Source of the DNA: Gammaproteobacteria bacterium
GTDB taxonomy: Bacteria > Pseudomonadota > Gammaproteobacteria > DSM-16500
Assembly (NCBI GenBank): GCA_013288125.1
Contig: JABDCN010000015.1
Span: 1 to 42,005, forward strand
DNA length: 42,005 nucleotides
Reading direction: 5' to 3'
In this document: in pieces, positions 1 through 42,005 of the stretch
How the letters are laid out: the number at the start of each line of letters is the position of its first letter
How positions within the stretch are numbered: position 1 is the first letter of the stretch
The notes under the pieces: generated by a model
Told to the model about the DNA's origin: nothing
Database searches by the model: none
Seen by the model: only the letters and a program-made list of their open reading frames with translations
Made by a program: the position numbers and the translations under genes

Positions 1-1
1 T

Positions 2-3000
2 ACCGGCACTGGTGTAGGTGGAGCAGGTGCGTTATTTTCAAGTACGACAACGGATACATTATCAAACAATATTATACTCGCAGGCGGTGGTGCATCAGTT
101 GGTGGTGCAAATTCGCTTGTCTTAAATGGCATTATCAGTGAAAGCGGTATCAGTGTTTTGACTAAAGTAGGTGCTGGCATAACAACGCTTAGTAATGCAA
201 GCAATAGTTATACTGGTGGTACGACGGTGAGTGCAGGTACGTTAAGTGTGACGAACAAAGGTGCCTTAGGTACGACAGGAAACATTAATGTCAATGGCGG
301 CACACTGAGTCTTAATCTTGGTGGTAACACTTTATCAAACAATAGCGCGATGACATTTGCAGGCGGTGCATTAACAGATTCAACAGCGGCTAATACGACA
401 GATACTTTAAGTAATCCTATTTCACTTAACAACACAACAACGATTACATCAACAACAGCTAATGCTGCATTCAATCTTGCTGGCAGTATCACTGGAGCAG
501 GTGGAATAAACTCAGCAGGTAATGGTGATTTGATATTATCAAATGCCAATTCATACAGTGGTGCAACAAATATCACTAATGGTGTGTTCACAGTGGCAAA
601 TGTAGGTGGATTAGGAAACACAACAAGTACGACAGTTGCTTCTGGTGGAACATTAGAAATGAATTTCTCTGCAGGCACGCTGACTAACACCAATCAAATT
701 ACATTAAATGGAAATGGACAAGGCCTTGTTGGTGCATTGATAGGAACAGGTACAAATAATGTAGTAAATAACAATATCGTTTTGGCTTCTGATTCGAGAA
801 TAGGCGGCATTGGTACATTAACATTAAATGGAATTATTAGCGGCGCATTTAATTTAACAAAAGTAGGAACAGGTACTATTACATTAAATGGGAACAATAC
901 TTATGGCGGTGCCACAACACTGAATACAGGTACGCTTAGTATTGGAAATCCCAATGGATTAGGTAATTCTACCTCGACTACGGTGACGACAGGTTCTACA
1001 TTAGATCTTGCATTTAATAACGCAGCATTAAGTAATACAAATACATTATCTTTGAATGGAGGAGGGACAGGTGCTTTGACATTGAGTGGCAATAATATCA
1101 CGCTCAATAATCCGATTACACTGGCAGGCAATACAACTATTGCTGGTGCAGGATCAGGTACCATGACATTCGCAAATAATATTAATGGTGCATTTAATTT
1201 GACGGTGAATTTAACTAACGCAGGTCTGTCATTATCAACTGTTACATTGACCGGTATAACGAATAACTTGCAGGTTACTGCAAATGGAAATATTACACAA
1301 ACTGGAATATTGACTATACCAAATATTTCAAGTTTTAATGCTAGTGCGAATGCTATTACGCTGACTCAAGCGAATCAATTTGGCGGTGCAGTAACACTTT
1401 CAACTACTGGTGCAAACAATGCCACGATAAATAATGCTGCGGATTTAACACTAGGTGCTTCTAATGTAGGCGGAATATTAACAGCAACTTCTTCAGGTTT
1501 TATTTCATTATCAGGTTCACTAACAGCAGGCGGCATAGGCAATTCTCTTGTGTTGTCAGGTGCGGGATTTAATAACTCAGGTTCATTTTCACTAAATCCT
1601 GGCAGTAATGGTAGATTTCTTGTGTGGTCAAGTAATCCAAATCCCTTTGGCGGCAGTACACCAGATAATCGTGGTGGACTTGCTTATAACTTTAAACAAT
1701 ATAATGCAACTTTTGGTGTGACTACTGTGCAAGGAACAGGAAATGGATTTCTTTATACCTTGGCGCCTACGATTACACCATCATTAACGGGGACGATTTC
1801 AAAAACGTATGATGCGACTAATACGGCTTCCTTGACGGGCCATTATGCGAGTACGGGTACAGTCGATGGTGATACAGTGACATTTAATCCATCAACAGGA
1901 ACCTATGCGACAATCAATGTGGGTAATGGTATTAATGTTTCTGTATCAGGCATTACGATTGCTAGTGCAACGAATGGCGCAGCGACAGTGTATGGTTATG
2001 CTTTAGCAACAAATAGTGCCAGCACCAATACAGGTGTTATTACACCAGCTTCATTAACAATTAGTTCAAACAGCGGTCAAACAAAAGTATATGGTACGGA
2101 TGATCCTGCTTCAGCTGCGACAGCTTATTCCGTTACCTCTGGCACATTATTTGGGAGTGATACGCCAACAGGTTCCATGGGACGCGCTGCGGGAGAAAAT
2201 GTCGGTAATTATAATTTCTTACAAAATACGGTGACGATAAATGATGGTAATGGTGGCAATAATTATAATCTAACGTTTAATGGATTGAGTAATCCATTTC
2301 ACATTACACAACGACCATTGACAGGAAGTATTGCTGATCAAAATAAAACTTATGGTACGAATGATCCTGCATTAAATGGAATTACTGTCACGTTGGGAAA
2401 TGTGGTGAATCGATCTGTGACAGATATCAATGGTAATGTAACTAATATTAATGATACGGGAAATGTGCAAACAACACTTGCTTCATTAACGAGAGTAGCT
2501 GGAGAAACGGTTAATGGAGGTCCGTATGCTATTACAGCTGCGACTTTCAATGCATTATCGGGTAGTGCATCAGGAAATTATAGTGCGCCTGTTTTTACAG
2601 GATCACCAAAGTTATCGATTGATCAAGCTTCATTGACCGTACAAGCAAATCCTGAAACTAAAGTAGTAGGTACACCTGATCCCGTATTGACTTATTCTGA
2701 CAATGGTTTGGTGGATAATAGTGTTACGAATTGGATGGGAGGTGTGACTAATATTAACGATAGTTTAACGGGCCAACTGAGTCGTGTTCCTGGACAAAGT
2801 GTTGGTACTTATCCCATTACGATTGGTACGTTAGCAGCTGGCGCAAATTATAATATGAATTATGTTGGTTCATTTTTAACGATTACTTCTGGACCGGTAC
2901 CACCACCTGTGCCGCCAGTACCACCACCAACGCCAGTTTCTTTATTTAGTCTTGCGCCTTACCAAGTTGTATTTCCCATTAATTTTAATTCACCGTTGAA

Positions 3001-3121
3001 AAATGTGCTGAATTTGGAATCGGATGAAGATGTTTTTATCAATACGGTCATTTCTAACATGATAGAAAATTATCATGCTTGTATTAGCGTGGATCAGGAT
3101 ATTACTATTTGCGGGGAATAA
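2..3121 (+). CDS. C-terminal part of a TPS (filamentous haemagglutinin-like) exoprotein, 5' end outside window
   Basis: The frame is open from base 2 to the TAA at 3119-3121 and gives 1039 residues with no initiation site of its own; the TTG at 158 is only an internal codon. The first 400 or so residues hold three PATR-type repeats (motif like NTYGGATTLNTGTLS). A YDG domain (ISKTYDATNTASLTG, about residues 596-680) follows, then three MBG-type Ig-like domains (each starting around KVYGTDDPA, KTYGTNDPA or KVVGTPDPV, about 686-963), a proline-rich linker (about 964-980) and a 58-residue tail. The tail contains the only cysteines, at 1027 and 1037. There is no autotransporter beta-barrel, so export by a separate TpsB pore is inferred. 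The protein is probably a surface adhesin. Composition is extremely rich in T, S, N and G, as is usual for beta-helical passengers. The family call is firm; ligand and function are unknown. Confidence 0.85.
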   Translation, partial: TGTGVGGAGALFSSTTTDTLSNNIILAGGGASVGGANSLVLNGIISESGISVLTKVGAGITTLSNASNSYTGGTTVSAGTLSVTNKGALGTTGNINVNGGTLSLNLGGNTLSNNSAMTFAGGALTDSTAANTTDTLSNPISLNNTTTITSTTANAAFNLAGSITGAGGINSAGNGDLILSNANSYSGATNITNGVFTVANVGGLGNTTSTTVASGGTLEMNFSAGTLTNTNQITLNGNGQGLVGALIGTGTNNVVNNNIVLASDSRIGGIGTLTLNGIISGAFNLTKVGTGTITLNGNNTYGGATTLNTGTLSIGNPNGLGNSTSTTVTTGSTLDLAFNNAALSNTNTLSLNGGGTGALTLSGNNITLNNPITLAGNTTIAGAGSGTMTFANNINGAFNLTVNLTNAGLSLSTVTLTGITNNLQVTANGNITQTGILTIPNISSFNASANAITLTQANQFGGAVTLSTTGANNATINNAADLTLGASNVGGILTATSSGFISLSGSLTAGGIGNSLVLSGAGFNNSGSFSLNPGSNGRFLVWSSNPNPFGGSTPDNRGGLAYNFKQYNATFGVTTVQGTGNGFLYTLAPTITPSLTGTISKTYDATNTASLTGHYASTGTVDGDTVTFNPSTGTYATINVGNGINVSVSGITIASATNGAATVYGYALATNSASTNTGVITPASLTISSNSGQTKVYGTDDPASAATAYSVTSGTLFGSDTPTGSMGRAAGENVGNYNFLQNTVTINDGNGGNNYNLTFNGLSNPFHITQRPLTGSIADQNKTYGTNDPALNGITVTLGNVVNRSVTDINGNVTNINDTGNVQTTLASLTRVAGETVNGGPYAITAATFNALSGSASGNYSAPVFTGSPKLSIDQASLTVQANPETKVVGTPDPVLTYSDNGLVDNSVTNWMGGVTNINDSLTGQLSRVPGQSVGTYPITIGTLAAGANYNMNYVGSFLTITSGPVPPPVPPVPPPTPVSLFSLAPYQVVFPINFNSPLKNVLNLESDEDVFINTVISNMIENYHACISVDQDITICGE

Positions 3122-3144
3122 TGATTTTATTTTTTTGACGGAAT

Positions 3145-3642
3145 CTACGGCGGCCAACGATGGACAGGATCAATAAATAAATTGATGACGCGCAATTTAC
3201 CTTCTTTTACTGTTTTATTATCGTTTAACAAACAAAAGTTATAGTGAAAATCTTTATTTTTATAAAAAGCATTGCTTAATTTACCCACTAAATTAATTTC
3301 TCGTTTGAGCGGGTCAGAATAAGCATTTAAGGTGCCATTTGGGACAACAAGATCAACGCGTTGATTATGTTCTAATGTGACAAGAAATTGTTGAACGGTA
3401 AAATGACCTGTACTTCTGCTTGGTGCGCTGCCGAAATATAAAATATGAGGATGTAAACGTTCAAGCACAAGTTGATAACATCCCGCTTTATTTTTAATGG
3501 GAAGTATTGAGCCTGAGTTAGCTTGCTGTAAAAAAAGTAGTTTGACGGAAGTATCATGATGAGGAATGCAGGCTTTAGCATAAGCAGAAGATAAAAAAAC
3601 AAAACTCATGAGGCATAGAAAATATTTACTAATGGTCTTCAT
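3145..3642 (-). CDS. Secreted protein of unknown function
   Basis: A 165-aa protein with a clear Sec signal peptide (MKTISKYFLCLMSFVFLSS, cleavage probably after AYA near residue 22). The mature part is about 143 residues with three cysteines and no motif I recognise. Its ATG overlaps the TGA of the upstream membrane-protein gene by four bases (ATGA), so the two are translationally coupled and probably act together. It ends 23 bases from the stop of the convergent exoprotein gene. Periplasmic or extracellular location is inferred from the signal peptide; no function can be assigned. Confidence 0.75.
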   Translation of the reverse strand: MKTISKYFLCLMSFVFLSSAYAKACIPHHDTSVKLLFLQQANSGSILPIKNKAGCYQLVLERLHPHILYFGSAPSRSTGHFTVQQFLVTLEHNQRVDLVVPNGTLNAYSDPLKREINLVGKLSNAFYKNKDFHYNFCLLNDNKTVKEGKLRVINLFIDPVHRWPP

Positions 3643-4889
3643 GTCGTTGCTCCAAATGTAATTCTATCATCAAAGTCAGTCTCTTCAGAATAGTCAGCTT
3701 CTTCTGAATCACTTTCAGATTGAGAAGAGTTGCTAGAAGAAAATAAATTGAATATAGGGCTAACCTGTATTATTTGATGGCGTGCATTTTCTCTAGGAGC
3801 AGTATTGATAGAAGGATGTTCTTGATCGATTGGACTAATTAAGGGTCTTATTTCACCGGCGGCTTGTTCATTTTCATCTTCATGAATTTCAGGGATGGCA
3901 GGTTCGGGATTATTATTAGGATCATTATCATTGGCTGGCATCGTATAATTAACACTTAATCCTGCAATAAACGCTGAAAAAAGAGAAATGAGTCCGACTA
4001 AATAAATCGCTAGATTATCGAATGTTTTGTAATTTTCTAAATCTTGATCAAGACAGAAAAGAATTGAAAGTAAAGGCATATCAATTAAACGAAAAGTTCT
4101 TAATAACATAGAAGCAGCGGTTGTATAGTAATAACCTTGTTCATGCAGGATAGATAATGCACCAGCGAAAATACAAACACCAATCGAAATGTTAAGTGTT
4201 AAATCAGTATAAGGCCAATCATTTTTATGTTCTGCATCGAAGAAAAGATCAGCCATCATAGCGATGAAACCATCTACAGCGGAAGCAAGACCAGCAATGG
4301 TTGAGATAGCTTCAAGAGAAGCTGCAATTTTTGCCATCATTGCATTATTTGGCATGGCACGATGTAATGCTGGCCAAGAAGGTCGAGCAGGATAATTGAT
4401 ATCAAAAAAACGTAAAGCAGGTCGAATAAGCGGCGTACCAGAGAAAATGATAAAAGGATATTTAGCTGCATTGGGCCAATGAAGTTGGGCGATCGATACA
4501 GCAGTACTTCCAACATTAAAGCTTGTTTTTGCTGCGTTAACAATCATATCTACTATTTCATCTTTCAGTAGAGGTTTATTTTTCAAACATAAACTGAGTT
4601 GTGTAGCTGCGAAATAACTGGTAGGAATGAGAAGAGCACATAAACCGCCAAAGTTAAACATGCGATTGCCATAATCTCTGTAAAAAGCATTTAAAAACCT
4701 AGTGAGAGCGCTTGTATCATTAAATTGCAGCTGTGCATTTTCACAAGTGTAGGTATCTTGTGTTTCTTGTGATGCAAATTGCATCCAAATATTAACGGTT
4801 AATCCGCCCACGCCTACATATAGTCCCAACAGTTTAAAGCCTGTTTGGGCGACATATTTTTTATCTATCGGTTCATAATGTGTGAGCAT
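3639..4889 (-). CDS. Multi-spanning membrane protein with acidic, serine-rich C-terminal tail; unknown function
   Basis: A 416-aa protein that I do not recognise. Hydrophobic segments lie at roughly 12-38, 75-100, 183-216, 230-249 and 290-311, and the C-terminal 90 residues are hydrophilic. The tail has a run of Ser, Glu and Asp (SQSESDSEEADYSEETDFDD) close to the end. Glu-rich stretches near the C-terminus resemble the E-block of Legionella Dot/Icm substrates, but this is only a compositional resemblance. It is the first gene of a two-gene unit; its stop overlaps the start of the following secreted-protein gene. A possible -10 (TATAAT on the minus strand, 4916-4911) lies upstream without a convincing -35. 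Confidence 0.7.
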   Translation of the reverse strand: MLTHYEPIDKKYVAQTGFKLLGLYVGVGGLTVNIWMQFASQETQDTYTCENAQLQFNDTSALTRFLNAFYRDYGNRMFNFGGLCALLIPTSYFAATQLSLCLKNKPLLKDEIVDMIVNAAKTSFNVGSTAVSIAQLHWPNAAKYPFIIFSGTPLIRPALRFFDINYPARPSWPALHRAMPNNAMMAKIAASLEAISTIAGLASAVDGFIAMMADLFFDAEHKNDWPYTDLTLNISIGVCIFAGALSILHEQGYYYTTAASMLLRTFRLIDMPLLSILFCLDQDLENYKTFDNLAIYLVGLISLFSAFIAGLSVNYTMPANDNDPNNNPEPAIPEIHEDENEQAAGEIRPLISPIDQEHPSINTAPRENARHQIIQVSPIFNLFSSSNSSQSESDSEEADYSEETDFDDRITFGATT

Positions 4890-4933
4890 GTTATTTTAGT
4901 GATCATAATTATTATAATGGAACTTATTGTACA

Positions 4934-7120
4934 CTAAATTTCGTGATTTAACACGCTCAAATGTTCAGCTAATTTCGTTAATCGCTTATTTTCTTGGTTA
5001 TTATTGACTGCAATATGAACAGCTTTTTTACTGCCCAATAAAATGACTAAACGTTTGCCACGTGTTACACCCGTATATAAAAGATTTTTGGCTAACATTA
5101 AATAATGTTGTGTTGATACAATGATGATCACAATAGGAAATTCAGACCCTTGGCTTTTATGTATACTAATCGCATAAGCCAAACTCAATTCATCTAATTC
5201 ATTAAATTCATACTCAACAATTTTATGATCAAACGCAATTTTGACGACTGCTTTATCTAAATCGATATGCGCAATAAAGCCAATATCACCATTAAAAACA
5301 TCTTTATCGTAATTGTTAACGGTTTGTATGACTTTATCACCAGGGGAATAGGTGAGACCAAAACGAGAAATTTTGGGTTGTGCTTCTCCATTTAATGCTT
5401 GTTGTAAAACACTATTTAAAGCAATTGTACCTAATTGACCGCGATTCATGGGTGTAAGAATTTGAATATCTGTTATGGGATTGCAAGGCATAAAAGATGG
5501 AATACGTGTGGTAACAAGCGTTAATAATTGTTGTTGTATTTCATCTGGCGAATCAGCATAAATCGTAAAGAAATCACTGAGTGCGCTATCATTAGGTAAA
5601 GGTAATTCACCTGTATTAATGCGATGTGCATTTAATATGATATGAGAATTTGCGGCTTGTCGAAATATTTCTGTTAATTTAACGGTAGGAATAATGTTGG
5701 AACGAATCATATCCATTAAAATAGCACCCGATCCCACAGAAGGTAATTGATCAACATCACCAAGAAAAAAAACAGCAGCATGATCAGGCACGGCTTTCAG
5801 TAAATGATGCAATAATAAAATATCAATCATGGATGCTTCATCAATAATGAGAACATCAATGGGTAATGGATTCGTATCATCATGTTTGAATGAACGTGTT
5901 TCAGGATTAAATCCTAATAAACGATGAATAGTTTTCGCTGTTAATCGCGTCGATTCTGCTAATCGTTTAGCTGCTCTTCCTGTTGGTGCGCACAACGCAA
6001 CACTTAATCGTTTTGCTCTCATCATATAAAGCATGCTGTTTACAATCGTTGTTTTACCAACGCCTGGGCCGCCTGTGATGATCATTACTTTATGCTGCAA
6101 GGCAATTTCTATTGCTTGTTTTTGTGAATCCGCTAATTGTAATTGTGTTTTTTCTTCAACCCAAGGAATCGCTTTCATGACATCGATTTCACCCCAAGGT
6201 AATTTGCCTTGTAATAATCTTATTAATTCTTGCGCGGCAGATAATTCAGCATGATAAAAAAGAGCAGGAAAAATAGCCGTTTCCTCTTCTAGCTGATCGA
6301 TAATAAGATGTTGCTGACTCACTTCTTTATTGATGGCTTCTTGAATAATAGAAGCATCGATTTCTAATAACTCACTGCATTTTTCAATTAAGGCTTCATG
6401 ACGTGCTGCACAATGACCTTGTTGACAATGTTCTTGTAAAACATGATGTATGCCGGCTTGTGCTCGATGAATAGATTGTTTTTCAAATCCTAAACGCATT
6501 GCAAGTTCATCTGCAGATTTAAAACCAATACCTTGTACATCAAAAGCTAATTGATAAGGATTTTCTGTGATTTTATCTTTTGCGCGATCGCCATAGGTTT
6601 TATGGATGCGTACTGCTTTATTGACGCTCATGCCATAAGACTGCAAAAATACCATGGTATTTTGTATGGATTGTTGTTGTGACCAAGAAGCGATAATTTG
6701 TTTTTTTCTTTTTTTTCCTATGCCAGGTAATGTCGCTAATTTTTCAGGTTCTTTATCTAAAACAGCAAAGACTTGATCACCGAATGCATTAATTAAAAGT
6801 TTTGCGGTATGAGGCCCAACACCTCTAATCATGCCAGAAGCTAAATATTTTTCCATACCAGCAAGCGTGTGAGGTAAAACGGCTTGAATAGGATGACTAG
6901 ATTTAAATTGTTTGCCATAAGTTTTATCTCTTTGCCAGGTACCTTCACATTCAATGGTTTCACCGACCGCAATATTGAATGCTTGGCCGACAATGGTGAT
7001 TAAGTCAGGGTAGCCATCGACTTGAACACGTAAAACAGAAAATCCATTTTCAGGATTGTGGAAGGTGATACGTTCGACGGTACCTTGAATTTTTTCTGTG
7101 TTTTCGGTGGTAGGTTGCAT
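4934..7120 (-). CDS. recD2: ATP-dependent 5'-3' DNA helicase RecD2
   Basis: A 728-aa SF1B helicase of the RecD2/TraA type, the RecD-like enzyme that acts without RecBC. The N-terminal OB-like part begins with GTVERITFHNPENGFSVLRV. A helix-hairpin-helix region follows (SGMIRGVGPHTAKLL and LATLPGIGKKRKKQI, about 95-160). The helicase core has Walker A GGPGVGKTT (about 349-357), Walker B LIIDEASMID (about 425), GDVDQLPSVGSG, TEIFRQA, the UvrD-type AISIHKSQGSEF and LLYTGVTRGKR near the end. Length and motif order match the family. The ATG at 7120 is followed directly by the OB-type start. It is a housekeeping DNA repair and recombination gene with no obvious link to its neighbours. Confidence 0.95.
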   Translation of the reverse strand: MQPTTENTEKIQGTVERITFHNPENGFSVLRVQVDGYPDLITIVGQAFNIAVGETIECEGTWQRDKTYGKQFKSSHPIQAVLPHTLAGMEKYLASGMIRGVGPHTAKLLINAFGDQVFAVLDKEPEKLATLPGIGKKRKKQIIASWSQQQSIQNTMVFLQSYGMSVNKAVRIHKTYGDRAKDKITENPYQLAFDVQGIGFKSADELAMRLGFEKQSIHRAQAGIHHVLQEHCQQGHCAARHEALIEKCSELLEIDASIIQEAINKEVSQQHLIIDQLEEETAIFPALFYHAELSAAQELIRLLQGKLPWGEIDVMKAIPWVEEKTQLQLADSQKQAIEIALQHKVMIITGGPGVGKTTIVNSMLYMMRAKRLSVALCAPTGRAAKRLAESTRLTAKTIHRLLGFNPETRSFKHDDTNPLPIDVLIIDEASMIDILLLHHLLKAVPDHAAVFFLGDVDQLPSVGSGAILMDMIRSNIIPTVKLTEIFRQAANSHIILNAHRINTGELPLPNDSALSDFFTIYADSPDEIQQQLLTLVTTRIPSFMPCNPITDIQILTPMNRGQLGTIALNSVLQQALNGEAQPKISRFGLTYSPGDKVIQTVNNYDKDVFNGDIGFIAHIDLDKAVVKIAFDHKIVEYEFNELDELSLAYAISIHKSQGSEFPIVIIIVSTQHYLMLAKNLLYTGVTRGKRLVILLGSKKAVHIAVNNNQENKRLTKLAEHLSVLNHEI

Positions 7121-7160
7121 AATGTCCTTAGTATAGATTTTAATTTTCGTCTTATGCGCT

Positions 7161-7249
7161 GTCGTCCCGCGGCTTGTTCGCGGGATCCAGAGAAGCTACG
7201 CGATTTTTGTTTATTATTTCTGGATCCCGCGGACAAGCCGCGGGACGAC
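7161..7249. repeat. GC-rich inverted repeat, family C
   Basis: Arms of 30 bases at 7161-7190 and 7220-7249 pair with a single mismatch; the outer part reads GTCGTCCCGCGGCTTG and the inner end GGATCCAG. The loop is 29 bases and AT-rich. It lies between recD2 and queF, both on the minus strand, in a 152-base gap. The GC content is far above that of the surrounding genes. It is probably a dispersed REP- or MITE-like element that may also act as a transcription terminator; only one copy is in the window. Confidence 0.85.
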
Positions 7250-7272
7250 GAGCCTGAGTATAATCCTAACCT

Positions 7273-8112
7273 TCATTGCCGACATAACCTCATATTCGGA
7301 ATCCTACTCCACTCAACCGGTTGTGAAGAACGATACGAATTAATATCTAAACCGCCGCGTCTCGTTGAGCGTCCATACACAATTAACTCCGAAGGCTTAC
7401 AATAAGTATTAATTTGCATGAAAATTTTTTCTACGCATTGTTCGTGAAATTCATTGTCATTTCTAAATGAAACAATATAGCGTAACAAACTTTCATGATT
7501 AATTTTCTTACCGGTATAAGTTATTTGTACACTGCACCAATCCGGTTGATTGGTCACAAGACAATTAGATTTGAGCAAATCTGAACAAAGCGTTTCAGTG
7601 ATAACTTCATTTTCAGTCTGTAAAAAAGCAGGATTAGCGTGATAAGTCGAACAGGGAATATCTAATTGATCGATACAAATGCCTTGAAACGCAGAATAAA
7701 TTTCTTCTTTATTAAAAAGCGAAACAGGAATTAATTTAACATGAATAAAATCTGTTTCCAAGCGTTCTTTTAAATCTTTTTCAATCACTTTTGTTACTTC
7801 ATCAATATCATGAAACATAGTATTGTTCAGCGAATTGAAATAAAGTTTCATTGATTTTGATTCGATGATATTAATGGAATCGCATTTGATGGTGATCACT
7901 GCCACTGCGACGATGGGTTTACCTTTTTGATTTAACCATGAAACTTCATAATGGTTCCAGATATCAAAACCAAAAAAAGGTAATGTTTGAGTAACACCAA
8001 TTGCGTCTCTATTTTTTTTGCGGGGGATAGGAAAAAGTAATTGAGGGTCGTATTGATTAACATACTCAGTTTTTTTCCCTAATACGGGATGATCAATCGC
8101 AATATTACTCAT
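7273..8112 (-). CDS. queF: NADPH-dependent 7-cyano-7-deazaguanine (preQ0) reductase QueF
   Basis: Reduces the nitrile of preQ0 to the amine of preQ1 in queuosine biosynthesis; cytosolic. The start chosen is the ATG at 8112 (MSNIAIDHPVLGKKTEYVNQ), preceded by AGAGGA; a longer reading to 8145 would start without homology. The 279 residues match the long, two-domain QueF of gammaproteobacteria. Visible motifs are ESKSMKLY (84-91, NADPH side), the nucleophile Cys184 in SNCLVTNQPDW and the proton donor Asp191. No preQ1 riboswitch was seen upstream. A perfect-looking palindrome begins 17 bases before the start codon, so the promoter must lie within or beyond it. Confidence 0.95.
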   Translation of the reverse strand: MSNIAIDHPVLGKKTEYVNQYDPQLLFPIPRKKNRDAIGVTQTLPFFGFDIWNHYEVSWLNQKGKPIVAVAVITIKCDSINIIESKSMKLYFNSLNNTMFHDIDEVTKVIEKDLKERLETDFIHVKLIPVSLFNKEEIYSAFQGICIDQLDIPCSTYHANPAFLQTENEVITETLCSDLLKSNCLVTNQPDWCSVQITYTGKKINHESLLRYIVSFRNDNEFHEQCVEKIFMQINTYCKPSELIVYGRSTRRGGLDINSYRSSQPVEWSRIPNMRLCRQ

Positions 8113-8129
8113 TTTGATTCCTCTCTTTA

Positions 8130-8188
8130 GGGGGCAGGCTTGCACAATTGCACATTGTCACAATGTGCAATTGTGCAAGCCTGACCCC
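8130..8188. repeat. Palindrome with GGGGTCAGGCTTG tips, family D copy 1
   Basis: Arms at 8130-8157 and 8161-8188 (28 bases, one mismatch) are separated by only TCA. The tips read GGGGTCAGGCTTGC; the inner halves read ACAATTGCACATTG and its complement. It sits in the 148-base gap between the divergent queF and glutathione S-transferase genes. The same 14-base tip with a different inner sequence occurs at 15438-15496. The tip resembles REP elements mobilised by REP-associated Y1 transposases, but no such transposase is in the window. Confidence 0.9.
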
Positions 8189-8260
8189 ATTCTTTTTGTT
8201 GGTTTTTACACGGCAGATACAGTATCATCTTTCAACATTTTTTCATAGGAGTGAGGTAAG

Positions 8261-8875
8261 ATGAAGCTCTATTATAGTAAAGGCGCATGTTCATTAGCCG
8301 TTCGTATTCTTCTTCATGAAATGGGTATTCCCTGCGAATTTGAATTGGTTAATTTGCAAACAAAAAAAACAGAAAAAGGGGAAGATTTTCTTGCCATTAA
8401 TCCTAAAGGCGCTGTACCTACACTCAAACTAGATACAGGCGAAATATTAACGGAAAATGGTGTGATTCAACAATATTTAGCAGACAAACATCACGCGACT
8501 AAATTATTTCCGCCAAATACGCAGTTTGACCATTATCAAGTACTCGAATGGATGAATTACGTTGCTACCGATTTACATAAAAATTGCAGCCCTTTATTTA
8601 ATCCCAACATACCTGCTGAATTAAAAGAAAAAATGTTTGTCCCTTATCTTAGAACTAAATTTGATTATGTTGATAAACATCTTAAAAATCGTAATTATTT
8701 AGTTGGAAATTCTTTTACGCTGCCTGATGCCTATTTATTTACTGTTGCAAGATGGTTGCCGCATTTTGGTATTGATAGAAAATCCTGGCCGCATTTATCT
8801 CGATTTTTTGAAGCCTGTAAAGAAAAGAAATCAGTGCTGCAAGCATTGAGTGAAGAACAATTGTCGGCTGATTAA
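8261..8875 (+). CDS. Glutathione S-transferase (beta-class-like)
   Basis: A 204-aa cytosolic GST. The N-terminal thioredoxin fold (MKLYYSKGACSLAVRILLHE) has Cys10 at the position used for glutathione binding in bacterial beta-class enzymes. The cis-proline segment is NPKGAVPTL and the glutathione-contacting turn is LTENGVIQQYL. The alpha-helical C-terminal domain (about 87-200) carries the GNSFTLPDAYLF element. A good ribosome binding site (GGAGTGAGG) precedes the ATG. It is followed without a gap by an MFS transporter, so the two form an operon. The substrate is unknown. Confidence 0.92.
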   Translation: MKLYYSKGACSLAVRILLHEMGIPCEFELVNLQTKKTEKGEDFLAINPKGAVPTLKLDTGEILTENGVIQQYLADKHHATKLFPPNTQFDHYQVLEWMNYVATDLHKNCSPLFNPNIPAELKEKMFVPYLRTKFDYVDKHLKNRNYLVGNSFTLPDAYLFTVARWLPHFGIDRKSWPHLSRFFEACKEKKSVLQALSEEQLSAD

Positions 8876-8876
8876 G

Positions 8877-10178
8877 ATGTCTTTTACTTCCATACAAAAA
8901 AGAGCGTTGTTTCTTTCTTCTCTGGGCGGGGTGTTGGAATATTACGATTTTATTATCTACATCTTTCTCGCACCCATGCTAGAAAAAATATTTTTTGCTG
9001 ATAATTCAGCAGAAGTTGCAATTCTAAAAACTTTAGCTATTTTTTCTATCGGATATTTATTACGTCCTTTAGGCGGTATTATTTTTTCCCATTTTGGTGA
9101 TCGGTACGGCAGAAAAGTTGTTTTTTTATTAACCGTTGTTTTTATGGCACTCCCTTCATTTGGCATTGGTTTATTGCCAACACCTGCGCAAATTGGCATT
9201 GCTTCTCCTATTTTATTATTGTTATTAAGAATGATGCAGGGATTAGCACTTGGCGGTGAAATTCCAGCAGCGATTACGTTTGTTGCTGAGCATGCGCCAG
9301 ATAATCGTCGCGGTTTTGCTTTAGCGACTTTGTTTTTTGGTATTAACATGGGTTTAATGTTAGGTTCTTTTTCAACAACCGTTTTAACTTCCATGTTTAC
9401 GACATCACAAATTATCGACTATGCTTGGCGTATTCTTTTTTTAATTGGCGGGATATGTGGTTTGGCTTCTGTTTTTGTGCGGCGTTATTTACATGAAACA
9501 GCCGCTTTTTCTGCGTTAAAAAAAGAGGAGTTACAACGCATTCCTTTTGTTACGTTAATTAAACAAGCAAATAAACAAGTGATACAAGGTATGTTGCTTG
9601 TTTCAATTGGATGTGTTTCAGTTTTTCTTTATCTTTATTTTCCGCAATATTTACATCAATATTTTCATTATAATTATGACGAAGTGATGAGAATCAATAC
9701 GCTCTCTGTTTTTTTAATGAATATAAATATATTGATTGGCGGCTGGATGGTTGATCGTTTTGGCGGTCGAATAGTTTACTTAATTATTACAGCTTGTTTG
9801 GCTGTTTGTACTTATCCTTTATTTTTAATATTAAATAATGGTAGTACAGCGGCATTAGTGTTTGTTTATTTTGCTTTCTCAATGATGTTTGGATTTATTC
9901 CTGCTTCTTACTGCGACATGATAAGTCGATTATTTCCTACTTCAATTCGTTATTCAGGTGTTGCAGCAAGTTATAATATAGCGTTCGCATTTTTTGGCGG
10001 TTTAAGTCCCGTTATATGTACGTTAGTGATCCAAATATTTGGCTCGCCCTTTGCACCGGCCGGTTATATGGCTGCGATTGCTGTGTTATGTTGTTTGAGT
10101 TGTTATTTTGGTAAAAGAATATTTTCGCATCGAGAAGAAAAAATAACGCCATCATCGCTAGTTGAAACAGTATCTTAA
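8877..10178 (+). CDS. MFS transporter, metabolite:H+ symporter type
   Basis: A 433-aa inner-membrane carrier with about 12 membrane spans. The start chosen is the ATG at 8877, one base after the GST stop; it gives MSFTSIQKRALFLSSLGGVL followed by EYYDF, which matches the N-terminus of the ProP/KgtP/ShiA-like MHS group. A GTG at 8850 inside the GST gene would add nine residues and is less likely. Motif A reads HFGDRYGRK in the loop after TM2, and a second copy-like MVDRFGGR lies in the C-terminal half. It is likely translationally coupled to the GST gene. The transported compound cannot be read from the sequence; organic acids, proline or similar solutes are typical for the group. Confidence 0.88.
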   Translation: MSFTSIQKRALFLSSLGGVLEYYDFIIYIFLAPMLEKIFFADNSAEVAILKTLAIFSIGYLLRPLGGIIFSHFGDRYGRKVVFLLTVVFMALPSFGIGLLPTPAQIGIASPILLLLLRMMQGLALGGEIPAAITFVAEHAPDNRRGFALATLFFGINMGLMLGSFSTTVLTSMFTTSQIIDYAWRILFLIGGICGLASVFVRRYLHETAAFSALKKEELQRIPFVTLIKQANKQVIQGMLLVSIGCVSVFLYLYFPQYLHQYFHYNYDEVMRINTLSVFLMNINILIGGWMVDRFGGRIVYLIITACLAVCTYPLFLILNNGSTAALVFVYFAFSMMFGFIPASYCDMISRLFPTSIRYSGVAASYNIAFAFFGGLSPVICTLVIQIFGSPFAPAGYMAAIAVLCCLSCYFGKRIFSHREEKITPSSLVETVS

Positions 10179-10212
10179 AATCAATATCACATCACATTAA
10201 TGTTCAATTTTA

Positions 10213-10242
10213 TTGCATATTGATGATTAATTAATATATAAT
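10213..10242 (+). promoter_or_regulatory. Predicted sigma-70 promoter for the 706-aa protein gene
   Basis: TTGCAT at 10213-10218 and TATAAT at 10237-10242 are separated by 18 bases, close to the sigma-70 consensus. They lie about 60 bases before the ATG at 10302, which has a GAGGAAAAGG ribosome binding site. Confidence 0.55.
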
Positions 10243-10301
10243 ACACTAATAAGAATGATAACCTGTGTTTATTTTAAACAAGATAATCGAGGAAAAGGTG
10301 C

Positions 10302-12422
10302 ATGCAACGTACTCTAACAGATAGAAGAACATCAGAACAACAAGAAAAAATGGATCAATTACTTAAAGAAAAAGCTGAACTTATTCGATATTGTTCAGCT
10401 CCACCGACGTATTTTTTAACGGCGTCGCTCTCTTATATTTCCCTGATGATGCTTGATAGATTACGTGCATATTGTGAAAAAGAAATCTCGACGAATCCAG
10501 ATAGTGCAATAAATGCTTGGTTTCGTAAGGGATCGGAGGAGGCGAGTGTTATTTATGAGTACGAAAAAGAGAATGAATACTTTCGATCTTATGCTAATGA
10601 AGAGCAGAGAAAGCTGGAATTAAATAAAAAAACAGTACTTGAATATGATGTTATACTGAAACGACCGGGTTTGAGTGATCAAGAACTTCGTGACTTGAAA
10701 GAACTGAGAGCGTCGACGATGGAAACTATTGCTAACGCAGAAAGGCAAGTAGCATCGCGTCTCTTAAAAATTGAAAAAGAGTTAGAGCATCATGCTTATC
10801 GTTTTGGTAAGCATAAAATAGAACATGAAAATCTTGCTGTAATTAATCGTTATTATGAAGTGGGTAGGTGTTTTTTATCATTTATACCAGTTATGTATGA
10901 TTGTACACATCAACGAATTAGCAGATATTATCAAAACTTTTTTTATCCTTCTCTACCATTTTCCCAAATGAATATAAAAACATCTCAACAGGCTGCTACA
11001 ACGATTAAATATTTAGAAGATCAAGTTGAAAGTTTAAAAAAAATAGCACAAAGAAACAAACGTATTGCAAGATGTTTTAGTATTTGTATTATTCCAATTG
11101 CTATTTATCAACTTTTCCAAACAATTGATTTTCGTTCTATCGGTGATGCTGTTATATCACTATCATTGTTTTTTGCTCTTTACGGGGTGCTTGAAATAGC
11201 CTCGAGAGATTTTTTCTCAGATTTTGATTTTTCTCATGAAACACGTCAAAAAAATGAAATAATTAAGGCTAAACAAATTTTAAAAAATACACTTCATGAT
11301 ACGCAAGAAAAATATCATATTAGTTTAACGGTACAAGAAGGAAAATTTAAATCTCCTGACACAGATGAATCTCATCAATGTATTTCACTCATTTTTCAAG
11401 GTGAGGGTAAAACGCTTAAACGTTCAGCATTGGTGTTGCAAATAGAGTTATTATTTCAGAAGTATGGGCTTGATTGCGTCGATAAAGGGAGTAATTATAT
11501 TTCTTTTTCTATTTCGTCTTTATTGTCGCTTATACCTGAAAAAGTGGCAGAGTTGAACCAGGAGCTGGAAATTATTGCAACGAGAACACGTAATACTGAT
11601 CGATTGTTAACGCAATTTAAAATATTAGCAAACGAAAAAAATATTGATTTTATGACATATAAACCAGAGAGTGATGAAAATGGATTGCGTATTATTCGTG
11701 TTTTTATTGGCAAAAATAACAGTAATAATCATGAAGCAATATTAAAATTATTTTCCGATGCAGAAATTGTAATGCAAAATGATCAGCGTATTGAATTATT
11801 AACCAACCTACCATTAGATGAAGATAGGTTTAAAACATTTCTTTCTCCGCCAAAGGCAGGTAGTAGAAAAGGGACGCAACAAACAGGAGAGGATTTTCAT
11901 TCTGTTTCAGCGAAATCAACAACTATTCGAGCTAAAACGTCGCGGCATGTGACTAAGCAAATGAGAGAAGAACAAGAGAAAGAAAAGGAAAAGAAAGAGA
12001 GAGAGGAAAAGAGAAAGCAAATTGAAGAACAAAAATCTAAAGATAAAGAGCAAGCATTACAAAAGAAAGAAAGAGGTGAATATATTACGGGAAGAGGTAT
12101 TACCGCTGGTATTTACCGTTTGGTGAATAATCTTAAAAGATCTGATTTTCCTAGTGAAGCGCTTTATGATGCTGTATATGATCAAGTATGTCAAAAAATT
12201 AATGAAGCACATATGGCAGGTGCGAGAGAAGGAGCGATTGGTTTTGTTTTTATTGATCCAAAGAGAGTAACTTTTAATGGAAAAATTTTTGATTCTACTG
12301 GTAAATATAAGTTTAAAGGAGATAATGGAAATATAAGTATTTATTGTCGACAAGTAGGAGCAACCTATTATGCGGAGAGTGTGGATTTAAAACACGCTAA
12401 ACAAAGACATAACAAAATTTAA
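10302..12422 (+). CDS. 706-aa coiled-coil protein with one hydrophobic hairpin; unknown, effector-like
   Basis: I do not recognise this protein. The N-terminal 250 residues are charged and predicted helical or coiled coil (for example EKEISTNPDSAINAWF, ENEYFRSYANEEQRKLELNK). A hydrophobic stretch at about 256-305 could form a membrane hairpin. A mixed alpha/beta region follows (about 330-520), then a very highly charged Glu/Lys/Arg helix at about 548-593 (MREEQEKEKEKKEREEKRKQ) and a compact C-terminal segment of about 110 residues with YITGRGITAGIYRLVNNL. It has no signal peptide. It has its own promoter-like sequence and ribosome binding site. Large, lineage-specific coiled-coil proteins with a membrane hairpin are common among translocated effectors of Legionellales; that role is inference only. 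Confidence 0.75.
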   Translation: MQRTLTDRRTSEQQEKMDQLLKEKAELIRYCSAPPTYFLTASLSYISLMMLDRLRAYCEKEISTNPDSAINAWFRKGSEEASVIYEYEKENEYFRSYANEEQRKLELNKKTVLEYDVILKRPGLSDQELRDLKELRASTMETIANAERQVASRLLKIEKELEHHAYRFGKHKIEHENLAVINRYYEVGRCFLSFIPVMYDCTHQRISRYYQNFFYPSLPFSQMNIKTSQQAATTIKYLEDQVESLKKIAQRNKRIARCFSICIIPIAIYQLFQTIDFRSIGDAVISLSLFFALYGVLEIASRDFFSDFDFSHETRQKNEIIKAKQILKNTLHDTQEKYHISLTVQEGKFKSPDTDESHQCISLIFQGEGKTLKRSALVLQIELLFQKYGLDCVDKGSNYISFSISSLLSLIPEKVAELNQELEIIATRTRNTDRLLTQFKILANEKNIDFMTYKPESDENGLRIIRVFIGKNNSNNHEAILKLFSDAEIVMQNDQRIELLTNLPLDEDRFKTFLSPPKAGSRKGTQQTGEDFHSVSAKSTTIRAKTSRHVTKQMREEQEKEKEKKEREEKRKQIEEQKSKDKEQALQKKERGEYITGRGITAGIYRLVNNLKRSDFPSEALYDAVYDQVCQKINEAHMAGAREGAIGFVFIDPKRVTFNGKIFDSTGKYKFKGDNGNISIYCRQVGATYYAESVDLKHAKQRHNKI

Positions 12423-12434
12423 GGATTATATAAT

Positions 12435-13031
12435 ATGGAAGTTAAAACACTAGGTATCTTACTATTCGATGAGTTTGAATTACTTGATGTAACAGGGCCG
12501 GTAGAAATGTTTGGCGCTTTGCCAGACAAAATTAAACTTGTTTTTATTGCGGAAGAAAAAAAATTAATTCGATCAACACAATCATTATCTGTTATGCCTG
12601 ATACTGATATTAATCATGTTGCAAACTTAAATTATTTGCTTGTACCTGGCGGTAAAGGAACGCGAACACTTATTTATCATCAAGTATTATTAAACTGGAT
12701 AAAAGAACAAGCTAATAAAGTAGAATTATTATTAAGCGTTTGCACAGGCGCAGCACTACTTGCTAAAGCGGGTGTGCTTGATCATCGCAAAGCGACTTCT
12801 AATAAACTTGCTTTTGAATGGGTGAAGGAACAAGGCCCTAAGACAAATTGGATTAGACAGGCCCGCTGGGTTGATGATGGTAATATTATTACATCATCGG
12901 GCGTTGCTGCCGGTATTGATATGAGTTTATATGTGATTGCACGTTTGTTTGGTCAGGAAATGCGAGATCATGCGGCAAGAAAGACAGAATATCAGCATAG
13001 TGAAAATCCTGAAAATGATCCTTTTGCGTAA
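12435..13031 (+). CDS. DJ-1/PfpI family protein, isonitrile hydratase-like
   Basis: A 198-aa class I glutamine-amidotransferase-like protein. The N-terminus TLGILLFDEFELLDVTGPVE carries the acidic residue that supports the nucleophile. VPGGKGTR (about 70-77) and the nucleophile elbow LLSVCTGAALLAKAGVLD with Cys103 are clear, followed by KATSNKLAFEWV. The pattern matches the cyclohexyl-isocyanide hydratase/AraC-N-terminal-like subgroup rather than true PfpI proteases. It starts 12 bases after the 706-aa gene and may be read from the same transcript. It ends just before a palindromic repeat. The actual substrate is unknown. Confidence 0.88.
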   Translation: MEVKTLGILLFDEFELLDVTGPVEMFGALPDKIKLVFIAEEKKLIRSTQSLSVMPDTDINHVANLNYLLVPGGKGTRTLIYHQVLLNWIKEQANKVELLLSVCTGAALLAKAGVLDHRKATSNKLAFEWVKEQGPKTNWIRQARWVDDGNIITSSGVAAGIDMSLYVIARLFGQEMRDHAARKTEYQHSENPENDPFA

Positions 13032-13045
13032 GTAATACCCTAGTT

Positions 13046-13127
13046 TTGTCATCCTGAGCGTAGCGAAGGATCGCAAAAAAAGATTATAATACATGCTAGT
13101 GATCCTTCGCTACGCTCAGGATGACAA
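13046..13127. repeat. Inverted repeat, family B copy 1
   Basis: Perfect 27-base arms at 13046-13072 (TTGTCATCCTGAGCGTAGCG then AAGGATC) and 13101-13127, with a 28-base AT-rich loop. It lies between the DJ-1 and deformylase genes, both on the plus strand. The same arm recurs at 33512-33630. It is probably a dispersed non-autonomous element or REP; as RNA it would form a long stable hairpin. Confidence 0.92.
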
Positions 13128-13170
13128 TGCTGTGTAACACGAGTAAACCAATAAACCATCGAGCGATACC

Positions 13171-13779
13171 ATGCCCAGCCTATTATTTTTTGTAGAAAAG
13201 ACGCACCCTATTTTGCGTGAAGTCATGCCTGAAATAACGGATTTCAGTGATCCCGCTTTACGTCAATTAATTGATGACATGTGTTATTCCATTATGCCGC
13301 CACAATTAAAAGCAGCCAGCGCACCGCATGAAAGTGCGGCGGGAATGGCGGCTAATCAATGGGGAATTAATAAAAGGGTATTTATTTTTACACCTGATGG
13401 GTCGGGAGAAGGCAATAGAATGGAAGTGATGATTAATCCTTCTTATGTTCCGTTGGCTCGATTTGGAGAAACACAACCTAAGCTAATCACAGGGTTTGAA
13501 GGATGTTTCTCTATCCCATTAACAGTAGGTAAAGTGAATCGTTATGAAGCGATTTCAGCAACTTATTATGATATTCATGGTAAAAAAATTGAGTGTATCA
13601 TGGAAGGCTGGGAAGCACGTGTTTTTCAACACGAAACGGATCATTTAAATGGAAAATTATTTGATGGGAAATGCGATCAATTTGCTGGGCCAGATTGTGT
13701 AGAGCGTATTGTTTTTAATAATGATGAAGAAATGGAAGCGTATTGGATGAATCAAGTTAGATTGAGTCGGGAACGTTAA
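13171..13779 (+). CDS. def: Peptide deformylase
   Basis: A 202-aa metal-dependent deformylase that removes the formyl group from nascent proteins. All three motifs are present: GMAANQWG (58-65, motif 1, usually GxGLAAxQ), EGCFSIP (110-116, motif 2 with metal ligand Cys112) and QHETDHLNG (153-161, motif 3 with two His ligands and the catalytic Glu). The variants GMAANQ and EGCFS, instead of GLAAxQ and EGCLS, suggest a divergent or second deformylase rather than the fmt-linked copy. There is no fmt gene next to it. Confidence 0.93.
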   Translation: MPSLLFFVEKTHPILREVMPEITDFSDPALRQLIDDMCYSIMPPQLKAASAPHESAAGMAANQWGINKRVFIFTPDGSGEGNRMEVMINPSYVPLARFGETQPKLITGFEGCFSIPLTVGKVNRYEAISATYYDIHGKKIECIMEGWEARVFQHETDHLNGKLFDGKCDQFAGPDCVERIVFNNDEEMEAYWMNQVRLSRER

Positions 13780-13819
13780 GGTAAATTTGAATCTAGGGAA
13801 ATGTATTAAAGGAGCGATC

Positions 13820-14185
13820 ATGGATTGGTCAATGATACAAAAAATTGTTGTGATAATTCAGCATATTGTTTCATCAATAGGCGTGTTAATTATTATTTCT
13901 GGTGTTATTTATTCTATCTGTCAATATCTGTACTCTCTACTGAGCGCTAATTTTAATGCGGCTGATTTTACCGCAGAGGGCGCTAACATTAATGCTATTC
14001 GGCTTCATTTAGGACGAATATTAATTTTAGGATTAGAATTTATTGTCGCAGCTGATTTAATCGGTACGACGACAACACCGGATTATTATGCCGTTGGTTT
14101 ATTAGCCATTATCGTCCTTGTTAGAACAGTCCTTAGTTTTTCAATTAATCGCGAACTCATGTCCATTAGTAAAGGTGAAGGTTAA
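13820..14185 (+). CDS. DUF1622 family membrane protein
   Basis: A 121-aa inner-membrane protein with three hydrophobic segments (about 7-38, 66-84, 91-107). The start is set at the ATG at 13820 because AAAGGAG lies just upstream; an in-frame start at 13787 would add residues without homology. The conserved part around IRLHLGRILILGLEFIVAAD, followed by LIGTTTTPDY, is typical of DUF1622. The function of the family is unknown. It lies between def and an MFS gene, each 15-40 bases away, probably as one transcript. Confidence 0.85.
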   Translation: MDWSMIQKIVVIIQHIVSSIGVLIIISGVIYSICQYLYSLLSANFNAADFTAEGANINAIRLHLGRILILGLEFIVAADLIGTTTTPDYYAVGLLAIIVLVRTVLSFSINRELMSISKGEG

Positions 14186-14200
14186 CTTCGGAGTTGATGT

Positions 14201-15436
14201 ATGCAAACAGTTAGTTCAAAAAAATCATTTATGTTAGCTGCGTCACCTTTATTTTTGGTGATCTTTATAGACAGTATGGGATTGGGCTTAGTTTTTCCAA
14301 TTTTAAATTCATTATTATTCGATGCTAACGCACATTTTTTTTCTCATAACTTAAATACCGGTTTACGTAATTTTTTATATGGTTTAACCATATGCATTTA
14401 CATGTTTTGTTGGTTTTTTGGCGCCGCTTTTTTGGGTGATTTGTCAGACCAAATGGGAAGAAAAAAATCATTAATGATTTGTTTGGGCGGCGCTGTTATC
14501 GGTTATCTTTTTTCTGCGATATCGGTAGTTTTTTCTAGTTATACTTTACTGATGATCGGTCGTGTGATTGCTGGTTTTACGGCGGGCAGTCAATCGATTG
14601 CTCAAGCTGCCATCGTCGATATCAGTGAACCTGAACACAAAGCGAGAAATCTCGGATTGATTTTATTTTTTACTTCAGTCGGGTTTGCGGTAGGCCCTGT
14701 CATTGGTGGATTATTATCGGCATCTTCACTCATATCTTGGTTTAATTTTGACACGCCATTTTATTTTGCTGCAGCCATTTCATTCTTAAATGCAATTTTA
14801 CTGCAATATTTATTTCGTGAAACTTTTACTAAAACAGGTAAAATTCAATTTAAATTACATCATGCCATTGGAATTTTTTTATCAGCATTTAAATATGACA
14901 CGATTCGTGAATTGTCAATTATTTTGTTAGTGATGATTTTTGGTTGGTCGGGTTTCTATTCTTTTATTTCAATGTATCTGTTGCGCATCTATCAATTTAC
15001 TTCTTTACAGAATGGATTTTATATGGGATTGATGGGTGTGGGTTTTGGTATTGGTACAGGATTTTTAATTGATCCTCTAACAAAAAGATTTTCATTAAAA
15101 TCGTGTGCGACGGCAGGATGTCTATTAGCTGCTTTAGGTATTGTGTTAACTATTCTCGCACCTCGCGTCACATTTGTATGGGTATATGTTGTTTTTATCA
15201 CTATTATGGTAGCAATTGCTTATTCTACGATTCTCACTTTATTTTCAAATCAAGTGGATGCCTCTTCACAAGGCTGGGTCATGGGGATTACAGGCGCCAT
15301 CATGGCATTTGCTTTTGGTATGAATGGCTTTTTGCTAGGCGTGTTAGCAAATTTTAGTCCTCAAGTGCCATTATTTGTTTCAGCGGCTTGTTTGTTACTT
15401 GCTGGTGTATTGATGCAATTGATTTTCAAAAAATAA
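14201..15436 (+). CDS. MFS transporter, TetA/multidrug type
   Basis: A 411-aa inner-membrane protein with about 12 spans. The N-terminus has FIDSMGLGLVFPIL in TM1, motif A reads FLGDLSDQMGRKKSL after TM2, and TM5 carries motif C-like GFAVGPVIGGLL, the mark of drug:H+ antiporters. This places it in the DHA1 group with TetA-like proteins. GGAGTTG precedes the ATG and the gene starts 15 bases after the DUF1622 gene. The substrate is unknown; Legionella relatives of this group include siderophore exporters, but nothing here points to one. Confidence 0.87.
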   Translation: MQTVSSKKSFMLAASPLFLVIFIDSMGLGLVFPILNSLLFDANAHFFSHNLNTGLRNFLYGLTICIYMFCWFFGAAFLGDLSDQMGRKKSLMICLGGAVIGYLFSAISVVFSSYTLLMIGRVIAGFTAGSQSIAQAAIVDISEPEHKARNLGLILFFTSVGFAVGPVIGGLLSASSLISWFNFDTPFYFAAAISFLNAILLQYLFRETFTKTGKIQFKLHHAIGIFLSAFKYDTIRELSIILLVMIFGWSGFYSFISMYLLRIYQFTSLQNGFYMGLMGVGFGIGTGFLIDPLTKRFSLKSCATAGCLLAALGIVLTILAPRVTFVWVYVVFITIMVAIAYSTILTLFSNQVDASSQGWVMGITGAIMAFAFGMNGFLLGVLANFSPQVPLFVSAACLLLAGVLMQLIFKK

Positions 15437-15437
15437 A

Positions 15438-15496
15438 TGGGGTCAGGCTTGCGTCATTGCATCTTGATACAATGCAATGACGCAAGCCTGACCCCA
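15438..15496. repeat. Palindrome with GGGGTCAGGCTTG tips, family D copy 2
   Basis: Perfect 25-base arms at 15438-15462 and 15472-15496 with a 9-base loop. The tips TGGGGTCAGGCTTGC match copy 1 at 8130-8188, but the inner arms (GTCATTGCAT) differ from copy 1 and still pair perfectly. It starts two bases after the MFS stop codon, so it may serve as its terminator. Confidence 0.9.
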
Positions 15497-15553
15497 TATC
15501 CAAGCGTAGCTTCGTATGATATTTTATTAATTTTTAACAAAAGGAACTGTAAA

Positions 15554-16123
15554 ATGAAATTGAAATTATTAGTCTCTCTCGCTGCTGTTTCATTCGTATT
15601 CGCAAGTTTGCCGGTATATGCAAATACAAATCCTGCTGCTAACGATACGACCCAAACAGCAGCCACTGCTTCTCAACAACAAGAAGATGGCGCAATTGTC
15701 GCCTCAATTGTTGCATTAAATCATAACGAAATTAATGCAGCTAGATTGGCGTTGCATAAGACAAAAAATCCTATCGTTATTCAATTTGCGAAGATGATGA
15801 TAGCGCAACATACCGAAAGTCTGAACGCTACCTTGAAACTTGCTCACAGTCTTAAAATTAAAATGGTAAATACTAGTGAAGTGATGCAGTTACAGGCAAA
15901 TGGTCGTGCGGGCTTGAAGAAACTTTCCACATTAAAAGGCTCTGCATTTGATAAAGCTTATATCAATGCGATGGTGGCAGGCCATGAAAATGCACTTCAG
16001 TTGATTGATACGCTTTCAAGCCAGACCAGTAATACCACATTGCAAAATCACTTGGCAATGACGAGGAAGGTAGTGGAACATCATTTAGCGATGGCTAAAG
16101 AAGATCAAGTTAAATTGGCGTAA
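15554..16123 (+). CDS. Secreted DUF4142 protein
   Basis: A 189-aa protein. The start is the ATG at 15554, preceded by AAGGAAC, which gives a normal Sec signal peptide (MKLKLLVSLAAVSFVFASLP, cleavage near VYA). Starting at 15437 would place the signal in the middle and run through a palindrome, so it is rejected. The mature protein is an all-alpha DUF4142 domain (about 45-188) with the typical NHNEINAARLAL, QFAKMMIAQH and MVAGHENALQLID helices; the paired His residues are family features of this ferritin-like fold. Periplasmic or extracellular; function unknown. Confidence 0.9.
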   Translation: MKLKLLVSLAAVSFVFASLPVYANTNPAANDTTQTAATASQQQEDGAIVASIVALNHNEINAARLALHKTKNPIVIQFAKMMIAQHTESLNATLKLAHSLKIKMVNTSEVMQLQANGRAGLKKLSTLKGSAFDKAYINAMVAGHENALQLIDTLSSQTSNTTLQNHLAMTRKVVEHHLAMAKEDQVKLA

Positions 16124-16210
16124 GAAACACAGGGATTCTGTCAGGTCACGATAAGTAATAATTGAGTCTCTGTTGTTGCGTGGAATTAGGTTTTGTTGTT
16201 CTAAAGAGCT

Positions 16211-16347
16211 AAGTCTCGTCGTTGCGAGGAGTACGCGAAGCGTACGACGAAGCAATCTATGTAAAGGCTTGCCCCAGCATGTTTTTAGCTGGGGTTGTCT
16301 GGATTGCTTCGTCGTACGCTTCGCGTACTCCTCGCAACGACAGACTT
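16211..16347. repeat. Long inverted repeat, family A copy 1, with inner hairpin
   Basis: Perfect 40-base arms at 16218-16257 and 16302-16341 start GTCGTTGCGAGGAGTACGCG; with one bulged base they extend outward to AAGTCT/AGACTT. Each arm contains its own small hairpin (GTACGC-GAA-GCGTAC). The 44-base loop carries a 7-base stem (CCCCAGC at 16272-16278, GCTGGGG at 16288-16294). It fills the 289-base gap between the convergent DUF4142 and BON genes, which otherwise shows nothing. MITE-like. Confidence 0.92.
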
Positions 16348-16412
16348 CCTTCCTATAGCAGAATTGAACTGTTGTCAGTTGGATTGTCAAATTCTTAGCT
16401 TTGAATAGGTTG

Positions 16413-16727
16413 TTAAAAATACCGCCTAATTTGAATCCTCGACCTTACATATTTCACACAAGGCACTCTTTCTGCCAACATGATGGCAATACAACGTTGG
16501 GTATAATTCTCAACTGTTCCACTTAAGGTCACAACTCGTTCGTTTGTATCCACCAATACGTGTTGATCTGCAAGACCCGTATCACCAGCCAAACGGGTTT
16601 GTATATTCGTTGTCATATCTTCATCAGTCATGCTATTAGGACAATTGCAATGTCTCATTGTTAGCGTGGAACAACCGCTAAAAATGAGACATAAGATCAG
16701 CAGTAATGAATACTTCAAACTATTCAC
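16413..16727 (-). CDS. BON-domain outer-membrane-type lipoprotein at the end of the msh operon
   Basis: A 104-aa protein. The start chosen is the GTG at 16727: it is preceded by TAGGGAA at good spacing and opens with a lipoprotein signal (VNSLKYSLLLILCLIFSGCS) with lipobox FSGC. A reading from 16895 runs antisense to frame within the pilin gene and has no coding sense. The mature part is one BON domain (about 38-104: MTTNIQTRLAGDTGLADQHV, VVTLSGTVENYTQR, LAERVPCVKYVRS). BON domains bind membranes or glycans in proteins such as OsmY and DolP. Its start lies 17 bases after the mshA stop, so it is probably read with the pilus genes. Confidence 0.82.
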   Translation of the reverse strand: MNSLKYSLLLILCLIFSGCSTLTMRHCNCPNSMTDEDMTTNIQTRLAGDTGLADQHVLVDTNERVVTLSGTVENYTQRCIAIMLAERVPCVKYVRSRIQIRRYF

Positions 16728-16744
16728 GCTATTCCCTATATCAC

Positions 16745-17122
16745 TTAAGCGACGCCAGTCGCAGAGAATGTTGCGGTTGTAGAGCTGGGTCCTGTCAGTG
16801 TACAGGTAACTGTTGCACCTGCGGTCACCGAGGCTGCTGTTATGGTATAACCCGATGGTAAGCCACCTTGTAAGGCACTGGCGACATCTGTGCAATTAGC
16901 AACAGCAACACCTAAGGTAGAGCTTAATTGACGGGCAGCATAATTACTGGCGTTGGCAGCGGATAAAGCACCAGCAATGGCAATCGTTGCATTGCTTTGC
17001 GCAGTTGATGAGATATTAATAAATTTCGGGATGGCAATTGCCGCTAAAATACCAATAATAGCAATGACAATAACCAATTCGATCAAAGTAAACCCTTTAC
17101 GAGAGCGTAGAAGACTGTTCAT
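16745..17122 (-). CDS. mshA: Type IV pilin, major MSHA pilin-like
   Basis: A 125-aa prepilin. The type III leader MNSLLRSRKG is cut by the prepilin peptidase before Phe; the mature N-terminus FTLIELVIVIAIIGILAAIA has Glu at +5. The globular part holds two cysteines (VANC and TVTC), placed to form the C-terminal D-region disulfide. It is short for a major pilin. AGGAAAT precedes the ATG, 27 bases after mshG. Its position behind mshG matches mshA/mshB of Vibrio. There is no separate promoter that I could see. Whether it is the major subunit or MshB-like is inferred from being the only pilin on this strand. Confidence 0.85.
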   Translation of the reverse strand: MNSLLRSRKGFTLIELVIVIAIIGILAAIAIPKFINISSTAQSNATIAIAGALSAANASNYAARQLSSTLGVAVANCTDVASALQGGLPSGYTITAASVTAGATVTCTLTGPSSTTATFSATGVA

Positions 17123-17149
17123 GCAATATTTCCTTATAAATAAAAAATC

Positions 17150-18373
17150 CTAGGCATGGTATAAATTTACCATATTCCATATAGGTAAATAAATCCCTAA
17201 TGCCATAATCAGTATAAGAATAGAAACAATTCCAATCAAGACAGGGCCAATTGTATCTTGCATTCTTTTTAAATCATATTCCATCTCATGAGCATGGAAA
17301 AAAGCGATATAACTTAAAGCGGGGCCTAATGCGCCATTTTGATCGCCAACGGATAATATTTGCATTTCTAAAGGCGTCAGAAAGGTCAATTGTTTAATGG
17401 ATTCAGTAAAAGTTTTTCCTCGTTCAATCGATTCTTTTACTTCAAGAATTTGTGCCTTAAGGTAGGCATTTTGTAATAAGTTGTTGATTAAATCTAAACT
17501 TTTTGTCACTGACAAACCTGCTTCTATGGTAATGGCGAATGTTTGTGAAAAGCGTATCAAGGCGAGTCGTTTTAAAATTTTTCCTATCATCGGGAGTTTA
17601 AATTTGAATGCGTCATACTGATATCTGCCTGTTGGTGTATGAACATATCGATACAACCAAATTATCAAAATTATTAGCCCGATTAATGCATATAAGCCAT
17701 CATGTATAAAAAAATTTGAACTTGAAATTAATAATCGAGTTTGCCAGGGTAGTGTAACTCCAGATTTCGAATAAAACCGTGCAAATGTCGGTATGACAAA
17801 TAAATTGAGTGATAAAATAGATAGGATGATGGTAAATAACACAAAACTCGGATAGCGAAAGGCAGCTTTTATTTGCTTGGTATTGGTTAATTCAAATTCG
17901 AGATAATCATGAATTTGTAAAAAAGCACTGCTTAAATTGCCTGTATTTTCTCCAATTTGAACTAAATGCACCATGAGTGGTGTGAAAACACCAGGACAAT
18001 TTTGAAAAGCGGTGGATAGGGTATTTCCTTTTTCAAGATCATCAATGACGCTTTTAATGGCTTTCGACAATCGCCGGCTGCGTGTGTATTCAGCAAGTTG
18101 TTTTAATGCCGTTATCATTGGTACATTAGCTTTACTTAATAATTGCATTTGACGAGAAAAGATGGAGAGTTCTTCCAGTTGTAAACTTTTATTTTGAAAC
18201 CAATCTTGAAATGCTTCAAAGTCGAAACGAGCAGCTTTTTGTAAAGAAATCTCGATAGGAAAAATACCTTCTTTAATTAAGGTATTATTCAGCATATCAG
18301 CCGATGCTGCATCACGCCGTCCTACACGAAGGTGCCCTTCTTTATTTCGTCCACGATAAATAAATTGAGGCAT
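17150..18373 (-). CDS. mshG: MSHA biogenesis inner-membrane platform protein MshG (GspF/PilC family)
   Basis: A 407-aa GspF-type protein, the inner-membrane platform of the type IV pilus motor. It has two T2SSF domains: about 65-190 (FSRQMQLLSKANVPMITALK, then FRYPSFVLF before the first TM) and about 270-395 (RFSQTFAITIEAGLSVTKSL). Membrane segments lie at about 170-195, 220-245 and 375-400. The N-terminal MPQFIYRGRNKEGHLRVG is the usual start of MshG/PilC. Its ATG overlaps the mshE stop by one base. Confidence 0.93.
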   Translation of the reverse strand: MPQFIYRGRNKEGHLRVGRRDAASADMLNNTLIKEGIFPIEISLQKAARFDFEAFQDWFQNKSLQLEELSIFSRQMQLLSKANVPMITALKQLAEYTRSRRLSKAIKSVIDDLEKGNTLSTAFQNCPGVFTPLMVHLVQIGENTGNLSSAFLQIHDYLEFELTNTKQIKAAFRYPSFVLFTIILSILSLNLFVIPTFARFYSKSGVTLPWQTRLLISSSNFFIHDGLYALIGLIILIIWLYRYVHTPTGRYQYDAFKFKLPMIGKILKRLALIRFSQTFAITIEAGLSVTKSLDLINNLLQNAYLKAQILEVKESIERGKTFTESIKQLTFLTPLEMQILSVGDQNGALGPALSYIAFFHAHEMEYDLKRMQDTIGPVLIGIVSILILIMALGIYLPIWNMVNLYHA

Positions 18374-20067
18374 TAGATTTCACCTGACATACGAATAATT
18401 TCTTGAATAGTTGTTTTTCCGTGAATAGCTAAATCTAATCCAGTTTGCATTAAGGAGCGATAGGTCGGCTGTTTAATAGCGACTTTATGAAAAAGACCGG
18501 CATCTTGATGTCGTAAAGCATCTGCTAATTCTTCAGACATTAACAGTAATTCATAAACACCAATTCGACCTAAATATCCCGTATGATGACAGTAGGTACA
18601 TCCTAAGCCTTTTTTAAATGAGATTTGTTCGGATAAATCTTTGCAAAATGTTTTTAACCAAATGCTTTCTTCCATTGAAAGTTTGTCATCAGTGATACAA
18701 TTTGCGCAAATGCGTCTTACTAATCGTTGTGCAATGATGGCACGTAATACACTGGCAACAAGATAACCTTCTACTCCCATATCAAGTAAACGTGTCGCAG
18801 TGCTTACGGTATCATTGGTGTGGAGTGTGGCTAAAACAAAATGTCCTGTCATTGCTGCACGTAATGCAATTTCAGTTGTTTCTTCATCACGTAATTCGCC
18901 TATCATAATAATGTCAGGATCTTGTCGTAGAATAGAACGCAGCACTGAGGCAAACGTTAAATCAATTTGTGGATTAACTTGCACTTGATTTACACGAGTT
19001 AAACGGTATTCAACGGGATCTTCTACTGTAATAATTTTATCTTCCGCTTTATTTAATTCATTGAGTGACGCGTATAAAGTCGTTGTTTTACCACTGCCTG
19101 TTGGGCCCACAATTAAAAGTAAACCATAAGAGGAGTGTAATAAGTGTAAATAAGGTTCATATACTTTTTGAGGCATTCCAATTTGAGCAAGATTGAGTAA
19201 ATCAGCAGATTGATTAAGTAAACGCATCACTAGTGATTCACCAAATTGCACAGGTAAGGTTGAAACACGAACATCAAAATTTTTATGCTTAATTGTGATT
19301 GAAAAACGTCCGTCTTGAGGAAGACGTTTTTCAGTAATATTTAATTTAGACATTAATTTAATGCGTTGAATCAAAGCTTGGCTAATTTCTTTTTCTTCAA
19401 TGATTTGTTCTTGCAGTACCCCATCAACGCGTAGACGAATTCGCAATACTTTTTCACCAGGTTCAATATGAATATCTGAAGCATTCACTTGAACTGCATC
19501 TTCAAAGATAGAACGTAATAAATTAACAACAGGGATGTCTTCTGAAGAGAAGGCTTGAATATCGGTGATTAAATCATCTGGTTGTTTTAATTCAGCAGAT
19601 AATGATTCAGCGAAATGAGAAATTTCTTCTGAGCGTCTGAAAATTGTATCTAAAATACTAAGTAAATCTTCTTCTCGAATCAGTGCAACTTCAATTTTTT
19701 TCTTTACTAATTTTTCAATTTCATCTTTAGCAAGAAAATCTTGTGGATCGACAAGGCCGACTAAATAAAAATCAATTTCATCTTTTAAGACTAATGCTCG
19801 AAAATGTCTGCAATAAAATTCCGGCAGTAATTTAACAATTTCTGGTTCAATAGGATAAAGTTTAAGATCTATATAAGGAACATGTAATTGAGTAGATAAT
19901 ACTTTTAATAAATTATCTTCATCGATAAATCCGAGATCAATTAAAATTTGCCCGATTTTTTTGTCTGATATTTTTTGTTCTGCTAATGCAACATCTAATT
20001 GTTCTTGTGTGATAAGCTGTTGATTGAGTAATGTCTCTGCAATATAACTTTTTTTACCCCACTTCAT
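18373..20067 (-). CDS. mshE: MSHA pilus extension ATPase MshE (GspE/PilB family)
   Basis: A 564-aa cytosolic ATPase. The start is the ATG at 20067 (MKWGKKSYIAETLL), which has AAAGGAG upstream; the longer frame to 20148 lies inside mshN and has no homology. The N-terminal MshEN domain (about 1-140) has LLNQQLITQEQLDVALAEQ and is the module that binds cyclic di-GMP in Vibrio MshE. The C-terminal motor has Walker A GPTGSGKTTT (about 320-329), the Asp and His boxes (EDPVEYRL, MTGHFVLATLHTND) and a tetracysteine zinc site (CANC and CTYC). Its start overlaps mshN by 14 bases. Control of pilus extension by c-di-GMP is likely but inferred. Confidence 0.95.
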   Translation of the reverse strand: MKWGKKSYIAETLLNQQLITQEQLDVALAEQKISDKKIGQILIDLGFIDEDNLLKVLSTQLHVPYIDLKLYPIEPEIVKLLPEFYCRHFRALVLKDEIDFYLVGLVDPQDFLAKDEIEKLVKKKIEVALIREEDLLSILDTIFRRSEEISHFAESLSAELKQPDDLITDIQAFSSEDIPVVNLLRSIFEDAVQVNASDIHIEPGEKVLRIRLRVDGVLQEQIIEEKEISQALIQRIKLMSKLNITEKRLPQDGRFSITIKHKNFDVRVSTLPVQFGESLVMRLLNQSADLLNLAQIGMPQKVYEPYLHLLHSSYGLLLIVGPTGSGKTTTLYASLNELNKAEDKIITVEDPVEYRLTRVNQVQVNPQIDLTFASVLRSILRQDPDIIMIGELRDEETTEIALRAAMTGHFVLATLHTNDTVSTATRLLDMGVEGYLVASVLRAIIAQRLVRRICANCITDDKLSMEESIWLKTFCKDLSEQISFKKGLGCTYCHHTGYLGRIGVYELLLMSEELADALRHQDAGLFHKVAIKQPTYRSLMQTGLDLAIHGKTTIQEIIRMSGEI

Positions 20068-21319
20068 GTAAACTCCTTTGTAGGGCTTGTAAATGTGTTT
20101 GTAAATATTGATTGGAATCAGGATTGAGCTGACCTTCAGCCATAGCACGTTTGTAAGCCGTCATTGCCGCTTTGTTTTGATTTGTTTTTTCATAAGATAC
20201 AGCTAATCCAAACCACCAATTACCATTGTGAGGATTAATATTGATTAATTGTTTATAAGTATCAATGGCAAGGGCATCATCATTATGTTGTTCATAGAGT
20301 GCAGCGATCAGAGCATGATAATCAGGGTTTTCGTTAATAGGAGGAGAAATGGTATGCAATAAATCTAATGCTTGTTGTGTTTTACCTTTCAAGTCTAAAA
20401 TACGCGCTTTTAATTCAATAAAGGGTGCATAATTAGAAGATAATTGCATCCCTTCATTAATCATTTTTTCTGCTTCACGTTGTTCTCCATTATTTAAATA
20501 AAGTGCTACTAAGGAAGTGCGGGCATCTTTATAGCTTGGATCAGTTTTTAATAAGGCATTTAATCGTAAAATAGCTGCTTCATAATTATTTTTTTCGATA
20601 TCATTAAGTGCTAATTGGTATTGTTCTGATAATACGGTTTGAATAGCAGGTGTTTTTATTATGTTAGCGGGAGTGGTATGTGGTGATACCGCAGGATTGA
20701 CTAGAGGATTCATTAATGGAGAAGCAATGGCTAACACTAATTCTGGATCATGGTCTTCATTACTTAAATTAATATATTGAATCGTGGCACCAGGGCTTAA
20801 ACGTAAATGAAAAATGGTTTCATGCTTGTCTTGTTCTGCACGTAAATATTGAATCGCAGTGACAAATTGATTAAGAGAAGGAATGGCTGCTTGTAATTCA
20901 GTATTATCAAAAATAATTTCAATTTCATTATTCATTTCATTGGTAACAAGTCGATAAAGTATAGGATGATCGAGTGAAAATGTCATTTCAGTGATATTAT
21001 CTTTTAATTGCGTTGTGATCCCTGTAATAGAGCCATGTTTAATCCATGTGTTTTCATCAGACATGTTGAGGATGGGCGTATGCTGAAAAGAATCAGTTGG
21101 TAATGATTTGATATGCTGCAATGGCACCACAGGTTTGACGATGCAATAGACTAATAAAAATAAAAAACAGGCAAGCAATATAATACAGGGAATAATATAA
21201 TAAGATGATAAATTAATTTTCCTTTTTTGTTTTCTGGAATAGATCGCACTAAGATAAGGCTTTTCAAGCTGGATCTGTCTTTTCTCTAAATCTTTTAACA
21301 TATTGTTGATTAAGCTCAT
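20054..21319 (-). CDS. mshN: MSHA biogenesis TPR protein MshN
   Basis: A 421-aa bitopic inner-membrane protein. The N-terminus MSLINNMLKDLEKRQ is the standard MshN/GspB-like opening. One TM lies at about 40-62. The periplasmic part includes a domain at about 105-205 and at least four TPR-like repeats (about 235-405: YQLALNDIEKNNYEAAILRL, LVALYLNNGEQREAEKMINE, LIAALYEQHNDDALAIDTYK, LAVSYEKTNQNKAAMTAYKR). Its start codon overlaps the mshM stop (TAATG), so the genes are coupled. In MSHA systems MshN works with MshM and the secretin. Confidence 0.9.
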   Translation of the reverse strand: MSLINNMLKDLEKRQIQLEKPYLSAIYSRKQKRKINLSSYYIIPCIILLACFLFLLVYCIVKPVVPLQHIKSLPTDSFQHTPILNMSDENTWIKHGSITGITTQLKDNITEMTFSLDHPILYRLVTNEMNNEIEIIFDNTELQAAIPSLNQFVTAIQYLRAEQDKHETIFHLRLSPGATIQYINLSNEDHDPELVLAIASPLMNPLVNPAVSPHTTPANIIKTPAIQTVLSEQYQLALNDIEKNNYEAAILRLNALLKTDPSYKDARTSLVALYLNNGEQREAEKMINEGMQLSSNYAPFIELKARILDLKGKTQQALDLLHTISPPINENPDYHALIAALYEQHNDDALAIDTYKQLININPHNGNWWFGLAVSYEKTNQNKAAMTAYKRAMAEGQLNPDSNQYLQTHLQALQRSLHEVG

Positions 21320-22221
21320 TAAACAATCCTTATGATGAAACTGATAACCAAAGTAAAAATAAATAAACCAGTTATGACAGTAACGACATGTTTTAATTGA
21401 AATCGAAATTTTTTTGTGGCTTCTGTATCATGAATGGCGATCTTCATGCTTTTGTGATCAATTTGTTTATCACCCACACCATAAGCAACTAATAATGCTT
21501 TGTGAGAAAGTACATTGACTAAACGAGGAACACCTTGGCTTGCTTGATATAAAAGATTTTTTGCTCGTTTAGTAAATAAATTACCATGCGTGTGTCCTGC
21601 CACAGCTAATCGATGATTAAGATAAACATCTAATTCTTCACGATTAAGAAGAGGTAAGTGATGTGAAAAAGTAATGCGTTGCTTCAGTTGACGCAAATGT
21701 GGTTTGCGTAAACGGTCATCCAATTCGGGCTGGCCAAATAAAACAACTTGCAAAAGTTTGGCGCTTTCTGTTTCTAAATTGGTGAGCAAGCGTAAAGTTT
21801 CAAGACTATCATCTGTCAATGCTTGTGCTTCATCGATGATTAACACAACTTTTTTATTGTTTTGATGTAATTTAATGAGTTGATGATAGATTAAAGTTAA
21901 TATTTCATGTTGATCTGAAGAGGAAGAAGGATCTAAACCTAATTCGCGTGCAAACGCTTTGCGTAATTCAATGGGCGTTAAATCTGGATTGGGAATATAA
22001 GCCGTGACGTAATTATCATTTAAATTTTCTAATAATTTTCTGCAAAGTAATGTTTTGCCAGAACCAACCTCACCAATAATTTTAATGAATCCTTCGCCAC
22101 TTTGTATGCAAAATTGCAAGGTGTTTAATGCATCGTTATGTCCTTTTAGTTGACAAAAGAAATGAGGATTAGGTGTAAGGCCAAAAGGTAGAACTTGTAA
22201 TTGAAAATATTCCTGATACAT
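21319..22221 (-). CDS. mshM: MSHA biogenesis AAA ATPase MshM (ExeA/GspA family)
   Basis: A 300-aa protein with the ExeA-type opening MYQEYFQLQVLPFGLTPNPH. Walker A is GEVGSGKT (50-57), Walker B VVLIIDEAQAL (about 123-133), sensor LVVLFGQPELD-like (here LQVVLFGQPELDDRL). A single C-terminal TM lies at about 279-299. ExeA/GspA proteins help insert the secretin into the cell wall. The gene is separated from mshL by 207 bases that contain a long palindromic repeat, the only large gap in the operon. Confidence 0.93.
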   Translation of the reverse strand: MYQEYFQLQVLPFGLTPNPHFFCQLKGHNDALNTLQFCIQSGEGFIKIIGEVGSGKTLLCRKLLENLNDNYVTAYIPNPDLTPIELRKAFARELGLDPSSSSDQHEILTLIYHQLIKLHQNNKKVVLIIDEAQALTDDSLETLRLLTNLETESAKLLQVVLFGQPELDDRLRKPHLRQLKQRITFSHHLPLLNREELDVYLNHRLAVAGHTHGNLFTKRAKNLLYQASQGVPRLVNVLSHKALLVAYGVGDKQIDHKSMKIAIHDTEATKKFRFQLKHVVTVITGLFIFTLVISFIIRIV

Positions 22222-22299
22222 ATGGGTTATCCTTTTTTACCTCAAGTCCAGAATTTAAATTACATTAAATCAGTTAACTTGACGCTAAACTCGGTGTTT

Positions 22300-22398
22300 C
22301 GTCGTTGCGAGGAGTACGCGAAGCGTACGACGAAGCAATCCATACAGGGGTTGCCTGGATTGCTTCGTCGTACGCTTCGCGTACTCCTCGCAACGACG
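22300..22398. repeat. Long inverted repeat, family A copy 2, inside the msh operon
   Basis: Perfect 43-base arms at 22300-22342 and 22356-22398, starting CGTCGTTGCGAGGAGTACGC, with a 13-base loop. The arm is identical over 40 bases to copy 1 at 16218-16341, and the loop looks like a shortened form of that loop. It lies between mshL and mshM and would form a very stable hairpin in the mshI-mshA transcript, perhaps lowering expression of distal genes. Confidence 0.93.
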
Positions 22399-22428
22399 GC
22401 CTCTTTGCAACGACGAGGCTGAGCATAA

Positions 22429-24213
22429 CTACCGATTTATCCGTTCTCCCTCATTACCAAATATTTTAGGTAAGCCACCCGCTTGGAATGGGCGTTTCAA
22501 TACAACAAATGATCTTCTTGATTCACGTAACTTATTAATTTCAGCTTGATTCGTTACAACAATGGGTCGTAACAAAATCACTAATTCAGATTTAGTGGAT
22601 ATTTGTTCTGTACGACGAAACAGTGAACCGATGAAGGGTATTTTGCTCACCCATGGCGTACCTACAATGGTTTCATTCATGACATTTTGCATTAAACCGC
22701 CAATCACAACCACTTGACCGTTTTTTGCTCGTACAATATTGTCAGATTCGCGAATGGTACTAAAAGCAAGTGGTAGAATAAGCGTATTATTCGAACCCGT
22801 TGAACTTGCACCTAACACAATGGTTTTGGTTTGTTGCGTCACCGTACTGATGCTCGGATGAATATGTAATATTACATTTTCTGCGCTGCTAATTTCTGGT
22901 GTGACATCAAGTGTAATACCTGAAAAGAATGGTGTTAGTGAAACATCTTGCGAGGGAATTGTATTCGTTCCAATAATCGTATTTGAAGTAGAAACACCTG
23001 TCACGAAGAATTCATCTGAGCCGACTTTAATGACGGCTTTTTGATTATTGACGGTAGAAATATGCGGGCTTGATAAGATTTGAACGTTACCTTGTGTTTG
23101 CAATAAGTTAATCAGCAATTTAAAATTACCATTCATTTTAATCGCGAAAATACCATTTAAATTCGTTAAATCGGTTCCATTGAAGGTACTATTTGCTGCT
23201 TGTCCAAACCCACCATTATTATTTCCTGTTTGATTCAGTTGATTAGCAGCGACATTTGCTAATACGGCCCAATCAATGCCAGCTTGGAAACTATCATTCA
23301 ATTGTACTTCTAAAATTTTTGCTTCTAAGATAACTTGACGATTTAAACTAGATTGTAAGTTATTCAGATAGCTTGCAACGCGATGTAATTCATTTGGATA
23401 AGCTCGCACAATGATCACACCCGCTTGTGCATTCATCGTGACACTTCGACCTGGTTCTTTTCCTACAATATTGGTGACGGCTTTCTCTAAATCTTTAAAG
23501 AATTGCATTTCTGTTTTTGTTTCAATACTACTAATTGTTCCAACGCCTTCTGGTGTTGAAGAAGGCGTAACAGGTGTCGGTGCGGTACCTGAGGAACCAC
23601 TGCCGCCGGTAGAGATGGTACCAACTTTATTACTTACTTGTCCTGTCGTTAATTGTGTGTAAGATCGACCGGTACGTTGTATATCGAGATAATTGACATG
23701 AAATACTTGTGTTTCCAATTGTGGTGGTGAAATTTCGTAACCGTAAGAAGTGCGGTGATACTCATAACCATAAATATCACGGATAGCATCTAATGCTTCA
23801 TGTAAAGTGACATTTTTTAAGTTAAGTGAAATAGTCCCCGTAACGGCGGGCGACACAATAATATTAACAGGTGTTTCAGCAACGAGACCCATAAAAAATT
23901 CTCTGGCCGGTATATTGTTTGCGGCTACGTCAAACCGAGGTGTTTCTGTTTTAGCGGGTGAAACGTAATGTGATAATGGCGGTAATAAGGCCGTATTGAT
24001 TGATGATGATCGATGCGTATGTCGCTGGCGACGAGGATATCGCCCTTCATCTGTTTTAATGTCGTGGTTGAGGGTACTCATGATTTGTTGTTCTGAAGTC
24101 TGCATTTTGGGATGGATCGTATGGCAGCTTGTTAGCAGAAAGAATACGACACAGACTGTCAGCCATTGATAAACTTTATGTTGCCGCATTGACATTAAAA
24201 ATATCCATTTCAT
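22429..24213 (-). CDS. mshL: MSHA outer-membrane secretin MshL
   Basis: A 594-aa secretin, the outer-membrane channel of the pilus. The lipoprotein signal ends in LLTSC with Cys30 if the ATG at 24213 is used; that ATG overlaps the mshK stop (ATGA), and the ATGs for residues 7 and 9 are alternatives. The N-terminal secretin_N/STN domain (about 95-170) has IIVSPAVTGTISLNLKNVTL. The GSTGGSGSSG-like Gly/Ser/Thr linker is at about 190-225. The N1 domain (about 240-290) precedes the secretin core (about 290-565: VILEAKILEVQL, LLQTQGNVQILSSPHISTVN, VRAKNGQVVVIGGLMQN, PWVSKIPFIGSLFR, ELVILLRPIVV). Confidence 0.95.
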   Translation of the reverse strand: MKWIFLMSMRQHKVYQWLTVCVVFFLLTSCHTIHPKMQTSEQQIMSTLNHDIKTDEGRYPRRQRHTHRSSSINTALLPPLSHYVSPAKTETPRFDVAANNIPAREFFMGLVAETPVNIIVSPAVTGTISLNLKNVTLHEALDAIRDIYGYEYHRTSYGYEISPPQLETQVFHVNYLDIQRTGRSYTQLTTGQVSNKVGTISTGGSGSSGTAPTPVTPSSTPEGVGTISSIETKTEMQFFKDLEKAVTNIVGKEPGRSVTMNAQAGVIIVRAYPNELHRVASYLNNLQSSLNRQVILEAKILEVQLNDSFQAGIDWAVLANVAANQLNQTGNNNGGFGQAANSTFNGTDLTNLNGIFAIKMNGNFKLLINLLQTQGNVQILSSPHISTVNNQKAVIKVGSDEFFVTGVSTSNTIIGTNTIPSQDVSLTPFFSGITLDVTPEISSAENVILHIHPSISTVTQQTKTIVLGASSTGSNNTLILPLAFSTIRESDNIVRAKNGQVVVIGGLMQNVMNETIVGTPWVSKIPFIGSLFRRTEQISTKSELVILLRPIVVTNQAEINKLRESRRSFVVLKRPFQAGGLPKIFGNEGERINR

Positions 24214-24542
24214 TTCAATAATTCCGATTTTACAGTAGGCGCAATCTTTAGCTGTTCAAAACGACCTTCGGATCCAGATAATTCTACCGTATCAGGGGTA
24301 ATATTGGTAATAGTAAAATTATCTAAATGATTACCTACCCTTGAGATGTTATTGTTGATAATGGCAAATCTGTCATTGGGATAAGTAAAAATGGCCGTTA
24401 AGAGGAAAGAACTACTCGATTGAGCAGCCGAAGCGGGAAGATTAGGTGGTAAGGTAGGATCACGTAATATTTCACCCCTTGCGATGAGTGGTATCAATAA
24501 CAAGAGAAATATCTTATTGAGAAAAAGTAATCGGTTCTTCAT
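24210..24542 (-). CDS. mshK: MSHA biogenesis protein MshK
   Basis: A 110-aa small protein between mshJ and mshL. The ATG at 24542 is preferred; a TTG at 24566 is the only longer start. A signal or membrane segment (LLFLNKIFLLLLIPLIARG) is followed by RDPTLPPNLP, the conserved start of MshK, and a small beta domain with AIINNNISRVGNHLDNFTIT that resembles the GspC/PilP homology region. The gene overlaps mshJ by 29 bases and mshL by 4. It probably links the inner-membrane complex to the secretin. The call rests mainly on synteny plus the DPTLPP motif. Confidence 0.8.
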   Translation of the reverse strand: MKNRLLFLNKIFLLLLIPLIARGEILRDPTLPPNLPASAAQSSSSFLLTAIFTYPNDRFAIINNNISRVGNHLDNFTITNITPDTVELSGSEGRFEQLKIAPTVKSELLK

Positions 24543-25146
24543 AAAGAATAGAAAACTCCAATTCAATTTCAGCTAAAGGATAATGAGTCACATGGTAGTT
24601 AATATGTTTCCATTGCACATTAGGCAATGTTTTTTCGAGATATTGAAGGTATTCAATCGTATTAAAATAATTACCAGTCATTGTGACGACAAAAGGTTGT
24701 TCATAAATTTGGGATGTGATGCGAGGATCCCCTGTCTGAAAGGCGGTTTTAGGAAAATTTTTAATGTTTTCAATTTTGATAGTATTAGTCGTTTGTAGAA
24801 CGGCTTGAACAACTTCTTCCCATTGTGCTGAAGAAGAGGTTTGTAAAAATTTTTTATATTTATTTTCGATTTGATTGATAGATTGATGTTGTTTGATCCA
24901 TTCTTTATAAAGCGCAGTTTGACTAATTTTTTGCAGTGCATTGATTTGTAATTGCCAATTATTGATGGAATGATTTAATTGCGTAATTTCATTATTTAAT
25001 TGCATTGTTTTTTCATCAATCGATTTAAAAAATATGAAATAAAATATAAAATATATCAACGCCCATCCTAAAATAAGGACAAAGCATCGCTCTCGGGTGG
25101 AGCGATTTAAAAACCATGTTTTAAATTGTAATATATATTTTTCCAT
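24514..25146 (-). CDS. mshJ: MSHA biogenesis protein MshJ (PilO-like)
   Basis: A 210-aa bitopic inner-membrane protein. The N-terminus has the MshJ-like pattern TWFLNRSTRERCFVLILGWA leading into the TM (about 20-41). A coiled coil follows (about 45-100) and then a periplasmic ferredoxin-like domain (about 130-208: FVVTMTGNYFNTIEYLQYLE, a PilO/GspM-type signature). It forms the alignment subcomplex with MshI and the PilN-like protein. It starts three bases after the preceding gene. Confidence 0.88.
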   Translation of the reverse strand: MEKYILQFKTWFLNRSTRERCFVLILGWALIYFIFYFIFFKSIDEKTMQLNNEITQLNHSINNWQLQINALQKISQTALYKEWIKQHQSINQIENKYKKFLQTSSSAQWEEVVQAVLQTTNTIKIENIKNFPKTAFQTGDPRITSQIYEQPFVVTMTGNYFNTIEYLQYLEKTLPNVQWKHINYHVTHYPLAEIELEFSILYEEPITFSQ

Positions 25147-25149
25147 ATA

Positions 25150-25740
25150 TTATTTCTTGATCATAATTTCAAAATTTAAACCAGTTGGCGTTTGCTCTAT
25201 TTTATTGATGTGTAAAGTATATGCGGCATAGCGTTTGTTATTTAATATATTATCTAAAAATAAACGGAGTGCTGGCATACTCAAACTATTTCCTTTAAAA
25301 GTAAATTCAAGCCCATCGTTAATCATAATATCTGTTAACCATACATCGGGTGTAATTAATTGTCCAATGAGTGTCAGATCAGATGAAAAAGGTTTTTTTT
25401 GAGTAATGGTACGTAATATTTTTTGTTGTGATTCTATGTGCTCTTGAATATTTTTCATTAAACCGCCAACATCGTGAGCGAAAAATATGGCTGGGTATTT
25501 ACTTTTAATTGCATAAAATTGACTTTCTGATGTATGCAATGTTTTAGTTAACACATTTTTTTTATGTTTAAGATAAATAATATTGCCCCAAGAAATGAAG
25601 GTCATTAAAATAAAAATGAGAACAAGCAAAATACAAGCGAGACAACATATTCTCCATGTTAATAGGGAGGTTACCGGTGGCGGCGCCTTAAAAATCTGAT
25701 AAAGATTAACTTCCTGATTTAACGTATTTTCCATTGTCAT
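25150..25740 (-). CDS. PilN-like alignment protein (MshI2)
   Basis: A 196-aa bitopic protein. The N-terminal NQEVNLYQIFK is the conserved cytoplasmic motif by which PilN-type proteins bind the PilM-like partner. One TM is at about 27-52, then a coiled coil and a periplasmic PilN domain (about 120-195: LIGQLITPDVWLTDIMINDG). The gene overlaps the 3' end of mshI by 35 bases. Its place between mshI and mshJ matches the gene called mshI2 or msh PilN in other genomes. Confidence 0.85.
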   Translation of the reverse strand: MTMENTLNQEVNLYQIFKAPPPVTSLLTWRICCLACILLVLIFILMTFISWGNIIYLKHKKNVLTKTLHTSESQFYAIKSKYPAIFFAHDVGGLMKNIQEHIESQQKILRTITQKKPFSSDLTLIGQLITPDVWLTDIMINDGLEFTFKGNSLSMPALRLFLDNILNNKRYAAYTLHINKIEQTPTGLNFEIMIKK

Positions 25741-26695
25741 AAAGAGCGCATCCTAATGCTAATAGACATTTATTATTTATTTTTTTTAACTGTTGTTGAT
25801 CGATTAAATTAAATTTGGGTTGATAAACACTCACTGTTAAAAGTAAATGTTCAGATAGTGATTTAGCGATTTCTTCATGATGATCATGTGAAATAACAAA
25901 CACACGATTAGGGCTTGGATATCGCCATTGTGCTTGGAAATAATCAAAATAACGCATGATATTGAGACAAATTTCTTCGTATTTAAGATTGTTTGTTTCT
26001 TCTATGACTGGTTTATTAAGACGATAAGTAAAATAAATGCTTTTATTTCGAGTGATATTTAAGATAATACCTTTGTCATAGAAATACAGTATACAAGTGC
26101 TTTTATCGTCATCTTCATACAATGAGCTCAAATTTCGCATGGCAAGTTCAGGAATATAAATCATTTGTAAGGGCATATTTATTTTATCAAACCAATCAGA
26201 AATTTCTAATAATCGACTTTTTTTTGCAACAATTCCAACGACCATGGGTGATGTCGCATTTTTTTTTGGTGGTAACATAAAATAATCGATGACAGCATCT
26301 TCTAAGGGATAAGAAAGTAGTGTGCGTAAGCGCCATCCTAAAGCATCATAAATTTCATCTTGGGCAACAGGGAGTGATTCAATTAAAAATATTTGGTAAT
26401 CATCAGGTTCTAATAGATAATAAGCTGGCATGTCCTCCAAATGATGTTTATTGATGATGCCTGGCATGATTAAAGATAAATTATTGACAGTATCGAATTG
26501 TAATGAAGTTGCGTCGAGTATTTCAGTGGATTCGTGAGTATGATTCATGGCAACTAGGGATAATTCATTTGATATGTTACTGATGGCGACTCGTTCTTTT
26601 GTGCTGATTGTTTGTTTCTCAGCAAGTAATGGATCCAACCATTGGAGTATTTTTTTTAACGGATGCTGTAGGCGGTTATCATCCTTGACATACAT
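25706..26695 (-). CDS. mshI: MSHA biogenesis protein MshI (PilM-like)
   Basis: A 329-aa cytosolic, actin-like PilM-type protein. Features that fit are LEDMPAYYLLEPDDYQIFLI and LPVAQDEIYDALGWRLRTLL (the family's alpha/beta core), VVGIVAKKSRLLEISDWF and the late LLALGCALYD, which corresponds to the ALGLAL element of MshI. The ATP-binding residues are weakly conserved. It is the first gene of the minus-strand msh operon; its promoter must be in the 86-base region shared with the divergent minor-pilin operon. Confidence 0.85.
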   Translation of the reverse strand: MYVKDDNRLQHPLKKILQWLDPLLAEKQTISTKERVAISNISNELSLVAMNHTHESTEILDATSLQFDTVNNLSLIMPGIINKHHLEDMPAYYLLEPDDYQIFLIESLPVAQDEIYDALGWRLRTLLSYPLEDAVIDYFMLPPKKNATSPMVVGIVAKKSRLLEISDWFDKINMPLQMIYIPELAMRNLSSLYEDDDKSTCILYFYDKGIILNITRNKSIYFTYRLNKPVIEETNNLKYEEICLNIMRYFDYFQAQWRYPSPNRVFVISHDHHEEIAKSLSEHLLLTVSVYQPKFNLIDQQQLKKINNKCLLALGCALYDNGKYVKSGS

Positions 26696-26781
26696 AACAA
26701 ATCCCTATCAAATGACATTAAATAAATTAGTCTAACATCAACCTATACGACAGGCGATCATAATTTTAAGGTGGCATCTTA
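26696..26781. promoter_or_regulatory. Divergent promoter region between the two msh operons
   Basis: These 86 AT-rich bases separate the starts of mshI (minus) and the first minor pilin gene (plus). Both transcripts must start here if the operons are as drawn. AAGGTGG before 26782 is the plus-strand ribosome binding site. I could not fix a convincing -35/-10 pair on either strand. Confidence 0.5.
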
Positions 26782-27267
26782 ATGAACGTGAAAACCGCTG
26801 CCGGTTTTACCATCATAGAATTAGTCCTGGTTATTGCCATCATCGGCATACTTGCTGTTACTGTCGTGCCTCAATGGGATACGACGACTGGACTTAACGT
26901 TAATTTTACGGCACGACAGATGGCTAACGATTTTCGTTATGCACAAGCCCTTAGTATGTCTACTGGGCTGCGTTATCGTTTTGTTGTGCTATCTTCTTCT
27001 AGTTATGAAATTACAAATAATGCAGGGTCTGCGATTATTTTACCTTCAGGAGGGACACAAATGACGTTAACACAAGGCGTCACCATAGGAACATTGACTA
27101 ATATGCCTAATAATCTCATTGCATTTGATTCGCGTGGTATTCCATATACTGATACCGGTTCGCCAGGGACCGCGCTTGCTTCTACAGCCGCAGTGCCTGT
27201 GACAGCAAGTGGTATGACACGCTCTGTCCAAGTTACACCTCAAACAGGTTATGTGACACTACAATGA
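26782..27267 (+). CDS. mshC: Minor pilin, MshC-like (GspH/FimT type)
   Basis: A 161-aa prepilin with a short leader (MNVKTAAG) and mature FTIIELVLVIAIIGILAVTV with Glu at +5. The region after it (FTARQMANDFRYAQALSMST, then a GSAIILPSGG-like beta part and VTPQTGYV near the end) is the GspH/FimT pseudopilin layout typical of MshC. It starts the plus-strand minor-pilin operon and overlaps the next gene by four bases (ATGA). Minor pilins prime assembly and sit at the pilus tip. Confidence 0.83.
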   Translation: MNVKTAAGFTIIELVLVIAIIGILAVTVVPQWDTTTGLNVNFTARQMANDFRYAQALSMSTGLRYRFVVLSSSSYEITNNAGSAIILPSGGTQMTLTQGVTIGTLTNMPNNLIAFDSRGIPYTDTGSPGTALASTAAVPVTASGMTRSVQVTPQTGYVTLQ

Positions 27268-27641
27268 ATAAGCAGTCAGGGTTTACTTTAATTGAATTAG
27301 TTGTTTTTATTGTCGTGAGTGGGTTGTTGATGGGAACTATCTTGCTTGGTGTTAATGCAGCACTAAACAAAACGCCTCAAGTACATGAACAATGGGTCGC
27401 AATAAACACAGCAAGCGGTTGTATGGAAACCTTACTCGAACAGCGTCGATTATCAGGCTATTCCGTTTTTTCTTGTCCGAGCACACCTTCAACCAGTGCT
27501 TGTGTTTTACCATCTGGTTATACTTTGTCGGCTTCAGTTAGTTGTACCACTTGGGATAGTGATACGAATTACAAAACAATGACTGTTTCGGTGGGGGGAT
27601 TAGCTGATGCATCGCTTTCTACACAGATAGGAAATTTTTAA
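27264..27641 (+). CDS. mshD: Minor pilin, MshD-like
   Basis: A 125-aa prepilin with leader MNKQSG and mature FTLIELVVFIVVSGLLMGTI. The central part (TASGCMETLLEQRRLSGYSV) resembles MshD, and three further cysteines (CPSTPSTSAC, SCTTW) suggest a disulfide-stabilised loop. It is short for MshD (usually near 180-200 aa). Assignment to MshD is from gene order and the METLLEQ segment. Confidence 0.78.
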   Translation: MNKQSGFTLIELVVFIVVSGLLMGTILLGVNAALNKTPQVHEQWVAINTASGCMETLLEQRRLSGYSVFSCPSTPSTSACVLPSGYTLSASVSCTTWDSDTNYKTMTVSVGGLADASLSTQIGNF

Positions 27642-27642
27642 G

Positions 27643-28122
27643 ATGAAACAATCATCACAATTTGGTTTTACTTTAATTGAACTGGTGTTTGTGATGGTGC
27701 TCATGGCTATCATTAGTGTGATAATAGGAAAATTTTTATTTCAATCCTATAACACTTTTCAGACTGCTAATAATATTAATGAAGTTGAATGGCAAGGATT
27801 TCTTGGATTAAATCGCATGGTGAGTGATATTCACACGATTCGTTCGTCAGGTGATATTTCTACTATATCATCAAATAATTTTGTCTTTACGGATATCAAT
27901 GGCAATGCTGTGCAGTATCAATTAAGTGGTACATCACTAACGCGTAATGGCCAAGTGTTAGCTAGTGGTATACAAACATTAAGTTTGAGTTATTTTGATG
28001 AAAATAATGCAGTGACATCAACGCCATCATTGACACGTTTTATTAAGATGAGTTTGTCGGTTGCGCAAGGGACGATATCAACGTCTTATTCAACGATTGC
28101 GGCAGTGAGAGTAACGTCATGA
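27643..28122 (+). CDS. mshO: Minor pilin, MshO-like
   Basis: A 159-aa prepilin with leader MKQSSQFG and mature FTLIELVFVMVLMAIISVII with Glu at +5. The body fits MshO/PilW-like minor pilins: EVEWQGFLGLNRMVSDIHTI, FVFTDINGNAVQYQLSGTSL, TLSLSYFDENNAVTS. Its start lies one base after the previous stop and its end overlaps the next gene by four bases, so all four genes are coupled. Confidence 0.8.
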   Translation: MKQSSQFGFTLIELVFVMVLMAIISVIIGKFLFQSYNTFQTANNINEVEWQGFLGLNRMVSDIHTIRSSGDISTISSNNFVFTDINGNAVQYQLSGTSLTRNGQVLASGIQTLSLSYFDENNAVTSTPSLTRFIKMSLSVAQGTISTSYSTIAAVRVTS

Positions 28123-29780
28123 AAAAAAAATTAGGCCCCATTAAAAAAATTGAGAATCTTCCGAATCGCAATCAAGAAGGATATTTTCTTGTTATCGCCG
28201 TCGTTTTGATTATGGTGATCGGATTGATGGCATCAGTGATTAGTTATATGTTTTCAAATCGTGCCATGATCAGTGGAAAGGAATTCATGGGGTTAAAAAC
28301 ATTTTATAATGCTGAATCGGGACTTGAAATCGGTGCGCGTTTATTGTCAATGGCGCCCATCACAGGCACACCAACACGTCTGACTTGTGCAGCATTAACG
28401 GGTACAGCAGCTGTGACTAATGCCTCTTTTGGCGGTGGTCAATTGACAGTGTCAGCGGCTAATAGTGCACCAACATTTGCGACCTCAACTTTGTCTGCTG
28501 CAGTGACATCGGCAGCATTAACTATTCCTGTAAGTAGTGCTTCTGGTTTTGCTTCTCATGGAAGAATCATGATAGACAGAGAATTAATTGATTATGCTGA
28601 CATCTCAGGCAATTCTTTTATTGGCGTGACGCGTGGTGCTGGTGACAGCATCGCAACCAACCATACAAGCGGAACAAGTGTAGGTCAATATGAATGTTCT
28701 TTGACGTCGCAGGCTGCTATTTCAACGATAGCATCACCCTCTTATCAACGTGAATTGCAATGGGGTGTGCAATTACAAAATGGATGGGTGGCAGCAAATG
28801 TCTCTAGTAAAAATTTTGAATTAGAACAATGGAACCATTCAACAGAAATGGCTTGGAATGCATTTGCATTGAATAGCTCGACTTTCGCGGTGAATTTAAA
28901 TGGGATTAGTATGTTATCTCAAGCAGATGGATGGGCTGTGGGACGAGGTGTGACAACTAATCTTGTTTTTTTGCATTGGACAGGATCAACGTGGGGGGTT
29001 GTGACAGTAACAGCTCCTTGCGCTAGTTTAAATTTAAATGGTGTTTCTATGGTTTCCTCACAAGAAGGGTGGGCAGTGGGCACGACTTATCATGTGGCTT
29101 GCGCCGGTTCGCTGTTTCGCTATTTGATCGCAAAATGGAATGGTAGTAGTTGGACTGTTTTGACGCCATCAACTTCGCCAAGTCTACCAGCAGATAATGC
29201 GACCAATCAAACTTTAAATGATGTTAATGTGATTAATACCGATAGCGATGGATTAGGTAATATTGGTTTTGCTGTTGGAAATAACGGTGTGATTCTTGAA
29301 TATAATGGTACAAATTGGGTGAGCATGGCGAGTCCTACCACTAAAGTCTTAAACAGTGTATCTGTTGTTTCCGCAAATGAAGCGTGGGCTGTTGGTGCAA
29401 ATGGTACGATATTGAAATTTAATGGAACAAGTTGGAGTACGGTTACTTCACCTTCGACAAATACGTTAAATGAGATAACTATGTTGAGTACTAATGGAAG
29501 CACGGCTAGTAACGGATGGATTGTGGGAAATAATGGCACTATTCTTACTTATAATGGATCGACTTGGTCTTCGACAACGGTTGGATCGAATACGCTTCTC
29601 AGCGTGTCATATTTTAATGCAAATGATGTTTGGGCAGTGGGGGCGAATGGAACAGGTATACATTGGGACGGTAGTTCATGGTCTACTTTGAGTACAGGAA
29701 CAAGTTTACAATTAAATGCCATTAGCCTTGTTTCATCGGGAAGCACACCGGTTTCTGCCTGGAATCAGGTGTTTCAGTGA
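28119..29780 (+). CDS. MshP-like minor pilin fused to a repeat domain resembling a beta-propeller
   Basis: A 553-aa protein, against about 150 for ordinary MshP. The N-terminus (about 1-80) is MshP/PilX-like: basic leader, QEGYFLVIAVVLIMVIGLMA, SGKEFMGLKTFYNAESGLEI. A small beta module follows (about 128-186: RIMIDRELIDYADISGNSF, GVTRGAGDS). From about 211 to the end there are six repeats of 40-55 residues with the pattern LNxVSxVSxxxxWAVGxxGxILxxNGxxW, plus a partial seventh at the C-terminus (LNAISLVSSG). A matching second half (WVAANVSSKNFELEQWN) at about 222-240 would complete a seventh blade. It is the last gene of the operon and occupies the place of mshP/mshQ. A pilus-tip adhesin role is inferred. 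Confidence 0.85.
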   Translation: MKKKLGPIKKIENLPNRNQEGYFLVIAVVLIMVIGLMASVISYMFSNRAMISGKEFMGLKTFYNAESGLEIGARLLSMAPITGTPTRLTCAALTGTAAVTNASFGGGQLTVSAANSAPTFATSTLSAAVTSAALTIPVSSASGFASHGRIMIDRELIDYADISGNSFIGVTRGAGDSIATNHTSGTSVGQYECSLTSQAAISTIASPSYQRELQWGVQLQNGWVAANVSSKNFELEQWNHSTEMAWNAFALNSSTFAVNLNGISMLSQADGWAVGRGVTTNLVFLHWTGSTWGVVTVTAPCASLNLNGVSMVSSQEGWAVGTTYHVACAGSLFRYLIAKWNGSSWTVLTPSTSPSLPADNATNQTLNDVNVINTDSDGLGNIGFAVGNNGVILEYNGTNWVSMASPTTKVLNSVSVVSANEAWAVGANGTILKFNGTSWSTVTSPSTNTLNEITMLSTNGSTASNGWIVGNNGTILTYNGSTWSSTTVGSNTLLSVSYFNANDVWAVGANGTGIHWDGSSWSTLSTGTSLQLNAISLVSSGSTPVSAWNQVFQ

Positions 29781-29789
29781 TAGCTCAGT

Positions 29790-29860
29790 TTAAAACTATT
29801 TCCCTCCCCTCCAGCGAACGCTGGAGGGGAGGGTTAGGGAGGGGAGGGAAATAGTTTTAA
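29790..29860. repeat. CT/AG-rich palindrome with two alternative stems, family E
   Basis: The segment TCCCTCCCCTCC at 29801-29812 can pair either with the adjacent GGAGGGGAGGG at 29823-29833 (hairpin CCAGCG-AA-CGCTGG core) or with 29838-29849; the outer arms TTAAAACTATT/AATAGTTTTAA (29790-29800, 29850-29860) support the second pairing. It starts ten bases after the stop of the pilin-propeller gene and could act as its terminator. Confidence 0.85.
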
Positions 29861-29977
29861 TGACAGTCTTTATGACGACGGGTCTGAATATTGTAAAACG
29901 ACGAGAATAACTAGAAAATACGCTCTGTCTATAGTAAAATTTCCCGCCTAATAATTTACTATTATTCATTATAAATC

Positions 29978-30883
29978 ATGACATCATCACACAAATGCAT
30001 TATATTTTTTATTCTTTCCATTATTTTTTTATCCAGCTGCACAACGATTCCTCCCATTCAAATCCCCGACAAAGAACCTGTTTCTCAACGTCTTAAACAT
30101 TTACATCCCAACGTTGTATTAGTATTAGGCAGTGGCAGTGCTCGCGGATTTGCTCATGCAGGTGTCCTAAAAGTATTAGAAGAAAATCATATTCCTATTG
30201 ATTTGATTGTTGGAACCAGTGCCGGTGCAATTGTGGGTTCGCTTTATGCAGATCATCCTTCAGCTGATTGGTTAATTCGATTATTATTAACAACGCATCG
30301 CAATGAAGTGATCGAATATTCTTTATTGAATATCAGACAAGGCATCATCAGTGGGACAAAAGTACAAAGTTTTTTAATTAATCATATGCGTGCAAAAACA
30401 TTTGATGAATTACCTATTCCTTTTGTTGCTGTTGCAACGAATTTATTAACGGGCCGCATACATGTATTTGGTAGTGGTCCGATTGCGCCCGTTGTTAATG
30501 CATCGAGCGCTATTCCACCTTTCTTTTCACCTGTAAAATTATATGGAAATAATTATATTGACGGTGGTATTGTTGATCCCGTCGCGGTGGATGTGGCAAA
30601 ACGATTTCATCCTAAAATTATTATTGCAGTTAGTCTTGATTTTCCTTTGTCGCGTGATATTCCAACGAATAGCCTGAGTGTATTTTTAAAAGGAGTAAAC
30701 ATGATGCTGCTACGATTAAATGATTATAGCGCAGAGGGTGCTCAAGTGATTATTACACCGCAGATTGGTGAAACAGGTATGTTCGATGGAGACAAACGTT
30801 TAAATACAATTCACGCAGGGGAGGTGGCAGCAAGAAAAGCATTACCAACAATTAAAAAATTACTACTTAGAGATCGTCTTTAA
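29978..30883 (+). CDS. Patatin-like phospholipase lipoprotein
   Basis: A 301-aa patatin-family serine hydrolase, RssA/YchK-like, expected to hydrolyse phospholipids or other acyl esters. A lipoprotein signal ends in LSSC (Cys21), so the enzyme is tethered to a membrane. The oxyanion loop is GSGSARGF (51-58), the nucleophile motif GTSAG (79-83, Ser81) and the catalytic Asp is in IDGGIVDP near residue 195. The usual NASSAIPPFFSPV segment is present. No Shine-Dalgarno sequence is evident before the ATG, so initiation may be weak or leaderless. Patatin lipases are frequent in Legionellales, mostly as effectors or envelope enzymes; the lipobox favours an envelope enzyme. Confidence 0.92.
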   Translation: MTSSHKCIIFFILSIIFLSSCTTIPPIQIPDKEPVSQRLKHLHPNVVLVLGSGSARGFAHAGVLKVLEENHIPIDLIVGTSAGAIVGSLYADHPSADWLIRLLLTTHRNEVIEYSLLNIRQGIISGTKVQSFLINHMRAKTFDELPIPFVAVATNLLTGRIHVFGSGPIAPVVNASSAIPPFFSPVKLYGNNYIDGGIVDPVAVDVAKRFHPKIIIAVSLDFPLSRDIPTNSLSVFLKGVNMMLLRLNDYSAEGAQVIITPQIGETGMFDGDKRLNTIHAGEVAARKALPTIKKLLLRDRL

Positions 30884-30919
30884 ACTTAGACTTGCCATCT
30901 GCGGCTTGAGGAAGCTGAA

Positions 30920-30970
30920 ATTTCGTCGTTGCGAGGAGCATGCGTAGCATGCTCCTCGCAACGACGAAAT
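30920..30970. repeat. Inverted repeat, family A short variant
   Basis: Perfect 24-base arms at 30920-30943 and 30947-30970 around GTA; the outer part reads ATTTCGTCGTTGCGAGGAGC, matching the outer half of the family A arms, while the inner part is GCATGC. A further partial arm (TTGCAACGACGAAA) follows at 30974-30987. It lies about 60 bases upstream of the M4 protease start codon, between two plus-strand genes. Confidence 0.9.
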
Positions 30971-31029
30971 CTCTTGCAACGACGAAACGCGGAATGACGA
31001 ATTGAATAAACTTGAAAGGAACATATGTT

Positions 31030-32640
31030 ATGAATTTTAAAAAAAAATCGGCTCTATTATTTTCTATTCCATTTTCATTATTTGTTTCTCACTCAGTAGA
31101 AGCAGCAAGATTAATTGATTTGCGTCATCAATCTCCCTCTATCTTACTTACAATAAATGCGACACAATCAATACAATTCAAAACAGTCAATACTCATATT
31201 GATTTTAATCAGGTCAAACACACGCGTTATCAAGAATATTATGATAGCTATCCTGTTTGGCATGCGACATTTATCAAACATGAACCACAAAATTCATTTA
31301 AATCAGTTGTTACGATGAATGGTATTATTTATGAATCATTGGCTTCTGATCTTCCTCGTGTACTGCCATTTAATCCCGCACAACAACAAAAAGTTTTACA
31401 AAAAGCAACTTCAACTTACGCAAGTTTAACTCAAACACAAGCCGCAAAAGATCAACAAGTATCAGCGAAAGAAATCATTTATATCGATGAAAAAAATATT
31501 GCGCATTATGCTTATTTAACCAGTTTTTTTGCTGAAGCAGATCAAGCAGGTATGCATCAACCCACCATGATTATCGATGCAAATACATTATATATTTATC
31601 AACAATGGGACCAAGTAATGACATTAGATAATGTCATTGCTGGCGGCGTAGGCGGTAATGCGAAAACAGGACGATTAATTTATGACGGAGGGAGAGGACA
31701 TTTACCCGGAATAAAAATGAAAGGAACTTTAGCACCAAAAAATCAATTTTCTGTTTGTTATTTTAAAAATGATGATGTTATTGTGAATGATACTTCATAC
31801 GGTGGTGTGAATGTGATTCAACAATGTCAGCAAGATAGTAATAAACACAATAATACAGAATGGTTAGATTGGGACAATAATGAAACCAGTTGGTTAAATG
31901 ATGAAGTAAATCAAGGATATTCACCTAGTATTGATTCATTTTATGCGGGTAATGTGATCACTTCTTTTTTTCATGATTGGTATGGTATTCCGGCATGGGT
32001 ACAAGAAGATGGTAAAACACCAATGCCAATTACCATTAATGCACATTATGGGAGAAATTTTGAGAACGCCATGTTTATTATTAATAAAGTGTATGTTGGA
32101 GATGGCGGTGAAAGATTTTATCCTTTAACATCGATTGATGTCATTGCACATGAAGTCGGTCATGGATTTACTTGGCAGCATTCATTCATTGGTTATCCCG
32201 AAAAACAAATGTCAGCATTGAATGAATCATTTTCTGATATGACATCAGCTGCAGTGAAGTTTTATGTGAATGGAAAAAATGATTGGAACATGGGCGATAC
32301 GATTACAAAACATGAAGAAGCGTTGCGTTACATGGATGATCCTAAAAAAGACGGCGTTTCTATTGATAACATGAAAGATTACAATCCAAATTTAGATGCG
32401 CATTTTATTACGGGTATTCCAAATAAAGCATTTTATCTCCTTGCAACAACACCAGGTTGGGATACGCATAAAGCTTATAATGTGATGATAAAAGCAAACA
32501 TGGATTACTGGACATCAAGTATGAAAACATTTTCAGATGCGGCTTGTGGCGTGATGGATGCTGCAAAAGATTATGCTTATTCTGTTGAAGATATCAAGAC
32601 AGCATTTGCAAACGTGGGAGTAGATACTTCGAATTGTTAG
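31030..32640 (+). CDS. Secreted M4 zinc metalloprotease (ProA/elastase-like)
   Basis: A 536-aa preproprotease. The start is the ATG at 31030 with AAGGAA upstream; a TTG at 31012 would add six residues in front of a normal signal peptide (MNFKKKSALLFSIPFSLFVS, cleavage near VEA). The propeptide (about 25-200) has FTP/PepSY-type folds. The catalytic domain carries HEVGH (374-378) with the third zinc ligand Glu399 in NESFSDM, WVQEDGKTPMPITINAHYGR, and ITGIPNKAFYLL with the transition-state region. This is the thermolysin/LasB/Legionella ProA family. It would be exported by Sec and a type II system; no T2SS genes are in the window. A two-codon ORF (ATGTTATGA) overlaps the start codon. Confidence 0.95.
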   Translation: MNFKKKSALLFSIPFSLFVSHSVEAARLIDLRHQSPSILLTINATQSIQFKTVNTHIDFNQVKHTRYQEYYDSYPVWHATFIKHEPQNSFKSVVTMNGIIYESLASDLPRVLPFNPAQQQKVLQKATSTYASLTQTQAAKDQQVSAKEIIYIDEKNIAHYAYLTSFFAEADQAGMHQPTMIIDANTLYIYQQWDQVMTLDNVIAGGVGGNAKTGRLIYDGGRGHLPGIKMKGTLAPKNQFSVCYFKNDDVIVNDTSYGGVNVIQQCQQDSNKHNNTEWLDWDNNETSWLNDEVNQGYSPSIDSFYAGNVITSFFHDWYGIPAWVQEDGKTPMPITINAHYGRNFENAMFIINKVYVGDGGERFYPLTSIDVIAHEVGHGFTWQHSFIGYPEKQMSALNESFSDMTSAAVKFYVNGKNDWNMGDTITKHEEALRYMDDPKKDGVSIDNMKDYNPNLDAHFITGIPNKAFYLLATTPGWDTHKAYNVMIKANMDYWTSSMKTFSDAACGVMDAAKDYAYSVEDIKTAFANVGVDTSNC

Positions 32641-32651
32641 TGAGGTAATTT

Positions 32652-33503
32652 ATGTTTGAAACACTTAGATCAATTGTTAATCGTGTTGGAGAAGGTGTCA
32701 GATGCATTACAGCAGGTATCAGCCGCATTGCAGTAGGTATCAGTCGACTTAGTGTTGTCAAATCTTTTAGAGAGGCAAGAAAAATAGCAGGTCCTTCTGG
32801 AGGCACCTTTTTTGCATTAAAAGATATTTTTCAGGTACCACTAGAAAATTTTCTTTGGGGTTATGGTGCATCCATTGTCACTGCATCCATTTCAACTATT
32901 TCTATGGGTTATTACATGTATGAAAACTATCAGGAATCAGATCCTGATCATATCGGTCATGTCATAAAAGAAAATGAAACACGATTGACGACAAGTATGA
33001 TTATTGAAAAATTAAAACAAGATGAAATAAAAGCAATTGATTTTTTAAGGCAGCATCATATTAGTGCGAATGATATTATTCGTTTTCAGCATGGCAATGT
33101 TGAGATGGAAAAAGGTCTTTATGACACACTTAAACAATTATATGCTGATATTCAAATAGACTATGATAAGTATCCTGTTTCATTGCTTTATGCTATCACG
33201 ATGGCAGGCTCGCATTTTATTGAAGTCATGTTAGTTCAAGTTTATGTGGATATGGATATGTTTGATTATGGGCTGCAGCCAACAGCAGCCAATGTTTTAT
33301 TGACTTCTATTATGTTGCTTGCTTTATACAATGGAATACAAAAATTTTTAGATGTAAAAAATGCTTATGAAAATCCTTCTGCTGTAAAATTATGTGATGT
33401 ATTGTTTAAAGCTTATGATAGGCATGTTGTATCGCAAATGATGAGGTATGAAGATGAGCTGGCTAGCGATGAAAATTCGTTGGCGCTGGTGAGTAGTTTG
33501 TAG
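32652..33503 (+). CDS. Membrane-associated protein of unknown function, coupled to the protease gene
   Basis: A 283-aa protein not recognised. It starts 11 bases after the protease stop with GAGG in front, so it is probably co-transcribed. The N-terminus has an amphipathic, repeat-like stretch (RCITAGISRIAVGISRL), then a hydrophobic segment at about 72-97 (WGYGASIVTASISTISMGYY), a charged helical part (105-180), and two more hydrophobic segments at about 183-205 and 223-242. The C-terminus is acidic (RYEDELASDENS). It has no signal peptide. It could be an inner-membrane partner of the protease or an unrelated effector-type protein; nothing in the sequence decides this. Confidence 0.7.
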   Translation: MFETLRSIVNRVGEGVRCITAGISRIAVGISRLSVVKSFREARKIAGPSGGTFFALKDIFQVPLENFLWGYGASIVTASISTISMGYYMYENYQESDPDHIGHVIKENETRLTTSMIIEKLKQDEIKAIDFLRQHHISANDIIRFQHGNVEMEKGLYDTLKQLYADIQIDYDKYPVSLLYAITMAGSHFIEVMLVQVYVDMDMFDYGLQPTAANVLLTSIMLLALYNGIQKFLDVKNAYENPSAVKLCDVLFKAYDRHVVSQMMRYEDELASDENSLALVSSL

Positions 33504-33511
33504 TTTTAGAG

Positions 33512-33630
33512 TTGTCATCCTGAGCAAGGTTGTCATCCTGAGCGTAGCGAAGGATCACTAAAATAAGTCATGATACTTTCTTATTGATCCTTCGCTACGC
33601 TCAGGATGACAGCCTTGCTCAGGATGACAA
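33512..33630. repeat. Inverted repeat, family B copy 2 with duplicated tip
   Basis: Arms of 46 bases at 33512-33557 and 33585-33630 pair with one mismatch. Each arm holds the family B unit (TGTCATCCTGAGCGTAGCGA) preceded by an extra copy of its first part (TTGTCATCCTGAGCAAGG). It fills the gap between the convergent 283-aa protein gene and the cytochrome gene and could terminate both. Confidence 0.93.
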
Positions 33631-33648
33631 TAGCGTATATGAGAATAT

Positions 33649-34182
33649 TTATGAAAATATTCTCTGTAAAATATCATCTTTATTAATAAAATAATGTTTT
33701 AAAGCAGCGCTAACATGCATACAAATTAGCGCAATCAATCCATATCCTAAATAGGAATGTATTTCTTGAAATAATTTCATTAATTGATCATTTTGACTAA
33801 CGAGAACAGGCAAAACAAATAAACCAAAAAATGATGGTGGAAGTCCTGCTGCTGAGGTGAGTAACCAACCTGTGATTGGCATTGCAAACATAAATACATA
33901 AAACAACCAATGCACGGTACGCGCTGCAATGATTTCCCATAATGGCAAAGTTAACACAGGAACAAGATTTGTTAATCGCCACGCTAATCGAAAAATTACG
34001 AGAAAAAGCGCGAGTAATCCATATTCTTTATGCCAACCATAGAGTTTTAATTTTTCATGACTGATGGGAAGTGAAGTCATGTATAAACCTAAGATAAGTA
34101 ATCCAATGAGTAAGATCGCCATTAACCAATGCAATAAAATAGCGATTAAACCATATCTTTGCGTTGTATTTTTTATTTTCAT
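33649..34182 (-). CDS. Cytochrome b561 family protein
   Basis: A 177-aa inner-membrane di-haem cytochrome of the bacterial b561 (CybB/YceJ) type with four TM segments. Likely haem-ligand histidines are His18 (AILLHWLMA) in TM1, His51 (GWHKEYGL) before TM2, and those in EIHSYLGYG (His142) and CMHVSAALKHY (His156/163). It moves electrons from quinol to a periplasmic partner. It follows yceI on the same strand after an 86-base gap with a stem-loop; in E. coli yceJ and yceI are likewise neighbours. Confidence 0.9.
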   Translation of the reverse strand: MKIKNTTQRYGLIAILLHWLMAILLIGLLILGLYMTSLPISHEKLKLYGWHKEYGLLALFLVIFRLAWRLTNLVPVLTLPLWEIIAARTVHWLFYVFMFAMPITGWLLTSAAGLPPSFFGLFVLPVLVSQNDQLMKLFQEIHSYLGYGLIALICMHVSAALKHYFINKDDILQRIFS

Positions 34183-34203
34183 GATTAAGCCTTAGAAATG
34201 TAG

Positions 34204-34240
34204 GTTGGGCTAAGACCTGCGAAGCAGGTCTTAGCCCAAC
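34204..34240. repeat. Perfect stem-loop between yceI-like and cytochrome b561 genes, family F
   Basis: A perfect 17-base stem (GTTGGGCTAAGACCTGC at 34204-34220 with its complement at 34224-34240) around GAA, followed by a short AACCT tandem (CCTAACCTAACCTAA). There is no T-tract on the minus side that would make it a classic terminator. REP-like; it may attenuate transcription into the cytochrome gene. Confidence 0.85.
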
Positions 34241-34268
34241 GGAAAACCTAACCTAACCTAAACTGCTA

Positions 34269-34847
34269 CTACGCCTTCGCTGGAGAAGCTTCTGCTTCAA
34301 TATCAAGCTTCACTTCATCTCCTAACCCTGGTATCAACGCATTAATACCAAAATCAGATCGTTTAATATCAGTCGTTGCTGTAAATCCATACGTCATGAG
34401 ATTTGAAATAGGACTAATACCCATTTTATTTAATTTGACACTCAACACAACCGGTTTTGAAACACCATGTAATGTTAATGTGCCGTATACTTTGGCAGAA
34501 GTTTTGTTATTCATAACCACTTTATTACTGACAAATGTCGCTGTTGGATATTGATCGACATTAAAAAATAATTTTTCTTTAAGATGTTTATCTAATTCTG
34601 GAATACCCGTTACGATATTAGCAAGTTGTATATCAACATCAACTTTACTTTTATCAAGGTGGTCTTTATCTAATGTTAAAGTGCCATGATTGATGTACCA
34701 TTTTCCTACTTGCGTCGAAAAATCGAAATGTTTGATATGCCATAAAATATAAGTATGGCTTGGATCTAATGTTAAAGTTTCTGCTGCTTGAACAGAGAAC
34801 GTAAAAAATAATAATATGACTAACATAGTTCGAATGATATTTTTCAT
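34269..34847 (-). CDS. YceI-like periplasmic lipocalin-type protein
   Basis: A 192-aa protein with a Sec signal peptide (cleavage near SVQA, residue 21). The YceI fold signature is complete: LDPSHTYILWHIKHFDFSTQ, GTLTLDKDHLDKSKVDVDIQ, LFFNVDQYPTATFVS, GTLTLHGVSKPVVL and RSDFGINALIPGLGDEVKLD. YceI proteins bind isoprenoid or amphiphilic ligands such as polyprenyl quinones. AGGGAG precedes the ATG, which is only 10 bases after the bufC stop, so it is read with the bufferin genes. Confidence 0.93.
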   Translation of the reverse strand: MKNIIRTMLVILLFFTFSVQAAETLTLDPSHTYILWHIKHFDFSTQVGKWYINHGTLTLDKDHLDKSKVDVDIQLANIVTGIPELDKHLKEKLFFNVDQYPTATFVSNKVVMNNKTSAKVYGTLTLHGVSKPVVLSVKLNKMGISPISNLMTYGFTATTDIKRSDFGINALIPGLGDEVKLDIEAEASPAKA

Positions 34848-34857
34848 GTCTGCTCCC

Positions 34858-35610
34858 TTAATAAACTTGACTTAATAAGCCCATGGTTACCCATCCTTTT
34901 AATAAAGAAGCCGCATAATGAACCGCCTCTTCTTCATTCATCCACTCACATAATCCCTCACAGATATCACCAAATGATGCATGATTTATGATTGCCTGCA
35001 TAGCCCATTTTTCAATTTCTGTTAACGGGCAATATTGATTAATTAAATCAAGACGCCATAACATCCATGTGGTATTTGTTTCTTCTTGAATAGGTTCAGG
35101 AGGAATTATTTCAGCGGAAATCGCTTCCCAAATCGAGACAACATTCCAGGTAAGATCTACACAATGTAAAGAAGGATGTGTGATAAACCGCATATTAGCC
35201 CAATCATCAGGTGAAATAAGACTGATTTCATCCATGGTTAAAACTGGTGCGTCTGCAGCATCAAAGGCGAGTGTTTGTATCCATTCAAACTTCGCTAATT
35301 CAGCTAAATCATCAGTTAAAAATGTGGGAAGTTGATCTCCATACCAACGAATAGAGCGATAAATAGAAGGATGTGCATCAATATAATTTAAAGCAAGACA
35401 TTCAAAATCATCATCGCCTAAATAAAGATGAAGCATAGGATAATTACTGGAAAGTGCGTCAATTAATCGTAAACGATAAGCATTTTTATAAATATTTAAT
35501 CGTGTTTCGATAGAAACTTTTTCTGTGTTGATAACGCAAGTTTGAAAATAAGACTCATCACTCATTAAATATTGCTGAAATTTATCCTGTAAGTGAGATA
35601 AGTTTTTCAT
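34858..35610 (-). CDS. bufC: Bufferin maturation partner BufC (DUF2063)
   Basis: A 250-aa cytosolic protein. The N-terminal DUF2063 domain (about 1-95) has LQDKFQQYLMSD, RLNIYKNAYRLRLIDALSSN and YPMLHLYLGDDDFECLALNY, the family's HvfC/BufC DNA-binding-like fold. The C-terminal half includes EWIQTLAFDAADAPVLT and the winged part WAMQAIINHASFGDICEGLC. It is the partner that presents the precursor peptide to the MNIO enzyme. Its start overlaps the end of bufB by 29 bases. Confidence 0.9.
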   Translation of the reverse strand: MKNLSHLQDKFQQYLMSDESYFQTCVINTEKVSIETRLNIYKNAYRLRLIDALSSNYPMLHLYLGDDDFECLALNYIDAHPSIYRSIRWYGDQLPTFLTDDLAELAKFEWIQTLAFDAADAPVLTMDEISLISPDDWANMRFITHPSLHCVDLTWNVVSIWEAISAEIIPPEPIQEETNTTWMLWRLDLINQYCPLTEIEKWAMQAIINHASFGDICEGLCEWMNEEEAVHYAASLLKGWVTMGLLSQVY

Positions 35611-36439
35611 GTTTTAATTCCGAATGTGCAATTTGTTTTGCAAAATGTAATTCTTTCATTAATGAAGATAAAGGAGGGATATTATCATCACGCTCGATCA
35701 TCGTAGAGATCATGCCAAATCGTTTTAATGCAGATCGATATAAATCCCATACAGGATCAATAATGTCATGATCATGCGTATCTATTCTATAATCTCCCAT
35801 ATCAGAATGTCCTGCTAAATGAATTTGTTGTATACGTTCTTGAGGCATGGCATCAAGATAATGATGCGGATCAAATTCATGATTAATTGCGCTCACATAA
35901 ATATTATTAATATCAAGCAGAATAAGACAATCAGCAGATTCACTGATGATTTTCAAGAACTCCCATTCAGGCATTGTGGATTCATGATAAGTTAAATAAC
36001 TGGATACATTCTCAAGCAAAATGCGCCGACCTAAAAAATCCTGTACTTGTTGAATACGATTCACAATATGATGAATGGCTTCATCGGTATAAGGCAAAGG
36101 GAGTAAATCGTGCGTATTCTTACCTTGCACGCCGGTAAAACATAAATGATCAGATAACCAAGCCGGTTCGATTTTATCAGCCAATGATTTGACTTGTTTT
36201 AAATAATCCCAATCTAAGGGATCAACACTACCAATGGACATGGAAACCCCGTGCATGACCAAGGAATAGTTTTCACGAATTTTTTCTAGATAATAATGCG
36301 GTTTGCCGCCAGGGACTAAGTAATTTTCTGTAATGATTTCTAACCAATCGATATCTGGTTTTTCGGAAAGGATAGTATCGTAATGTTCGGTACGTAGACC
36401 AAGGCCAAAACCTAGATTCAATTTTTTTTGTTGTGTCAT
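35582..36439 (-). CDS. bufB: Multinuclear iron-dependent oxidative enzyme BufB (DUF692)
   Basis: A 285-aa TIM-barrel enzyme of the MNIO family. It modifies cysteines of the BufA precursor (in characterised systems to thiooxazole-type groups) with iron and oxygen. The family motifs are clear: GFGLGLRTEHY, DWLEIITENYL, VMHGVSMSIGS, LSDHLCFTG, ILLENVSSYLTY, LLDINNIYVSAINHEFDP, IHLAGHSD and DTHDHDI, which supply the His, Asp, Glu and Asn iron ligands. The length is normal. It lies 58 bases after bufA, across a small stem-loop. Confidence 0.93.
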   Translation of the reverse strand: MTQQKKLNLGFGLGLRTEHYDTILSEKPDIDWLEIITENYLVPGGKPHYYLEKIRENYSLVMHGVSMSIGSVDPLDWDYLKQVKSLADKIEPAWLSDHLCFTGVQGKNTHDLLPLPYTDEAIHHIVNRIQQVQDFLGRRILLENVSSYLTYHESTMPEWEFLKIISESADCLILLDINNIYVSAINHEFDPHHYLDAMPQERIQQIHLAGHSDMGDYRIDTHDHDIIDPVWDLYRSALKRFGMISTMIERDDNIPPLSSLMKELHFAKQIAHSELKHEKLISLTG

Positions 36440-36450
36440 AAATTTAAGGT

Positions 36451-36476
36451 GAAAGGTGCGTTTTCACACACCTTTC
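36451..36476 (-). terminator. Small stem-loop between bufA and bufB
   Basis: GAAAGGTG at 36451-36458 pairs with CACCTTTC at 36469-36476 around a 10-base loop, 22 bases after the bufA stop. There is no T-run on the minus side long enough for a strong terminator. A leaky terminator or mRNA-end stabiliser would give more precursor than enzyme, as is usual in RiPP operons; this is inference. Confidence 0.4.
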
Positions 36477-36497
36477 GTATTGTTGATTAACAAGGCT

Positions 36498-36758
36498 TTA
36501 GGAGGTTGGTTCTTCCGTTGTGCCATGCATTTTGCCACATTTCTTTGCTGACATCATTGATGCGCCTTGACCTTTACAGCTGTTTTGGCCTTTGCAAGCA
36601 TTCTTAGCTGTTTTGCAAGCGCTTTTACCTTTGCAAGCATTAACACCATAGCATTTTACTTTGCCAGCTGCTTGTGCCATGTTTGCTGTGAGGGGGGCGG
36701 TAATGAATGCAACGGCGGCTGCAGTTGCGATAATACCGGCAATTTTTTTCTTATCCAT
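36498..36758 (-). CDS. bufA: Bufferin precursor peptide BufA (six-cysteine, CKG-repeat type)
   Basis: An 86-aa exported RiPP precursor. The start is the ATG at 36758, set by a strong AAGGAGATATTTC ribosome binding site; the longer frame to 36815 adds unrelated residues. A signal peptide (MDKKKIAGIIATAAAVAFIT, cleavage near AQAA, residue 31) is followed by a core with Cys at 36, 42, 48, 55, 61 and 74 in CYGVNACKGKSACKTAKNAC then CKGQNSCKGQG. DUF2282-type BufA1 proteins usually have fewer cysteines and a CYGIAKAGKNDC-like core, so this is closer to the BufA2 type. After modification by BufB/BufC it would bind copper in the periplasm. The assignment is strengthened by bufB and bufC directly downstream. 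Confidence 0.9.
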   Translation of the reverse strand: MDKKKIAGIIATAAAVAFITAPLTANMAQAAGKVKCYGVNACKGKSACKTAKNACKGQNSCKGQGASMMSAKKCGKMHGTTEEPTS

Positions 36759-36789
36759 GAAATATCTCCTTAAGGAACAAATTAATAAT

Positions 36790-36806
36790 GTTATAACCGT
36801 TACAAC
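36790..36806. promoter_or_regulatory. Candidate operator upstream of bufA
   Basis: Two near-identical 8-base palindrome-like units, GTTATAAC and GTTACAAC, are separated by one base, 32 bases before the bufA start codon. The spacing places them over or just after a likely promoter. No regulator can be named from the sequence. Confidence 0.3.
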
Positions 36807-36856
36807 TTTCAACAAGGAATTATAATCTTAACTTAATTGTGGAAAAGATCAAATTA

Positions 36857-36950
36857 TTTTTACAGCAGGTTTCATTTTTATAGCAGGCTTTCTCATTAAA
36901 AAGTCTCGTCATTGCGAGCGTAGCGAAGCAATCCAGGTTTTTATAGCAGT
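36857..36950 (+). repeat. Three short direct repeats and a solo family A-like arm
   Basis: TTTTTACAGCAGG (36857-36869), TTTTTATAGCAGG (36875-36887) and TTTTTATAGCAGT (36938-36950) are near-identical 13-base units. Between the last two lies a single arm, CGTCATTGCGAGCGTAGCGA and on to AATCCAGG (36907-36937), related to family A but without its partner. The region separates divergent bufA and the 228-aa membrane protein gene. Confidence 0.75.
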
Positions 36951-36979
36951 CCCCCCTATTTTTTTGATAGTCTAACGAT

Positions 36980-37666
36980 ATGAAAACATCAAAACTCACT
37001 CACCCCAATGCCCGCTGGCCTTCTTGGCTCGCCCTTCTCTGCGTGAGCCTGCTTTATCAAGCCTTGCCACGAGCTTTGTATTGGGGGCCGCAGGGGTTAA
37101 TGATAGGACTGGTTATTGTTATCATCTTAGCAATGATGGTGATGCATTGGCAGGAAAAAACTAAAATAGGTCGAATCTTAGGATTAAGCGTTAATATTAT
37201 TATCACCGTTTATATGATCATTTCTGTGGGCCGAATTGTCATCGCTGTGCTTGGTGGATATATCTCACCTTCCCATTTGCTTTTTTCTTCTATGACATTA
37301 TGGACAACGAATATTTTAGTTTTTGCTTTGTGGTACTGGAACCTTGATGCGGGCGGCCCCTATCAACGTGAATTAACAAAAGGTCATCGTGTATCTGCTT
37401 TTTTATTTCCGCCGACTCAAATTAATTTTTATGATACGCCAGGTTTGCCATCTTGGATTGTTAATTGGGAACCAGGATTTATTGATTATCTTTTTTTAGC
37501 ATTTAATACAAGTACTGCATTCTCCCCAACAGACACGCCAGTTATCACAAGATGGGCTAAGATTTTGTGTATGATTCAATCCTTAATTGCTCTTACGATT
37601 GTTATTATGCTTGCTGCGAGAGCGATTAATATTCTTCAAATACCAACTAACGTGGCTATGGTTTAA
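36980..37666 (+). CDS. Integral membrane protein, DUF1345/two-pore channel-like
   Basis: A 228-aa inner-membrane protein with six hydrophobic segments (about 13-30, 34-53, 62-88, 97-118, 150-175, 196-217). The conserved-looking parts are LWYWNLDAGGPYQR and FIDYLFLAFNTSTAFSPTDT followed by PVITRWAKILCMIQSLIAL and VIMLAARAINIL. The end resembles the pore helix and last TM of DUF1345 and ion-channel proteins, with STAFSPTDTP in place of a TxGYGD potassium filter. It has no obvious ribosome binding site. It is convergent with the acyltransferase remnant, 14 bases away. Transport function is unproven. Confidence 0.78.
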   Translation: MKTSKLTHPNARWPSWLALLCVSLLYQALPRALYWGPQGLMIGLVIVIILAMMVMHWQEKTKIGRILGLSVNIIITVYMIISVGRIVIAVLGGYISPSHLLFSSMTLWTTNILVFALWYWNLDAGGPYQRELTKGHRVSAFLFPPTQINFYDTPGLPSWIVNWEPGFIDYLFLAFNTSTAFSPTDTPVITRWAKILCMIQSLIALTIVIMLAARAINILQIPTNVAMV

Positions 37667-37680
37667 GGTTTAAGTCTCTT

Positions 37681-38187
37681 TTATAAATACGATAACCACG
37701 CATAATTATGTGAACTTTTGTAATTCTTATACATGAAACATAAAGGATACATAATAATAAGAATGACAGCCCATGCCACATAAGCGACTAATAAATTGGG
37801 ATGATAGTTACTCGGCCATGGCAATGAACTCCACGGTGTAATTCCCCACCACCAACCACTTGGATAATGTAAAACGTAAATGGAATAAAGGCAGGCACCT
37901 GCATTGACTAAGTACAAATGAATGACATAAAAAAAGAGTGAAACTTTTCCGTAACACAATACAATTTCACTGGCTTTACCATGCCAATTTTCATAGATTG
38001 GCCAGCCAATGAAAATGATACCTAATGTGAGTAAAAGAAAAAGTAATGAAGGAGGATATTTCGTCACATTAATAAAGGACATAAAAGTATATAGTGCACC
38101 ACGTGATTGTATTTGCCATGGACTAGGATCACCATAAATATTTAAGTAACGCATGAAAACAAAAAGGATTAAACAGGTAAAAATCTC
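37681..38187 (-). pseudogene. 5'-truncated DUF1624/heparan-alpha-glucosaminide N-acetyltransferase-like membrane protein
   Basis: An open frame of 157 codons from the ATG at 38154 matches only the C-terminal part of DUF1624 membrane acyltransferases: RYLNIYGDPSPWQIQ, FINVTKYPPSLLFLLLTLG, YGKVSLFFYVIHLYLVNAGA and a final TM. These proteins normally have about 350-400 residues and begin with a DxxRG motif that is missing here. Eleven further in-frame codons upstream of the ATG (38155-38187) still look like the preceding TM and then hit TAA at 38188-38190, with more stops before that. The 5' half is therefore lost. An expressed short protein cannot be excluded but has no visible start signal. 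Confidence 0.75.
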
Positions 38188-38190
38188 TTA

Positions 38191-38451
38191 CATGATCTAA
38201 TACCATGATGATAAGGATTAAACCTCATAATAAATCGATTGATTGATTGAAGACGATGAAGGTAGGAGATGTATTTTTCATGAGTTCATCAGTCCTTTAT
38301 TAGATAAAAAATTGAACACTATTCATAACTAACGCGCATAAATAATCAACTTAATCCCCGATATGCCCTATTGATATATAATATAAAGGTGTGTGGGCGC
38401 ATATTTTAGATACTAATTATTATACTAAATATTTTGCAATGGATGTGAGAG
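38191..38451 (+). promoter_or_regulatory. Upstream region of the TPS exoprotein gene
   Basis: A 261-base non-coding, AT-rich gap. TATAAT occurs at 38377-38382, 69 bases before the exoprotein ATG, without a clear -35. GGATGTGAGAG just before the ATG is a poor ribosome binding site. AAGGATTAAAC occurs twice (38164 and 38213), the first inside the remnant. No gene is seen. Confidence 0.4.
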
Positions 38452-41400
38452 ATGAGAAATCTATTTTTATATTATTGCAATTGGCGCTTTAAATCAACAC
38501 TTGACAAGTGGTGTTGTCTTTTTATTTCTATTTTTTTAACAACAAGTGTACTAGCGAACCCTCAAGGTGGAAATGTAGTCGCAGGCAAGAGTACGATTAC
38601 TTCTTCTTCAAATAAACTTATTATTAATCAATTCTCACATAAAACAATTATTGATTGGCGTTCATTTAATATTAATGGAAATGAATACACGATATTTCGT
38701 CAACCTAATGGTGGTGTTGCATTAAATCGTATTAACCCAACAGGAGGTGCTTCGCAAATTTTTGGTCATTTACTTGCAAATGGAAGCATTATTTTAGTTA
38801 ATCCCGCGGGTGTTTATTTTGGTGCAAGTTCTTTTGTGAATGTGGGTAGCATTATTGTTTCAACGGCAGATATATCAAACAAAAGTTTTTTATCAAATCA
38901 TTATGAATTTGATCGACCTTCAAATGAAAATGGCGTGATTATCGCAAATGGAAAAATAATTGCTGAACATGGATTGGTTGCCTTAGTTGGTTCGAATGTA
39001 GAAAACAATGGTTTGATTCGAGCGAACATGGGAGCAGTTGTTTTGGCTTCTGCAAAAACTTTTACAATTGATTTAAATGGTAATCAACTGATTAATTTTA
39101 GTATTGGCCAACCGGTTACACAAAGTGGTAAAAATCAAAATGGTGAAACATTAAAAGATGGTGTGAAAAATACAGGATCAATTATAGCAAATGGTGGAAC
39201 GGTTTTAATTTCTGCTAATGCAGCAGCAAATGTGATGGATAATGCGATTAATGTTGGTGGTGTAGTTGAAGCAAAATCTGTCTCACAACACAATGGTGAA
39301 ATTATTTTATCAGGTAATGATGCTGGTGTTGTGAATGTTACAGGACAACTAAATGCATCAGGTGTTAAAGCTGGAGAAACGGGTGGTCAAATTGATATTA
39401 GTGGTCAGCAAATTGCAATACAAGGAACAGCTTCGCTTAATGTTAATGGTGATGCAGGTGGAGGGCAAATCCTTATTGGTGGCGGTGCGCGTGGCGAAGG
39501 TCCTTTGCCTCATGCATCGATAACTTATGTTGGAAGTGGAGCAAATTTATCTGCTAATGCATTAACAACAGGGAATGGTGGTGGAATAGTTGTATGGTCT
39601 GATGATGCAACATTTGCATATGGTAATTTTAGTGCGCAAGGTGGTGCATTATCAGGTAATGGTGGTTATATAGAAACATCAGGACATTATTTAGATGTTA
39701 ATAATATTGGAACAATTAATTTATTAGCACCACATGGCACAATAGGAATGTGGTTGCTCGATCCTGTTAATGTTGCGATCGATGATAGTACAACGCAAAA
39801 TATTAATTATAGTAGTGGTACTTATACACCATCAGTATTAGGTGTTTTAGGTGTAACATTAAATGCTGGTGATCTCGGTACAAAATTAAATACAGCGAAT
39901 GTTACAGTTGTGACAACAGATGTATTAGGTCTCGGAAGTGGTGATATTACTTTTAGTGATCCATCAAATGAATTACAAACAAATTGGGCGAATGCGAGTA
40001 CCACATTAATTTTGCAAGCAGATCGTAATATTACTTTTAGTTCTAATTTGACATTGAATGGTTCGGGTAAAATATTAACGTTAAGTGCGGGCAATACAAC
40101 AACAAGTGGCAGTATTACTTTAAGTAATACGTTAGATGGTAATTTTGCATTAAATCTCACAAGTGGATCAGCAGGTAATGTGACGATTGGTGCGGCTATT
40201 GGTGGTACAACAGCGTTATCAAGTGTGAATGTAACGGGTTCAACGGGTATTAATTTAAATGCAAATGTGACAACAACAGGTGCTCAAACGTATAACAATA
40301 CTGTCACACTGGGCGCAGCAAGCACAGTCACAGGTGGAACAATTAATTTTCAAGCTGTTTCATTAGGATCAAATACATTAACGGTAAATACTTCAGCGAG
40401 TAATAGTGCAATAGCTGGTTTAATTAGTGGTACAGGTGGATTAACAACAACAGGTAGTGGGACATTAACCTTAAATGATGCAGTTAATACTTATACTGGT
40501 GCAACAACAATAAATGCAGGTGTATTAAGTATAAGTGCTTTAGCAAATGCGGGTAGTAATAGTTCATTAGGTGCACCAACAGGAGTTAATGCAACCATAT
40601 CATTAGGTAGTGCTTCTGCTGCAACACTTTCATATACGGGTAGTACAACATCAACAAATCGTGCTATTTCAATTGGTGGATCTGGCGGTGGTACCATTCA
40701 ATCGACATCAAGTGGTTCTACACTGACATTATCAGGCAATATTAATAACAATGGAAATCCACTTTCGTTTGATACGAATACAGGCAATATTACAGTCTCT
40801 GGAATAATTAGTGGTTCTGGCAGTTTAACAAAAACAAGCAGTGGATTATTACTTTTATCAAATGTAAATACTTACAGTGGCACAACAAATATTAATGCTG
40901 GCACAGTACAGCTAGGTATTGCTAATGCGATTTCATCGAGTAGTGATGTGAGTTTAGCAAATGTGTCTGGTGCTATTTTTGATCTTAATAATTTTAGTGA
41001 CACGATTGGATCCTTAGCCGGTGGTGGAACAACTGGCGGTAATGTGACATTAGGATCAGGTACGTTAACAACGGGTGGAGATAATAACAGTACGGTATTT
41101 AGTGGGGTTATTAGTGGCAGCGGAAGTTTTGTGAAAGCTGGTACTGGGACAATGACATTGGCTAATTCTGCTAACACTTATACGGGCTCGACAACAATTA
41201 ATGCTGGAATATTAAGTGTAGGAACGTTAGCAAATATTGGTAGTAATAGTTCATTGGGTGCGCCTGCAAGTGGATCAGCAGCGATTATAATTGGCAGTAG
41301 TTCAGCTGCAACATTGTCATATACAGGAGGAAGTGTTTCTACAAATCGTCCTATCACAATAGGTGGAAGTGGTGGCGGAACGATTCAAGCAACGACAAAT

Positions 41401-42005
41401 GGTGCAACACTGACATTGACGGGTAATATTGATACGAGTTTGGGTTCTGTTACGTTTGATACAAATACAGGGGCGATTAGTGCTTCAGGCGTGATTAGCG
41501 GTGGAGGTAATTTAACAAAAACAAGTACGGGTACATTAACTTTATCAGGCACAAATACTTATTCAGGTAATACTACGGTTAGTGCTGGGACATTGAGTTT
41601 ATCTTCAACTGGTGCATTAGGAAGTACAACAAGTACAAGTGTAACCTCTGGCGCCACACTTGATATTGGTTTTAGTAGCGGCACACTTTCAAATACAAAT
41701 GCAATGACATTAAATGGCGCAGGGGTTGGTGGAAATGGTGCGCTAACTTTATCTGGTACAAGTGATGTTTTAAGTAATGCAATTACATTAGGAAGTAATA
41801 CAACAATTGGTGGTACAGGTTCTGCCACATTAAGCGGTATAATTAGCGGTAATTTTAATCTTACAAAAACTGGAACAAGTACATTAACTTTATCAGGCAC
41901 AAATACTTATTCAGGCGCGACAACAATTAGCGCTGGGACATTGAGTCTCTCATCAACTGGTGCATTAGGTAGTACCACAAGTACAAGTGTAACCTCTGGC
42001 GCTAC
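38452..42005 (+). CDS. N-terminal part of a TPS (filamentous haemagglutinin-like) exoprotein, 3' end outside window
   Basis: The frame runs from the ATG at 38452 to the window end without a stop, giving 1184 codons. A long signal peptide (MRNLFLYYCNWRFKSTLDKW and a hydrophobic core to LTTSVLA, cleavage after residue 35) is followed by the TPS secretion domain (about 36-280) with NPQGGNVVAGK, IDWRSFNI, FRQPNGGVALNRINP, GSIILVNPAGVYFGASSF and VNVGSIIVSTADI. Next comes beta-helical sequence and five PATR repeats (for example GTLTLSGTNTYSGNTTVSAG). The last repeats are near-identical at DNA level. It would be exported through a TpsB pore, not encoded here. Its plus orientation, repeats and composition match the partial gene at the left edge. 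Confidence 0.9.
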   Translation, partial: MRNLFLYYCNWRFKSTLDKWCCLFISIFLTTSVLANPQGGNVVAGKSTITSSSNKLIINQFSHKTIIDWRSFNINGNEYTIFRQPNGGVALNRINPTGGASQIFGHLLANGSIILVNPAGVYFGASSFVNVGSIIVSTADISNKSFLSNHYEFDRPSNENGVIIANGKIIAEHGLVALVGSNVENNGLIRANMGAVVLASAKTFTIDLNGNQLINFSIGQPVTQSGKNQNGETLKDGVKNTGSIIANGGTVLISANAAANVMDNAINVGGVVEAKSVSQHNGEIILSGNDAGVVNVTGQLNASGVKAGETGGQIDISGQQIAIQGTASLNVNGDAGGGQILIGGGARGEGPLPHASITYVGSGANLSANALTTGNGGGIVVWSDDATFAYGNFSAQGGALSGNGGYIETSGHYLDVNNIGTINLLAPHGTIGMWLLDPVNVAIDDSTTQNINYSSGTYTPSVLGVLGVTLNAGDLGTKLNTANVTVVTTDVLGLGSGDITFSDPSNELQTNWANASTTLILQADRNITFSSNLTLNGSGKILTLSAGNTTTSGSITLSNTLDGNFALNLTSGSAGNVTIGAAIGGTTALSSVNVTGSTGINLNANVTTTGAQTYNNTVTLGAASTVTGGTINFQAVSLGSNTLTVNTSASNSAIAGLISGTGGLTTTGSGTLTLNDAVNTYTGATTINAGVLSISALANAGSNSSLGAPTGVNATISLGSASAATLSYTGSTTSTNRAISIGGSGGGTIQSTSSGSTLTLSGNINNNGNPLSFDTNTGNITVSGIISGSGSLTKTSSGLLLLSNVNTYSGTTNINAGTVQLGIANAISSSSDVSLANVSGAIFDLNNFSDTIGSLAGGGTTGGNVTLGSGTLTTGGDNNSTVFSGVISGSGSFVKAGTGTMTLANSANTYTGSTTINAGILSVGTLANIGSNSSLGAPASGSAAIIIGSSSAATLSYTGGSVSTNRPITIGGSGGGTIQATTNGATLTLTGNIDTSLGSVTFDTNTGAISASGVISGGGNLTKTSTGTLTLSGTNTYSGNTTVSAGTLSLSSTGALGSTTSTSVTSGATLDIGFSSGTLSNTNAMTLNGAGVGGNGALTLSGTSDVLSNAITLGSNTTIGGTGSATLSGIISGNFNLTKTGTSTLTLSGTNTYSGATTISAGTLSLSSTGALGSTTSTSVTSGA
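40540..41340 (+). repeat. 687-base-spaced internal duplication in the exoprotein gene
   Basis: The segments starting at 40540 and 41227 both encode a LAN(A/I)GSNSSLGAP stretch followed by ATLSYTG and TNRxIxIGGSGGGTIQ. The offset is 687 bases (229 codons), so the frame is kept. They mark a higher-order repeat that contains two PATR units. Confidence 0.8.
41533..42005 (+). repeat. 348-base tandem repeat at the window end
   Basis: ACATTAACTTTATCAGGCAC begins both at 41533 and 41881, and the following 125 bases are almost identical (protein TLTLSGTNTYSG, AGTLSLSSTGALGSTTSTSV). The period is 348 bases, 116 codons. The second unit is cut by the window end. Confidence 0.9.

Follow-up and report, generated by a model that had tools for sequence, protein, structure and literature searches.

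The locus described here raises the question of how a minor pilin and a large beta-propeller came to be parts of one protein, where in the pilin the propeller is placed, and what such a protein might do on a pilus. It lies on contig JABDCN010000015.1 (contig 15 of its gammaproteobacterial genome assembly), all 42,005 nucleotides of which were analysed and are hereafter called the window. We consider it fairly probable that the protein is a one-piece MSHA-type tip pilin of the PilX/GspK class, with a propeller and a phage-tail-like domain set into its head. A tip pilin and its adhesin, which other bacteria make as two proteins, are apparently merged in it.

An intact gene at the end of a minor pilin operon

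The gene (28119–29780, + strand, stop included) runs in an intact frame from ATG to stop, without internal stops, and encodes a PilX/MshP-type minor pilin of 553 aa, hereafter the propeller pilin. It comes fourth in a compact operon on the + strand, preceded by genes for a FimU/GspH-like (26782–27267), a PilV-like (27264–27641) and a PilW-like (27643–28122) minor pilin, the last two named from gene order. Each of genes 2 to 4 starts within the previous stop or at most 4 bases from it: the PilV-like gene overlaps the FimU/GspH-like gene by 4 bases, and the PilW-like stop overlaps the propeller pilin start (ATGA). The propeller pilin is the last pilin of this H-V-W-X operon.

On the opposite strand lie the genes of the MSHA machinery (16745–26695, − strand), namely mshA, mshG, mshE, mshN, mshM, mshL, mshK, mshJ, mshI2 and mshI1; the major pilin gene, mshA, is thus encoded on the strand opposite to the pilin operon. 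MshL scored above the curated TIGR02519 cut-off, which places the propeller pilin in an MSHA locus, and the other names are those that we presume from gene order and general knowledge.

One possibility was that an assembly error or a pseudogene had fused two genes, the source being a 1.85-Mb assembly of 75 contigs that is 65% complete. However, the search for pilin-propeller fusions elsewhere, which the initial annotation had proposed, found the same fusion in open frames on separate contigs of other genomes. These homologues refute an assembly artefact, to which we now attach practically no weight, and the fusion is genuine.

The pilin part lacks Glu5 and is probably of the PilX/GspK class

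The protein begins with a class III leader (residues 1–21, 28119–28181, + strand), with cleavage expected after G21, and continues into the N-terminal pilin helix (residues 22–71, 28182–28331, + strand). Helices were predicted at residues 20–49 and 53–71 with low to middling confidence, and a hydrophobic stretch follows the G21/Y22 leader. The mature protein begins YFLVI, with Ile at position 5 and no Glu5. It is the only one of the five pilins found at the locus without this residue, which the other four have, the FimU/GspH-, PilV- and PilW-like pilins among them, and Glu5 was missing in all 23 aligned sequences whose N-terminus could be read. A Glu5-less pilin is expected at the tip only, according to a review (PMC6370729). 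GspK and PilX likewise have no Glu5, and PilX lies beneath PilY1 in a model of the Myxococcus xanthus pilus (PMC7541494).

At E ≤0.1, a PilX_N (PF14341) match was obtained for 12 of the 22 pilin parts of homologues and not for the window's own pilin part. No match at E 1 was obtained in the propeller pilin for the Pfam family N_methyl, which we take as the counterpart of the IPR012902 signature. The name given at first, MshP-like, agrees with the MSHA locus, but an MshP would be a small pilin followed by mshQ, and here the protein has 553 aa and no mshQ follows. A better name is PilX/GspK-class pilin in an MSHA locus.

Further along, a small inserted domain (MIDRELIDY...GVTRG, residues 115–194, 28461–28700, + strand) matched tail, baseplate wedge and virion structural families of PHROGs (best five E 3e-7 to 8e-5), and similar stretches were found in 16 viral contigs. 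Because of this resemblance to phage tail and baseplate modules, it looks as if the propeller is not the sole insert of the pilin and a phage-tail-like one is also present. Just before the propeller, YQRELQWGVQLQ (residues 208–219, 28740–28775, + strand) is a probable pilin strand, whose position we infer; short PilX-type pilins stop at its apparent equivalent.

In the full-length model, pilin residues 42–221 had pLDDT <50, because the modelling alignment comprised three sequences. As the pilin part was folded without confidence, the insertion and the docking of the C-terminal tail are not visible in this model. A PDB search with the pilin part gave six weak matches, at E 0.05 or worse and mostly to the N-terminal helix of pilins, and one with L054, a homologue without a propeller, gave nothing at E 1.

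The repeats form a predicted seven-bladed propeller

The initial annotation had read six WAVG/NGxxW repeats in the C-terminal part as a closed seven-bladed propeller. We found six [WF][AIV][VA]G motifs (residues 272, 318, 384, 423, 467 and 505) and six [NDT]G[STN]xW motifs (residues 288, 341, 396, 435, 479 and 517). In 10,000 shuffles of the protein, the maximum was 3 of each, with means of 0.15 and 0.13, respectively, and the repeats are thereby borne out. The homologue alignment displayed seven repeats, the first without its opening strand. LNAISLVSSG and WVAANVSSKNFELEQWN, taken earlier as halves of one further repeat, were present at their places and provided strands of one further blade, in register, in both predicted models. 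By this register, the C-terminal strand LNAISLVS (residues 531–538, 29709–29732, + strand) completes blade 1.

Structure prediction, likewise proposed by the initial annotation, returned a propeller fold at residues 221–538 (28779–29732, + strand), with seven four-stranded blades and ring closure. This supports a closed seven-bladed propeller, the evidence for closure being the number and register of the strands and the alignment to closed propellers, not coordinates. Blade 1 was the blade of lowest confidence, with block means of 45–54 at fragment residues 11–50 of the propeller-fragment model.

By profile and by Foldseek, the closest propellers were those of Ycf48/Hcf136, photosystem II assembly factors which, unlike the propeller pilin, have no pilin; PSII_BNR matched 2 of 20 homologous propellers. 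Several other Pfam matches on the repeats were set aside as noise. DUF6087 scored 24.0 on the whole protein against a cut-off of 27.1, and 28.3 on the propeller alone, just above the cut-off but resting on 14 residues; matches to DUF2510, Rax2 and Toxin_2 in some homologues were dismissed likewise.

No ligand-binding site was identified in the propeller, whose invariant residues are mainly W and G. Propellers have many functions, and this one might be enzymatic, or be a head that binds DNA or polysaccharides, and not a surface adhesin. A related case is ComZ of Thermus thermophilus, which binds DNA (PMC6561018). Against such a role, no enzyme family matched the propeller pilin at E 1 in Pfam and NCBIfam, and the sole carbohydrate-binding match, CBM_5_12, had E 0.69, far under its cut-off. 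We hold an enzymatic role, or the binding of DNA or polysaccharides in place of surface adhesion, to be rather unlikely.

A conserved tail follows the closing strand of the propeller

Beyond its closing strand, the propeller is followed by a conserved stretch whose last residues have the form W-x-(E/Q)-x-(F/Y)-x, the window protein ending in AWNQVFQ. This W-x-E/Q tail (residues 540–553, with W548; 29736–29777, + strand) lay outside the propeller strands in both models, with low confidence in both, and we propose that the pilin sheet has its last strand here. Since this tail is conserved and lies beyond the closing strand, the propeller has probably been placed between strands of the pilin, not appended. 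The initial annotation had the pilin simply continuing into the propeller: the fusion stands, the simple C-terminal appending probably does not.

To count tails, we used a strict pattern, W-x-[EDQ] at most 6 residues from the end (at most 5 trailing residues for the background), which was set after the tails had been inspected. It was found in 18 of 21 propeller pilins, one of the three exceptions having a longer end after the pattern. Where the propeller is replaced, L054 keeps the tail and L055 has a relic without the tryptophan. The tail is also kept by many PilX-type pilins with quite different modules. Among long PilX-type pilins (mature length at least 290), 20 of 27 had the strict pattern whatever their module, and 16 of the 22 without a propeller; the short ones had none (0 of 13; long versus short, Fisher 1e-5), nor had 8 further short ones, and the background of other ORFs gave 3 of 214. 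A looser pattern gave 23 of 27 for the long pilins, 0 of 13 for the short ones and 18 of 214 for the background. The long pilins are a non-random set, from loci returned as best matches, some coming from one genus; four of them (L080, L092, L093 and L094) are the same genes as the homologues L054, L052, L055 and L046, and two short pilins, L112 and L155, were dropped as their frame ran off the contig.

Among PilY1 proteins of the class, the strict pattern likewise stood at the end of 16 of the 19 that were readable (SWREL-type ends), and the tail tryptophan was invariant in 18 of 18 aligned PilY1. These came from the best 20 of 65 listed places; L172 was dropped for a stop in frame, and L180 was omitted from the alignment and retained in the tail count. 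Six MshQ proteins bear a looser resemblance, an aromatic-x-R-E-like sequence near the end, which in five is the very end (IYxREx-aromatic). In published models, two M. xanthus PilY1 proteins each add their last eight residues to PilX as a strand (PMC11046646), and such strand complementation was reported in four modelled complexes (PMC13190605); the M. xanthus PilY1 ends quoted in PMC11046646 have no W-x-E form. Most simply, the tail would be a strand completing the tip pilin, in trans from PilY1 and in cis here.

Two other readings of the tail were weighed. The propeller could be linked after a complete pilin head, as the module of Streptococcus sanguinis PilB, and the tail be a loose propeller end, for which the architectures of PilB and PilC (PMC8179133, PMC9934059) give a precedent and with which the low confidence of the tail in both models agrees. 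But a propeller end would not explain a tail that is common to pilins with unrelated modules and missing from the short pilins read, and that matches the end of PilY1; we judge an end-to-end arrangement unlikely. Alternatively, the tail could dock in trans on the PilV- or PilW-like pilin, or be a recognition signal for the assembly machinery. Published models do have the PilY1 C-terminus acting on PilX in trans (PMC11046646), and a motif common to PilY1 and modular pilins would also fit a common docking signal. Yet ComZ supplies the last strand of its own pilin head after the inserted module (PMC6561018), and the PilY1 tail has been modelled on a PilX-class pilin (PMC11046646), here the same chain, which makes docking on a neighbour, or a signal for assembly, improbable to us. 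We thus retain the reading of a strand acting in cis.

This would resemble ComZ, which likewise has a GspK-like head with a large inserted beta domain and is proposed to be at the tip (PMC6561018). The ComZ module is a beta-solenoid, placed between the penultimate and last pilin strands, and belongs to a competence pilus (PMC6561018), whereas here the module is a propeller and the locus an MSHA locus. ComZ was not among the PDB matches of the propeller pilin or of its pilin part; a ComZ-type insertion is suggested by the conserved tail.

The propeller looks like one of several heads

Among relatives, 32 of 94 genomes gave some match, and 21, own included, matched both pilin and propeller, the remainder matching with one part only or weakly. 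The pilin part was present in 20 of the 36 genomes of the window's own family (its start cut by the contig end in G008), and in 19 of the 20 it is followed by the propeller, G025 having another domain instead. MshL was detected at E <1e-70 in 20 of the 36, and 19 of these 20 also carry the pilin part; the exceptions to this pairing, G013 and G017, may reflect contig ends. H-V-W pilins lay directly upstream in 18 of the 22 loci L034–L055, and also in L032. The 3′ neighbour was mshI1 in L039 and L041, a PilT-like ATPase in L040 and L044, and varied genes otherwise.

Outside the family, the pilin-propeller combination is uncommon: by reading, it occurs in G051, G072, G127, G170 and G344 and on contigs L032 and L033. 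A full pilin part at E <1e-30 was present in 9 of 369 genomes of a class sample (own and one other family member included), 6 of them with a propeller by reading and three (G089, G130 and G349) without; the propeller of G344 was found via a weaker partial match. In a phylum sample of 398 genomes, searched with the full alignment, no listed match spanned pilin and propeller except that of the own genome; this search scored the three best first-look candidates per genome, and distant cases can be missed. On L033, a Nitrospirae contig, the gene (1–2249) is broken by an N run with duplicated flanks and lies upstream of ORFs that look by eye like pilM/N/O/P/Q.

The pilin parts of G116, G240 and G344, all of one family, are 40–60% identical; G344 has the propeller and the other two have another domain, which aligned to that propeller no better than shuffled sequence. 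The genus label is identical for G116 and G344. Because these three share the pilin part and differ in the head, the propeller looks like one of several heads for what is apparently the same slot. The non-propeller modules read as solenoid-like or jelly-roll-like. Ten long PilX-type pilins were scanned with Pfam, and a named module, DUF7305, was found in L055 (under the cut-off) and L161 only. We also noted, in other genomes, ten PilX-type pilins of >300 aa whose modules differ and are followed by a W-x-E/D or F-x-E tail (L117, L116, L085, L152, L161, L148, L163, L171, L158 and L160); five of these were scanned, the named module being that of L161.

MshQ and PilY1 in the family and beyond

The initial annotation had noted that no mshQ follows the gene, and this holds. 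Downstream on the + strand, the first ORF to reach 100 aa begins at 29978 and is unrelated, and DUF6701 (PF20419), which we take as the mark of MshQ, matched in none of the 36 family genomes, own included. PilY1 (PF05567) also matched in 0 of 36. Because neither family matched in any of 14 named control genomes, class samples were run as positive controls: PF05567 matched in 51 of 94 genomes (47 over cut-off) and PF20419 in 34 of 143 (33 over cut-off). Both are missing as well from family members without a propeller pilin, the own genome being 65% complete, and G116 carries both a modular PilX-type pilin and PilY1, so that the two are not exclusive. For these reasons, the missing PilY1 and MshQ are support for a one-piece tip, not proof.

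We read 13 genomes in which MshQ is encoded on the same strand at most 4 kb downstream of a PilX-type pilin, and in all 13 this pilin is short and has no tail. It has 131–143 aa in G049, G061, G069, G159 and G167, and 127–143 aa, counted from the match start, in G042, G070, G075, G083, G096, G117, G126 and G162. Left out of this count were G099, G121 and G122, with another order or orientation, and G160, where the two are 7 kb apart.

The propeller had also been called analogous to that of PilY1. Since the propeller pilin ends in the same W-x-E/Q tail, the comparison with PilY1 is closer than supposed. The propellers, in contrast, are not detectably related: homology was rejected at an hhalign probability of 0.1, and PF05567 gave no match. 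The resemblance is therefore one of role and joint, not of propeller descent.

A proposed tip pilin and adhesin in one chain

Modular pilins are already known, >1,200 of them from the single signature IPR012902 (PMC8179133). The propeller pilin has two of their features, a class III leader with a pilin helix and an extra non-pilus domain, the propeller. As in PilB and PilC of S. sanguinis, a non-pilus domain is carried by a minor pilin for which a tip position is proposed (PMC8179133, PMC9934059); unlike the propeller pilin, those proteins have Glu5, and their vWA or lectin modules are C-terminal. The type IVa PilX-PilY1 pair likewise puts a Glu5-less PilX-class pilin and a propeller protein at the tip (PMC7541494, PMC11046646, PMC13190605), but as two chains and not one. 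With the MSHA pilus of Vibrio (PMC7096442), the window has in common an mshL-type locus and a pilin operon; there, MshQ is the putative adhesin, whereas here no MshQ was found and the MshP is large. In the literature searched, with preprints and most subscription papers outside its scope, we found no description of a pilin-propeller fusion.

In the arrangement that we favour, the N-terminal helix would cap the H-V-W minor-pilin stack, the propeller would project outward as a binding head, and the short C-terminal W-x-E/Q strand would fold back and complete the pilin sheet in cis. PilY1-type systems divide this task between two proteins, the C-terminal strand of PilY1 joining PilX in trans. If so, the propeller pilin is a natural one-piece PilX-PilY1 joint, easier to study than a two-protein complex.

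It is quite possible, if short of probable, that this reflects a general C-terminal clasp, in which an aromatic-x-(E/Q) strand completes the sheet of a Glu5-less tip pilin, in trans from PilY1 and possibly MshQ, and in cis in large PilX-type pilins. The slot before the cis tail would then be exchangeable, accepting propellers, solenoid-like repeats and other beta domains, and the window protein would be a cis version whose propeller was acquired independently of that of PilY1. Were this true, a few C-terminal residues could be enough to recognise the tip adhesins of many pili, large pilins that the usual signature misses could be classed with them, and there would be a simple rule for mounting different heads on one pilus scaffold.

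Sequences flanking the operon

Directly after the operon, a strong hairpin (29790–29860, + strand; −46.9 kcal/mol, z −5.6) is a candidate terminator or repeat element. It includes a 14-base inverted element; allowing 2 mismatches, the window has no second copy of this element. In the adjoining stretch (29978–32640), one ORF has a patatin-like GxSxG motif and another an HExxH metallopeptidase motif; these ORFs could possibly encode secreted enzymes. Both ends of the contig, 158–3121 (judged from its ORF) and about 39800–42005 (judged from antisense ORFs), look by eye like repeat-rich surface adhesin genes.
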